A stretch of DNA of 44,379 nucleotides from an uncultured SAR116 cluster alpha proteobacterium (GTDB lineage: Bacteria > Pseudomonadota > Alphaproteobacteria > Puniceispirillales > GCA-002684695). Position 1 is the first letter of the stretch. Every line of letters starts with the position of its first letter. This document shows positions 1-44,379 of this stretch, in pieces. The notes under the pieces are model-generated. The model did not search any database. It saw only the letters and a list, made by a program, of their open reading frames with translations, and had not been told where the DNA came from. Position numbers and translations under genes: made by a program. The DNA lies in the NCBI GenBank assembly GCA_902532475.1, contig CACAIE010000011.1:1-44379 (forward strand), in the 5' to 3' direction.

Positions 1-398
1 TCTCCAATCATAAAAGGGGCTAACAAAGTAATAAAAATAGGCATAGTTTGGATTAAAGCTGTAGCAACACTAATATTCAAATAAATAACTGATAAAAGCC
101 AAAGCACTAATCCCAATAATCCTGTTACACTTCGAGCAAAAAGTATTTTTTTCTGTCTTACAATTAAAAGATTTTTTCCTCTTTGATAAAAACCAAACAA
201 TATTAATAGAGGCAAACAAAATAAATATCTAAAAAATAAAATTAGTATCAACGGAGTTTCAGGTGAAAGTATTTTTACAATACTTGCTATTGCCATAGAC
301 ATTATGATCTCAGCAAATAATGATAATGCACCCAACGGAAAATTTTGCTTCACTAGCACAGTTTGTTCTTTTTGAAAATTTCTATTTTGTAAGATCAT
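1..398 (-). CDS. EamA/DMT-family permease, N-terminal part (cut by window edge)
   Basis: An open frame runs leftwards from an ATG at 398 to the window edge without a stop (about 132 codons). The translation has alternating hydrophobic helices and, near the left edge, the segment QTMPIFITLLAPFMIGE, which matches the 'A-L-x-x-x-x-P-l-f-v-x-l-l-a-x-x-x-l-g-E' signature of EamA (drug/metabolite transporter) inner-membrane permeases. Family members usually have about 290-300 aa and ten helices, so roughly the first half is visible. It is divergent from the esterase gene that follows. The substrate cannot be predicted. The family call is fairly secure from this motif. Confidence 0.7.
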   Translation of the reverse strand, partial: MILQNRNFQKEQTVLVKQNFPLGALSLFAEIIMSMAIASIVKILSPETPLILILFFRYLFCLPLLILFGFYQRGKNLLIVRQKKILFARSVTGLLGLVLWLLSVIYLNISVATALIQTMPIFITLLAPFMIG

Positions 399-483
399 AT
401 GATATATTTTAAATAAAGTGATTTAATAATCAAATATAACCCTAGATCAGAAAATACTAAAAGTATTAAGGGCTTTTAAATTG

Positions 484-1419
484 ATGAAACCAGATTATAA
501 AAAAATTCTTGACCCTGAAATTTGGAGGTTCATCCAAAACACAGAGAGTTTCTACTCTGAAACTGAAGAGAAAAATATGTCAATTACTGAAGTTCGTTCA
601 GCTTACAACGAAATGTGTAAATTTTTTTCTATTGCCAAACCGGCCGAAGTGAAGTCTGAAGATAAATTTATTCAGTCAATCCCTATTCGTGTCTATCACA
701 AAATTTCTAATATTAATAAAAAGGTGTCTATCATTTATTTTCATGGTGGCGGTTTTATTCTTGGAGGACTTGAAAGTCATGATAGCTTTTGCTCAGAAAT
801 ATGTGCTGCAACTTCTTTAGAGATTTTTTCAGTTGACTATAAGCTAGCTCCTGAACATTCACCTTATATAGCACTAAAAGAGTGCATGGAATTTATAAAA
901 TGGCATGAAAGCAATATTAAAACGCCATATATCCTTTTAGGAGATAGTGCGGGAGGATGGATAGCAGCAAATATAACCCATCAAATGCGGCATAGCCTAA
1001 ATTTTCTCCATGGGCAATTGCTTATTTACCCTGCACTAGGAGGTGATATGTCAAAAGGAAGTTATATTTATCATGCCAATGCACCCTTGCTGACTACAGA
1101 ATGGATAACATCAAACCGAAGAAAATTTTTTAAGAACAACAGTCTCATAGAAAATGAATTTTTTCCCCTTAAAAACAATGACTTTAAAAACATACCCCCC
1201 ACAGTTGTTTTTTCTGCTGAGTGTGACCCTTTATCTGATGACGGGAAAATATATACCCAAAAGCTTAAGCTTAATAATAATAATGCTAAATGTTTCCTAG
1301 AGAAAGGACTTGTCCATTCATATATCAGGGCAATAAATGTTTCCGAGAAGGCAAATGCTAGCTTTCAAAAGATAGTAAAAGAATTAAATCATCTTGCAGA
1401 AGGTGATTGGCCTCATTAA
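484..1419 (+). CDS. Alpha/beta-hydrolase, hormone-sensitive-lipase-type esterase
   Basis: This is a 311-aa protein of the HSL (family IV) esterase/lipase group. The oxyanion-hole motif HGGGF lies near residues 87-91 and the nucleophile elbow GDSAGG near residues 153-158, with Ser at about 155. A probable catalytic Asp follows in ECDPLSDDG and the His in LVHSYIR near the C terminus. No signal peptide is seen, so it is likely a cytoplasmic carboxylesterase acting on short acyl esters; the substrate is unknown. An in-frame TTG sits at 481, directly before the ATG at 484; I prefer the ATG, which has AAGGG about 11 bases upstream. It stands alone and shows no flagellar promoter. Confidence 0.85.
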   Translation: MKPDYKKILDPEIWRFIQNTESFYSETEEKNMSITEVRSAYNEMCKFFSIAKPAEVKSEDKFIQSIPIRVYHKISNINKKVSIIYFHGGGFILGGLESHDSFCSEICAATSLEIFSVDYKLAPEHSPYIALKECMEFIKWHESNIKTPYILLGDSAGGWIAANITHQMRHSLNFLHGQLLIYPALGGDMSKGSYIYHANAPLLTTEWITSNRRKFFKNNSLIENEFFPLKNNDFKNIPPTVVFSAECDPLSDDGKIYTQKLKLNNNNAKCFLEKGLVHSYIRAINVSEKANASFQKIVKELNHLAEGDWPH

Positions 1420-1593
1420 ACCCTTGTATAAAATACATTTTTCTTGATTGATTCAATTTAATATCATCAAGATGATCCCATTAAAATTTTTAAGGCAAAG
1501 TTTTGATCCACAACAAATGAGTGCTTAGTAATATTTTTGTTTTGTTTGTGTCAGTTCAATGAAAGAAACTCTAAACTTTAATGGATAAAATTG

Positions 1594-2928
1594 ATGCTCG
1601 GTCAAATTAAAAAAAGTGCACTCATAGCTTTTCCTCTTATAATTACACAAGTTGTTCAAATGGGCATCAGTGTTACTGACACTATAATGATTGGTTGGCT
1701 AGGACCTACCGAACTAGCTGCAATGACGCTGGCAAGTACATTATTGTTTATAATGTATATTTGGATCTATGGTTTTCCTAATGCTGGAGTTGCTCTCATT
1801 TCCCAAGCAAGAGGAAGAAAAGATTTTACGTATTTAAGACGTGTATTTAGAATGGGAGTTTGGCTTGTTTCAATAGCAAGTCTATTTAGTGTTGCAGCTC
1901 TCACTCAAACAGACCAAATTTTAAGATTTCTTGGGCAAGAGGATGAGCTCAATTTTTTTGCAGTTGAATACATGGTGATTGCCAAATGGACGGTATTGCC
2001 TTTCATGATTTTTACTATGTTTAGATCATTTTTAATGTCAATTGATCGAGTATACATCATTTTTTGGGTATCAGTTATTGGTCTAGTTTTTAATGCAACT
2101 TTAAATTACTTATTAATTTTTGGAAAATTTGGTGCCCCGCGATTAGAAATTCAAGGGGCTGCAATCGCATCTGTCTCATCTAGTATTTTAATGTTACTTT
2201 TAATATTAACCTACACTCAGTTTGCAAAATCAACTCGTGATTTTAGTTTGTTTAAAAGAGTTTATAGGCTGGACGCAAATACATTGTTGCATGTTTTCAA
2301 GTTAGGGTTTCCTATTGGATTAACTACACTCGTGGAAGTGGGTAGTTTTAGCGCTGCAACAGTTCTAATGGGCTGGGTTGGAAAAATAGAATTGGCAGCC
2401 CATGGTATTCTTATGCAAATTTTTGCTCTTGCGTTTATGGTCTCTTTGGGCATTTCACAAGCTGCTACAATTAGGGTTGGAACATTACTAGGAGCAAACA
2501 ACATGATTGAACTCCGCAAAGCGGCACTGTCAATTTATATCTTGGGTTTAGGAGTTTCTATTTTAATAATTTTGGTTTTAATTGTATCGAAAAATGTTTT
2601 TATAACTCTCTTTTTAGACCAAGGAATTGCAAAATCTAATGAGGTTATAGAATATGCATCAGTATTAATATTTTTCGGAATAGCTTTTCATTTTTTTGAT
2701 TGTGGCCAAATTCTTTCACTAGGCCTTTTGCGTGGCTTGTCAGATACAAAAATACCTTTTTACCTTAGTCTAGTTTCCTTTTGGGGAATTGGCATTTCTG
2801 TGGCGTATTTTCTTTCAATTTACACTAATTTTGGTGGATTTGGTGTTTGGATAGGTTTGGGACTAGGTATGGTATCTTGTTTCGTTAGTTTGAGTTATCG
2901 GTTTGAAATCTTAAATAAAAATTTTTGA
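1594..2928 (+). CDS. MATE-family multidrug/cation antiporter
   Basis: A 444-aa integral membrane protein with about twelve hydrophobic helices, the usual size for the MATE (NorM/DinF-like) family. The N-terminal segment (ALIAFPLIITQVVQMG, then DTIMIGWLGPTELAA) is characteristic of MATE helix 1 and 2, with a similar pattern repeated in the second half (LGFPIGLTTLVEVGSF, then MGWVGKIELAAHGI), as expected for the two pseudo-symmetric MATE bundles. It should exchange Na+ or H+ for organic cations at the inner membrane. An in-frame TTG at 1591 directly precedes the ATG at 1594. It is a single gene, convergent with the dehydratase downstream. No binding-site residue allows the substrate to be named. 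Confidence 0.9.
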   Translation: MLGQIKKSALIAFPLIITQVVQMGISVTDTIMIGWLGPTELAAMTLASTLLFIMYIWIYGFPNAGVALISQARGRKDFTYLRRVFRMGVWLVSIASLFSVAALTQTDQILRFLGQEDELNFFAVEYMVIAKWTVLPFMIFTMFRSFLMSIDRVYIIFWVSVIGLVFNATLNYLLIFGKFGAPRLEIQGAAIASVSSSILMLLLILTYTQFAKSTRDFSLFKRVYRLDANTLLHVFKLGFPIGLTTLVEVGSFSAATVLMGWVGKIELAAHGILMQIFALAFMVSLGISQAATIRVGTLLGANNMIELRKAALSIYILGLGVSILIILVLIVSKNVFITLFLDQGIAKSNEVIEYASVLIFFGIAFHFFDCGQILSLGLLRGLSDTKIPFYLSLVSFWGIGISVAYFLSIYTNFGGFGVWIGLGLGMVSCFVSLSYRFEILNKNF

Positions 2929-2961
2929 TAAAAAATGTTATCGCATAATTATTAGAAAAGG

Positions 2962-3996
2962 TTAAAATTTATAAATCCATTTATCTGATTTAATAAATTG
3001 TTCTCCCCTCTCAAGAAGAGAAGAGTAAGATAGGGAATCTATATTAGCTCCACACATTAAAAGACCTACTTTTTTGTTTTTTAACTTTTTATTTAACGGT
3101 CTTGCCAAAGCAGCAAGAGTAGCGGCGGCGGCAGGCTCAACTGCAAGTTTTGCCTCCTGCTGAAGCATTAGCATAGAAGCGCATATTTCATCATCACTTA
3201 CAGTTACAATTTCATCAATATATTTTTTGCAAACTGCATAACTAAAAGGGAGTGTCATTGGAGGCGCTAAACTATCTACAATTGTGTTAGTATTAGCATT
3301 TTGAATGGGTTTCCCCTCAATAAAACTAGTATACATTGAGTTAGCACCCTCTGGTTCTACTCCAAACACACTACATTTGGTGTTCATCATTTTAATAGCT
3401 GAAGCAACTCCACTTATGAGTCCCCCACCTCCAATTGATACAATGACTGCATCTAAGTCAGGAATACTTTCGATGAATTCGATTCCAATGCCTGCTGTAC
3501 CTAGAGTTGTGTTTACGCCTTCAAATGGATGAATGAATGTTCTTAATTCTTCATCAACCAATTTTTTTGCTGTTTCAAAAAGTTCCTCTATTTTGTCTGT
3601 GATTAATATTTCCGCACCTTCTAATTTAGCTTGAGCAACACGATAAGGGTTAGCTGTCGACCTCATTACTACTTTTGCTGATAACCCTAATTTTCTTGCT
3701 GCCCAGGAAGCCGCAATTGCGTGATTTCCTGCACTAGCAGCTGTTATTCCATATTTTTTTTTATTTTCTTCTATCTCATAACAAACTGATAAAGCTCCGC
3801 GAGCTTTAAAAGTTCCCGTGAACTGAAACAACTCTAATTTCATAAAAATATCAGTTTGTGGGAAAAGTTTTTTTATACATGAAGAATTAAAATGAATGAC
3901 TGGTGTATGAATTATTTCATTTTTTAATTTTTCTTTTTTTTTCCTGATTGCCTCTATATTTAACAGACGTAAATTTTGAATTATTTGTTTATCCAT
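2962..3996 (-). CDS. PLP-dependent threonine/serine dehydratase family (fold type II)
   Basis: A 344-aa enzyme of the threonine dehydratase/serine racemase family. The PLP-lysine motif is TGTFKARGA, Lys at about 64, a variant of the usual S-F-K-x-R-G. The SAGNHA substrate loop follows near 90 and the phosphate-binding glycine loop SIGGGGLISG lies in the middle. It lacks the C-terminal ACT-like regulatory domain of biosynthetic IlvA, so a catabolic threonine/serine ammonia-lyase, a hydroxyaspartate ammonia-lyase or a EutB-type ectoine enzyme are all possible. It lies 20 bases downstream of the methyltransferase gene in the same direction and may be cotranscribed with it and the tup genes. Confidence 0.85.
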   Translation of the reverse strand: MDKQIIQNLRLLNIEAIRKKKEKLKNEIIHTPVIHFNSSCIKKLFPQTDIFMKLELFQFTGTFKARGALSVCYEIEENKKKYGITAASAGNHAIAASWAARKLGLSAKVVMRSTANPYRVAQAKLEGAEILITDKIEELFETAKKLVDEELRTFIHPFEGVNTTLGTAGIGIEFIESIPDLDAVIVSIGGGGLISGVASAIKMMNTKCSVFGVEPEGANSMYTSFIEGKPIQNANTNTIVDSLAPPMTLPFSYAVCKKYIDEIVTVSDDEICASMLMLQQEAKLAVEPAAAATLAALARPLNKKLKNKKVGLLMCGANIDSLSYSSLLERGEQFIKSDKWIYKF

Positions 3997-4017
3997 CTTA
4001 ATGCTTTTTTATAATAA

Positions 4018-4620
4018 TCAGTTTGAATTAAATTTAAAAAATAGATGCATTATATTAATTTTTGATCCATCATAGCCTTTACTAGACTCCCTTGTGATTT
4101 TATTTAACTTAAATCCATATTTTTTTGTTATATTTAGAACCTCTTCTTCTTGATAATAGCAATAAAATCTATCTAATTTATCTCTCACCACCTTAGATCC
4201 TTCATGAATACCAATATACAAAGTTGCACCATCTTTCATGCTATTTCTTAAAAGATTAATAATAATTGGAAAATTTGACTTAGGTGTATGTTGAAGTGAA
4301 AAACTAGCCCATACACCATTAAAAAATGCTTGATGTTTTATACCCATAAAATCACAACATAATAATTTTATTTTGTCATTTTTAGGAATTTGTTCCAACA
4401 TTCCCTTAGATGCATCTAAAGCGGTTACATAATAACCTTCAGAAGCAAAGTACATTGAACTCCATCCAGTTCCACAACCAAAATCTAAAATCTCTCCACT
4501 TTTTGGAATGTTTTTAAGAAAAAAATCTAATTGTAGATTTTTTTTGTGTGCAGATGACCATGATGAATATTCAGGTGCTTTGCTGTTGTAAAAATCTATA
4601 GTTTTTTTATCAATTACCAT
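4018..4620 (-). CDS. Class I SAM-dependent methyltransferase
   Basis: A 200-aa protein with the Rossmann SAM-binding motif I LDFGCGTGWSS followed by motif II VTALDASKGML (the acidic residue that holds the ribose hydroxyls) and a post-motif containing FNGVWASFSLQH. This is the methyltransferase-11/25 type; the acceptor cannot be inferred. An upstream in-frame TTG at 4632 would add four residues; I chose the ATG at 4620. The gene sits between tupC-like and dehydratase genes on the same strand with very short gaps, so it is probably part of one transcript, but no functional link to tungstate transport is evident. Confidence 0.85.
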   Translation of the reverse strand: MVIDKKTIDFYNSKAPEYSSWSSAHKKNLQLDFFLKNIPKSGEILDFGCGTGWSSMYFASEGYYVTALDASKGMLEQIPKNDKIKLLCCDFMGIKHQAFFNGVWASFSLQHTPKSNFPIIINLLRNSMKDGATLYIGIHEGSKVVRDKLDRFYCYYQEEEVLNITKKYGFKLNKITRESSKGYDGSKINIMHLFFKFNSN

Positions 4621-4641
4621 TGAGCCACTCAAGAACTATAA

Positions 4642-5397
4642 TTAAAGTTTACCTTCTAAATAATTTTTTACTATTTTTGACTTTGGTTTAGAAAAAAAAT
4701 TATCTGCGTTAGAATGTTCTACTAGTTCACCATTATCAATAAATACAACTTCATCAGCCAACCTTTTAGCCTGCAAAATATTATGTGTAACAAAAATTAT
4801 TTTTATACCAAATTGTTTTGAAGTAACAATTATATTCTCAATAATGTTGGTTGTTGCTGGATCTAGATTAGCTGTTGGTTCGTCAAGCAAAATAAGACTT
4901 GGCTTTAAAAGCAAGGACCTTACCAAGGATAATCTTTGTTGCTCGCCTAAAGATAGTAACTTTGCAGGTTGTTTTTTTTGATCTAGAAGTCCAACTAAAC
5001 TCAAAAGATCATCTTTTATAAAGTTGTATGACTTGCCAGTTAAGCCTTCAATGAAATCAAGGTTTGAGATTACAGATCTTCTAAGCAAGATTGGTTTTTG
5101 AAAAATTAATGCTTGCTTTCGTTTTAAATCTGATGTGATTTTATTTCCATTCCAAAGAATTGCCCCTGAAGAAGGTTCTAAGATTCCATTTATTAATTTC
5201 AACAAAATACTTTTACCTGCTCCGTTAGGGCCCATTATAACTGTTATTAAACTTGATTTGATGCTTAGATTTAATCTAGATAAAATTTTTTTTTCATCTA
5301 TTGAGAAAGTTAAATTTTTCAACACAATGGGTAAGAAATTATCATCAACTTTCAGTTGAAGACTTTCGAATATTTTTTTTATTTTAGGCAAATGCAT
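4642..5397 (-). CDS. tupC: ABC transporter ATPase, TupC-like (tungstate uptake)
   Basis: A 251-aa ATP-binding cassette subunit. It has Walker A GPNGAGKS, the Q-loop at LIFQKP, the signature LSLGEQQR (a conservative variant of LSGGQ), Walker B LILLDEPTANLD and the switch His in FVTHN. The start overlaps the end of the permease gene by 14 bases, so the two are translationally linked. The TupC assignment comes from the adjacent TupB-type permease rather than the ATPase itself. It energises uptake of an oxyanion across the inner membrane, most probably tungstate for tungsto- or molybdoenzymes. No TupA binding protein is next to it. Confidence 0.8.
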   Translation of the reverse strand: MHLPKIKKIFESLQLKVDDNFLPIVLKNLTFSIDEKKILSRLNLSIKSSLITVIMGPNGAGKSILLKLINGILEPSSGAILWNGNKITSDLKRKQALIFQKPILLRRSVISNLDFIEGLTGKSYNFIKDDLLSLVGLLDQKKQPAKLLSLGEQQRLSLVRSLLLKPSLILLDEPTANLDPATTNIIENIIVTSKQFGIKIIFVTHNILQAKRLADEVVFIDNGELVEHSNADNFFSKPKSKIVKNYLEGKL

Positions 5398-6091
5398 ATC
5401 TTTTTGAAGTTAGGTTCAAAGCCATCACTAGAGCATTCACTGAAAGAGAAATTAATAAAAGAATAATCCCTAAAGCCAATGCAAATGGCAAATTACCCAT
5501 TGAAGTCTCAAGAGCGATTGAAGTAGTCATCACTCTGGTAAAATGATTTATATTTCCCCCAACTATAATAACAGCTCCCACTTCAGCAATTCCCCTTCCA
5601 AACCCAGCTAAAGATACTGTAATTAGAGAGTAGCGTGCATCCCATAACAGTGTCTTGATAATCTGAAACTTTGACATATTTAAAGATTTAAAAAAATCAG
5701 CATATTCATTTTCAAGATCTTCAATAACTTGCCTTGAAAGGGCTAAAACAATAGGAGTTATTATTATAGACTGCGCTAAAATCATTGCTGAGGGAGTATA
5801 AAGTAAATTCATCCAACCTAGAGGACCTGATTTTGATAAAAGCATATAAACAACCAATCCTACAACAACTGGAGGCAAAGCCATAAAACTATTGATTATG
5901 ATTAAAATGAACCCGCGTCCAAAAAATTTATTTGAAGCTAACAATGAACCCAAGGAAAATCCAATTATACAAGCAATTACAAGTGCAATTAAACTGACTT
6001 TCAAAGACAAAAAAACTATTTCTAAAAGATTAGAGTCAAAAGACAATACTAAGTTTAAAGCTAATTTAAAGGCTTCAGCAAATTCAAACAT
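5384..6091 (-). CDS. tupB: ABC transporter permease, TupB-like (tungstate uptake)
   Basis: A 235-aa inner-membrane permease with five to six hydrophobic helices. The EAA-type coupling loop appears as LSRQVIEDLE...FKSLNMSKFQI. The segment GRGIAEVGAVIIVGGNI followed by TRVMTTSIALETSMGN is highly characteristic of TupB/WtpB-type tungstate permeases. It is the first gene of tupB-tupC on the minus strand. Upstream is the lytic transglycosylase gene, not a periplasmic TupA, so the substrate-binding protein must be encoded elsewhere or has been replaced. Confidence in the family is high; specificity for tungstate over molybdate is inferred. Confidence 0.85.
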   Translation of the reverse strand: MFEFAEAFKLALNLVLSFDSNLLEIVFLSLKVSLIALVIACIIGFSLGSLLASNKFFGRGFILIIINSFMALPPVVVGLVVYMLLSKSGPLGWMNLLYTPSAMILAQSIIITPIVLALSRQVIEDLENEYADFFKSLNMSKFQIIKTLLWDARYSLITVSLAGFGRGIAEVGAVIIVGGNINHFTRVMTTSIALETSMGNLPFALALGIILLLISLSVNALVMALNLTSKRYAFA

Positions 6092-6142
6092 AAATCTATT
6101 ATAAAAAAATTAATAATCTGAATATTTTATATAATTATTTTT

Positions 6143-6961
6143 CTAGTTTTTAAATTCTTTTCTGAATTTAAGAACTAGATGCCATCTTTCATTAATGAAT
6201 TTAGGCTTTTGCGGAGATTTACTTGAAACTATCTTCGGATCTTTATTTAAATTTATATCCTTTTTATTCTTTTGATGAACGCCGTTCTTTTTAATAGATT
6301 GTAAATCTTTAATAACAGCTAATTTTTTGAAGCTCTTATAGTCAGGCTTAGCCAGAGGTAAAGTTAAGTTTGCTTTAATTAATTGGGAAGAAGATGAAAC
6401 AAAAGGATCAATTTTCTTATCTTTTCCATGCCAAGCAGCAATTACTTTTTGGTGATATTTTATATTTTTACTTGGATCTGATGAGTGATAATACTTTATT
6501 GCTGAATTCCAATCACCATGATTTCTAAATAGATTTTTCAAAAATGCCGCAGCATAATTAATATTTACCTTGGGATCAAATGCTTCTTCAAGAGATGAAA
6601 ATTTCTTAGAATGCCATTTTAAACTAATTTGCATGCATCCAACATCTAAGTTTAAATCGCCAATATTTAAATGATCTTCAACATATTTAATTGCATCCGG
6701 CTTACTTTCAAAAAATAAACCTTCTCCTGAATGATTGACTGTCCACGGCCATCCCTTTTTAGGTTTACCATTGATGATGCGACCTGCTTCAACATTGGAA
6801 ATACTTGAAAGTATTCCCACTGGAAGATCTTGTTTTTCTTCAACCACACTTGCTAAATATTCACAGTCAGGGACTGCTTTAGCAATTGAATAATTAGCTC
6901 CTGAAATGAAAGTAATTACAAAAATAATTAAATAAAATAATTTTTCTTTTTTGATAATCAT
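6143..6961 (-). CDS. Periplasmic lytic transglycosylase (SLT domain), probably flagellum-dedicated
   Basis: A 272-aa protein with an N-terminal signal peptide (residues 1 to about 28) and an SLT-type lysozyme-like domain. The catalytic Glu is at about 58 in SNVEAGR, followed by DVGCMQISLKWH, the G-x-M-Q-I motif of family 1 transglycosylases, then a Y-rich C-terminal helix region and a basic tail. It cuts peptidoglycan, making room for envelope-spanning structures. A sigma-54 promoter (7010-7025) reads straight into it, and FlgJ in this window has no muramidase domain. Together these suggest it is the rod-penetration enzyme, analogous to SltF of Rhodobacter. That role is inferred; the enzyme family is clear. 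Confidence 0.85.
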   Translation of the reverse strand: MIIKKEKLFYLIIFVITFISGANYSIAKAVPDCEYLASVVEEKQDLPVGILSSISNVEAGRIINGKPKKGWPWTVNHSGEGLFFESKPDAIKYVEDHLNIGDLNLDVGCMQISLKWHSKKFSSLEEAFDPKVNINYAAAFLKNLFRNHGDWNSAIKYYHSSDPSKNIKYHQKVIAAWHGKDKKIDPFVSSSSQLIKANLTLPLAKPDYKSFKKLAVIKDLQSIKKNGVHQKNKKDINLNKDPKIVSSKSPQKPKFINERWHLVLKFRKEFKN

Positions 6962-7009
6962 AATAAAAATTTATAAGCTGAAGGATTAAAAACTGCTTAT
7001 GAAATTTGA

Positions 7010-7025
7010 GCAATTGTTGTGCCAA
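7010..7025 (-). promoter_or_regulatory. Sigma-54 (-24/-12) promoter of the lytic transglycosylase gene
   Basis: Read on the minus strand the site is TTGGCACAACAATTGC. It matches TGGCAC-N5-TTGC exactly, with ten bases between the GG and GC. It lies about 50 bases upstream of the ATG at 6961. It is among the best -24/-12 matches in the window. Confidence 0.85.
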
Positions 7026-7066
7026 CAATCCTGATTGTTTAACATTTTTGATCCTAAGTCGTATTA

Positions 7067-7270
7067 ATGTTCATGGAACTAGGTATTTTAAACAAAATCG
7101 ACCAAGATTTAAAGAATCCAAGGAATAATAAGCATAGCTTAAATTCCTCCGACGACCACTTAGAAGATGAGAATAACTATCATCAATACAATCAAAGCCT
7201 TATGAAGAACCCTTTAAAAGAATATAAGGCCTCTACTTTAGATTGGCTTTGTGGGCAGGCAAGAATTTAA
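7067..7270 (+). CDS. Small hypothetical protein, Asn/Asp-rich
   Basis: A possible 67-aa protein (or 65 aa from the second ATG at 7073). It is hydrophilic and rich in Asn, Asp, His and Lys, with a more conserved-looking end (YKASTLDWLCGQARI). There is no signal peptide, membrane segment or recognised domain. No good Shine-Dalgarno sequence is visible. It is divergent from the transglycosylase gene and 20 bases upstream of another small gene on the same strand, so the two may form a small operon. I do not recognise it; it might be non-coding. Confidence 0.4.
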   Translation: MFMELGILNKIDQDLKNPRNNKHSLNSSDDHLEDENNYHQYNQSLMKNPLKEYKASTLDWLCGQARI

Positions 7271-7290
7271 ATTTTGAATATGGAATTAGA

Positions 7291-7482
7291 ATGGCAGAAG
7301 AAGAAACAAAAGAAGAAGAGGTTGATTTAGGTGTAAAGCTCGAAAAGTTAGTCGAAGAAATAAAAGAAGTAATGGAAAGAAGAAGTGAAAGAATTGCTGA
7401 ACTTCGAACTGAAATAGAGAGCATTGAACAAGACAACGTAAAATTAGAAAACACGATCGGCGAGCTATTAAAAGGTTTCTAA
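7291..7482 (+). CDS. Small coiled-coil protein
   Basis: A 63-aa, strongly charged protein. From about residue 10 it is predicted by eye to be a continuous alpha helix with heptad spacing of Leu/Ile/Val (LEKLVEEIKEVMERR, then IAELRTEIESIEQDNVKLENTI), so a parallel coiled coil or helical hairpin is likely. The frame is open upstream to 7243, but the ATG at 7291 gives a simple acidic N terminus (MAEEETKEEE). It follows the 7067 gene at a short distance and converges with the 71-aa gene. It is unrecognised; the regular coiled coil argues that it is real. Confidence 0.6.
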   Translation: MAEEETKEEEVDLGVKLEKLVEEIKEVMERRSERIAELRTEIESIEQDNVKLENTIGELLKGF

Positions 7483-7512
7483 TAATTAATAGGTAATACT
7501 TTTGTTCTTTGC

Positions 7513-7728
7513 CTATTCTTCGTGGTCAATTATATCGTCATTATCATCATCAGGGCCAGGGATATAAGCCTTTCCCTGAATAGCTCTGGCACCTAAGGTG
7601 TCTGATAGTTTTTTATTTTTGCCCATAAATTTTGATAATTCATTTTCAACTTTATTTTCAGCTTCTTCAGGTGTTTCAGCTTCAATATCAGCTACACCAT
7701 CAATAATCCAATGAACTTTAACTTGCAT
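7513..7728 (-). CDS. Small conserved-looking protein, third gene of the NHLP/Sel1 operon
   Basis: A 71-aa protein starting MQVKVHWIIDGVADIEA and ending in a very acidic tail (residues about 58-71). The N-terminal half alternates beta-strand and helix (VKVHWIIDGVADIEAETPEEAENKVENEL), a pattern typical of small ferredoxin-like folds in which a short helix follows 'AETPEEAE'. No domain is recognised with certainty. It lies 11 bases downstream of the Sel1-repeat gene on the same strand, so it is very probably cotranscribed with it. Confidence 0.65.
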   Translation of the reverse strand: MQVKVHWIIDGVADIEAETPEEAENKVENELSKFMGKNKKLSDTLGARAIQGKAYIPGPDDDNDDIIDHEE

Positions 7729-7739
7729 AAATTAATCCT

Positions 7740-8396
7740 CTAATCTTTGAACGGTTCAATTTTCTCACCTTTTCTCAATTTTTCAAACATTATTGAAGCT
7801 TCCTGCTGAATTTCAACAATTTTTTCATTATCAACATTCTCAAGTATTGAGTCTCTTTTTTCTTTTGCTTCTAAATCACCAAAGGCTGAAGCTATCGAAT
7901 AAAATAAGTATGCTTTATTATAATCCTCTTCAGGTAAAATATCTAAATAAAATTTACCATAATGGAGTAATGCTTTTCTATTACCTATGTTAATTTTATT
8001 CAATATAAAAACTGACACCTTTTCTCGAATTTCTTGGTGAGCTGTTTCAGGAACTAATTCTAAAATTTTTTCTAAAACCTTGTCAGCTTTTTCCAATCCT
8101 CCAGCAAAAGACAACCATGACCAATATAACGCTTGGCTATAATTTTGGGCTCTCCCAAGACCGTTACGTGTTAAAATTGCATAATTAAATTGCGCATCTA
8201 TATCGCCTTCTTCAGCTAATTTCTCAAAAATATCTGCTGCAAATTCGTAGTTTTTTTCCTTAACTGCATTTACTGCTTTTGTAAATTCTTCAAGTGTTTG
8301 ATTTTCTACCTTTGTTAATTCTTCATTTTCATCGGAAAATCCAAAACTTGGAATGATTAAAATTAATAAGAGAGAAAATAAAATATACTTAACCAT
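7740..8396 (-). CDS. Secreted Sel1/TPR-repeat protein
   Basis: A 218-aa protein with an N-terminal signal peptide (hydrophobic KYILFSLLLILIIPSFGFS). Helical repeats follow that match the Sel1-like pattern (EKLAEEGDIDAQFNYAIL, then GLGRAQNYSQALYWSWLSF, where A-x-x-W-x-x-x-A is typical). Sel1 repeats mediate protein-protein contacts; the location is probably periplasmic. Its ATG overlaps the stop codon of the NHLP-like gene (TAATG), indicating coupled translation. Proteins of this class near flagellar genes may act as assembly or motor accessory factors, but nothing in the sequence proves this. Confidence 0.75.
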   Translation of the reverse strand: MVKYILFSLLLILIIPSFGFSDENEELTKVENQTLEEFTKAVNAVKEKNYEFAADIFEKLAEEGDIDAQFNYAILTRNGLGRAQNYSQALYWSWLSFAGGLEKADKVLEKILELVPETAHQEIREKVSVFILNKINIGNRKALLHYGKFYLDILPEEDYNKAYLFYSIASAFGDLEAKEKRDSILENVDNEKIVEIQQEASIMFEKLRKGEKIEPFKD

Positions 8397-8785
8397 TACC
8401 TACCAGCCATCATTACTAGTTGAAGATACATAACTCTTAACTTAAATTTAGAATTTTTCTTTTTTTCATAAACAACTACCTTAGGTCGATCAGTATTAGA
8501 TTTTTCAAAGTCTAAAAAAATATCAGCTGGAAGAAATACACCATTTTTTTCTAACGTATTTTTTGGATTATTAGCGAATGAATGATGGAACTCTTGATCG
8601 ATCCAAATACATGCCAATACTCTCCCTAAAATATCTGGAAGATATTTTCTGACCTGGTCCTTATCCTCAAGAAAAGTCTGATCATCAACCAACTTTACAG
8701 CTGAAACATGTGATGATTTTTTCTTAGCAGGGGGCTTCAATTTGGGTGTAACCACTAATGCCGTTGATTGCTCTTTATTTGTCAT
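8396..8785 (-). CDS. NHLP-like (nitrile-hydratase-alpha-related) small protein
   Basis: A 129-aa protein. After a basic, Lys/Pro-rich N-terminal part (residues 1-35), residues about 50-105 follow the pattern of nitrile-hydratase-like leader peptides: a helix LGRVLACIWIDQEFHHSF, then NNPKNTLEKNGVFLPADI, then a beta strand KVVVYEKKK. This corresponds to the family's 'A-W-x-D-x-x-F-r-x-x-l-l-x-D-P-x-x-a-L-x-x-x-G-x-x-l-P' layout. The C-terminal tail ends VMMAGR. No RiPP maturation enzyme is nearby. It is the first gene of an operon with the Sel1 and 71-aa genes. The resemblance is by eye; the function here is unknown. Confidence 0.6.
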   Translation of the reverse strand: MTNKEQSTALVVTPKLKPPAKKKSSHVSAVKLVDDQTFLEDKDQVRKYLPDILGRVLACIWIDQEFHHSFANNPKNTLEKNGVFLPADIFLDFEKSNTDRPKVVVYEKKKNSKFKLRVMYLQLVMMAGR

Positions 8786-8858
8786 TATTACCTATAAAAG
8801 ATTTTTATTAAACAAATTATAAAATACAGATCAGATTAATTTTTTACAAGTGTTTAGA

Positions 8859-8875
8859 TGGCATATCTCTTGCAA
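8859..8875 (+). promoter_or_regulatory. Sigma-54 promoter of the extra FlgF/G paralogue
   Basis: The site reads TGGCATATCTCTTGCAA, with GG at 8860-8861 and GC at 8872-8873 separated by ten bases. It lies about 40 bases upstream of the ATG at 8916. It fits TGGCAY-N5-TTGCA very well. Confidence 0.8.
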
Positions 8876-8915
8876 TAGTCAATTTTAATTTTCGTAAATA
8901 ATTTAGGATTGCATA

Positions 8916-9722
8916 ATGTTAGGTATTATTAGGTCAGGAATAAATGTTGCTCAACATGAACTTTCTTTAGTTTCAAATAACTTAGCTAATTCAAAAACCA
9001 CTGGTTTTAAAACAAGTGCAGGTAGATTCCATGACCAATATAGTTTAGCGTTAGATGGCATTACCCCAGCCAGCGGCATGGGAAGCAATATTGCGAAGTC
9101 TTCAAGAGTGCATTCTCAAGGAGCCTTAATCCAAACAGACGGGGCATTGGATTTATCAGTAATAGGCAATGGCATGTTTGTACTTGGTCCGCCTGAAGGT
9201 ATAAATAAACCATATTACACTAGGGATGGTGCTATAAATTTAGATCAAAATGGAAATTTGCTTACTTCTGATGGCTTACCTTATTTGGGGCGGTTACAAA
9301 CAGAAAATGGTCTCTCTAAAAATCTTTCTTCCATTAATATCCCATTTAGCACAACTAATGATGATGGAGATAAAATATTAGTATCAAATATTAAGGTTTT
9401 TCCTTCAGGAATTATTGAAGCTACTTATGGAATGAAAACTGTTAGAAGAATAGGACAATTAGCCCTAGCAAGGTTTTCAAATCCTTCAGAATTAAAAGAA
9501 CTAGGGACAAATAGATTCAAAGAAACAGACAAAAGTGGTGTTCCGCTTATTGGTAGTGGTGACGAGGATGGATTTGGTAAATTTCAAGCTGGCTCGATTG
9601 AAAGCTCTAACACAGATGTTACTACAGAGCTAACAACAATGATTAAGGCTCAACAACTATTCAGTGGCGCTTCAAGGTTACTGCAAGCAGAAGTTGAAAT
9701 GGTTAGAAGTATTATGAGTTAG
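8916..9722 (+). CDS. FlgF/FlgG-type flagellar basal-body rod/hook protein (extra paralogue)
   Basis: A 268-aa axial protein of the flagellar hook-basal body family. The N-terminal D0 motif LSLVSNNLANSKTTGFK corresponds to the family hallmark (A-N-N-L-A-N-x-x-T-x-G-F-K). It has a central D1 region and a C-terminal coiled helix (SIESSNTDVTTELTTMIKAQQ). Length fits FlgF or FlgG (about 250-262 aa). Separate, better-matching flgF and flgG genes lie at 26391 and 27246, so this is a third rod-type subunit, with its own sigma-54 promoter. It could be the true FlgF, a second distal-rod protein or a special rod-hook adaptor. It converges with the fliA-flhA block. Confidence 0.85.
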   Translation: MLGIIRSGINVAQHELSLVSNNLANSKTTGFKTSAGRFHDQYSLALDGITPASGMGSNIAKSSRVHSQGALIQTDGALDLSVIGNGMFVLGPPEGINKPYYTRDGAINLDQNGNLLTSDGLPYLGRLQTENGLSKNLSSINIPFSTTNDDGDKILVSNIKVFPSGIIEATYGMKTVRRIGQLALARFSNPSELKELGTNRFKETDKSGVPLIGSGDEDGFGKFQAGSIESSNTDVTTELTTMIKAQQLFSGASRLLQAEVEMVRSIMS

Positions 9723-9723
9723 T

Positions 9724-10122
9724 TTACCTAACAGGTAAAATCCAAGATAAATCTTTAATTTTAGCGCTAATAGAATCTTTGATAGTCAAGACCCCTTGAT
9801 TATCTACAATCAAACCTCGATCCAAAAGTATAATTAATTGTAATGGGCGTCCAACATTATTCCTAAGAGAGCTCTGGACTTGATCAAATAAAATAGGAGG
9901 GACCGATAGTTCAGCATTCATAACTGGCCTCTCTGAGGAAATAAATATCTCTCCTGTAATATCATTTGACTCTGGCCTTAGCAATACATTGCAGTTTCCC
10001 CTTGCAATATTAATTAACCCACATGAAAGGTGAAGCTCTCTACGATTTTGAAATCCTATAAGTTTTAAGTCTGCAGAAAACACTGAAATGTGAATGGTTT
10101 TTAATTTTTGGTTTTTAAGCAT
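9724..10122 (-). CDS. Hypothetical protein downstream of fliA
   Basis: A 132-aa soluble protein without signal peptide or membrane segment. It is mostly predicted beta strand (KTIHISVFSADLKLIGF, ITGEIFISSERPVMNAEL, QLIILLDRGLIVDNQG). I recognise no domain. It starts six bases after the stop of fliA on the same strand and is the last gene of flhA-flhF-flhG-fliA, so it is almost certainly cotranscribed and may work in flagellar regulation or assembly. Position suggests a regulatory or chaperone-like role but the sequence gives no direct support. Confidence 0.7.
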   Translation of the reverse strand: MLKNQKLKTIHISVFSADLKLIGFQNRRELHLSCGLINIARGNCNVLLRPESNDITGEIFISSERPVMNAELSVPPILFDQVQSSLRNNVGRPLQLIILLDRGLIVDNQGVLTIKDSISAKIKDLSWILPVR

Positions 10123-10128
10123 TGAATA

Positions 10129-10839
10129 TTAATCAATTTTATTAATAAAATCCCTCAACCTAGAGATCGCATTTTTTTTAATCTGAGAAACTCTGCCAGT
10201 CGTGATATCTAGAACTTTAGCAATTTCATAAACATTTAATTCCTCAACATAATATAATTGAATTAGCAATGCCTCTCTTTCAGGAAGAGTTTTTAGAGCT
10301 TTAACAAGGTTTTCTTTAAGCTCAGTATCTTTAAGTTCTTCTTCAGGGTTTTGTTCATTAGATGCAAACCATATAGAAAATTCATCATAAACGCTGTCTA
10401 ATGACTGATGAGTATTAGCAGCAAATGCTTGCTCCCAATTATTAAGTTCTTTAGTTTTTAACCCCATCTCTGTAGCGACTTCATCGTGACTTGGTTCTCT
10501 TTGGAGTTGACGAGAAAGTTTTTCAATTGTTGTTTTATGTCTTTGCTGCATTTGTATTGTAGTTCTACATAAATTAGAATTTCGCCTCAAATGGTCAACT
10601 ATTTCTCCTCTAATTCTGATGCCTGCATAGCTTGCAAATGATACCCCTTCTTTTACAACATAGTTCTGAGCGGCTGTCACTAAACCATACATTCCAATTT
10701 GAATTAAGTCCTCAATTTCAACTGCAGACTTAACTCTTCCATGCATGTGCCATGCGATCTTTCTCACCAAACCCATATTCTTTTCAATTAAGGAATTAAT
10801 ATCTTTAGCTGTTTCAGAATAATTTTTTGTGTGCATCAT
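10129..10839 (-). CDS. fliA: Flagellar sigma factor FliA (sigma-28)
   Basis: A 236-aa sigma-70-family factor of the FliA group and typical length. Region 2 contains EIEDLIQIGMYGLVTAAQNY and ASYAGIRIRGEIVDHLRR, the FliA version of region 2.3/2.4. Region 3 lies in the middle. Region 4 has LPEREALLIQLYYVEELN and the helix-turn-helix with TGRVSQIKKNAISRLR. It directs RNA polymerase to late flagellar promoters and is held inactive by FlgM, encoded at about 18.2 kb. Two Met codons begin the frame; the first is used here. It lies in the flhA operon, between flhG and the 132-aa gene. Confidence 0.93.
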   Translation of the reverse strand: MMHTKNYSETAKDINSLIEKNMGLVRKIAWHMHGRVKSAVEIEDLIQIGMYGLVTAAQNYVVKEGVSFASYAGIRIRGEIVDHLRRNSNLCRTTIQMQQRHKTTIEKLSRQLQREPSHDEVATEMGLKTKELNNWEQAFAANTHQSLDSVYDEFSIWFASNEQNPEEELKDTELKENLVKALKTLPEREALLIQLYYVEELNVYEIAKVLDITTGRVSQIKKNAISRLRDFINKID

Positions 10840-10856
10840 TAATATTTAAATAGTTT

Positions 10857-11642
10857 TTAAGAGTGTTCCTCAAAAAAGCATATGCCTTTTTTTTCATTCC
10901 TGGGTGCCTTCAACATTACCCCAGCTAACTTTTGAAATGCAATACCTTCTTTAGATTTACGATTATCTATCATCACAGGTTTTTTCATAATAACTGCCTG
11001 CTTCAAAATTTTTGACATAGGTAAAAATCCAGCATAAAAGACTCTAGCATCAAGGAATTTATGTACTAAGTTTTTAGAGAATACTTCAAAATTTTGTTTT
11101 GCTTCTAATTCACTAGAGGCTTTATTAATAAATATCGAAAAGTTTTTTACCCCCCAGTCTTGATTGGCAACTTTTATTAATGAATATGCATCCATCATGC
11201 TAGTAGGCTCTCCCTCAACAACAACAAGCACTTGATCAGAAGCTGATACAAAGTCTAGCGTACTATCTGCACCTCCTGCAGCGGCGTCCACAACTAATAC
11301 ATCCGTTTCATTAGAGAGTTCTTCCATTCCTCTAATTACTTTATATCTATCTTTTTCTTGAGTATTTAGTATATCATTCACTGCTGTACCACCAGCTATA
11401 AATTTTAAATTATAAGGAGCGTCAATTGTTAGCTGGTTGACAGAAGCAGAACCATCTAAATAGTTTGCTATATTTAATTTTGGGTTAATACCTAAAAGAA
11501 CATGAGAGTTTGCCATGCCAAAATCAGCATCCAATAAAACCACTCTTTTACCTGCTTGAGCAAGAGCTAAAGATAAATTAACTGATACGGTAGTCTTGCC
11601 TACCCCACCCTTTCCACTTGCTATTGCTAATGCTATTGCCAT
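10857..11642 (-). CDS. flhG: MinD-like ATPase FlhG (flagellar number/placement)
   Basis: A 261-aa ParA/MinD-family ATPase. The deviant Walker A motif is ASGKGGVGKTT at residues about 9-19, followed by LLDADFGMANSHVLLG and the Walker-B-like LVVDAAAGG where most FlhG proteins have DTGAG. The protein begins directly with the first beta strand (MAIALAIASGKGG), so the N-terminal DQAxxLR segment that in characterised FlhG/YlxH proteins stimulates the FlhF GTPase is missing. FlhG controls flagellar number together with FlhF, encoded immediately upstream. Gene order and motifs make the call secure. Confidence 0.88.
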   Translation of the reverse strand: MAIALAIASGKGGVGKTTVSVNLSLALAQAGKRVVLLDADFGMANSHVLLGINPKLNIANYLDGSASVNQLTIDAPYNLKFIAGGTAVNDILNTQEKDRYKVIRGMEELSNETDVLVVDAAAGGADSTLDFVSASDQVLVVVEGEPTSMMDAYSLIKVANQDWGVKNFSIFINKASSELEAKQNFEVFSKNLVHKFLDARVFYAGFLPMSKILKQAVIMKKPVMIDNRKSKEGIAFQKLAGVMLKAPRNEKKGICFFEEHS

Positions 11643-11679
11643 TTAAAATCTTCTCTAACAAAACTTCTCTTTAATAAAT

Positions 11680-12789
11680 TTAGCAGTTTTCTTTCAAATA
11701 TTGAGTTAAAACGTTTTCACTTGCCAAAGCTAATGAACCTACAATGTCATTAGTGCCAGTAATTATTCCTATCTTTGAACTTAATTCAGATAACTTTGAA
11801 AATTCTTCTGGTCCAATGTCACATTCATCTAATTTAGACAATGCTATAATGGGTTTCATACCCTCACAAGATCTGTTAAGCATTCCTATCAACCTATTGC
11901 TACTGCCTCCAGGCAAAGTTAAAATTACATTAACATTATTATTTCCATAAAGCTTTTTTGAAGCTTCTATACTTTTAAAAGACTGACACAAATCTCCTGA
12001 TACATCCACAATAAGTTTTTGAGAATCATTTGCAAACTTTGGAGCTTTATCATTTTCAATAATAGATGTTTTAATATTTAATAGCCTAGCATAACTTCTT
12101 AAACTCTCACTTATCAATCCGGTTCCATTTTGAAATTCACTTAAATTAATTGAATTAGAATTAGTTTTATCTGCTAATAGTGCAGCTAATTTTGCTGCCA
12201 ATGTGGTTCGACCACTTCCAGAAGCCCCAATAATATAAAATATTTTTGATTCCTTTAGACTATCTAATTTTTGAGGGATTAATGTTTTTGCTAGAGATCT
12301 CAAAAAAGAAACTCTTCCACTTTCAAAATCTTTTCCTATGTAACTTTTTTCTAAACTTTTAACAACTTTAGGGCTAAATCCCGATTGCCTTAACTGAAGG
12401 GCCGTTGAGGAGGCAACATTATCATTTAAGTTTTGAGGTTCAGTAACAACCACCCCAGAAAGCATATTCTTAATGTCTTTGATTTCCGCTCTTAATGCTG
12501 ATAATTGAGCCGTACTGGCACCAGTTTCATTAAATGCATCATCTAACTCTAGTGGTTGATCCTTTTGTAAAATCTGGTCATTTAACATTCTACTTTCAAA
12601 AATTTTTGAAAATTGCTGACTTGGCTTCATTCTTCTTGGCACTCTTGAAGTATTGTCAGTTGATGCTGTCATATGTACTTTTCCATCTTTATGATCTGTT
12701 GAAACTATTACTGCATCATCCCCTAATTTTGAGATAATATCCTCCATTGCTGAAGATGTATCTTTTGCTATAACTGTTGTTGTGGTCAT
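11680..12789 (-). CDS. flhF: FlhF-like SRP-type GTPase with degenerate nucleotide site
   Basis: A 369-aa FlhF-like protein. The N-terminal B domain (TVIAKDTSSAMEDIISKLGDDAVIVS) matches FlhF. A central linker and N domain follow, then a G domain with P-loop GASGSGRTT at about residues 188-196, where the canonical Lys is Arg. The DTAG switch is DVSG, and the TKLD motif is SKLDE near 318-322. FlhF normally marks the pole for flagellar assembly. The active-site changes suggest weak or no GTP hydrolysis. An upstream ATG at 12801 overlaps the flhA stop, but GGAGG placed five bases before the ATG at 12789 favours the latter. Confidence 0.85.
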   Translation of the reverse strand: MTTTTVIAKDTSSAMEDIISKLGDDAVIVSTDHKDGKVHMTASTDNTSRVPRRMKPSQQFSKIFESRMLNDQILQKDQPLELDDAFNETGASTAQLSALRAEIKDIKNMLSGVVVTEPQNLNDNVASSTALQLRQSGFSPKVVKSLEKSYIGKDFESGRVSFLRSLAKTLIPQKLDSLKESKIFYIIGASGSGRTTLAAKLAALLADKTNSNSINLSEFQNGTGLISESLRSYARLLNIKTSIIENDKAPKFANDSQKLIVDVSGDLCQSFKSIEASKKLYGNNNVNVILTLPGGSSNRLIGMLNRSCEGMKPIIALSKLDECDIGPEEFSKLSELSSKIGIITGTNDIVGSLALASENVLTQYLKENC

Positions 12790-12800
12790 CTTTCCCTCCA

Positions 12801-14900
12801 TTACTCTTTTTCTATATCGTCACCAATTGATGCAACGATATTAATTTTTCTATTATCTGGTAATTCAGTAAATCCCATTATAACAATATCCTCGATATGT
12901 TGTTTAACTATTGATGATATTTGTCTTCTGATTGCAGGAGATACAACTAAAGCTGCTTGCTTTCCTTCTGCGCCTATTTTTTCATTTGCCTGAACAAGAG
13001 AAGTTATTAATTTTTGAGCTAAAGCGTTATCCAAAACTAACCCCTCTTCTCCACTTTGACGAACCATGTTTATAAGCATATGTTCTAGACCAGATGAGAA
13101 AGTTATAACTGGCAGAGGTTCATTTAATGGCGCAAGTCTTTGTATTAATAATCCTGCTAAATCTGGTCTCAATGATTCTGCCATGTCTTGAATACTCATA
13201 TTAGTTAAATTCATTCCAGAAAGACTTTCCAACACTTGCCTAAGATCGCTAATAGGAACCCTTTCATCTAAAAGTAATCTTAAAACACCCGTCAAACTGT
13301 GTAATGGAATTATCTTTGGAATTACTGACTGAACCAACTGTGGAGCACTTTCTGATAAATTATCTAGTAATGACTGCACATCGTCTTGACCTATAAGCTT
13401 GCCTGCATTTCTAAACAAAATTCTGCTAAAGTGTGTTGCTAAAACTGATTCTGGTTCTACTACCATATATCCATTAGCTTCAGCTTCTGCCTGCTTATGG
13501 CTTTCAATCCATATTGCTTCCATGCCAAAAGAAGGATCAATTACTTCAATTCCACTAATTTTTACCTTACTAGAATCTCCAGGAATGGCTAACTTCCTAT
13601 CGGGATATAGCATATCCTCACCCGAAATGGTCTGACCCACTCTAATTCTATATTGATTTGCTGGGAGGGTTAAATCATCCTTAACCCTAACCGCCGGTAT
13701 TATGAAACCAAGATCCTTGGATACCTGTTTTCTAATACCTGTAATCCTATTTACTAATGGCCCTCCACTCTCCTCATCTACCATTCCAATTAATCCATAA
13801 CCCAATTGAACAGATATAGGTGAGTTATCAGCAATATCTGCTAAGTTAATTTTTTCTTCTGAATCTTTCTCTTCAGGGCCTGAGAGCTGCTCCAACTCTT
13901 GAGTTTTATTATAGTTTTCTGCTCTCCTAGATAAAAAGCTAGCAAAAGCAGCACATAAACCCGCAACTAAAAACAATGCGTTTGGCATTCCAGGAACTAT
14001 ACCTATTAATATTAATACACCAGAAACAGGTAACCAAGCTCTGGAAAGGTTCATTTGCTTACTTATATGCTCGCCTAGGTTTTGAGTTTCTGAGACACGT
14101 GTAACGATTATTGCTGTAGCTATCGCTAAAAGTAGCGAGGGTATTTGTGCTACCAACCCATCTCCTACTGATAAAAGAAAATATGTATTTGCAGCCTCCT
14201 CTAACGCTAAACCATGCATCCAAATACCTATAATTAAACCACCTAGAATATTAATTATGAGGATTAAAATTCCTGCTATTGCGTCTCCTTTTACAAATTT
14301 TGAAGCACCATCCATAGATCCATAAAAATCTGCTTCTTTTGAAATCTCTTCTCTTCTTGACTTAGCTTCTTCTGTAGTTAAGGCTCCTGCATTTAAGTCT
14401 GCATCAATTGCCATTTGCTTGCCTGGCATAGCATCCAAAGTAAATCGAGCAGAAACCTCAGAAACTCTTCCAGCACCTTTCGTGATAACTAGCAAATTTA
14501 TAATAACTAAAATAATGAATACAAAAATACCAACAACGTAATTTCCAGCTACAACAAATGCCCCAAATGCCTCAATAACTTTGCCCGCAGCATCAGTTCC
14601 TGTATGACCTTCACTTAAAACCACTCGGGTAGAAGCTACATTTAGACCTAATCGTAAAATTGTCGCAAATAACAAAATTGTAGGAAAGCTTGAAAATTCA
14701 AGCGGCCTAAATGCGTTCATAGCTACCATTAGAATAAGAAGTGAAAGTAATATATTACTTGTAAAGAAAATATCTAATAGAACTGAAGGAAGTGGCAATA
14801 CCATCATTGCAACTAACATCAGAATACCCAAAGGTAATCCCATATTTTTTAATATTGGGCTTACTTGATTAAAACCCAAACGACGAAGCGTCATTTCCAT
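12801..14900 (-). CDS. flhA: Flagellar type III export gate protein FlhA
   Basis: A 699-aa protein, full length for FlhA. The N-terminal half has about eight membrane helices. The FHIPEP-family cytoplasmic loop is clear (RVSEVSARFTLDAMPGKQMA, then DADLNAGALTTEEAKSRREE). The C-terminal cytoplasmic half is the docking platform for chaperone-substrate complexes (residues about 360-699, for example IPLHSLTGVLRLLLDERVPI). It forms the proton-driven export gate at the base of the flagellum. It is the first gene of a minus-strand operon continuing with flhF, flhG and fliA, and is served by a sigma-54 promoter about 190 bases upstream. Confidence 0.96.
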   Translation of the reverse strand: MEMTLRRLGFNQVSPILKNMGLPLGILMLVAMMVLPLPSVLLDIFFTSNILLSLLILMVAMNAFRPLEFSSFPTILLFATILRLGLNVASTRVVLSEGHTGTDAAGKVIEAFGAFVVAGNYVVGIFVFIILVIINLLVITKGAGRVSEVSARFTLDAMPGKQMAIDADLNAGALTTEEAKSRREEISKEADFYGSMDGASKFVKGDAIAGILILIINILGGLIIGIWMHGLALEEAANTYFLLSVGDGLVAQIPSLLLAIATAIIVTRVSETQNLGEHISKQMNLSRAWLPVSGVLILIGIVPGMPNALFLVAGLCAAFASFLSRRAENYNKTQELEQLSGPEEKDSEEKINLADIADNSPISVQLGYGLIGMVDEESGGPLVNRITGIRKQVSKDLGFIIPAVRVKDDLTLPANQYRIRVGQTISGEDMLYPDRKLAIPGDSSKVKISGIEVIDPSFGMEAIWIESHKQAEAEANGYMVVEPESVLATHFSRILFRNAGKLIGQDDVQSLLDNLSESAPQLVQSVIPKIIPLHSLTGVLRLLLDERVPISDLRQVLESLSGMNLTNMSIQDMAESLRPDLAGLLIQRLAPLNEPLPVITFSSGLEHMLINMVRQSGEEGLVLDNALAQKLITSLVQANEKIGAEGKQAALVVSPAIRRQISSIVKQHIEDIVIMGFTELPDNRKINIVASIGDDIEKE

Positions 14901-15086
14901 GACATTTTCTCCATGTCAAAATTATGACTAATTTTTTTGTGAATTTCCAAGTTTGAATATTTACAATGGCTATTATTATTCTCTGAAGCCTTATTGTAAG
15001 CTGTAGTTATAAATATTACTTTCATTCTATTATTTTTCTCTTTCACAATTACTATGAATAAAAAATTAATTACTCCTCTTTTAAAG

Positions 15087-15102
15087 GCAAGTTACATGCC
15101 AA
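15087..15102 (-). promoter_or_regulatory. Sigma-54 promoter for the flhA-flhF-flhG-fliA operon
   Basis: Minus-strand reading TTGGCATGTAACTTGC has GG and GC separated by ten bases and matches TGGCAY-N5-TTGC. It lies about 190 bases upstream of flhA. The distance is long but no better site is nearer. Confidence 0.7.
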
Positions 15103-15139
15103 TGAAATTTTATTAAAAAGAAATGATGTTATAATCTTG

Positions 15140-15156
15140 TGGCATGAATAATGCAT
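15140..15156 (+). promoter_or_regulatory. Sigma-54 promoter for the flgP-flgT operon
   Basis: The site reads TGGCATGAATAATGCAT with GG at 15141-15142 and GC at 15153-15154, ten bases apart. The -12 box is ATGCA rather than TTGCA. It lies about 50 bases upstream of the preferred flgP start. Confidence 0.7.
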
Positions 15157-15202
15157 CAGATGACGGTAATACCCGAAGAAGAGCTTTTAATGGAGTATGT
15201 TC

Positions 15203-15781
15203 ATGAACAAACATTTTACAGATAAAATAAAATTAGTAATTTCTTATATAATATTATCATCAACAATAATGATTTCTGCTTGCAGCTATCAACCAGATAT
15301 ATCATATAACGATGGTTCAAGTGATCCAATAGCAAATTTAGTTAATACTTTCACACCCGCAGGTAATAAAGTAGATAAAAAAACAGAATCATCAAGCCAA
15401 ACAGATAATTTAATTATGGCTCAGCAAGTTTTGGATGCATCAGTCGAAGAGATCCCAACACTTACCGCAGTAGGATATGCTGTGGTTAGCACTCAACCAG
15501 GCAGATCTGACGCGCAAAAACGTTTAATGGCAATCAGAGCAGCTAGAATGGCAGCCATGAGAGATCTTGCAGAACAAATTCACGGATTGCAAGTTGACAG
15601 TAACACAACTGTAGTTGATTTAATGGTTCAAAACGATACATTCAGGGGTGTAGTAACTGGAACAATTAGAGGAGCAAGAACTGTTAGGATTAACCCAACA
15701 GGCGGTGACACTTACGAAATAGTTCTAGAAATTGATCGAGAAATGATGACTTATCTTTTAAGTGTTGCGAGACAGGCGTAA
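15203..15781 (+). CDS. flgP: FlgP-like outer-membrane lipoprotein (LPP20 family)
   Basis: A 192-aa lipoprotein. The signal peptide ends in a lipobox (MISACSY), so the Cys should be acylated. The C-terminal half (about 80-190) matches the LPP20/FlgP domain: LTAVGYAVVSTQPG, RLMAIRAARMAAMRDLAEQI and a closing strand TYEIVLEIDREMM. In Vibrio and Campylobacter FlgP builds outer-membrane-associated basal rings. An ATG at 15197 lies one base behind GGAG; the ATG at 15203, seven bases behind it, is the better start. It is first gene of flgP-flgT-LysM-flgA-flgM-flgN. Confidence 0.85.
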   Translation: MNKHFTDKIKLVISYIILSSTIMISACSYQPDISYNDGSSDPIANLVNTFTPAGNKVDKKTESSSQTDNLIMAQQVLDASVEEIPTLTAVGYAVVSTQPGRSDAQKRLMAIRAARMAAMRDLAEQIHGLQVDSNTTVVDLMVQNDTFRGVVTGTIRGARTVRINPTGGDTYEIVLEIDREMMTYLLSVARQA

Positions 15782-15798
15782 ATTATAATTAACGAACA

Positions 15799-16956
15799 AT
15801 GCACCTCAATGATATGTTAGATTTTTTGAAAACCATTTTAATTTTTTTGACACTATGTTGTCCAATAATGGCAAACTGTAAAGTCAAATTTGTTGAAGTT
15901 ACTGGAAGATCGGTAATAGAGGATAATTCACCATTATTATCAAAAAACAGTGCATTAGAAGATGCATTATACCTTGCTGCACTTGAAGGCGGAGCTAAAA
16001 TATCAGGATATAGTATTGTTGATAAATTTTCTAATTTAAAAGAGGAAGTGATTGTAAGGCCAGCTTCTGGTATTCTTGACTATACAATCATTGATGAGAT
16101 TATATCTGATCAGCATTATGAAGTTACTATTAGAGCTTTAGTTGGCAAAACTGAAGAAAAGGTTGGTTGCTCTGCTAGGCCAAAATCAAGATTAGTTTCA
16201 TTTGCACCAAAAATATTTATCAGTCAAAAATCACCTGCCTGGTCACAAAACCTACCTCAGTTAGTTTTTAATCAATTACGAAATGGGTTTTTACAATTCA
16301 AAGATTTGGAGATACTAAATGCTAGTAACACAAATCTAGAAGAAAATAATAAAAGATTAGAATTGAACAACTTCGATTATAAAGTTCTCACTGGAAATGT
16401 AGTTTACTATAAACCAGCTGATTTTTCTTTAGAAGTCGAAATTTATGTTGAACCTACACAACATCTTCACTCCACAAGCACATCTTCGTTAAAGCTAGAA
16501 GATTATTTAAAATTAACTACAAAGGTTGTAATAAAAGATCTAATTAATGGTGAAGAAGTTTTCCAAACTTCGAGAATAGCTCTTAGTTATATCGGTCCTA
16601 GAAAAACAATGTTTCATAGTATAAACGTTTTCAGTCGACCTAACAGAAATAATGTGATTTCAAGCTTAGTTAGCTCGATTAATGATTTACCTGAAGAAAT
16701 TAATGAATTCTTGAAATGTATAAGTTTAAAGTCAATAGCTCAACCATCAAAAATTGAGAATGCAATTAAAATAGACTTGGGTACCAACCAAGGTATATCT
16801 TTAGGAAACCTTGCATTAACGGAATCAGTTAACACTCCCTTCGCTGTTTTTGAAGTAGTTAAAGTAGATAGCAATGGATCGGTTTTATTACCTTTGAATG
16901 CTACTCGCAATATTGAGAAATATTATGGAAAAGCAATAACATTTATGGAGTTTTAA
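15799..16956 (+). CDS. flgT: Flagellar H-ring protein FlgT
   Basis: A 385-aa exported protein with a signal peptide (hydrophobic residues about 9-25). The N-terminal domain is typical FlgT: VKFVEVTGRSVIEDN, ALEDALYLAALEGGAKISGY, and VRPASGILDYTIIDE. The C-terminal domain (ENAIKIDLGTNQGISLGNLA) resembles the FlgT SH3-like part. In Vibrio FlgT forms the H-ring around the LP ring and helps stator-anchoring rings assemble. It lies 17 bases downstream of flgP and two bases before the LysM gene. Length agrees with the family. Confidence 0.87.
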   Translation: MHLNDMLDFLKTILIFLTLCCPIMANCKVKFVEVTGRSVIEDNSPLLSKNSALEDALYLAALEGGAKISGYSIVDKFSNLKEEVIVRPASGILDYTIIDEIISDQHYEVTIRALVGKTEEKVGCSARPKSRLVSFAPKIFISQKSPAWSQNLPQLVFNQLRNGFLQFKDLEILNASNTNLEENNKRLELNNFDYKVLTGNVVYYKPADFSLEVEIYVEPTQHLHSTSTSSLKLEDYLKLTTKVVIKDLINGEEVFQTSRIALSYIGPRKTMFHSINVFSRPNRNNVISSLVSSINDLPEEINEFLKCISLKSIAQPSKIENAIKIDLGTNQGISLGNLALTESVNTPFAVFEVVKVDSNGSVLLPLNATRNIEKYYGKAITFMEF

Positions 16957-16957
16957 A

Positions 16958-17413
16958 ATGAAAAATTGTAGACCTTTATGTCTAAAAATATTTTTCATAT
17001 TTTGTTTTGTCCAAAACATATATGTTTATAATGCACTGGCTTCTGAGCCAATCGTTGTATTAGAGTTCTCATCTTCACAATTGTCAGGTCAAGGTTTGAA
17101 TAATAGCAACAATTTTATCTCCAACCCAAATTTTTCAACAAAGCACAAGGTTAAAGAAGATGAAACATTGGGGCATATTCTCTACTCCTATTACGGTAAA
17201 AGTGGTTTAAATTTAAGAATTGTAGAAATGGCGATAGTGGAATTTAATCCAAAGTCATTTAGAAACAGAAATCCAAATTTTTTGTTTGCAAACCAAAGCA
17301 TTTATCTTCCTTCATTAAATGAAATGAAGGATTTAGTATTAGGCAAGTCAAAAAATCAGAATAAAAAACAAAGCAATGGTCACAGCACACACATTTACTT
17401 TTTTGGCGGATAA
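16958..17413 (+). CDS. Exported LysM-like protein in the H-ring operon
   Basis: A 151-aa protein with an N-terminal signal peptide (KIFFIFCFVQNIYVYNALAS) and a FimV/LysM-type domain at about residues 65-125: HKVKEDETLGHILYSYYG, then IVEMAIVEFNPKSFRN, then FANQSIYLPS. This domain binds peptidoglycan. Sitting between flgT and flgA with gaps of one or two bases, it probably anchors the flagellar rings to the cell wall, perhaps taking the place of FlgO, which is not seen here. That role is inferred. Confidence 0.75.
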   Translation: MKNCRPLCLKIFFIFCFVQNIYVYNALASEPIVVLEFSSSQLSGQGLNNSNNFISNPNFSTKHKVKEDETLGHILYSYYGKSGLNLRIVEMAIVEFNPKSFRNRNPNFLFANQSIYLPSLNEMKDLVLGKSKNQNKKQSNGHSTHIYFFGG

Positions 17414-17414
17414 A

Positions 17415-18128
17415 ATGAAATATATTTCTAAAATATTGAAACTTATTTTATTGCATTCAATGATCTTATATTCACATTCTTCCTTTGCAATTACGGGGTC
17501 TGAAATTAAAAGTTTAGTTGTTAATTTTCTAGCAGATAAAGGGCTAAACAGCAGCCCAATTATCAAAGAAAATAGAGTTTTTAAGCAATGTAGTCATAAA
17601 CTCAAGATAAATCCAATATTTAATGATTATAAAACTGTAATTGTATCATGTAAAGAGCCCATGAAATGGCAAGTAACAATACGAACAAATACCACCAACA
17701 AAAATTCATTTAAAAAGTCAACCTCTGTAGGTGGAAATTCTGATAATTTAATTACACTAGTAATTTTAAAACATAATCTTAAAAAAGGTGAAGTGATTCA
17801 ATTACATAACTTAAATTATACTAATAAAAAAGATATTATAGGAAATGGTTATTTTATTAATTTTGAAAATTTAATTGGAAGAAAACTAAAACAAAATTTA
17901 TCAAGGGGACAAGTAATTAAATCTAGACATCTTGAAGAAAATTTTATGGTGAAAGAAGGCCAATCAATTTTAATTTTTTCTGATTTAAATGGAATAAAAG
18001 TAAAGATGGCAGGAAATGCTTTGCAAAATGGACATTTTAATGAATTAATAAAGGTGAAAAACCTTAGTTCTGGAAAGATTATTCAAGGAAGAATAGTAGA
18101 CGAAAAAAAAATTTTTATAAATTACTAA
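17415..18128 (+). CDS. flgA: P-ring assembly chaperone FlgA
   Basis: A 237-aa periplasmic protein with a signal peptide (ILKLILLHSMILYSHSSFA). The C-terminal SAF domain of FlgA is clear: VILKHNLKKGEVIQLHNL, then IGRKLKQNLSRGQVIKSRHL, then ending with SGKIIQGRIVDEKKI. It chaperones FlgI during P-ring formation. The frame is open further upstream to 17376, but the ATG at 17415 lies one base after the stop of the preceding gene and gives the signal peptide directly. Typical FlgA length. Confidence 0.88.
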   Translation: MKYISKILKLILLHSMILYSHSSFAITGSEIKSLVVNFLADKGLNSSPIIKENRVFKQCSHKLKINPIFNDYKTVIVSCKEPMKWQVTIRTNTTNKNSFKKSTSVGGNSDNLITLVILKHNLKKGEVIQLHNLNYTNKKDIIGNGYFINFENLIGRKLKQNLSRGQVIKSRHLEENFMVKEGQSILIFSDLNGIKVKMAGNALQNGHFNELIKVKNLSSGKIIQGRIVDEKKIFINY

Positions 18129-18171
18129 AATAAATAAAGGTTGAGACGTTAATATGGTTACGGAGATTAAA

Positions 18172-18480
18172 ATGATAGATCAAATACAAAAAACAATAGG
18201 AAAGTTAGATCCTCAGCTTAATAAAAGTTCTAAAGATTCTATTAACACTAAAGATGCTGAAAAGTCTTATATTGTCCCAGGACCAGGTGAATTGACTGAC
18301 AGTGCAAAAATTAGTTCAATTGCAAAGTCTGATAATGTGTCTGGACTTTCTGCGTCTGCTCCAGTTGATATGAACCAAGTCAATGCCATTAAAGATGCAA
18401 TTGCAAATGGTGACTATCCAATTGACGCTGATAGAATAGCTGACGCACTAATGGATGTTTATAGAGAAATGAAAAGTTAG
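18172..18480 (+). CDS. flgM: Anti-sigma-28 factor FlgM
   Basis: A 102-aa protein with the FlgM C-terminal sigma-binding helices: VNAIKDAIANGDYPIDADRI followed by ADALMDVYREMKS. The N-terminal half is low in hydrophobics, as expected for a protein that is unfolded until it binds FliA. It blocks FliA until it is exported through the finished hook. An ATG at 18154 would add six residues, but GGAG located six bases before the ATG at 18172 favours the shorter form. It lies between flgA and the flgN-like gene. Confidence 0.88.
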   Translation: MIDQIQKTIGKLDPQLNKSSKDSINTKDAEKSYIVPGPGELTDSAKISSIAKSDNVSGLSASAPVDMNQVNAIKDAIANGDYPIDADRIADALMDVYREMKS

Positions 18481-18494
18481 CCAAAATTTTTATA

Positions 18495-18797
18495 ATGGCT
18501 GAAACTTTATCATTGACTTCAATTTTAAACGCTATCAAGGCTAAACTTGATAGTGCAATAGCTGTTTCCGAAAATCAATCTCAATTTACCAATAATATTA
18601 ATGATGTAGAAGATCTTCTAAAAAATTTAAATTCAATTATTTTAAATAAAAATGAAGATTACAACTTTGATACAAATGAAAAATATTTAATGAAAAACAT
18701 TTTAGATAATATTTCAAGGTTGGAAAAAATGAATAACAATAAACTTTCATTTTTTGATTCGCTCAATAAGTATTTTTACGATAATGTAAATAAGTAA
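18495..18797 (+). CDS. FlgN-like export chaperone
   Basis: A 100-aa all-helical, hydrophilic protein (SLTSILNAIKAKLDSAIAV ... LMKNILDNISRLEKMNN). The sequence itself is too diverged for a firm family match. Size, helical character and position directly after flgM fit FlgN, the chaperone for the hook-associated proteins FlgK and FlgL. The gap to flgM is 14 bases. With a 2030-aa FlgK as the client, a diverged chaperone would not be surprising; that is inference. Confidence 0.55.
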   Translation: MAETLSLTSILNAIKAKLDSAIAVSENQSQFTNNINDVEDLLKNLNSIILNKNEDYNFDTNEKYLMKNILDNISRLEKMNNNKLSFFDSLNKYFYDNVNK

Positions 18798-18821
18798 TGC
18801 AACTTTTAGTTAGAGATTGTA

Positions 18822-19265
18822 ATGGTGCTTCCATACGCTGCAACTGATACTTTTTCATTTTTTATTCTATTAATTCTATTTAGCCTAATTGTTATTGGCT
18901 TTGGTATAATTATTTATTTAAATATTTCATTTATAAAAAACCAAAAAACAACTTTTGAAACAATGAATTCTGACAACCTTAAATTAATATCAGAGCTAAA
19001 AGAGAGGGTTGATGCTCTTGGCCTTATGTTTTCAAAAACAATGGATAATCTAAATGATTTTAAATTAACCAAAGCCTCACATGACAATCTAATTAAAGAC
19101 ATGAAATCAGAGATAACCAGAATTGCAGATGGAATTTCAGGTCAAGATATTATGACAAAAGCTATAGAACTCGCTAGAAGTGATGCAAATGTTGAACAAA
19201 TTATGTCTAGTACTGGTTTATCAAAATCGGATGCTGAAGCTATTATAAAATTTCATAAAAATTAA
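18822..19265 (+). CDS. DUF2802-type membrane-anchored protein
   Basis: A 147-aa protein with one N-terminal membrane helix (residues about 10-32), a coiled-coil segment (ELKERVDALGLMFSKTMDNL) and a C-terminal DUF2802-like motif (KAIELARSDANVEQIMSSTG, then LSKSDAEAIIKFHKN, a putative small helix-turn-helix). DUF2802 proteins are common beside flagellar and chemotaxis genes in proteobacteria; their function is not established. It is the last gene of the flgP operon and converges with the lipoprotein gene. Confidence 0.72.
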   Translation: MVLPYAATDTFSFFILLILFSLIVIGFGIIIYLNISFIKNQKTTFETMNSDNLKLISELKERVDALGLMFSKTMDNLNDFKLTKASHDNLIKDMKSEITRIADGISGQDIMTKAIELARSDANVEQIMSSTGLSKSDAEAIIKFHKN

Positions 19266-19268
19266 AAA

Positions 19269-19628
19269 CTACATTTTAAATTTTATTATTTTGCATTCCA
19301 AAATAATAACCTTGCTATTTTCTTTAACAGTTAACTGTCCATCTTCTCGATTAATTTTGATAGTTTTATTCGTTAAGTTAAAATAGATTTCACTATTTTC
19401 AATTTTATTAATTTCAGTTTTCTCCATTACTCCATTTAAAGTAACATTAACAGTTGAACCTTTTTTAACTTTATTGACTAGTATTTCACTAATTCTAGTT
19501 GAATTACTTCCACAGTCGTATTTTTCATGATTAAACCTGGAAAACTGATCACATCCACTCAATAAAGGCATAAATACAAGACCCAATAAAACTAGTAATA
19601 CTTTACTATTTGTCTTGAGTTTCCTCAT
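19269..19628 (-). CDS. Small lipoprotein
   Basis: A 119-aa lipoprotein. It starts with a short basic N terminus, a hydrophobic stretch (VLLVLLGLVFMPLLSGC) and a clear lipobox LLSGC; the mature part is small and beta-rich (SEIYFNLTNKTIKINREDG). The frame is open much further upstream, but there it runs out of frame through the tandem repeats of the neighbouring gene; the ATG at 19628 gives a proper signal peptide. It overlaps the 3' end of the repeat-protein gene by 23 bases, so the two are an operon. No known domain. Confidence 0.7.
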   Translation of the reverse strand: MRKLKTNSKVLLVLLGLVFMPLLSGCDQFSRFNHEKYDCGSNSTRISEILVNKVKKGSTVNVTLNGVMEKTEINKIENSEIYFNLTNKTIKINREDGQLTVKENSKVIILECKIIKFKM

Positions 19629-20412
19629 TTTTTTTGCTCTCATCTTTTGCACTATTTGAAAGTTCTTCAAAGTCATTATCATTTGTATCGTCTTGCGACT
19701 TCTCATCACTCGCTTCACTTTCAGCAGGCTCAGCTTCACCACTCTTTGTATCGTCTTGCGACTTCTCATCACTCGCTTCACTTTCAGCAGGCTCAGCTTC
19801 ACCACTCTTTGTATCGTCTTGCGACTTCTCATCACTCGCTTCACTTTCAGCAGGCTCAGCTTCACCACTCTTTGTATCGTCTTGCGACTTTTCATCAATG
19901 TCTGCTTTTTTAATTTGTTTGTCTTCTTTTGTATCTGAAGTCTCTACAAATTCTGCTTTGTTACTAGCTACCAGTTTTTCACCATCATCTTTATTGACAT
20001 CAATAATAATCCCTGGAGGAAATCTAACGCCATTTACTTCTCCAGCCTCTATCATTCTTAATCTTCGCCAATCATCGCCTTTGTTTTGTGGTCCTTCTTC
20101 TGCTTCATCATCTTTTCCTTTATTTTTTGTGTCCTTTGAAGCTTTGTCTTCTGACCATGGCATTGCGTTTGCAGTTGGCTCGTCACGAAGCTCTAATGTT
20201 CTTAATCTAAGAATATAAACTCGAGCCGCAAGTAATGAGAGTCTTTTAATGTCCTCTTCCTCGGTTTCAAGCTGTTTTTGAATCAATAGATTCATCTCCT
20301 CAAATGGCTTTCCATCCAGGGCTTTAAGATATTTATTTCTCAAAGAAACAATTTCAGGGTCTAAGGTAATTGAAGACCCAGGGCCACCGCTATTTTCTAA
20401 AATTGTATTCAT
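19606..20412 (-). CDS. Acidic protein with tandem 21-residue repeats
   Basis: A 268-aa hydrophilic protein. Residues 1-80 are helical (LRNKYLKALDGKPFEEMNLL, then LSLLAARVYILRLRTLELRD). A short ordered segment near 115-140 (WRRLRMIEAGEVNGVRFPPG) is followed by an Asp/Glu/Ser-rich tail containing three exact copies and a partial fourth of a 21-residue unit (DEKSQDDTKSGEAEPAESEAS). No signal peptide and no domain I know. It is divergent from flgB and may be read from a sigma-54-like site overlapping the flgB promoter, which hints at a flagellar role such as a linker or chaperone. That is inference. Confidence 0.7.
   Translation of the reverse strand: MNTILENSGGPGSSITLDPEIVSLRNKYLKALDGKPFEEMNLLIQKQLETEEEDIKRLSLLAARVYILRLRTLELRDEPTANAMPWSEDKASKDTKNKGKDDEAEEGPQNKGDDWRRLRMIEAGEVNGVRFPPGIIIDVNKDDGEKLVASNKAEFVETSDTKEDKQIKKADIDEKSQDDTKSGEAEPAESEASDEKSQDDTKSGEAEPAESEASDEKSQDDTKSGEAEPAESEASDEKSQDDTNDNDFEELSNSAKDESKKNEETQDK
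19682..19897. repeat. 63-bp tandem repeat, about 3.3 copies
   Basis: Three near-identical consecutive 63-bp units start at 19688, 19751 and 19814, followed by a partial copy from 19877. Because 63 is a multiple of three, copy changes keep the reading frame and only lengthen or shorten the acidic tail of the encoded protein. There are no spacers, so this is not a CRISPR array. Confidence 0.9.
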
Positions 20413-20434
20413 TTTTATTCCTCAATTCTAATAA

Positions 20435-20452
20435 TTGGCATTACTTTTGCAA
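20435..20452 (+). promoter_or_regulatory. Sigma-54 promoter of flgB
   Basis: The site reads TTGGCATTACTTTTGCAA with GG at 20437-20438 and GC at 20449-20450, ten bases apart. It lies about 60 bases upstream of the flgB ATG and should drive flgBCDEF. Confidence 0.85.
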
Positions 20453-20464
20453 TTTCCACACCAA
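20447..20464 (-). promoter_or_regulatory. Possible sigma-54 promoter of the repeat-protein gene, overlapping the flgB promoter
   Basis: On the minus strand the sequence is TTGGTGTGGAAATTGCAA: GG and GC are ten bases apart, and the -12 box TTGCAA is the same palindromic hexamer used by the flgB promoter. The -24 box is TTGGTGT rather than TTGGCAC, so it is a weaker match. Confidence 0.45.
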
Positions 20465-20512
20465 AATTTAGATTTTAATTAATAAATATAAGTATAATTT
20501 TAAGGATACATA

Positions 20513-20899
20513 ATGGCTGGAATTAAGCAATATTTAGAAATCCATTCGGCTGCACTAAGCCTTAGAAATAAAAAAAATGAAATTATTGCTTCAAATATAG
20601 CCAATGCTGCAACTCCTAATTACAAAGCAAGAGATTTAGACTTCAAATCTGAAATGTCTCGTCACCTTAAAACTGGAAACCTAACAACTACCAATGAGAA
20701 ACATTTTTCATTAATGCGTCCTGTTAGTCATAAAGGTGTTTCGTTTAGAGAACCTTTGCAGCAATCACTAGACGGTAATACCGTTGAATTAGCTGTAGAA
20801 CAAATGGAGTTTTCTGAAAATTCTATAAGGTACTCTACAACATTAAGTTTTTTAAATAGTAAAATTGCCGGCTTAATGTCAGCAATTCGAGGCGAATAG
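20513..20899 (+). CDS. flgB: Flagellar proximal rod protein FlgB
   Basis: A 128-aa rod protein of normal FlgB size. The N-terminal motif IIASNIANAATPNYKARDLD is typical of FlgB, and the C-terminal helix (VELAVEQMEFSENSIRYSTT) matches the usual end. It forms the part of the rod nearest the MS ring. AAGGA lies just before the ATG. It is the first gene of flgBCDEF and is served by the sigma-54 site at 20435. Confidence 0.95.
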   Translation: MAGIKQYLEIHSAALSLRNKKNEIIASNIANAATPNYKARDLDFKSEMSRHLKTGNLTTTNEKHFSLMRPVSHKGVSFREPLQQSLDGNTVELAVEQMEFSENSIRYSTTLSFLNSKIAGLMSAIRGE

Positions 20900-20908
20900 G
20901 AGTAATCA

Positions 20909-21325
20909 ATGTCAAATATAAAAAATGTTTTTGACATTTCTGGGAGGGCAATGGCCGCTCAGTTAATAAGACTCAATACTGTTGCAAGTAATTTAGCAAA
21001 TGCAGGAAATATCGCAGGAAGTAAAGAAGAAGCTTACAAGGCTATTAAACCTGTATTTGAAACAAAATTCGCAGAACATGCTAAAACATCCGGTTTGGCT
21101 ACTGTTGATGCAGTAGATATCCAGCAAGTTAGTGTTGAACCAGAAAAAAGTTTTATGCCTGAACATCCTCAAGCAGATAAAGATGGGTATGTTTATAAGG
21201 CTGCAGTAAATGTTGACCAGGAGATGGTGGAGATGATGGAAGCTGGCAGGCAATATCAAAACAACATAGAAGTAATTTCAACTATACGAGCTCTCATGAT
21301 GAGAACTCTTAATTTAGGAAAATAA
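20909..21325 (+). CDS. flgC: Flagellar proximal rod protein FlgC
   Basis: A 138-aa protein. N-terminal D0 motif LIRLNTVASNLANAGNIAGS, a central part with VSVEPEKSFMPEHPQADKDG (the FlgC hallmark 'Y-x-P-x-H-P-x-A-D-x-x-G-Y-V') and a C-terminal helix VDQEMVEMMEAGRQYQNNIE. It joins FlgB, FlgF and FlgG to form the rod. A strong ribosome site (AGGAG) lies seven to eight bases before the start, and the gap to flgB is nine bases. Confidence 0.96.
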   Translation: MSNIKNVFDISGRAMAAQLIRLNTVASNLANAGNIAGSKEEAYKAIKPVFETKFAEHAKTSGLATVDAVDIQQVSVEPEKSFMPEHPQADKDGYVYKAAVNVDQEMVEMMEAGRQYQNNIEVISTIRALMMRTLNLGK

Positions 21326-21347
21326 AAAATTTTCCAGGAGCAAATAA

Positions 21348-22043
21348 ATGTCAAGCATTGATCCCTCACAGCAATCATTATCAGCAATTTTAAATAAATT
21401 GGGAATTAACTCAGCAGATAAATCAAACATGCCAAAGGCAAAAGACAAATTAGGTCAGGAAGATTTTTTAAAGTTAATGACTACGCAACTTCAAAATCAA
21501 GACCCTTTTGCCCCAATGGAAAATGGTGAGTTTATTGCGCAGATGGCTCAATTTTCTACAGTTACAGGCATAACAAGTATGGATGAATCTCTTAAAAATG
21601 TAGCTGCTAAGCTTGGTGAAACAAGAATAGCTACAGCAGCAAATATGCTTGGGCACTCTGTTTTAGTTCCAGGAAAAATTGCTAGAACAGACGATGACGG
21701 GTCAGTTAATGGCGTAATAGATCTGCCGTCTGCAGCAACTAATGTTAATGTAGTGTTCAAATCTCAAAGTGGAGAAATTATTGATACAATTAATTTAGGA
21801 AATCAATCTTCAGGTCTAGTAGGTTTTGCTTGGCATGGCGCACCAAAAGATATGATGGATAACGATGATCCGATTTTTGTTGAAGCTTATGCAAATATAG
21901 GCAAAGGCATGGAAGGTGTTAATTCATCGATATTTGCAGAAGTTCTATCTTCATCCGCAGGAAATGGAGATAGTGGCGTAATGTTAGACGTCAGAGATTA
22001 TGGCACGATAAGTGCAAATGAAGTTATTAAATTTAGAATGTAA
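21348..22043 (+). CDS. flgD: Hook assembly cap protein FlgD
   Basis: A 231-aa protein. The conserved N-terminal segment is KLGQEDFLKLMTTQLQNQDP, followed by FAPMENGEFIAQMAQFSTVT. The rest has the FlgD Ig-like and tudor-like domain pattern (VVFKSQSGEIIDTINLGNQ). FlgD caps the growing hook and is lost on completion. It may need adaptation to the very large FlgE subunit encoded next, but its length is normal. AGGAG precedes the start. Confidence 0.94.
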   Translation: MSSIDPSQQSLSAILNKLGINSADKSNMPKAKDKLGQEDFLKLMTTQLQNQDPFAPMENGEFIAQMAQFSTVTGITSMDESLKNVAAKLGETRIATAANMLGHSVLVPGKIARTDDDGSVNGVIDLPSAATNVNVVFKSQSGEIIDTINLGNQSSGLVGFAWHGAPKDMMDNDDPIFVEAYANIGKGMEGVNSSIFAEVLSSSAGNGDSGVMLDVRDYGTISANEVIKFRM

Positions 22044-22075
22044 TTAATACAAAGTAGAACCAGGAGAAATAACAG

Positions 22076-25000
22076 ATGTCATTCTATACCGCCCTTACAG
22101 GACTTAATGGTGCTTCTGCCGATATATCGGCAACCTCAAATAACATAGCAAACGTTGGTACTACTGGATTTAAAAGAAGTAGAGCTGAATTTGGTGATAT
22201 TTTTGCGACTTCACCATTGCAGAACGCGTCATCTTCTATTGGTTCTGGTACAATTCTTAAAGGTATCAAGCAGCAGTTTACACAGGGTAACATTTCATCC
22301 TCCCTGAACGCGTTGGACTTAGCTATATCTGGTCAAGGATTTTTTGCTTTGAAGCCTTCTCTGACTTCTGCGCAGATCGTTTATACTAGAAATGGATCAT
22401 TGAGTGTTAACGATGATAGATACGTTGTTGATTCTGCTGGTCAGTATTTATTAGTTTTCCCAGTTAACAATGACGGATCTGTTACTGCTAAAGATATAAT
22501 TAGTGCTTCACCATTGCAACTTCCTGTTACTTCTGGTGAACCTCAAGCGACAAATAATATTCAAATTGGTGTAAACGTTCCCGCTGGCGCTGAAGTTGTA
22601 ACTGAGAAATCTGCTTTTGCAGATGGATATACTTTCAACCCGTCAAACCCAGAAACATATAACAACTCAACATCAATTACGATCTTTGATGATTTGGGTA
22701 ACCCAACAATTGCAACAATTTACTTTATCAAAACTCAAACAGCGTCAGCAGAAGATCCAACAAATAAAGTCACAACTAAACTTGTTATTAATGACACTGT
22801 CATTGATCCTGATCTTGTTAAGTCTATTGACGATGCAGGCAAGCAACAGTTCATAGATAAATTTGGAAACATCACTACAAAAGTTCCAGATGATAACTAC
22901 TTCCTTGAAGGAAAAGGCTCAAAGCTTTACAAAGCGGATGACTTAAAGAATAAAGTTAACTCCTCACCAGCACAAATAAAAGGTGAAATAAGCGAATTTG
23001 ATTTTGGGGAAGAAGGTGACAGATTAGTTGAAATTGTTACTGACCCAATGCAATTTAAATCAACACGTGAAGCAGGTAACGCTGATTCAAGAGTTTACTG
23101 GGGGAAGAACTTTCTCACATTGAATGTTGATAATGGTGACCAGCCATTGAACATTGACTTAAATCCAGGAAAATATAACGCTGACCAACTCGCTGCCGAA
23201 GTTCAAAGAGCTATTAACGCCGCCTATGGTGACGACAAAAAAGTTCAAATCGTTCAAAACGTTGACGATGCTGTAAACATTCAATTTTATAAACTTCAAG
23301 CAGACGGCTCGTCTCAGGGCTTGACCACAGCTATTAATGTTGACTTGCTGACAGATAGTTACGTGTCAACAACTGAATCGATCAACCTTACAGGTGCTTC
23401 ACCTGATTTTACTAGAAACCAATTTCTTGCGCACAGTCAGGCCAAAGTAAATGAATCTCTCAACCAATACGCAGTGAACAAATACGATGTGGTTTCTGGA
23501 GCTCAAACCTTGGGTGTTTCAAATAAATTGTTTGGGAAAAGTATTGGCGGAACGATGACAGAAGTACTTGAATCAACACAAATTGTAACCGTAGAACATA
23601 GAACTAGCGCCAGCACAGATGGCTCAGGTGATACGTCTGCTGATAAATATGTGTGCTACTCGTATTATGACAAAAGGCCAAATCTCTCAGTGTATGACAG
23701 TAAGCAAAATGTTGCTGCAGACGGCGGCAATACCTTTGAATTTAGCGCCACAGAAAACACGTTGAAAGTTTACACGACTGGCGCTCCAGCAGGCTTAGCC
23801 AGTGGCGATAAAATAAGAATTGCAGGCTCTCAAGCAACTGCCGACGTCAATGTTGCAGACACAGATTTAACTAAATTTAATTACATTAATGGACGTGAGT
23901 TTACTGTGAGTAGCGTCAATACAACTGCCACTCGTCCATTCATTTTAGTCAATACAACGGGTTTAACTTTCCCTGATGACGCTTTTAACCTTAAAAGTGC
24001 AAAATTTAGAGTTTTGAGTGACCCTTCAACTCAAGTTGAAGCTTACTTTGAGGGTGCGACAAATGTATTTGAAGGATCAAAAGTTAACTTTAACAGTAAA
24101 AAGATAGCTTTAAGAGAGATCGGCACCACAAATAAGCATGCTTATACAAACTCTCAGGTTGCAGGTCATGGTGTGGTTAATACTTCAGCATTGAATAACA
24201 CAGATACTTTTACTCGTACCGCTCATGAATTCCAAGTTGGCGATGAAATTATTTATACAGCTGCAGGTACTGCTAGAACTGGACTTTCATCAGGTACTAA
24301 ATACTATATACAAAATGTACCTAATGCTAACAGTTTCAAAATTGCTGCATCTAAAGGAGGTGCCGCATTAACCATTCCTAATGGTGCAACAGATGGCAAT
24401 ACCAACGATATTTTTATGAAGACTAATAATGTTGCAACTGGTGGTATTTTTAAAATTAAATCAACTCATGAGTATGACAACCTGCAAACCGTAACAGAAA
24501 CAGCAAAAATTGTTACCACAGTTCCAGCCGTATCCGATGAAACAGGTATAACTAACCATGGATTTGTAACAGGTGACGAAGTGACATACACATCATCTGC
24601 TGCAGCTACTGGACTTACTTCAGGCAATACTTACTATATAATCAGACTAGACGACAATAACTTTCAGCTTGCTACAACGCATGCCAATGCTAAAGCTGGC
24701 ACAAACATTAATATTACAGGAGCGGGTCACGCTGCTGATACATTTACCCGATCAGCCAGAGATTCAATCGGTGTTCTGGGTCTAGGAGACCTATCTTCTT
24801 CAACTGACTGGGTTGATGAAAATGAACCTCCAGTGAAACTTACTTACGATAATATCAACCAAAGATTGAATTTTACTGTCGACAGAAACGTTTTGGGTAC
24901 TGGTACTGACAGTAACTTTAATAGTTTTGCCGTATACGGTGCGTCATCAGCTAATTCAACTAACAATTTAGGAATACCAACTCTTGATGATACAACTGAA

Positions 25001-26365
25001 GTTCAAATCAAGGGTGGTGAATTTTTTGCTGGTGAAGCATTTGTCGCAGATGGCGAAGAAATCCAGTTAAACGATAAAAGATATGGCGTTGGCGTCACTT
25101 ACGGTCGTGATACAAAAACTTTTACTTTTAAGAGTGGAACAACAGGTGAGACAATTAAAGCGAACGGAGCCATTGGCGTTACTTCAGCACAGAAATCATC
25201 TGATATAGCGATCGGCAGATACGCAATTTCCACTACTGATGGATCTGTGATCGATAGTACAGACTTTTACAAGGGTGATAACCACTTGCTGGGTGTGGGA
25301 ACCTCTAAGAATGACGCAGTCAAGACTGCTGCTGCTGGACTAGGAGCCTCTCCTGCCCTTGCTACTGGAGCCGTTGCTAAAGAAGACCTGACACAAGTTT
25401 TCAGGCTTACTTCTACATTAAATGAAACCACTTTCAACGTATCAGTTAACGGTGTTAACGGTGTGATTGAAATTCCAACAGGATTTTACGTGGGTTCTAC
25501 ACTGGCAGAAGCCCTACAGACAAGGATTAATCAGATTGAAGATCCTCTAACTGGCCAGCAAACTGGTGGTGTTACTGTAAAATACAATCCAACTTCTAAT
25601 AATTTTACCTTTACCACTGGTACAACTGGCCCAGAATCTACGATTAAGGTTAAAGGCATTACTAGACTTGGCTTAGATGACGTTCCTTTGGGTGTTGGAA
25701 GTGTTCCAAAAATTTATAACTTAAAGCAAGCAACTGACGCAGCTGGAAATGATTTATTTGTTGATGCTGAAGGTAATGTTACTACAACGCCACCTGCCAA
25801 CCAAGTTGATGGCTTTTTCCCGTTATACATCGATGAGGGAGAGCTTACATTTGATAAAACTGGTAAATTATTAAGTCCAAAAAACAAGGTTCACTATGAA
25901 AAGCAGGAGGAAGGCTTCTCAATTGACCTCAATATCGATTTTGCTTCTTCAACTCAGTTTGCTCAACCGTTCTCAGTTCTCTCTGTTGAGCAGGACGGTT
26001 TTACTTCAGGCAGACTCGATGGTTTGGAAATTGACGCATCAGGAACAGTTAGAGCTAACTACACAAACGGTCAGAATGATCCGTTAGGTAAAATGGTTCT
26101 CGCGAACTTTAACAACCAGAACGGATTAAAGCAAATTGGTAACGCAACATACGTTGAAACTGCTGTGTCTGGTTCTGCACAGGTGGGTGAGGCTGGATCT
26201 GAAGGTTTCGGTACAATTTTATCTGGTTCGCTTGAGAGATCTAATGTTGATATTACAGAAGAACTTGTGAACTTGATTACAGCACAAAGAAACTTCCAAG
26301 CTTCAGCGAAGGCGATTGAAACAACAACAACACTAACTCAAACTATCATTAACATCAGAATGTAA
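22076..26365 (+). CDS. flgE: Giant flagellar hook protein FlgE (1429 aa)
   Basis: A single continuous frame of 1429 residues; FlgE is usually 400-450 aa. The ends are canonical: the N terminus has SATSNNIANVGTTGFKRSRA and FALDIAISGQGFF-like D1 residues (NALDLAISGQGFFALKP), and the C terminus has SGSLERSNVDITEELVNLI followed by TAQRNFQASAKAIETTT. Between them are about 1000 extra residues, beta-rich, exposed and Thr/Ser/Asn/Gly-rich. These include a segment with LNVDNGDQPLNIDLNPGKYN (near 350) and two copies of an ~81-residue module (residues 702-782 and 812-892) also found in FlgK. The inserts should project from the hook surface. Only one Cys is present. Confidence 0.95.
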   Translation: MSFYTALTGLNGASADISATSNNIANVGTTGFKRSRAEFGDIFATSPLQNASSSIGSGTILKGIKQQFTQGNISSSLNALDLAISGQGFFALKPSLTSAQIVYTRNGSLSVNDDRYVVDSAGQYLLVFPVNNDGSVTAKDIISASPLQLPVTSGEPQATNNIQIGVNVPAGAEVVTEKSAFADGYTFNPSNPETYNNSTSITIFDDLGNPTIATIYFIKTQTASAEDPTNKVTTKLVINDTVIDPDLVKSIDDAGKQQFIDKFGNITTKVPDDNYFLEGKGSKLYKADDLKNKVNSSPAQIKGEISEFDFGEEGDRLVEIVTDPMQFKSTREAGNADSRVYWGKNFLTLNVDNGDQPLNIDLNPGKYNADQLAAEVQRAINAAYGDDKKVQIVQNVDDAVNIQFYKLQADGSSQGLTTAINVDLLTDSYVSTTESINLTGASPDFTRNQFLAHSQAKVNESLNQYAVNKYDVVSGAQTLGVSNKLFGKSIGGTMTEVLESTQIVTVEHRTSASTDGSGDTSADKYVCYSYYDKRPNLSVYDSKQNVAADGGNTFEFSATENTLKVYTTGAPAGLASGDKIRIAGSQATADVNVADTDLTKFNYINGREFTVSSVNTTATRPFILVNTTGLTFPDDAFNLKSAKFRVLSDPSTQVEAYFEGATNVFEGSKVNFNSKKIALREIGTTNKHAYTNSQVAGHGVVNTSALNNTDTFTRTAHEFQVGDEIIYTAAGTARTGLSSGTKYYIQNVPNANSFKIAASKGGAALTIPNGATDGNTNDIFMKTNNVATGGIFKIKSTHEYDNLQTVTETAKIVTTVPAVSDETGITNHGFVTGDEVTYTSSAAATGLTSGNTYYIIRLDDNNFQLATTHANAKAGTNINITGAGHAADTFTRSARDSIGVLGLGDLSSSTDWVDENEPPVKLTYDNINQRLNFTVDRNVLGTGTDSNFNSFAVYGASSANSTNNLGIPTLDDTTEVQIKGGEFFAGEAFVADGEEIQLNDKRYGVGVTYGRDTKTFTFKSGTTGETIKANGAIGVTSAQKSSDIAIGRYAISTTDGSVIDSTDFYKGDNHLLGVGTSKNDAVKTAAAGLGASPALATGAVAKEDLTQVFRLTSTLNETTFNVSVNGVNGVIEIPTGFYVGSTLAEALQTRINQIEDPLTGQQTGGVTVKYNPTSNNFTFTTGTTGPESTIKVKGITRLGLDDVPLGVGSVPKIYNLKQATDAAGNDLFVDAEGNVTTTPPANQVDGFFPLYIDEGELTFDKTGKLLSPKNKVHYEKQEEGFSIDLNIDFASSTQFAQPFSVLSVEQDGFTSGRLDGLEIDASGTVRANYTNGQNDPLGKMVLANFNNQNGLKQIGNATYVETAVSGSAQVGEAGSEGFGTILSGSLERSNVDITEELVNLITAQRNFQASAKAIETTTTLTQTIINIRM
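24179..24422 (+). repeat. HxF-GD-Y module, FlgE copy 1
   Basis: About 81 residues (FlgE 702-782): begins NTSAL, core HEFQVGDEIIYTA, then TGLSSGTKYYIQNV, FKIA and ends NDIFMK. The same order of motifs recurs in FlgE copy 2 and in FlgK. Protein-level repeat; the DNA has diverged. Confidence 0.75.
24509..24751 (+). repeat. HxF-GD-Y module, FlgE copy 2
   Basis: About 81 residues (FlgE 812-892): core NHGFVTGDEVTYTS, then TGLTSGNTYYIIRL, NFQLATT and closing GHAADTFTR. The closing motif is nearly identical to that of two FlgK copies (GHASDTFKL, GHAADQFVK). Confidence 0.78.
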
Positions 26366-26390
26366 TTAGAGGTAATCGGGGTATTTAATT

Positions 26391-27143
26391 ATGGATAAGA
26401 TGATACACACTGCATTGAATTCAATGCATATGATAACACAAAATCAATCCATGAATGCCCAAAATTTATCTAATTTAAATGTACCTGGCTACAGAAGAGA
26501 TCTGGGCATAGAGTTTGAAACTACCTATTTAGAAACCAAGGAAGGCTTAGACGCAAAAGCCTTTGCCACAAGAACGAATGTAGGGGTGTTTTCCTCTAAA
26601 CCAGGACACATCAATCCAACTGGTGAAGATTTAGATGTAGCTGTGCAAGGCCCTGGTTTTTTCTTTATCAAAACAAAAGACGCAACAGGCTTGAGTAGAC
26701 GAGGCGACTTCAACGTCAATGCTGATGGAATTCTTGTAAACGGGGCTGGAGAAACAGTTCTTTCTGATGGACTTGAGCCAATCGCTGTACCTCCTTACAA
26801 AAGTATTTCTGTTGCAGAAAATGGAGCAATTATTGTAGAGCCATTAGGCGGAGAACCTGGAACAACTCAAAACGTTGGTATAATCGCGACTACACTGGCA
26901 TCTGGTGAAGAAATCTTTAAGGATAAAGACGGACTTCTAAAAACGGTAACAGGCGGCTTACCAGAGCCAGACCAAAAGGTTATATTAATGCAGAAACACC
27001 TTGAAGGCAGCAACATAAATGCCGTTGAGGAGATGATTGTGTCTTTAGACCAGCAAAGACAGTTTGAACTCAATGTTAAATTGATAAAAATCGCTAAAGA
27101 CCTTGATGAGGCTGCCACCAACCTCATGAGAATGCCTCAATAA
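26391..27143 (+). CDS. flgF: Flagellar proximal rod protein FlgF
   Basis: A 250-aa rod protein. The N-terminal motif is MITQNQSMNAQNLSNLNVPG with YRRD, the FlgF-type version of the axial-family hallmark. The central LDVAVQGPGFFFIKTKD and SRRGDFNVNADGILV match the FlgF/FlgG D1 core. The C terminus is EGSNINAVEEMIVSLDQQRQ. Position between flgE and flgG and the length agree with FlgF. The paralogue at 8916 is more like FlgG/FlgF of other species, so functional division between the two is not certain. Confidence 0.9.
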   Translation: MDKMIHTALNSMHMITQNQSMNAQNLSNLNVPGYRRDLGIEFETTYLETKEGLDAKAFATRTNVGVFSSKPGHINPTGEDLDVAVQGPGFFFIKTKDATGLSRRGDFNVNADGILVNGAGETVLSDGLEPIAVPPYKSISVAENGAIIVEPLGGEPGTTQNVGIIATTLASGEEIFKDKDGLLKTVTGGLPEPDQKVILMQKHLEGSNINAVEEMIVSLDQQRQFELNVKLIKIAKDLDEAATNLMRMPQ

Positions 27144-27190
27144 CTTTTCAAAATTTAAAATAAAAACCTCTTAGCTTGCTCAATTAATTT

Positions 27191-27208
27191 TTGGCACAAG
27201 CATTGCTT
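27191..27208 (+). promoter_or_regulatory. Sigma-54 promoter of flgG
   Basis: The site reads TTGGCACAAGCATTGCTT with GG at 27193-27194 and GC at 27205-27206, ten bases apart; a full match to TGGCAC-N5-TTGC. It lies in the 102-base flgF-flgG gap, 40 bases before the flgG start, so flgGHIJKL has its own promoter in addition to read-through from flgB. Confidence 0.88.
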
Positions 27209-27245
27209 ATTTATATGTGAATAATTTGATTTAACGGAGAATTTT

Positions 27246-28034
27246 ATGTCCACAAATGCAATGCACGTCGCGAAAACCGGATTAAATGCACAGCAAGTTA
27301 GAATGCAAGTAATAGCAAACAACTTATCAAACGTTAACACAACAGGATTTAAACGAGATAGAGCAAATTTCGAAACTCTTTTATATCAGGTTATCAGAAA
27401 CAGTGGTGATCAAACATCTGCAGAAACTAACTTGAGTTCAGCTTTCGCGGTAGGTACTGGAACAAGAATAGTTAACTCAGACAAGCTTTTTAGCCAAGGA
27501 AATATAGTCAGTACAGATAATGCGTTAGATATTTCAATTGATGGCGGAGGTTTCTTTCAAGTTTTGATGCCAGATGGAAGAATTGGCTACACAAGAAATG
27601 GAGCTTTTTCAAGAAATGCAGAAGGCTTACTTACAACTGCTAGCGGGTATGTTGTTCAACCAGAAATACAAATTCCATTAGAGGCTACTCAGATAAACAT
27701 CTCCGCAGATGGAATTGTCAGCGTACAAGTTCCTGGAGCTGTAGAAGCTGAAGAAATTGGACAAATGCAACTTGCAGATTTTCCTAATAGAAGAGGCCTG
27801 CAACCAATAGGTGAGTCATTTTTAGTTGAAACACCTGCAAGTGGTGAAGCTGTAATTTCTGAACCATTCATAGGCGGTATGGGTAAGTTAGTCCAAGGAG
27901 CTCTTGAAAGTTCAAATGTCAATGTTGTCCAAGAATTAGTCGATATGATAGAAACTCAAAGAGCATACGAAGTTAACTCAAAAGCAATATCTGGTGTTGA
28001 TGACATGCTCAGGTTTATCAATCAAAATCTATAA
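27246..28034 (+). CDS. flgG: Flagellar distal rod protein FlgG
   Basis: A 262-aa protein, the standard FlgG length. The N terminus contains AKTGLNAQQVRMQVIANNLS and NVNTTGFKRDRANFETLLYQ, the core has ALDISIDGGGFFQVLMPDGR and IGYTRNGAFSRNAEGLL, and the C terminus has GALESSNVNVVQELVDMIET with QRAYEVNSKAI. All are textbook FlgG motifs. It forms the distal rod that crosses the P and L rings. Confidence 0.97.
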   Translation: MSTNAMHVAKTGLNAQQVRMQVIANNLSNVNTTGFKRDRANFETLLYQVIRNSGDQTSAETNLSSAFAVGTGTRIVNSDKLFSQGNIVSTDNALDISIDGGGFFQVLMPDGRIGYTRNGAFSRNAEGLLTTASGYVVQPEIQIPLEATQINISADGIVSVQVPGAVEAEEIGQMQLADFPNRRGLQPIGESFLVETPASGEAVISEPFIGGMGKLVQGALESSNVNVVQELVDMIETQRAYEVNSKAISGVDDMLRFINQNL

Positions 28035-28054
28035 TTATGAATAAGGTGGTGCGC

Positions 28055-28726
28055 ATGACCCGTTCACTTATAAAAATATTTTCTTGCCTTCTATTTCTTA
28101 CTGGATGCGTAAATACGTATGTAGAAGAAAAAGCTTCTCTAGAATTTGAACCTATTTACCCAACTCAAGAATTTGATCAACCTAATAGAAACATTAATGG
28201 CAGCATTTACGCTCAAGCTGGGGGGGGCTTATTTGCAACAGATCGAAGAGCACAAACGATCGGTGATATTTTAACAGTAAATTTAAGTGAACAGTTTAGT
28301 GCAAAGAAAGCCCAAGGTGCTACGTCAGGAAAAACCGATGCATTTGAAGTTACTGTTCCTCTTGGACTTCAGAGTAATCTTGGGTCTGCTGCAGACTTAA
28401 CAGCAGGAACAAAGCAAGCATTTTCCGGTTCAGGGAGCGCAACTCAAAGCAATTCACTTACAGGTAAAATAAGCGTCACAGTCGTGAGACTTTTTGAAAA
28501 TGGAAACCTTGAAATCATGGGACAGAAAAAGCTTACACTTAATAACGGCAATGAATATATCAGATTAAGCGGCGTAATCAGACCAGAGGATATTTCAGCT
28601 TCCAATGAAGTCAATTCAAACAGGATTGCTCACGCATCTATTACATACACTGGAACTGGTGATGTCCACGATACAAATCAACCTGGGTGGTTAGGAAAAG
28701 CACTCAGAGTTGTGTCCCCATTTTAG
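28055..28726 (+). CDS. flgH: L-ring lipoprotein FlgH
   Basis: A 223-aa lipoprotein with signal peptide and lipobox LLFLTGCVNT. Conserved FlgH features include GSIYAQAGGGLFATDRRAQT and IGDILTVNLSEQFSAKK, then a C-terminal beta region (LSGVIRPEDISASNEVNSN). It makes the outer-membrane L ring around the rod. An ATG at 28037 lies only two bases after the flgG stop, but AAGGTGG five bases before the ATG at 28055 marks that as the likely start. An 8-G tract at 28220-28227 lies within the coding region. Confidence 0.94.
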   Translation: MTRSLIKIFSCLLFLTGCVNTYVEEKASLEFEPIYPTQEFDQPNRNINGSIYAQAGGGLFATDRRAQTIGDILTVNLSEQFSAKKAQGATSGKTDAFEVTVPLGLQSNLGSAADLTAGTKQAFSGSGSATQSNSLTGKISVTVVRLFENGNLEIMGQKKLTLNNGNEYIRLSGVIRPEDISASNEVNSNRIAHASITYTGTGDVHDTNQPGWLGKALRVVSPF

Positions 28727-28735
28727 GAGTTATAA

Positions 28736-29866
28736 ATGAAGCAATTTAAACTTTGTGTTTTTTTAATTTTAATATTTATATCGAATATTACTTCGAATGC
28801 TTTTGCCGATCGTTTAAAGGATTTAACTTCAGTAGCTGGCATTAGATCAAATCAGCTCATTGGTTACGGACTGGTAGTTGGCTTGTCGGGAACTGGCGAT
28901 GGAAACACGAAACTAATTCAACAGTCAATGCAGTCCATGGTTTCGCAGCTTGGACTTTCTACAGATGCAGGATCTTTGAATGGGAAAAATGCTGCTTCAG
29001 TAATGATTACAGCAGAGTTACCTCCTTTTATAAAACCAGGACAAAACATTGATATTACTGTGTCTACCTTAGGCGCAGCAAAATCATTGCGTGGCGGTAC
29101 TTTGTTGATGACACCCCTCAAAGGAGCGGATGGCGAAACATATGCTATTGCTCAAGGAAACTTAGTTGTTGGAGGGTTTGGTGTAGAGGGAGGGGATGGA
29201 TCTTCTTTGATTGTTAATATCCCAACAGTTGGAAGAATTCCAAGAGGTGCTACTGTAGAAAAACTGGTTGAAATGCCATTTCTCGAAAATCCATTTTTAA
29301 TTCTTAACCTTCATCAAGGTGATTTTAGCACCGCAACAAAACTTTCAGAAGCGGTTAATGAAATTTTTGGTCCAGATGTGTCTGTTCCAATTGACTCTAC
29401 ATCTATTCGCGTTAGAGCGCCAATGGACCCTTCCCAGAAAGTAACTTTTATGAGCCTTTTAGAAAATATTGAATTCGAGCCTGCAAGACCATCTGCTAAG
29501 GTGGTTATCAACGCAAGGTCTGGAACGATTGTCATTGGAGGAGACGTCAGGGTAACGCCTGCAGCAGTAACCCACGGAAGTTTAACTGTTAAAGTGAAGG
29601 AAGACGTAAACGTATCTGCAGGGACGCAAATCATTGGCGCTTTGGGGAACCAAGTGGCAGGCGGTGGTGAGGCCGTTCAAAACCCAGACACTGCAATGGA
29701 AATCACTGAAACAACAGCTCAAGCGTTTATTTTTGATCCTGGCGTAAAGCTCTCATCAATTGTTGATGCAATGAATGCTGTTGGAGCAAGTTCTGCAGAT
29801 TTAGTTGCGATCCTTGAAGCATTGAGAGAAGCCGGCGCTTTAAGAGCTGAGTTAGTGATCATTTAA
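28736..29866 (+). CDS. flgI: P-ring protein FlgI
   Basis: A 376-aa periplasmic protein with signal peptide (residues 1 to about 24). Canonical FlgI segments follow: [53 protein letters not shown] and the C-terminal [20 protein letters not shown]. It forms the P ring in the peptidoglycan layer and depends on FlgA. AGGAG lies before the ATG and the gap to flgH is nine bases. Confidence 0.97.
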
Positions 29867-29876
29867 GGTAGTTCAT

Positions 29877-30197
29877 ATGGAAAATTATATCATTCCTGGC
29901 TTAGATCCAAAAACTTCATATGAAATAAGCAACAAGGCAACAAAAAAATTAAATCCAAATAAAACTAGCCTCAATGAAGCAGCAGAGCAGTTTGAAGCCT
30001 TATTTTTAGCGCAAATGCTGAAATCAGCACGAGCTGCTAAATTATCTGAAGATGTCTTGGGAAATTCAGCCACCGAAACATATTACGCAATGATGGACAA
30101 TGAGCTTGCTCAAAAATTATCTAAAGCAGGAAATTTTGGAATTGCAGAGGCATTAATCCGTCAATTTGGTGGAAATGTTGAGGATGAAGGTAAGTAA
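29877..30197 (+). CDS. flgJ: Rod-capping protein FlgJ, N-terminal domain only
   Basis: A 106-aa protein corresponding to the FlgJ rod-binding domain: AAEQFEALFLAQMLKSARAA, ETYYAMMDNELAQKLSKAGN, FGIAEALIRQF. The C-terminal muramidase domain of enterobacterial FlgJ (about 313 aa in all) is absent. It should cap the rod during assembly but cannot cut peptidoglycan; the transglycosylase at 6143 may supply that function. Its stop codon overlaps the flgK start (TAATG), so the two are translationally coupled. Confidence 0.92.
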   Translation: MENYIIPGLDPKTSYEISNKATKKLNPNKTSLNEAAEQFEALFLAQMLKSARAAKLSEDVLGNSATETYYAMMDNELAQKLSKAGNFGIAEALIRQFGGNVEDEGK

Positions 30198-33100
30198 TGT
30201 CTAGTCTTTTTGATATTGGTAAAAGCGCCATTCAATCTTATAGGCAAGCCCTTGCAGTCACTGGCCAAAACATAGCCAACGTAAATACTGATGGTTATAA
30301 AAGAAGAGAGGCTGATCTAAAAGAGGTTGGCGCGAGTAGCGGTAGCGTTACGTCAACCGGTAATTCAGCGGGCTTGGGTGTTCGTGTAGAAGACATCAGA
30401 AGGTCATTCGATCAATTTTTATTAGATAGAACTAGAAGTTCTATCGCAAATTATGAAAAGCTTAAAGCCTATACAAACCAAATGAAATATCTTGAGGACA
30501 CTCTGCTCCCTGGGGATTCCGATATTGGAAGTTATATTGGTCGTTTCTTTGGATCTCTTCAAGACTTAGCAGCAAACCCAGGAGACTTAGCCCCAAGAAC
30601 TGTAGCACTAGAAGAAGGGAAAAGTTTAGCTGGAGCTTTCAGGAATTTGTCAACACAACTTTCTGATATGCAAAAAAATGGAAGGTCTCAAGCTGAAGAC
30701 ACTTGCACAGCAATCAATACCATCGTAAATCAACTCGTTGACGTTAATAATCGACTGTTATCATCAAGTCTCGGAAGCTCCCCTAACTCAACACTTGACT
30801 TGAGAGATAGACTTCTGGAAGAACTATCAAAACTTACAGACATATCAGTATCATACAATGAAAGAAAAGATGTCACAGTAACTATTGGCAAAACTGGCGC
30901 AGGACCCAAAATACTATCAGGTAAAGTTGGAACTAAAATGGGCGTTACAGATACTGGCGGCGTCATTCAAGTATTGATGGGGGCCGGAACAACTAACACA
31001 CCTACAAACCAAGTTACAGGTGGAATTTTAGGTGGTGTCGTAGATTCTTTCGCCTTAGTTGGTGACACTAACAGAGACATTGACAATCTTGCCGTTCTCA
31101 TTACCGAAACATTAAACGAACAGCACAAGCAGGGGCTTACTCTTGATGGAAAGCAAGGAGAGAATATTTTTACTACATCCGGAATGACTGTAACCCCTGG
31201 AAGAGCAAATAGATCCGTTGTTTCTGCAGAAATTGTTATCAATGACATTGAAAAACTTCCAACTGGATCACTAACTGCAAAGTATATCGAATCCCAAAAC
31301 AGATGGTCTTTATCTGGCACTTCGCTGAAAGAAGATATTTTTGGAACAACCACAATTAAAGGTCCCGGATTTTCAATGAACATTTTAGGGAAACCAATTG
31401 ATGGTGACGAGTTAAGTACATCACCCCTGACTGGCGCTGCTTCTGGAATGCAATTTATGCTTCGAAGGGCACAGGATTTTGCCGCAGCATCCAAAACACT
31501 TGTCAGCGCAACTGTATCAAATAAAGGAACCGCAGACATAACCGCGACTGTCGATAAAATCGCATCTTCAGAAAATCCCCCAAATGTAGCAAAAGTATTT
31601 ACTGACTCTAATTCGCCACTTACAGCTACAAATTTCTTAAGTGATGGAGCAGTGGCATCAATACCTGCCGGGTCTCAAACTGCTGAATTGCTTAGTTTTA
31701 AAACTCAGTCACAAATGAATTTTCAGTTAACTGCAACTGAAATCCCTACAACGACTTCACTGTCTTTAGAAGTAAACAGTGCCCAAAATACATTTGATTT
31801 AACCTATTCAAGTGTATACCCAAAAGCAGGGGCAACAGAAAAGTGGAAATCGTGCAATGAAATCGCTACCGCCTTAAACAGAGGCATTATTAAAAGTGCA
31901 AGCTCGCAAACTCTTTCTGACATTGGTTTGTATGCTTCCGGATCTGGAGGCAGTATTACCTTTGCGTCATCTCGATATGATTTTTCTGGTCAGTCTACTA
32001 TGCTCTCCGGTGGGGGTACCATTCTTGGGATTAGGAAAGCATCAGCCTTACCTTCAAATGTTCAAGTGTTTACCAGAGAAGGTCGTCACTTAGCAGGGAC
32101 ACCTTTAACAAAAGAGGACATCGCTAAACTTATTTCAACTGATAACGGATTTAATAAAGGTGCTACTTACAGAGCTGATTACTTAAATTTAACAGGCGCA
32201 GATGCCTACAGAGGTCTTTCCATAGAACGAAAAACTGCGGCTGGCGAGCATGTTATTACTCTTGGCAATAATAGTAACTCAGTAACGACAAACACTTCAG
32301 GTATTGGATCAGCAGTTGGGGCAACTATAACCTCAGGCACAAATCATGGCTTCGCTGTAGGCGATACAGTACAATATTTTGCTAATAGTACAGCCTTAAC
32401 AGGTTTAACTGATAAAGCATTATACACCGTTGGGTCAATCAATGGAACAACGCAGTTTACATTAACCAACAGGGACGGCACCACCATCACTTACGGAGGA
32501 GGAAACGGCCATGCAAGTGATACATTTAAGTTATATAATGTAAACAATTCTGGCACCCTTCCCTCCAAAACAATATTCCCTGACAGTGCTGTTTCAGCGT
32601 GGAATGCAAGTATCTCTATGTTTGGTGGCGAGAGTGGTAATGTTGACATTCCAGCGGGATCTTCAGCTGGATACACAGCAAAGCAAATCAATAAAAATCT
32701 AGCCAATTTAGGTGTGCAAGCTTCAGCCATTACCAGAGTTGAACTATCTATGGCTGAAATAGGTTCAATTACATTTGCAAGAACAAGAAAAAATGAGGGC
32801 CAAGCTATAGAGCTTTCATCTACCTATGGGGGTGCAGTAGATAATCTTACAAAATTTAGAGTTGGAGATACAATACAATATCTTGATGCTTTAACACATA
32901 GAGATGACGGTGTTAATCATGGCGGACCATTAAATGGCTTAAGTACATACGGGCTTTATCAAGTCGCTTCTATTGTTGGAAATACAATGACTTTAAAAAA
33001 CACCGATGGAAGCACATTAGTTTATGGCAATAATGGTTCGGTAAGTGGAACAGGCGATGACTTTACACATGATAGGTTTGAACTCATCAGGAGAACTGGG

Positions 33101-36100
33101 CAAGTTACGATGGACTTTGAATCTAAAAACCAAGATGCCATTAGTATAAACGCTACTATTGCCTCAGATGATATGGGCGACTTAGCAAAGAAAATCAATG
33201 AGCATTCTGCGAATACTGGTGTTAAAGCTTATCTTTCAGTCGACAAAAAGAAAATCGTTCTTGAAAGTCAAGACGGTGACGACATTATGATGTCTGAATT
33301 TTTAGCTTCAAGCACTCCCTTAAATGTCAAAACCCTAGGCGATGATTTTGAAGATTTAGGGTCAGAAATTAAATTAGATAGCACCACGTTTGATGCAGCA
33401 AGATTTACTGGTTACGTTCAACTCAATTCAGGCGGTTCCTTCTCCATGACAACGACTGCTGGAGCAAATACTTCAACTTCATCAAGTGCAACAGATGTTT
33501 TTGAAAATGGTTATATTGAAAAAAGCATGACGCCGACTGGCGAGCAAATGACATTAAAATTTGATGCTTTTGAAGGTGCTGACGGTAATGGTTCTTCTGT
33601 TGATGGTACTATGGCTCTAGCAGCTGGCGGCCAATATAAATTGACTGTACCGAATACTGGGTCTGGAACCTCTTTTTCTTCAACTGTTGACACTAAAAAC
33701 TTAGAAAGCATAACTTCTTCTAGTGTTGCCTCTGCCATAGCTAAAAATTTGAGGTCAGGTTCTATTATAGCATCAGTTTCAGGCAAAAATGCTGTAAGTG
33801 AAATTCCTGCAGCAGGTGAAAAACTAGTCGTTAAATTTGCTGAACAAAACTATACGCTCACTATGCTTGATAATGGCCGTGATGCTGTTCCTGCAACTGC
33901 CACCTTCTCTGTCTCCAACGCTGACGGAGTTGCTGCTGCTGGCAACCACATACATTTAATTTTATCAGCAGGAATGGAGCCAGAAATAGACATAGATTAC
34001 ACAGTTGTGGCAGGCCAGACTAATATTTCAAGCATTGTATCAGGTTTGAATAGTGCCTTAAACACAGCTGGATCTGCAGATAAATATTCATTCTCTTTTC
34101 AAGGTGCAAATATTAAATTATCAAGAACTGATGGTGTTAATTTTCAACCCTACAAAGGGGCGAACCATACTACGAGTATCTTATTTTATGATGGTGTCGA
34201 CATTAGAACTGGCGGAGGAAGAGAAGCAATTAATGGAGCCACAGCGAATAAAACATTAGTAACGACTGACGGAAGGATGGAAGTTGAAAGAGAAATTTCT
34301 ATATCTGGTGGAGAAATAAATAGATTAGATGCGTATTTCGATCAAAATAAAAAGTTACAGATATTTGCTGGAGGTAGTCTCTCAGGCCAGCAAATTACCA
34401 TCCCTGATGACAATGCTGTTTCAGGAAACAGTAACGCAGCCATCCGTTTCGGTATTGACCAGGCTATAGGAACCCTTTCTGGAAGTGATATTTCTGTCCC
34501 CGCAGCGACTACAACCTCTTCAATTAAAGTTAAAGATACCAACTACAATTTAACTGTAAACCCTAATAACGGTGGTAAAGTTACAGCAGCATTAGCGGAT
34601 GCTCATTCTCATAATCCTACATCTATTCTAGAAGGAATAACTGTAAATTGGATGAGTGATATTATTACTTCTAATACGACAGGCATCGCATCTTCTGCTG
34701 GTGCGATAATAGCCGCAGACAGTGACCCTGAATTTCAAGTGGGTGAAAAAGTAAAATACTTTAAAGGTGGGACAGCACTCAATGGGTTAACACACAATAC
34801 TGAGTATACTGTTGCATCAGTTGTCAAAAAATCCAGTTCAAAGGCTAACACTAGTGGGATTGCTGCTGCTAACAACGCTACCATTACAACTGCAACTCCC
34901 CACGAGTTCAAGGCTGGAGATTTTGTAAAATATGTTAAAAGTGAAGATACCTCAAATTTAAATAATTTATCTAGTGGTACAGTTTATAAAATTAAAGTGG
35001 TTATTGGAACAAATCAATTTAAACTTCAAAGAGCTAATGGTGCTGATTTTTCATACGGTGGAAGTGGAGGAAGCACAGCGGACGGCTTTATCAGATCACA
35101 TGGTTTTTCTTTAAAAAGCTCGTCGGGTGCAACCATCACATACGGCGGTGGAAACGGCCACGCAGCTGATCAGTTTGTAAAATCTGAGCATACTAGAATA
35201 GCTAATACAGCGGGGCAAACTAACAATACATCTGCAACAATCACAGTTGGTGAAGGTCATGGATTTAAAGCGGGTGATACTGTGAGATATATTTGTATGG
35301 ATGGTAGCAATGTCCAAGGATTATGGCCAAACACAGATTATAAAGTGAAGGCTCTTGTTGGAACAACAGGAATTTCACTTCAAACAACTGGGGGTGCTGA
35401 TTTTGCCTACTTAGGAACAGGCGGCAGTGCACATGATGTTTTTGTGAAAGCTAATGGCCGGGTTGTGATTGAAACTGACGCCTACAGTGGAAAAACATAC
35501 AAAGTTGCTCAAACTGCTACTGCAGAAACTCTGGGGTTAAAAGCCTCAGATTACCGAGTTAACGTTGACGGAGAAAAAGTGATTATCACTTCCACCGAAG
35601 GAAAAGTTGTTGCAGCTGACACTTCAGGAACAAATACAAGCGTAACAAGTTTGATTGGAAGTAATATTTCTATCAAAAATGTCCCCAATGAAGATCTTGT
35701 AATGATCGTAAATGGAGGAGGCGCGAGAAGTGTAGCAAGCAGATCAGACCCCCCTCTTCCAAATTACATAGCCAATCCTAATAACATAGACATCAAAGTA
35801 TCAAATACTGAGGGCAGCGTAATAGAATTTCTCGACGCTACAACAGGTCACTCGATTGCAACTCGCACTTTAGACACAGTTGGAAGAGCAGAAGCTGCAG
35901 GATACAAAGTTATTGTCAAAGGCAAAGGTCAACTGGACGATACTTTTAAAATCTCTGATAACGCTGGAGGCACTGGAGACGCAAGAAACCTTGATGCCAT
36001 GATCATGCTCCAAACCCAAGACGCCAGCGGACCAAATTCAGGAGGTTTTAGAGAGGTTTTTGACAATATCGTTACAGGAATAGGCGCTTCAGTCTTATCA

Positions 36101-36289
36101 GGAGACTTGTCTTTAGAAGCTGCGGAAGCCACTAAGGAAGCCGCCATGGCATCAGAATTAGAATTTTCAGGGGTTAGCCTTGACACAGAGGCAGCTCAGC
36201 TTCTTGAGCAACAGCAAGCATTCCAGGCATCCGCTAGGATATTATCAACTGCAAGACAATTATTTCAAACACTACTGGACGTAGTCTAG
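30197..36289 (+). CDS. flgK: Giant hook-filament junction protein FlgK (HAP1, 2030 aa)
   Basis: One uninterrupted frame of 2030 residues; FlgK is usually about 550 aa. The N terminus is canonical (IQSYRQALAVTGQNIANVNT, then DGYKRREADL and the D1 region with PGDSDIGSYIGRFFGSLQDL), as is the C terminus (SGVSLDTEAAQLLEQQQAFQ, then ASARILSTARQLFQTLLDVV). The ~1400-residue insert is Ser/Thr/Asn/Gly-rich and beta-strand-like. It carries five copies of an ~82-residue module (residues about 699-780, 883-965, 1493-1550 plus its separated second half, 1551-1633 and 1670-1752) and a flagellin-IN-like segment (INEHSANTGVKAYLSVDKKK). Three Cys (about 170, 553, 1700) are unusual for an exported axial protein. 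Confidence 0.95.
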   Translation: MSSLFDIGKSAIQSYRQALAVTGQNIANVNTDGYKRREADLKEVGASSGSVTSTGNSAGLGVRVEDIRRSFDQFLLDRTRSSIANYEKLKAYTNQMKYLEDTLLPGDSDIGSYIGRFFGSLQDLAANPGDLAPRTVALEEGKSLAGAFRNLSTQLSDMQKNGRSQAEDTCTAINTIVNQLVDVNNRLLSSSLGSSPNSTLDLRDRLLEELSKLTDISVSYNERKDVTVTIGKTGAGPKILSGKVGTKMGVTDTGGVIQVLMGAGTTNTPTNQVTGGILGGVVDSFALVGDTNRDIDNLAVLITETLNEQHKQGLTLDGKQGENIFTTSGMTVTPGRANRSVVSAEIVINDIEKLPTGSLTAKYIESQNRWSLSGTSLKEDIFGTTTIKGPGFSMNILGKPIDGDELSTSPLTGAASGMQFMLRRAQDFAAASKTLVSATVSNKGTADITATVDKIASSENPPNVAKVFTDSNSPLTATNFLSDGAVASIPAGSQTAELLSFKTQSQMNFQLTATEIPTTTSLSLEVNSAQNTFDLTYSSVYPKAGATEKWKSCNEIATALNRGIIKSASSQTLSDIGLYASGSGGSITFASSRYDFSGQSTMLSGGGTILGIRKASALPSNVQVFTREGRHLAGTPLTKEDIAKLISTDNGFNKGATYRADYLNLTGADAYRGLSIERKTAAGEHVITLGNNSNSVTTNTSGIGSAVGATITSGTNHGFAVGDTVQYFANSTALTGLTDKALYTVGSINGTTQFTLTNRDGTTITYGGGNGHASDTFKLYNVNNSGTLPSKTIFPDSAVSAWNASISMFGGESGNVDIPAGSSAGYTAKQINKNLANLGVQASAITRVELSMAEIGSITFARTRKNEGQAIELSSTYGGAVDNLTKFRVGDTIQYLDALTHRDDGVNHGGPLNGLSTYGLYQVASIVGNTMTLKNTDGSTLVYGNNGSVSGTGDDFTHDRFELIRRTGQVTMDFESKNQDAISINATIASDDMGDLAKKINEHSANTGVKAYLSVDKKKIVLESQDGDDIMMSEFLASSTPLNVKTLGDDFEDLGSEIKLDSTTFDAARFTGYVQLNSGGSFSMTTTAGANTSTSSSATDVFENGYIEKSMTPTGEQMTLKFDAFEGADGNGSSVDGTMALAAGGQYKLTVPNTGSGTSFSSTVDTKNLESITSSSVASAIAKNLRSGSIIASVSGKNAVSEIPAAGEKLVVKFAEQNYTLTMLDNGRDAVPATATFSVSNADGVAAAGNHIHLILSAGMEPEIDIDYTVVAGQTNISSIVSGLNSALNTAGSADKYSFSFQGANIKLSRTDGVNFQPYKGANHTTSILFYDGVDIRTGGGREAINGATANKTLVTTDGRMEVEREISISGGEINRLDAYFDQNKKLQIFAGGSLSGQQITIPDDNAVSGNSNAAIRFGIDQAIGTLSGSDISVPAATTTSSIKVKDTNYNLTVNPNNGGKVTAALADAHSHNPTSILEGITVNWMSDIITSNTTGIASSAGAIIAADSDPEFQVGEKVKYFKGGTALNGLTHNTEYTVASVVKKSSSKANTSGIAAANNATITTATPHEFKAGDFVKYVKSEDTSNLNNLSSGTVYKIKVVIGTNQFKLQRANGADFSYGGSGGSTADGFIRSHGFSLKSSSGATITYGGGNGHAADQFVKSEHTRIANTAGQTNNTSATITVGEGHGFKAGDTVRYICMDGSNVQGLWPNTDYKVKALVGTTGISLQTTGGADFAYLGTGGSAHDVFVKANGRVVIETDAYSGKTYKVAQTATAETLGLKASDYRVNVDGEKVIITSTEGKVVAADTSGTNTSVTSLIGSNISIKNVPNEDLVMIVNGGGARSVASRSDPPLPNYIANPNNIDIKVSNTEGSVIEFLDATTGHSIATRTLDTVGRAEAAGYKVIVKGKGQLDDTFKISDNAGGTGDARNLDAMIMLQTQDASGPNSGGFREVFDNIVTGIGASVLSGDLSLEAAEATKEAAMASELEFSGVSLDTEAAQLLEQQQAFQASARILSTARQLFQTLLDVV
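32291..32533 (+). repeat. HxF-GD-Y module, FlgK copy 1
   Basis: About 81 residues (FlgK 699-780): opens NTSGIGSAVGATITSG, core NHGFAVGDTVQYFA, then GLTDKALYTVGSI, FTLTNRDGTTITYGGGNG and closes GHASDTFKL. The clearest complete copy. Confidence 0.82.
32843..33090 (+). repeat. HxF-GD-Y module, FlgK copy 2 (diverged)
   Basis: About 82 residues (FlgK 883-965): core KFRVGDTIQYLD, an expanded loop, GLSTYGLYQVASIVG, MTLKNTDGSTLVYGNNG and closing HDRFEL. The His-x-Phe is replaced by Lys-Phe, so it is a diverged copy. Confidence 0.65.
34673..35181 (+). repeat. HxF-GD-Y module, FlgK copy 3, split by an inserted copy
   Basis: The first half (34673 to about 34846) runs NTTGIASSAGA, FQVGEKVKYFKG, GLTHNTEYTVASVV. 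The second half (about 35105-35181) runs FSLKSSSGATITYGGGNG and GHAADQFVK, which matches the end of copy 1. Copy 4 lies between the halves. Confidence 0.7.
34847..35095 (+). repeat. HxF-GD-Y module, FlgK copy 4 (nested in copy 3)
   Basis: A complete 83-residue copy (FlgK 1551-1633): NTSGIAAANNATITTAT, PHEFKAGDFVKYVKS, LSSGTVYKIKVVIG, FKLQRANGADFSYGGSGG and ADGFIR. It interrupts copy 3 between its third and fourth motifs. Confidence 0.75.
35204..35450 (+). repeat. HxF-GD-Y module, FlgK copy 5
   Basis: About 83 residues (FlgK 1670-1752): NTAGQTNNTSATITVG, GHGFKAGDTVRYICMDG, LWPNTDYKVKALVG, ISLQTTGGADFAYLGTGG and AHDVFVK. Confidence 0.78.
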
Positions 36290-36298
36290 GAGGATTAA

Positions 36299-37585
36299 AT
36301 GCAAGTAAGTACAAAACTATTCAATCAACAAGCAGTCAACCAATTCGGAAAACTCACTGAGCAAATCCAAGATTTGCAAGCTAAAGTATCCACTGGAAAA
36401 AATATTTTGAGGTCATCGGACGACCCAGTTGCTGCTGTTGAATTATCAGCTGCAAAAGAGCAAAAAAATATTTTGGAACGATTTAAAAGAAATGTAGATT
36501 CCGCTCAAAGACGTTTAGATCTTGCAGACGCTTCAATTCAGCAAGCAGTTAATGTAATGATAAGAATTTCAGAGTTAGCTATTCAAGCTGGCAACGACAC
36601 TAACGGTGTGGCTGAAAGAGTTGCAATCAGAACTGAAGTTGAACAGCTTTCCAATGTAATGATGGAAATAGCTAATACAAGGGATGCTCAAGGGCAAAGT
36701 CTATTTGCTGGTTACCATACAAATTCTCAAGCCTTCAGAAAGAATGTCGACGGAACTTTTGAGTATTTGGGAGATCGCGGCACGCACTCAGTTCAAATCT
36801 CAGAATCGATGAATGTAGCGACTTCCATTGACGGTGGCACTGCATTTCAAACAGTTGACACGGGCAAAGGAAGAAAGAGCACTTTTGATATTATTTCAAA
36901 TACGATTAACGCCATAAGCACTGCCTCTGGACTTTCCAGACAGGGCTCTGGGACAGCCTCCGCATCTTTAGATTTTAAAGTTCCGAGAGACCCTCAAAAC
37001 TGGACCTTCACTTTGACAGGAAGTAAAGGAGCCAAAACCATCAATACTACTATATCTGAAGGAAAATTCAGTGACGTGGTTAATAAAATCAATGCAGAAA
37101 CCGCTAATACTGGCATTTCGGCAGCTCTGGATAATGCTACTGGTAGAATTACTCTTACTGAAACACAAAGCAGGCTAATTAAAGTTGACAATATCCAAAT
37201 TGAGGGTATGGATTTCTCATCATCTGAAGTAAAAAGTTACGTTGACTTTAACACATTATCAGGTGACGGTACAGTTGTTGGGGCCTACAGAAGGTTAACT
37301 GACGTTGATCAGTTGATTTCTAGTTCTGTGACTGACGTTCAAAAGGCTAGCGACCATCTGAGTCAACAAAGAGCCTTTCTTGGAGCACAGATAAATAAAG
37401 CAGAACATCAAAAAGACTCACTTGACCAAAGAATTATAGCAACTTCCGAAAAAATTTCAGACATTGATACTGCTGATATGGCAGCGTTGGTTACCAAGCT
37501 ACAAAGCTTACTTCTTAATAAGGATGCAGCGCAGCAGGCATACGCAAAGATTAGTCAAAGCAGTCTTTTTGATTATCTAAAGTAA
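36299..37585 (+). CDS. flgL: Hook-filament junction protein FlgL (HAP3)
   Basis: A 428-aa flagellin-like protein. The N terminus has LQAKVSTGKNILRSSDDPVA, the FlgL form of the flagellin N-terminal motif. A middle domain includes a flagellin-IN-like strand-helix unit (INAETANTGISAALDNATGR). The C terminus ends in TKLQSLLLNKDAAQQAYAKI. It is moderately longer than the usual ~300-320 aa but not giant. A strong AGGAGG lies before the start, nine bases after flgK. It links FlgK to the filament. Confidence 0.93.
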   Translation: MQVSTKLFNQQAVNQFGKLTEQIQDLQAKVSTGKNILRSSDDPVAAVELSAAKEQKNILERFKRNVDSAQRRLDLADASIQQAVNVMIRISELAIQAGNDTNGVAERVAIRTEVEQLSNVMMEIANTRDAQGQSLFAGYHTNSQAFRKNVDGTFEYLGDRGTHSVQISESMNVATSIDGGTAFQTVDTGKGRKSTFDIISNTINAISTASGLSRQGSGTASASLDFKVPRDPQNWTFTLTGSKGAKTINTTISEGKFSDVVNKINAETANTGISAALDNATGRITLTETQSRLIKVDNIQIEGMDFSSSEVKSYVDFNTLSGDGTVVGAYRRLTDVDQLISSSVTDVQKASDHLSQQRAFLGAQINKAEHQKDSLDQRIIATSEKISDIDTADMAALVTKLQSLLLNKDAAQQAYAKISQSSLFDYLK

Positions 37586-37622
37586 GAGTTTAAATAAAAT
37601 GCAAAAAAATAAAAAAAAATTA

Positions 37623-37672
37623 CTAACATATTTTTCATACAGGCGTTTATATCCTCATGGAGTGGTCAGCGC
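37623..37672 (+). promoter_or_regulatory. Conserved promoter/leader element of flagellin 1
   Basis: A ~50-base block shared with the one before flagellin 2: CTAAY at the left, CGTTTRT sixteen bases after TAAY, then GGAGT and GGTCAGCGC at the right end. The right end is 46 bases from the ATG. I read it as a FliA-class promoter (-35 CTAA, -10 CGTTT) plus leader, but it does not match the enteric -10 box GCCGATAA. Confidence 0.5.
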
Positions 37673-37718
37673 CCTCCCAAAAATGAATGTTTGATATTAA
37701 CGGAGAGGGTTATTAGCT

Positions 37719-39203
37719 ATGGCTTCTATCAATAGTGACTATATGTCCCAAATGGTTCTGCAAAGCCTTAACAAGACTGACGCAGACATGACAAAGGCGA
37801 TGCAAAGACTCTCTACAGGCAAAAGAATTAACCAAGCATCAGACGATGCTGCGGGTTTGTCTATTGCCAGTAAGTTGCAGGCTCAAGTTAATGGCCTAAA
37901 CGCTGCAATGAAAAACGCATCCGATGCCATTGCCATGGTTGGAACAATTGAAGGCGCCCTTAATGAAGGAACTAACATACTCCAAAGAATGAGACAATTG
38001 GCAGTTCAGGCAGCTTCAGATACAAACACAGGGACAGACCGAGCGTACCTTCAAGATGAAGTTAACCAACTCGCAACAGAACTGAATAGAATTTCTAATA
38101 ACACTGAATTTAACTCACAAAAATTACTAGATGGGACATTTACTGATAAGGTCATTCAAATCGGCACTGCCGGTGGTCAGGTTTTAAGGCTTGGCGTTGC
38201 GGCAACTGATGCTGGGACTTTAGGAACCTATCAAATTAATTCTGCCAATGAAGTAACAGCCGCCGCCGCTAGTGCAAATGCCGCTTTAACTGCTGTAAAT
38301 GCTCTGTCACATGGTGATGCAGATTACGTAGCCAAGGGATCCTTTGGAACAACAACAGCGGCAGTTGACGCCGGAGCAGACGCAAGAGATGTCGCGAGCG
38401 CTTTTAACATCATATCTGGTACAACTGGAATTTTAGCGCAAGCTATTACCAGAGGGAAACTAACCTTTGCCTCTAATGCAACGTATACTTTTACTCTGCA
38501 AGGCAAAAGTTCAACTGCGTCTACAGTGACAGCGACAATCACTTCAACATCCGATGTCACTGCAATAAAAGACGCCATCAACGCAGTTAGTGGATCAACT
38601 GGAATAACAGCTGCACTTACAACCGATAAAGCCGGAATTCTGATGGTTCAAGAAGAAGGTTACGATATGATCTTTGGAGATATGACTGGAGGGAATGCTA
38701 CTTTGTATACATTGGACAGAGAGGAAGCTGTCGGCTCCAATATAACACTAACTAACGGAGGCGATGACAGTGGCGCCTTACTAGGGCAAGTGACACTCTC
38801 AAGCCATCAGGCGTTCACAGTAACTCCTGGGAATGCCGCTAACGGCTTTGCAGCAAATACCAATGAGATAGCATCAACAAAAGCCGCAATAGCAAATGTC
38901 TCCCTAGTGACAAAAACAGGCGCAACAAACAGCTTGTCAGTTATAGATGGCGCCCTTGCTATGATTTCTGAGATAAGATCATCCATGGGTGCAGCAAATA
39001 ACCGATTAAAGTCAACTGTTGATAACTTAAGTAACATCGCAGTAAACGCTCAAGCATCACTCTCAAAGATCGAAGACGCAAATTTTGCTGAGGAAACTGC
39101 AGGCCTTACAAAAGCACAGATTCTTCAGCAAGCCTCAACTGCCATGTTAGCCCAGGCCAATAAAGGCAAGCAAGGCATGCTTCAACTTATCGTCAATTTA
39201 TAA
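37719..39203 (+). CDS. Flagellin 1
   Basis: A 494-aa flagellin. The N-terminal D0/D1 is typical (AMQRLSTGKRINQASDDAAG, then ILQRMRQLAVQAASDTNTGT), as is the C-terminal D1/D0 (IEDANFAEETAGLTKAQILQ, then QASTAMLAQANKGKQGML). The variable middle domain (about 207-390) includes a flagellin-IN-like motif (FTLQGKSSTASTVTA, then INAVSGSTGITAAL). It begins MASINSDYMSQ, the same subtype as flagellin 3. The ribosome site GGAG precedes the ATG. No clear terminator follows. Confidence 0.96.
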   Translation: MASINSDYMSQMVLQSLNKTDADMTKAMQRLSTGKRINQASDDAAGLSIASKLQAQVNGLNAAMKNASDAIAMVGTIEGALNEGTNILQRMRQLAVQAASDTNTGTDRAYLQDEVNQLATELNRISNNTEFNSQKLLDGTFTDKVIQIGTAGGQVLRLGVAATDAGTLGTYQINSANEVTAAAASANAALTAVNALSHGDADYVAKGSFGTTTAAVDAGADARDVASAFNIISGTTGILAQAITRGKLTFASNATYTFTLQGKSSTASTVTATITSTSDVTAIKDAINAVSGSTGITAALTTDKAGILMVQEEGYDMIFGDMTGGNATLYTLDREEAVGSNITLTNGGDDSGALLGQVTLSSHQAFTVTPGNAANGFAANTNEIASTKAAIANVSLVTKTGATNSLSVIDGALAMISEIRSSMGAANNRLKSTVDNLSNIAVNAQASLSKIEDANFAEETAGLTKAQILQQASTAMLAQANKGKQGMLQLIVNL

Positions 39204-39280
39204 TTTATACTTTTATATAAATTAATCAATGCATTACAACCCAATAGAAAGATCAATAACTAAGATCAAAAAACATTTTT
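39204..39280. other. Short AT-rich gap after flagellin 1
   Basis: There is no gene and no strong terminator hairpin here. It leads into the decayed TPR/SGNH-like region at 39281-39829. Confidence 0.5.
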
Positions 39281-39829
39281 AATGCTTACTGTTTCATTAG
39301 ACCAGTCCTTTACCAAGGCAAATAAATTTACCAAACAAGGTGACATTCAAAAAGCCATTAATATCTACAAGATGGTTTTACAAAAATTTCCTAAAAACTT
39401 TAAAGCATTAAAAGCTTAAAAAAGTATTTGTCCTAAATCGACTGAAGATGATCAAAATCAATTAGTGCACTTATATGAGCAAGGTTTGATTAGTGAAGAG
39501 ATATTAGAGCTATTATCAAAAAAACAGTTAATGGATATTTAAATTTTCTAAACCATATATTGAAAAAAAGAATATTGAGCCATACTTCCTTTCAGTCCCT
39601 GCACCATTTATAGATCCGAAAAAATGCTCTCACAGAGAAAAATTACGTATTTTTGTGGTGGAAAAATTCAATCAAGTCTTGAAAAACGTCACCAATAATT
39701 CACTTGGGAAATATATTGATAAGTTACTCTATCACAAAAAATAAAATGGATGCTTCAAATATGAATTACATGGTTGATAATATTCATCTTCACCCAAAGA
39801 TATTGAACCTAATTCAAAACAAAATATAA
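39281..39829 (+). pseudogene. Remnant of a TPR-SGNH-like protein, broken by stops and a frameshift
   Basis: A conceptual translation across several stops gives three coherent pieces. From 39281: a TPR-like unit (AINIYKMVLQKFPKNF) ending in a TAA at about 39418, then in-frame continuation with HLYEQGLISEEILELL to a second stop near 39539. From about 39546, in another frame: FLSVPAPFIDPKKCSHRE and FNQVLKNVTNN to a stop near 39742. From 39745, shifted again: MNYMVDNIHLHPKIL. TPR 'A-x-x-x-Y-x-x-v-L-x-x-F-P-x-N' units followed by an SGNH-hydrolase-like end ('D-x-x-H-L') suggest a former polysaccharide- or flagellin-modifying enzyme. The assignment is by eye. Confidence 0.55.
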
Positions 39830-39848
39830 TATATAGAATTTCTTTATT

Positions 39849-40382
39849 TTATGTTTGAACGGCGTCAAAGATAGAAAATTCTTTCAAAGAAATCTCTTTC
39901 AAGAAATCAATATCATTTTCCTGGTCAAGCGACCAGCCTGTCGGGGCTGAAGGCGTTGCACCTGAACGAAGTGAATACATGTACGCTTTAAAACTTCTAA
40001 CAATTATCTTCTCATCGTAATGCAATACCCTTTCACCGTCAAAGATATCTCCCAAAAGCAATTTACGAGTTCTTTTTTTCCCTATACTCTCAAAGTTTAC
40101 AGTAAAATATATAAAACCAGTTATATATTTCATTGAATCTGAACCAGCCTCAATCTCTGCTAATATCCTGATAATATCTTCTGAAATTGAAGCCATCTCT
40201 ATAGGGTTAATTTCTTTGTATTTTTCAGATAATTCCTTACCATATTTTCGACTGAGAAGGTCTAGTGGAATGTCCTTCTCTATGAAATCTTTTATTATCA
40301 TTCCAATACATGATGTGTAAACCCATTGAGGGCAGTATCCACTCATCGCAACACCTTGAGGTTTAAGTAACTTTGCAAGCAT
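39849..40382 (-). CDS. Hypothetical protein with its own sigma-54-type promoter
   Basis: A 177-aa soluble protein on the opposite strand between flagellins 1 and 2. It has no signal peptide and no membrane helix. The first half is helical (YTSCIGMIIKDFIEKDIPLD, then SISEDIIRILAEIEAGSDSM); the second half looks mixed (VNFESIGKKRTRKLLLGDIF, then HYDEKIIVRSFKAYMYSLRS). I recognise no domain. A -24/-12 element with correct spacing lies about 40 bases upstream (40423-40438), so it probably belongs to the flagellar regulon. It could be a flagellin-specific chaperone or translational regulator in the manner of FlbT/FlaF, but nothing in the sequence proves that. Confidence 0.75.
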   Translation of the reverse strand: MLAKLLKPQGVAMSGYCPQWVYTSCIGMIIKDFIEKDIPLDLLSRKYGKELSEKYKEINPIEMASISEDIIRILAEIEAGSDSMKYITGFIYFTVNFESIGKKRTRKLLLGDIFDGERVLHYDEKIIVRSFKAYMYSLRSGATPSAPTGWSLDQENDIDFLKEISLKEFSIFDAVQT

Positions 40383-40422
40383 ATCGTATCACACATAATT
40401 AAAAAATATAATATGGATATTT

Positions 40423-40438
40423 GCAAAATTAATGCCGT
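40423..40438 (-). promoter_or_regulatory. Sigma-54-like promoter of the 177-aa gene
   Basis: The minus-strand reading is ACGGCATTAATTTTGC, with GG and GC ten bases apart; -24 is CGGCAT instead of TGGCAC and -12 is a perfect TTGCAA. It lies about 41 bases upstream of the ATG at 40382. Confidence 0.65.
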
Positions 40439-40623
40439 TTATAAATAATCTATATAATAATGCCAGTTTATATTTTTGAGAAGACAATTAATAAAAAAAT
40501 CTTGAGAGATTTTGTAGAAATATCAATTTTTTGCATCTATAAACGACTTGGCATCAAATTGTTTAGAAATAAAAAAAAATAAATAAAAACAAAGACTTTT
40601 TTAATTTTTTATTAAGTTTTTTC

Positions 40624-40674
40624 CTAATATTTTTTAATATATGACGTTTGTTATTTTACGGAGTTGGTCAGCGC
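40624..40674 (+). promoter_or_regulatory. Conserved promoter/leader element of flagellin 2
   Basis: A ~51-base block matching the one before flagellin 1: CTAAT, CGTTTGT after sixteen intervening bases, GGAGTTGGTCAGCGC at the right end. The right end lies 47 bases from the ATG at 40722, against 46 in flagellin 1. Confidence 0.5.
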
Positions 40675-40721
40675 AATTGGTCCTCTCCGGGATTGTAATT
40701 AATAACATAAAGGAGACGACC

Positions 40722-42206
40722 ATGGTGTCAGTCAATACTAATATTGCGTCTTTACAAGCGCAAAACTCCCTAAGGGGAACACAAGGTGAATATGAGAATG
40801 CAATGCTAAGATTGTCTACAGGTAAAAAAATAAATGGCGCAGCTGATGATGCTGCTGGTTTATCTGTGGCTAGTAGCATGACTGCTCAAATCAAAGGCTT
40901 AAAGATGGCATCTAAAAATGCATCTGACGGCATTTCCTTGGTAAATACTGTCGAGGGTGCACTTGATGAAGCAACAGGAATTTTACAAAGAATGCGTGAA
41001 CTTTCTGTGCAAGCGATTTCAGATACTAATAACGGCAGTGACAGAACATATATTCAAGATGAAATTAATCAACTTAACAACGAGTTGAACAGAATTTCTT
41101 CAACAACACAGTACAACGGACTTAATGTTCTTGATGGAAGTTATACTGACAGAACAATTCAAATTGGTAACTTAAGCAATCAAGTTATGAAATTTGGAGT
41201 GGCTTCAAGTGATACAACTACATTAGGAGCTTTCCAGATAACATCACTCGCTTCCGCTACAGCAATCGCTGCGAATGCCGCTGCTGCAGAGACAGCTGCA
41301 ACCGCATTAGTTAATGTTGGCGCCGACTATATTTTACAAGGGTCTTTTGGAACTAAAACAGCTGGCGTTGACGCAGGTGCAAATGCTCGCGACACTGCTA
41401 AAGCGGTCAACTTACTATCCGGTGAAACTAATGTTAAGGCAACCGCTATTACTAAAGCGAGGTTCACACTCGCAGCTACAGGTACAGTTACTTTCACAAT
41501 TAAAGGCAAAAGTTCCACTGCATCTACTGTGACAGCGACTAACGCAGCAATAACAGATTTAACCGCTACTAAAGACGCGATTAACGCTGTTTCAGGCTCA
41601 ACTGGTGTAACTGCAACTTTGAACGCGGCTAAAAATGAAGTTTGGCTGGTTCAGGCTGAAGGATACAACGTTGTTATCGGTGATGTTTTAGGTTCAAATA
41701 TGGTGCTATCAGCTCAAGATCCAGATGATGCTGCTTCAACAGCAGTGACGTTAGCAACTGGTGGTGATGACTCTTCAGCAGTTGTAGGTACTGTTAGACT
41801 ATCTAGTGATAAGTCATTTACCTTTACACCTCAACATGCTGCTAACTTGTTTTCTTGGGCTACTACTGCAATTGCATCTAGTTTAACTCAACTTGGAGAC
41901 GTTTCTTTAAAAACAGTAAACGGTGCAACAAATGCTATATCAGTAATTGATCAGTCATTAGCAATGGTTGCATCTTCAAGGTCACAGTTAGGTGCTATCC
42001 AGAACAGACTTACAAGCACAGTAAACAACTTAAGCAATATAATTCAAAAAACAGAGCAGTCTAGGTCTCAAATAACTGATGCAGATTTCGCAACAGAGAC
42101 AACTGCTTTATCGAAAGCTCAAATCTTACAGCAAGCGTCAACAGCAATGTTGGCTCAAGCGAACCAGGCAAATCAAGGAGTACTTCGTTTGCTTCAGGCG
42201 GGATAA
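40722..42206 (+). CDS. Flagellin 2
   Basis: A 494-aa flagellin starting MVSVNTNIASLQAQNSL, the canonical FliC-type N terminus (unlike flagellins 1 and 3). D1 motifs: AMLRLSTGKKINGAADDAAG and ILQRMRELSVQAISDTNNGS. The C terminus is ITDADFATETTALSKAQILQ followed by QASTAMLAQANQANQGVLRL. The middle carries the same IN-like unit (INAVSGSTGVTATLNAAKN). AGGAG lies before ATG 40722; a longer frame to 40641 is open but has no ribosome site, and its extra residues are not flagellin-like. Confidence 0.96.
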   Translation: MVSVNTNIASLQAQNSLRGTQGEYENAMLRLSTGKKINGAADDAAGLSVASSMTAQIKGLKMASKNASDGISLVNTVEGALDEATGILQRMRELSVQAISDTNNGSDRTYIQDEINQLNNELNRISSTTQYNGLNVLDGSYTDRTIQIGNLSNQVMKFGVASSDTTTLGAFQITSLASATAIAANAAAAETAATALVNVGADYILQGSFGTKTAGVDAGANARDTAKAVNLLSGETNVKATAITKARFTLAATGTVTFTIKGKSSTASTVTATNAAITDLTATKDAINAVSGSTGVTATLNAAKNEVWLVQAEGYNVVIGDVLGSNMVLSAQDPDDAASTAVTLATGGDDSSAVVGTVRLSSDKSFTFTPQHAANLFSWATTAIASSLTQLGDVSLKTVNGATNAISVIDQSLAMVASSRSQLGAIQNRLTSTVNNLSNIIQKTEQSRSQITDADFATETTALSKAQILQQASTAMLAQANQANQGVLRLLQAG

Positions 42207-42240
42207 CAAGACCGCCATTGGGATGATTTGAGTGACTGAC

Positions 42241-42262
42241 GGCAAATAAAGTTGAATTTGCC
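42241..42262 (+). other. Hairpin after flagellin 2
   Basis: Inverted repeat GGCAAAT (42241-42247) and ATTTGCC (42256-42262) with an eight-base loop. No T tract follows, so it is not a classical terminator. Confidence 0.5.
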
Positions 42263-42272
42263 AACAAAGGAA

Positions 42273-42306
42273 GGCCCGGCCGTTAGAGACCACTGACGGC
42301 CAGGCC
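42273..42306 (+). terminator. Strong GC-rich stem-loop between flagellins 2 and 3
   Basis: GGCC-C-GGCCGT (42273-42283) pairs with ACGGCC-A-GGCC (42296-42306), one mismatch, twelve-base loop. It is very stable for such an AT-rich genome. It lacks a U tract, so it may be an mRNA 3'-end protector or pause site rather than an efficient terminator. Confidence 0.55.
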
Positions 42307-42316
42307 TAAATAAACC

Positions 42317-42371
42317 AAGGGTTAAACCCTTATAACTAGGAGATAAGGGGAAACCCTTAACAAGGAGATAA
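42317..42371 (+). repeat. Duplicated hairpin plus ribosome site before flagellin 3
   Basis: Two near-copies follow each other: AAACCCTTATAACTAGGAGA (from 42324) and AAACCCTTAACAAGGAGATA (from 42351). Each has AAGGG...CCCTT complementarity (42317-42331; 42345-42358) and an AGGAG ribosome site. Only the second AGGAG is well placed for the ATG at 42377. Confidence 0.7.
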
Positions 42372-42376
42372 ATAAA

Positions 42377-43873
42377 ATGACCTCAATTAACAGTGACTTT
42401 ATGTCCCAACTGGCTTTAAGAAGCCTCGGAAATTCTTCCAACATGATGACACAAGCAATGGAGAGACTTTCAACAGGTAAGAGAGTGAACTCTGCAGCTG
42501 ACGACGCAGCTGGTCTTGGCATCGCAACTAAATTAAGAGCTCAGGTAAACAGTTTAAACGCTGCTACAAGAAACGCCACTGACGCTTTAGCACTCATCGG
42601 AACAATCGATGGTGCCTTAGAAGAATCTGGCGAAATCCTTCTTAGAATGAGAGAGCTAGCTGTTCAGTCAGCATCTGATACAAATACTGGTACAGACCGA
42701 TCTTTCCTTCAAGATGAAATTAACGCTCTTAACAACGAACTAAACAGAATTTCAAGTTCAACTGAATTTAACTCTGTGAAGTTGTTAGACGGTACTTACA
42801 ATAACAAGTCAATCCAAATTGGCACTGGTGCAAACCAAGTGTTTAATATTGGCGTGACATCCTCTGACTCATCAACATTAGGCGCTTACGAATTGAATTC
42901 TGGTGCGTCTGCCACTGCAGCTGTTGCTACATCTGCTGCTGCTGTTACAGCTTTGGAAGCATTAGTTGTCGACGCTGCTGACTATTCTGTTGCAGGTTCC
43001 TTTGGCACAGAGACAGTAAAAGTGGGAGCCGGTGCCAGCGCTAGAGATGCTGCACAGGCTTTTAACTTAAGTGCTGGAACAACAGGGATCAATGCGTCTG
43101 CGGTAACTAAAGCTAATATTGCTTCAATATCAGCTCTTGGTACATATACTTTTTCTTTACAAGGTAAAAGTGACACTGCTTCTGTGGTTAATGCTACCAT
43201 TGCTAGTGTGTCTAACTTGACTTCTTTAAAAGATGCCATTAACTCAGTGTCCGGTTCAACTGGCATTAATGCTTCTTTGACTGCAGACTTGTCAGGTATT
43301 AAACTCGTGCAACAGGATGGCTATAATGTAATAGTTTCAGGGGTATTAGGTGCAGGTAATATAGTAATGGATGCAGCTAACAGAAACGGCAAATCAAATA
43401 CTGGTGGCCAAGTAACACTAGGTGCGGCTGTGGGTACTGACTCAGCCGGTTTCGTTGGATCAGTTGCCTTGACAAGTCACAAAGCTTTTACAGTGACACC
43501 AGGGAACGCTGCCAACCACTTTACCCATCTCGATACTGCTCAAGCATCTTCACTATCAAAGATGGGAGACGTTGACATTTCAAAACAAACTGGCGCGACA
43601 AACGCCATATCCGTTATTGACGGAGCCCTTGCAATGGTATCTGAAGTCCGCTCAGAAATGGGTGCAGCCCAAAACAGGCTGACATCTACAGTGGACAACC
43701 TAAGCAATGTATCCGTTAACACACAGAGGTCGCTGACTTCAGTAGAAGATGCGAATTTCGCATCAGAGACATCTGCGCTGACCAAGGCTCAAATTCTACA
43801 GCAGGCAGCCACCTCTATGCTTGCCCAGGCAAATAAAGCCAAGCAAACAATGCTCGTATTGTTACAAGGCTAA
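42377..43873 (+). CDS. Flagellin 3
   Basis: A 498-aa flagellin starting MTSINSDFMSQLALRSL, the same subtype as flagellin 1. D1 motifs: AMERLSTGKRVNSAADDAAG and ILLRMRELAVQSASDTNTGT. The C terminus is VEDANFASETSALTKAQILQ and ends KQTMLVLLQG. The middle (from about 213) again contains the IN-like unit (INSVSGSTGINASLTADLSG). It is followed by a strong Rho-independent terminator. AGGAG stands about nine bases before the ATG, in a duplicated leader. Confidence 0.96.
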   Translation: MTSINSDFMSQLALRSLGNSSNMMTQAMERLSTGKRVNSAADDAAGLGIATKLRAQVNSLNAATRNATDALALIGTIDGALEESGEILLRMRELAVQSASDTNTGTDRSFLQDEINALNNELNRISSSTEFNSVKLLDGTYNNKSIQIGTGANQVFNIGVTSSDSSTLGAYELNSGASATAAVATSAAAVTALEALVVDAADYSVAGSFGTETVKVGAGASARDAAQAFNLSAGTTGINASAVTKANIASISALGTYTFSLQGKSDTASVVNATIASVSNLTSLKDAINSVSGSTGINASLTADLSGIKLVQQDGYNVIVSGVLGAGNIVMDAANRNGKSNTGGQVTLGAAVGTDSAGFVGSVALTSHKAFTVTPGNAANHFTHLDTAQASSLSKMGDVDISKQTGATNAISVIDGALAMVSEVRSEMGAAQNRLTSTVDNLSNVSVNTQRSLTSVEDANFASETSALTKAQILQQAATSMLAQANKAKQTMLVLLQG

Positions 43874-43899
43874 AATAACAAAAAATGCCCGTGGCATAT

Positions 43900-43928
43900 G
43901 GGGAGGGGTAACACCCTCCCCTTTTTTT
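43900..43928 (+). terminator. Rho-independent terminator after flagellin 3
   Basis: GGGGAGGG (43900-43907) pairs perfectly with CCCTCCCC (43914-43921), six-base loop, followed by seven T (43922-43928). A small additional hairpin ATGCC/GGCAT lies just upstream (43885-43897). Confidence 0.92.
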
Positions 43929-43944
43929 GGCATGGATATTGCTC
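43927..43944 (+). promoter_or_regulatory. Sigma-54 promoter of flagellin 4
   Basis: The site reads TTGGCATGGATATTGCTC with GG at 43929-43930 and GC at 43941-43942, ten bases apart. It begins in the T tract of the preceding terminator and lies about 40 bases upstream of the ATG at 43981. Confidence 0.82.
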
Positions 43945-43980
43945 ATTCACCTCGACCTCAATTTTTAGAATAGGTGTATT

Positions 43981-44379
43981 ATGAGTAATATTTTATCTAA
44001 TATAGCTGCCTTAAAGTCGCTGTATCACTTGAATAGAAATCAAGAAGGCTACGCGACGTCTATGGAGCGTATTTCATCTGGAAAGCGCATTAATGCAGCT
44101 GGTGATGACGCAGCAGGCGCATCAATCGTCAATAGAATGACATCGCAAATTACAGGAATGCAGGTGGCAATTAGGAATGCAGGAGATGCAATTTCTATGG
44201 CGCAAACTGCTGAAGGGGCAATGAACGAATGTTCAGAGATACTTCACAGAATGCGTGAACTAGCTGTTCAATCTGCCAATGGCACGTATAGCGGTGCGGA
44301 TAGAGTTGCTCTAAATGCGGAGGTTGTTGAACTTAAAAATGAATTACTAAGAATTTCAGAATCGACAAAGTTTAATGAC
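43981..44379 (+). CDS. Flagellin 4, N-terminal part (cut by window end)
   Basis: The frame from ATG 43981 is open to the window end (133 codons). The N terminus MSNILSNIAALKSLYHLNRN and D1 motifs (SMERISSGKRINAAGDDAAG, then ILHRMRELAVQSANGTYSG) are flagellin. It is distinct from flagellins 1-3, for example A-G-A-S-I-V instead of A-G-L-S-I-A, and it carries a Cys (MNECSEIL). It is read from a sigma-54 promoter, unlike the preceding flagellins. The C-terminal part lies outside the window. Confidence 0.93.
   Translation, partial: MSNILSNIAALKSLYHLNRNQEGYATSMERISSGKRINAAGDDAAGASIVNRMTSQITGMQVAIRNAGDAISMAQTAEGAMNECSEILHRMRELAVQSANGTYSGADRVALNAEVVELKNELLRISESTKFND

Follow-up and report, generated by a model that had tools for sequence, protein, structure and literature searches.

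In Salmonella, eleven copies of the junction protein FlgK form one ring between the hook and FlgL (PMC12221982). The outer region of FlgK is known to vary; FlgK of Burkholderia pseudomallei carries an extra outer domain, D3, and in Campylobacter jejuni the outer region of FlgK has diverged alongside an enlarged hook protein (PMC5691160). Among marine gammaproteobacteria, giant flagellins were described in Bermanella and Oleibacter, with FlgK unmentioned (PMC6248924). While outer FlgK domains, co-divergence of FlgK and the hook, and giant flagellins are therefore already known, we found in the open-access literature no report of a giant FlgK or of SAR116 flagella of such a kind, and none of a module common to FlgE, FlgK, FliD, and flagellin. 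The giant FlgK and the four-protein module sharing described below thus appear to be new within that literature, where absence is weak evidence.

SAR116 bacteria (Puniceispirillales) belong to the groups of bacteria that are common in the surface ocean. We analyzed a stretch of 44,379 nt from an uncultured member of this group (hereafter the window), which contains the genes flgB-C-D-E-F-G-H-I-J-K-L, in this order, followed by fliC/flagellin genes. In this flg operon, the position between flgJ and flgL is occupied by a single uninterrupted ATG-TAA frame encoding a protein of 2030 residues (211.7 kDa). The start of this frame overlaps the stop of flgJ, and AGGAGG stands before flgL. FlgJ itself consists of the rod-binding part alone, without the muramidase domain. 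The large product scores 235.8 bits with the equivalog model TIGR02492 (flgK_ends; cut-off 170.75) and exceeds the Pfam cut-offs for FlgK_D1 (PF22638, 2e-50, residues 97-325), Flg_bb_rod (PF00460), and Flg_bbr_C (PF06429, residues 1988-2028). It is therefore a member of the FlgK family, in an enlarged variant that lies outside the usual size of 450-900 aa, a range that is typical of FlgK rather than defining.

The initial annotation had proposed a giant FlgK of 2030 residues, about four times the normal size owing to an insert of ~1400 residues, with a normal C-terminal end and normal neighbours. The intact frame and the TIGR02492 score bear out the giant protein, and the Flg_bbr_C match bears out its ordinary C-terminal end. 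The factor of four holds relative to Salmonella FlgK (553 aa) but drops to 2.9 relative to the sampled alphaproteobacteria with normal FlgK (median 708 aa), and the large insert is somewhat longer than claimed, with ~1,610 residues (331-1940; 167 kDa) between the conserved ends. As for the neighbours, FlgF, FlgG, FlgH, FlgI, and FlgL are ordinary in length, whereas FlgE, at 1429 aa, is the exception.

Table 1 Features of the flagellar locus, with positions in the window.
Feature	Residues	Position	Strand	Basis
flgE, giant hook protein, 1429 aa		22076..26365	+	Pfam/NCBIfam; FlgE_D2 split by ~900-aa insert
Beta module copy in FlgE	702-782	24179..24421	+	Sequence search
Beta module copy in FlgE	815-892	24518..24751	+	Sequence search
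flgJ, 106 aa, immediately upstream of flgK		29877..30197	+	Pfam
flgK, giant hook-filament junction protein (HAP1), 2030 aa		30197..36289	+	ORF, Pfam, TIGR02492
FlgK conserved N-terminal part, D0 + D1	1-330	30197..31186	+	Flg_bb_rod, FlgK_D1; 75-99% identity per 100-residue block in genus
FlgK D2-like domain	331-444	31187..31528	+	Foldseek to Salmonella FlgK; 4ut1 sequence match
FlgK TREGRH module	445-690	31529..32266	+	Conserved in all giant FlgKs
FlgK beta module copy 1	700-778	32294..32530	+	Sequence search
FlgK beta module copy 2	868-957	32798..33067	+	Sequence search
FlgK Flagellin_IN motif	973-1024	33113..33268	+	PF07196, 1.2e-9
FlgK second conserved stretch of insert	~1090-1425	33464..34471	+	Conserved across giant FlgKs
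FlgK beta module copy 3, truncated	1494-1554	34676..34858	+	Sequence search
FlgK beta module copy 4	1552-1633	34850..35095	+	Sequence search
FlgK beta module copy 5, fragment	1634-1662	35096..35182	+	Sequence search
FlgK beta module copy 6	1671-1751	35207..35449	+	Sequence search
FlgK return via D2-like region (TGHSIATR...GTGDARNL)	1795-1945	35579..36031	+	Conserved across giant FlgKs
FlgK C-terminal D1/D0	1946-2030	36032..36286	+	Pfam; dN/dS near 0
flgL, 428 aa, normal size		36299..37585	+	Pfam
Flagellin 1, 494 aa		37719..39203	+	Pfam
Flagellin 2, 521 aa		40641..42206	+	ORF
Flagellin 3, 498 aa		42377..43873	+	ORF

Both ends of the window's FlgK match those of Salmonella (2d4y, 9go6) and B. 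pseudomallei (4ut1) FlgK by sequence, and the D0/D1 core and D2 are alike; those proteins have 553-673 aa, whereas here 2030 residues accommodate a ~1,610-residue outer part with several further modules. As in C. jejuni, the outer region of FlgK is altered together with an enlarged hook protein, but C. jejuni FlgK has a mass of 67 kDa, against 211.7 kDa, and a different D2. Moreover, the enlarged junction protein in Campylobacter and related organisms is FlgL (750-950 aa), which has 300-434 aa here. The flagellins of Bermanella and Oleibacter share with the window's FlgK an oversized tandem-repeat outer domain between conserved axial-protein ends and a marine host; there, however, the giant is flagellin, present in thousands of copies, whereas here it is FlgK (11 copies) together with FlgE, and the window flagellins have ~500 aa. 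Lastly, a gammaproteobacterial FlgK of 830 aa (L177) shows the motif FTRDGRQL..G..YLN..Y.GM in the corresponding outer region but is devoid of the beta modules and of most of the insert described below.

The insert is a mosaic of a FlgK-type D2, a module that we term TREGRH, a Flagellin_IN unit, and about six copies of a beta module. Since the AlphaFold models of two insert fragments were poor as a whole (pLDDT 51.9 and 43.6, pTM about 0.3), we considered only their local domain matches. The best part of the N-terminal model is its first, D2-like, 83 residues: residues 331-412 align with D2 of Salmonella FlgK (9go6, rmsd 2.7 Å over 86 columns; 2d4y, 2.3 Å over 87) with a Foldseek probability of 1.00, and the sequence match to 4ut1 runs to residue 449. 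The same model taken whole matches D2/D3 of Pseudomonas aeruginosa FliC, also with a probability of 1.00. The TREGRH module displays a motif that is near-invariant among giant FlgKs, VFTREGRHLAGTPL...NGF...YRADYLN...YRG, and that recurs in the 830-aa gammaproteobacterial FlgK and in other flagellins of the phylum, where it lies in the variable region; e.g., four flagellins of other Proteobacteria (L207, L208, L209, and L210) carry DGRHLAGT...NGF...Y in that region. Across 299 phylum genomes, the domain gave one clear FlgK match and four others, in flagellins, and we rejected the idea of a common gammaproteobacterial FlgK domain on this single FlgK match. A profile search of the PDB with the TREGRH domain returned no match. 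The Flagellin_IN segment (PF07196; 38.6 bits, gathering cut-off 22.7) resembles segments of the organism's own FliC and FlgL; going by Pfam, it is to be expected in FlgK, FlgL, and flagellin alike.

The insert is conserved. Two same-genus FlgK orthologues, of 2027 and 2029 aa, are intact and 79-80% identical to the window's protein, with 60-97% identity per 100-residue block and hardly any gaps in the insert. Its dN/dS in same-genus pairs is 0.07-0.08 (Nei-Gojobori), indicating strong purifying selection; 0.07 (L042-L043) is the safer value, since dS is near saturation in the more distant pair. The C-terminal core shows zero replacements in the closer pair. The giant FlgK is thus a maintained protein, neither decaying nor mis-assembled. 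An assembly artefact is ruled out by these orthologues and by the order-wide giants, including those in single-contig genomes, and, given uninterrupted long frames in dozens of separate genomes and an insert under selection, we regard as extremely unlikely any reading in which the gene is an artefact, a fusion, or a pseudogene. We rate the trimming of FlgK to normal size before assembly as equally improbable. We also rejected a recent foreign insertion, as the G+C of flgK (0.38-0.42) is similar to that of the neighbouring genes and the insert can be aligned across families, and a simple tandem duplication, as DNA-level repeats are weak and dispersed.

Conservation also bears on whether the insert has a selected function at all. 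Modules might duplicate and persist merely because type III secretion and an outward position tolerate them, and both the more than two-fold differences in FlgK length within the order and the tandem and dispersed self-repeats of FlgKs in family f4 agree with such neutral growth. Nevertheless, the low dN/dS of the insert, the conservation of residues 445-690 and 1090-1425 across the clade, and the persistence of the insert in genomes of small size (about 2 Mb) make it very unlikely.

The giant FlgK is order-wide in SAR116 and no one-off. FlgK_D1 was matched in 64 of 101 relatives, and all strong matches in SAR116 lie in ORFs of 1,114-2,475 aa, a range that counts complete ORFs and sets aside those shortened by contig ends. 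The nearest public contigs are from the SAR116-cluster single cells AG-899-J15 and AG-891-F06, with 90-91% over the N-terminal 325 residues of FlgK. For the class and the phylum, our figures come from the best-scoring matches listed. Among these, FlgK ORFs of the class sample mostly have 445-920 aa, the exceptions being G228 (1440 aa), G221 (1793), G302 (1698), G188 (1408), G370 (1697), and G132 (1186), together with G107 (1285 aa, cut by a contig end); in the phylum sample, the largest other FlgK ORF among the matches listed has 985 aa.

The beta module, of ~80 residues with the consensus GFxxGDxVxY...LxGLxxGxxYxV...FxL...YGG...DxF, is present in FlgK in about six copies, two of them partial. 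When the window's genome and those of four congeners were searched in all six frames, it was found only in FlgK (6), FlgE (2), FliD (1; the protein was identified by FliD_N and FliD_C), and flagellins (1-3). In the genus, module sharing is thus restricted to the axial proteins, and the beta module is private to the flagellum. Among 289 genomes of the class, the other clear matches are to FlgK/FlgE of family f11, accompanied by three weak single matches. Sharing extends to other modules, e.g., FlgK (residues 959-1161) and FlgE (residues 635-839) of a single-contig SAR116 genome (L132) have in common a stretch of 205 aa with 50% identity, in a module other than the window's. Significant FlgK-FlgE or FlgK-FliC segment sharing was detected in 15 of 44 loci, to which Flagellin_IN contributes part, versus 0 of 44 with reversed targets. 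Among the 44 loci compared, FlgE-FlgK sharing was undetected in most of those of families f2, f3, and f4, where divergence may hide it. In a tree of the modules, copies from orthologous positions cluster with one another, and those of FliD branch among those of FlgK; this 75-column alignment tentatively suggests that copies passed between the genes long ago.

The initial annotation had suggested a specialised hook-junction surface, with the FlgK insert building a bulky collar where hook and filament meet; on this reading, the collar would be a disk with a task of its own. It is true that FlgK, with 2030 aa, exceeds the other axial proteins here in length (1429 aa for FlgE, 428 for FlgL, and 494-521 for the flagellins) and holds the most beta-module copies (six), and that FlgK and FlgE are both giant and carry the same module. 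The specificity for the junction is not supported, however, as the module is also found in FliD and the flagellins, and in other SAR116 lineages FlgK is shorter than FlgE (1199/1390 and 1402/1575). We therefore consider a junction-specific collar unlikely. The presence of the module in FliD and flagellins instead indicates a coat spanning hook, junction, filament, and cap.

The relatives of the beta module in other proteins are weak. It shows sequence and local fold likeness to the small beta barrels of E1 FCCH and phage endosialidases, but below the curated cut-offs, and we claim no membership: PF16190 (E1_FCCH; gathering cut-off 29.5) scores 18.5 and 18.6 bits in FlgK and 28.9 in a sister flagellin, and PF12195 (endosialidase beta barrel; gathering cut-off 35) scores 14.5 bits. 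An adhesive coat, in which the modules bind glycans or particle surfaces and the flagellum is an attachment organelle, would be in line with the likeness to phage endosialidase/depolymerase barrels (PF12195 E=0.034; Foldseek 3gvk/1v0e, E<0.001 but probability about 0.2) and with that of the module profile to structures including a phage tail protein (10lj, E=0.0036; 4hiz, E=0.21). Yet all these matches lie under the curated cut-offs, the models are poor, and the top-ranking structural matches of high probability are to barrels of the E1 FCCH type, and these bind no glycans, so that adhesion as the explanation is doubtful. A phage origin of the module was rejected, as tblastn against 50,697 phage records gave no match.

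With regard to FlgE, the initial annotation had noted a large FlgE beside the giant FlgK, and this was confirmed by its 1429 aa and by the ~80-residue module that the two proteins share. FlgE is large across the whole SAR116 order, its complete ORFs reaching 1,747 aa, and is giant in all genomes of the one flagellar clade that have a giant FlgK and a measurable FlgE, including G228, G221, G302, G107, G188, and G370 (1254-1539 aa). Outside SAR116, a FlgE of at least 1254 aa is present in 6 of 7 giant-FlgK genomes versus 1 of 38 with normal FlgK (45 genomes, 6/1/1/37; Fisher p = 6e-6), although the six concordant giants form one clade and amount to essentially one evolutionary event. Two exceptions to the pairing were observed, a FlgK of 1186 aa with a normal FlgE (G132:C2:155113) and a second FlgE, of 1263 aa, alongside a FlgK of 746 aa (G258:C8:51517). 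For 36 SAR116 genomes, the lengths of FlgK and FlgE correlate with a raw r of 0.74; within families, however, rho is 0.15 (f3) and -0.05 (f4), which argues against a tight size-for-size fit and led us to reject strict length matching. The proposed survey of FlgK against FlgE length thus gave a split answer: across the class giant FlgK accompanies giant FlgE, in one clade, and inside SAR116 families their lengths are uncorrelated, indicating that the two proteins share the giant state but not exact lengths.

In a tree of FlgI and FlgG, the giant-FlgK systems (SAR116, f11, f19, and f92) form one clade (support 1.000) that adjoins sphingomonad flagella among those of beta- and gammaproteobacteria, far from native alphaproteobacterial flagella. 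Parsimony would place a single origin of giant FlgK and FlgE close to the base of the clade. Gene order, together with the FlgT_N, LPP20-type lipoprotein, and FlgM genes present in the window, points to a gammaproteobacterium-like polar flagellum. The FlgT_N protein and the FlgP-like LPP20-type lipoprotein (15197-16956) are Vibrio-like H-ring parts in an alphaproteobacterium. The window also contains, directly upstream of flgB, an acidic 268-aa ORF (19606-20412, minus strand) without a family match in Pfam or NCBIfam, in which 3.4 copies of a 63-nt tandem repeat, with a match of 99%, encode DEKSQDDTKSGEAEPAESEAS. At its other end (37719-44379) there are at least 4 tandem flagellin genes, of which three encode 494, 521, and 498 aa and one continues beyond the window. 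Flagellins have ~500-820 aa in the window's genus; giant flagellins of 1012-1590 aa occur in several giant-FlgK lineages (L144, L125, L126, L129, and L114). In two loci, a gene for a TPR protein lies beside that for FliD (L199:5868-7427 and L198:848-2398, both minus strand), with a C-terminal Glyco_transf_9 match in L199; glycosylation of flagellar proteins is a possible role.

A high-torque Vibrio-like motor could itself account for the enlargement, if, as has been suggested for Campylobacter, extra outer domains of FlgE and FlgK interlock to make hook and junction stiffer. The FlgT_N and LPP20 lipoprotein genes, the joint occurrence of giant FlgE and giant FlgK, and the divergence of C. jejuni FlgK with an enlarged FlgE (PMC5691160) all point in this direction. 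On the other hand, FlgK and FlgE lengths fail to co-vary within families, and the modules are also in the filament and cap, neither of which is a universal joint; we rate this mechanical adaptation as possible, although on the unlikely side.

The best explanation, and in our view a probable one, is an ordinary 11-subunit junction ring with an oversized, modular outer layer that continues the thick surface of the hook. As judged from the conserved D0/D1, the core of FlgK would assemble as the usual single ring of 11 subunits atop the hook, and, from established FlgK biology, the insert would project outward from D2. The outer part would consist of the FlgK-type D2 followed by a chain of beta-rich modules from a pool common to FlgE, FlgK, FliC, and FliD, adding to the ring an outer layer of ~1.8 MDa (11 x 167 kDa) that would continue the enlarged outer layer of FlgE. 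Such a layer is the simplest picture because FlgE has an insert of ~900 residues and the same modules. Modules may have been gained, duplicated, and copied among axial genes, leading to one kind of surface from hook to filament. As for the use of this coat, most likely it would protect the hook and junction, sterically or mechanically, and stiffen them; adhesion ranks second and neutral growth last, the latter because of the low dN/dS of the insert. More tentatively, it is plausible that the whole extracellular flagellum of SAR116 and its relatives is dressed in lineage-specific, intragenomically mobile modules used nowhere else, as a unified and evolvable coat (armour or adhesive) of which FlgK is the largest carrier.

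In summary, the giant FlgK would make a junction ring of ~2.3 MDa (11 x 212 kDa), which would test how much outer mass is tolerated by a universal joint and by type III export. The module sharing between FlgE, FlgK, FliD, and flagellin offers a direct route to study the exchange of outer domains between axial proteins, and also bears on the need for a matching surface on hook, junction, and filament.
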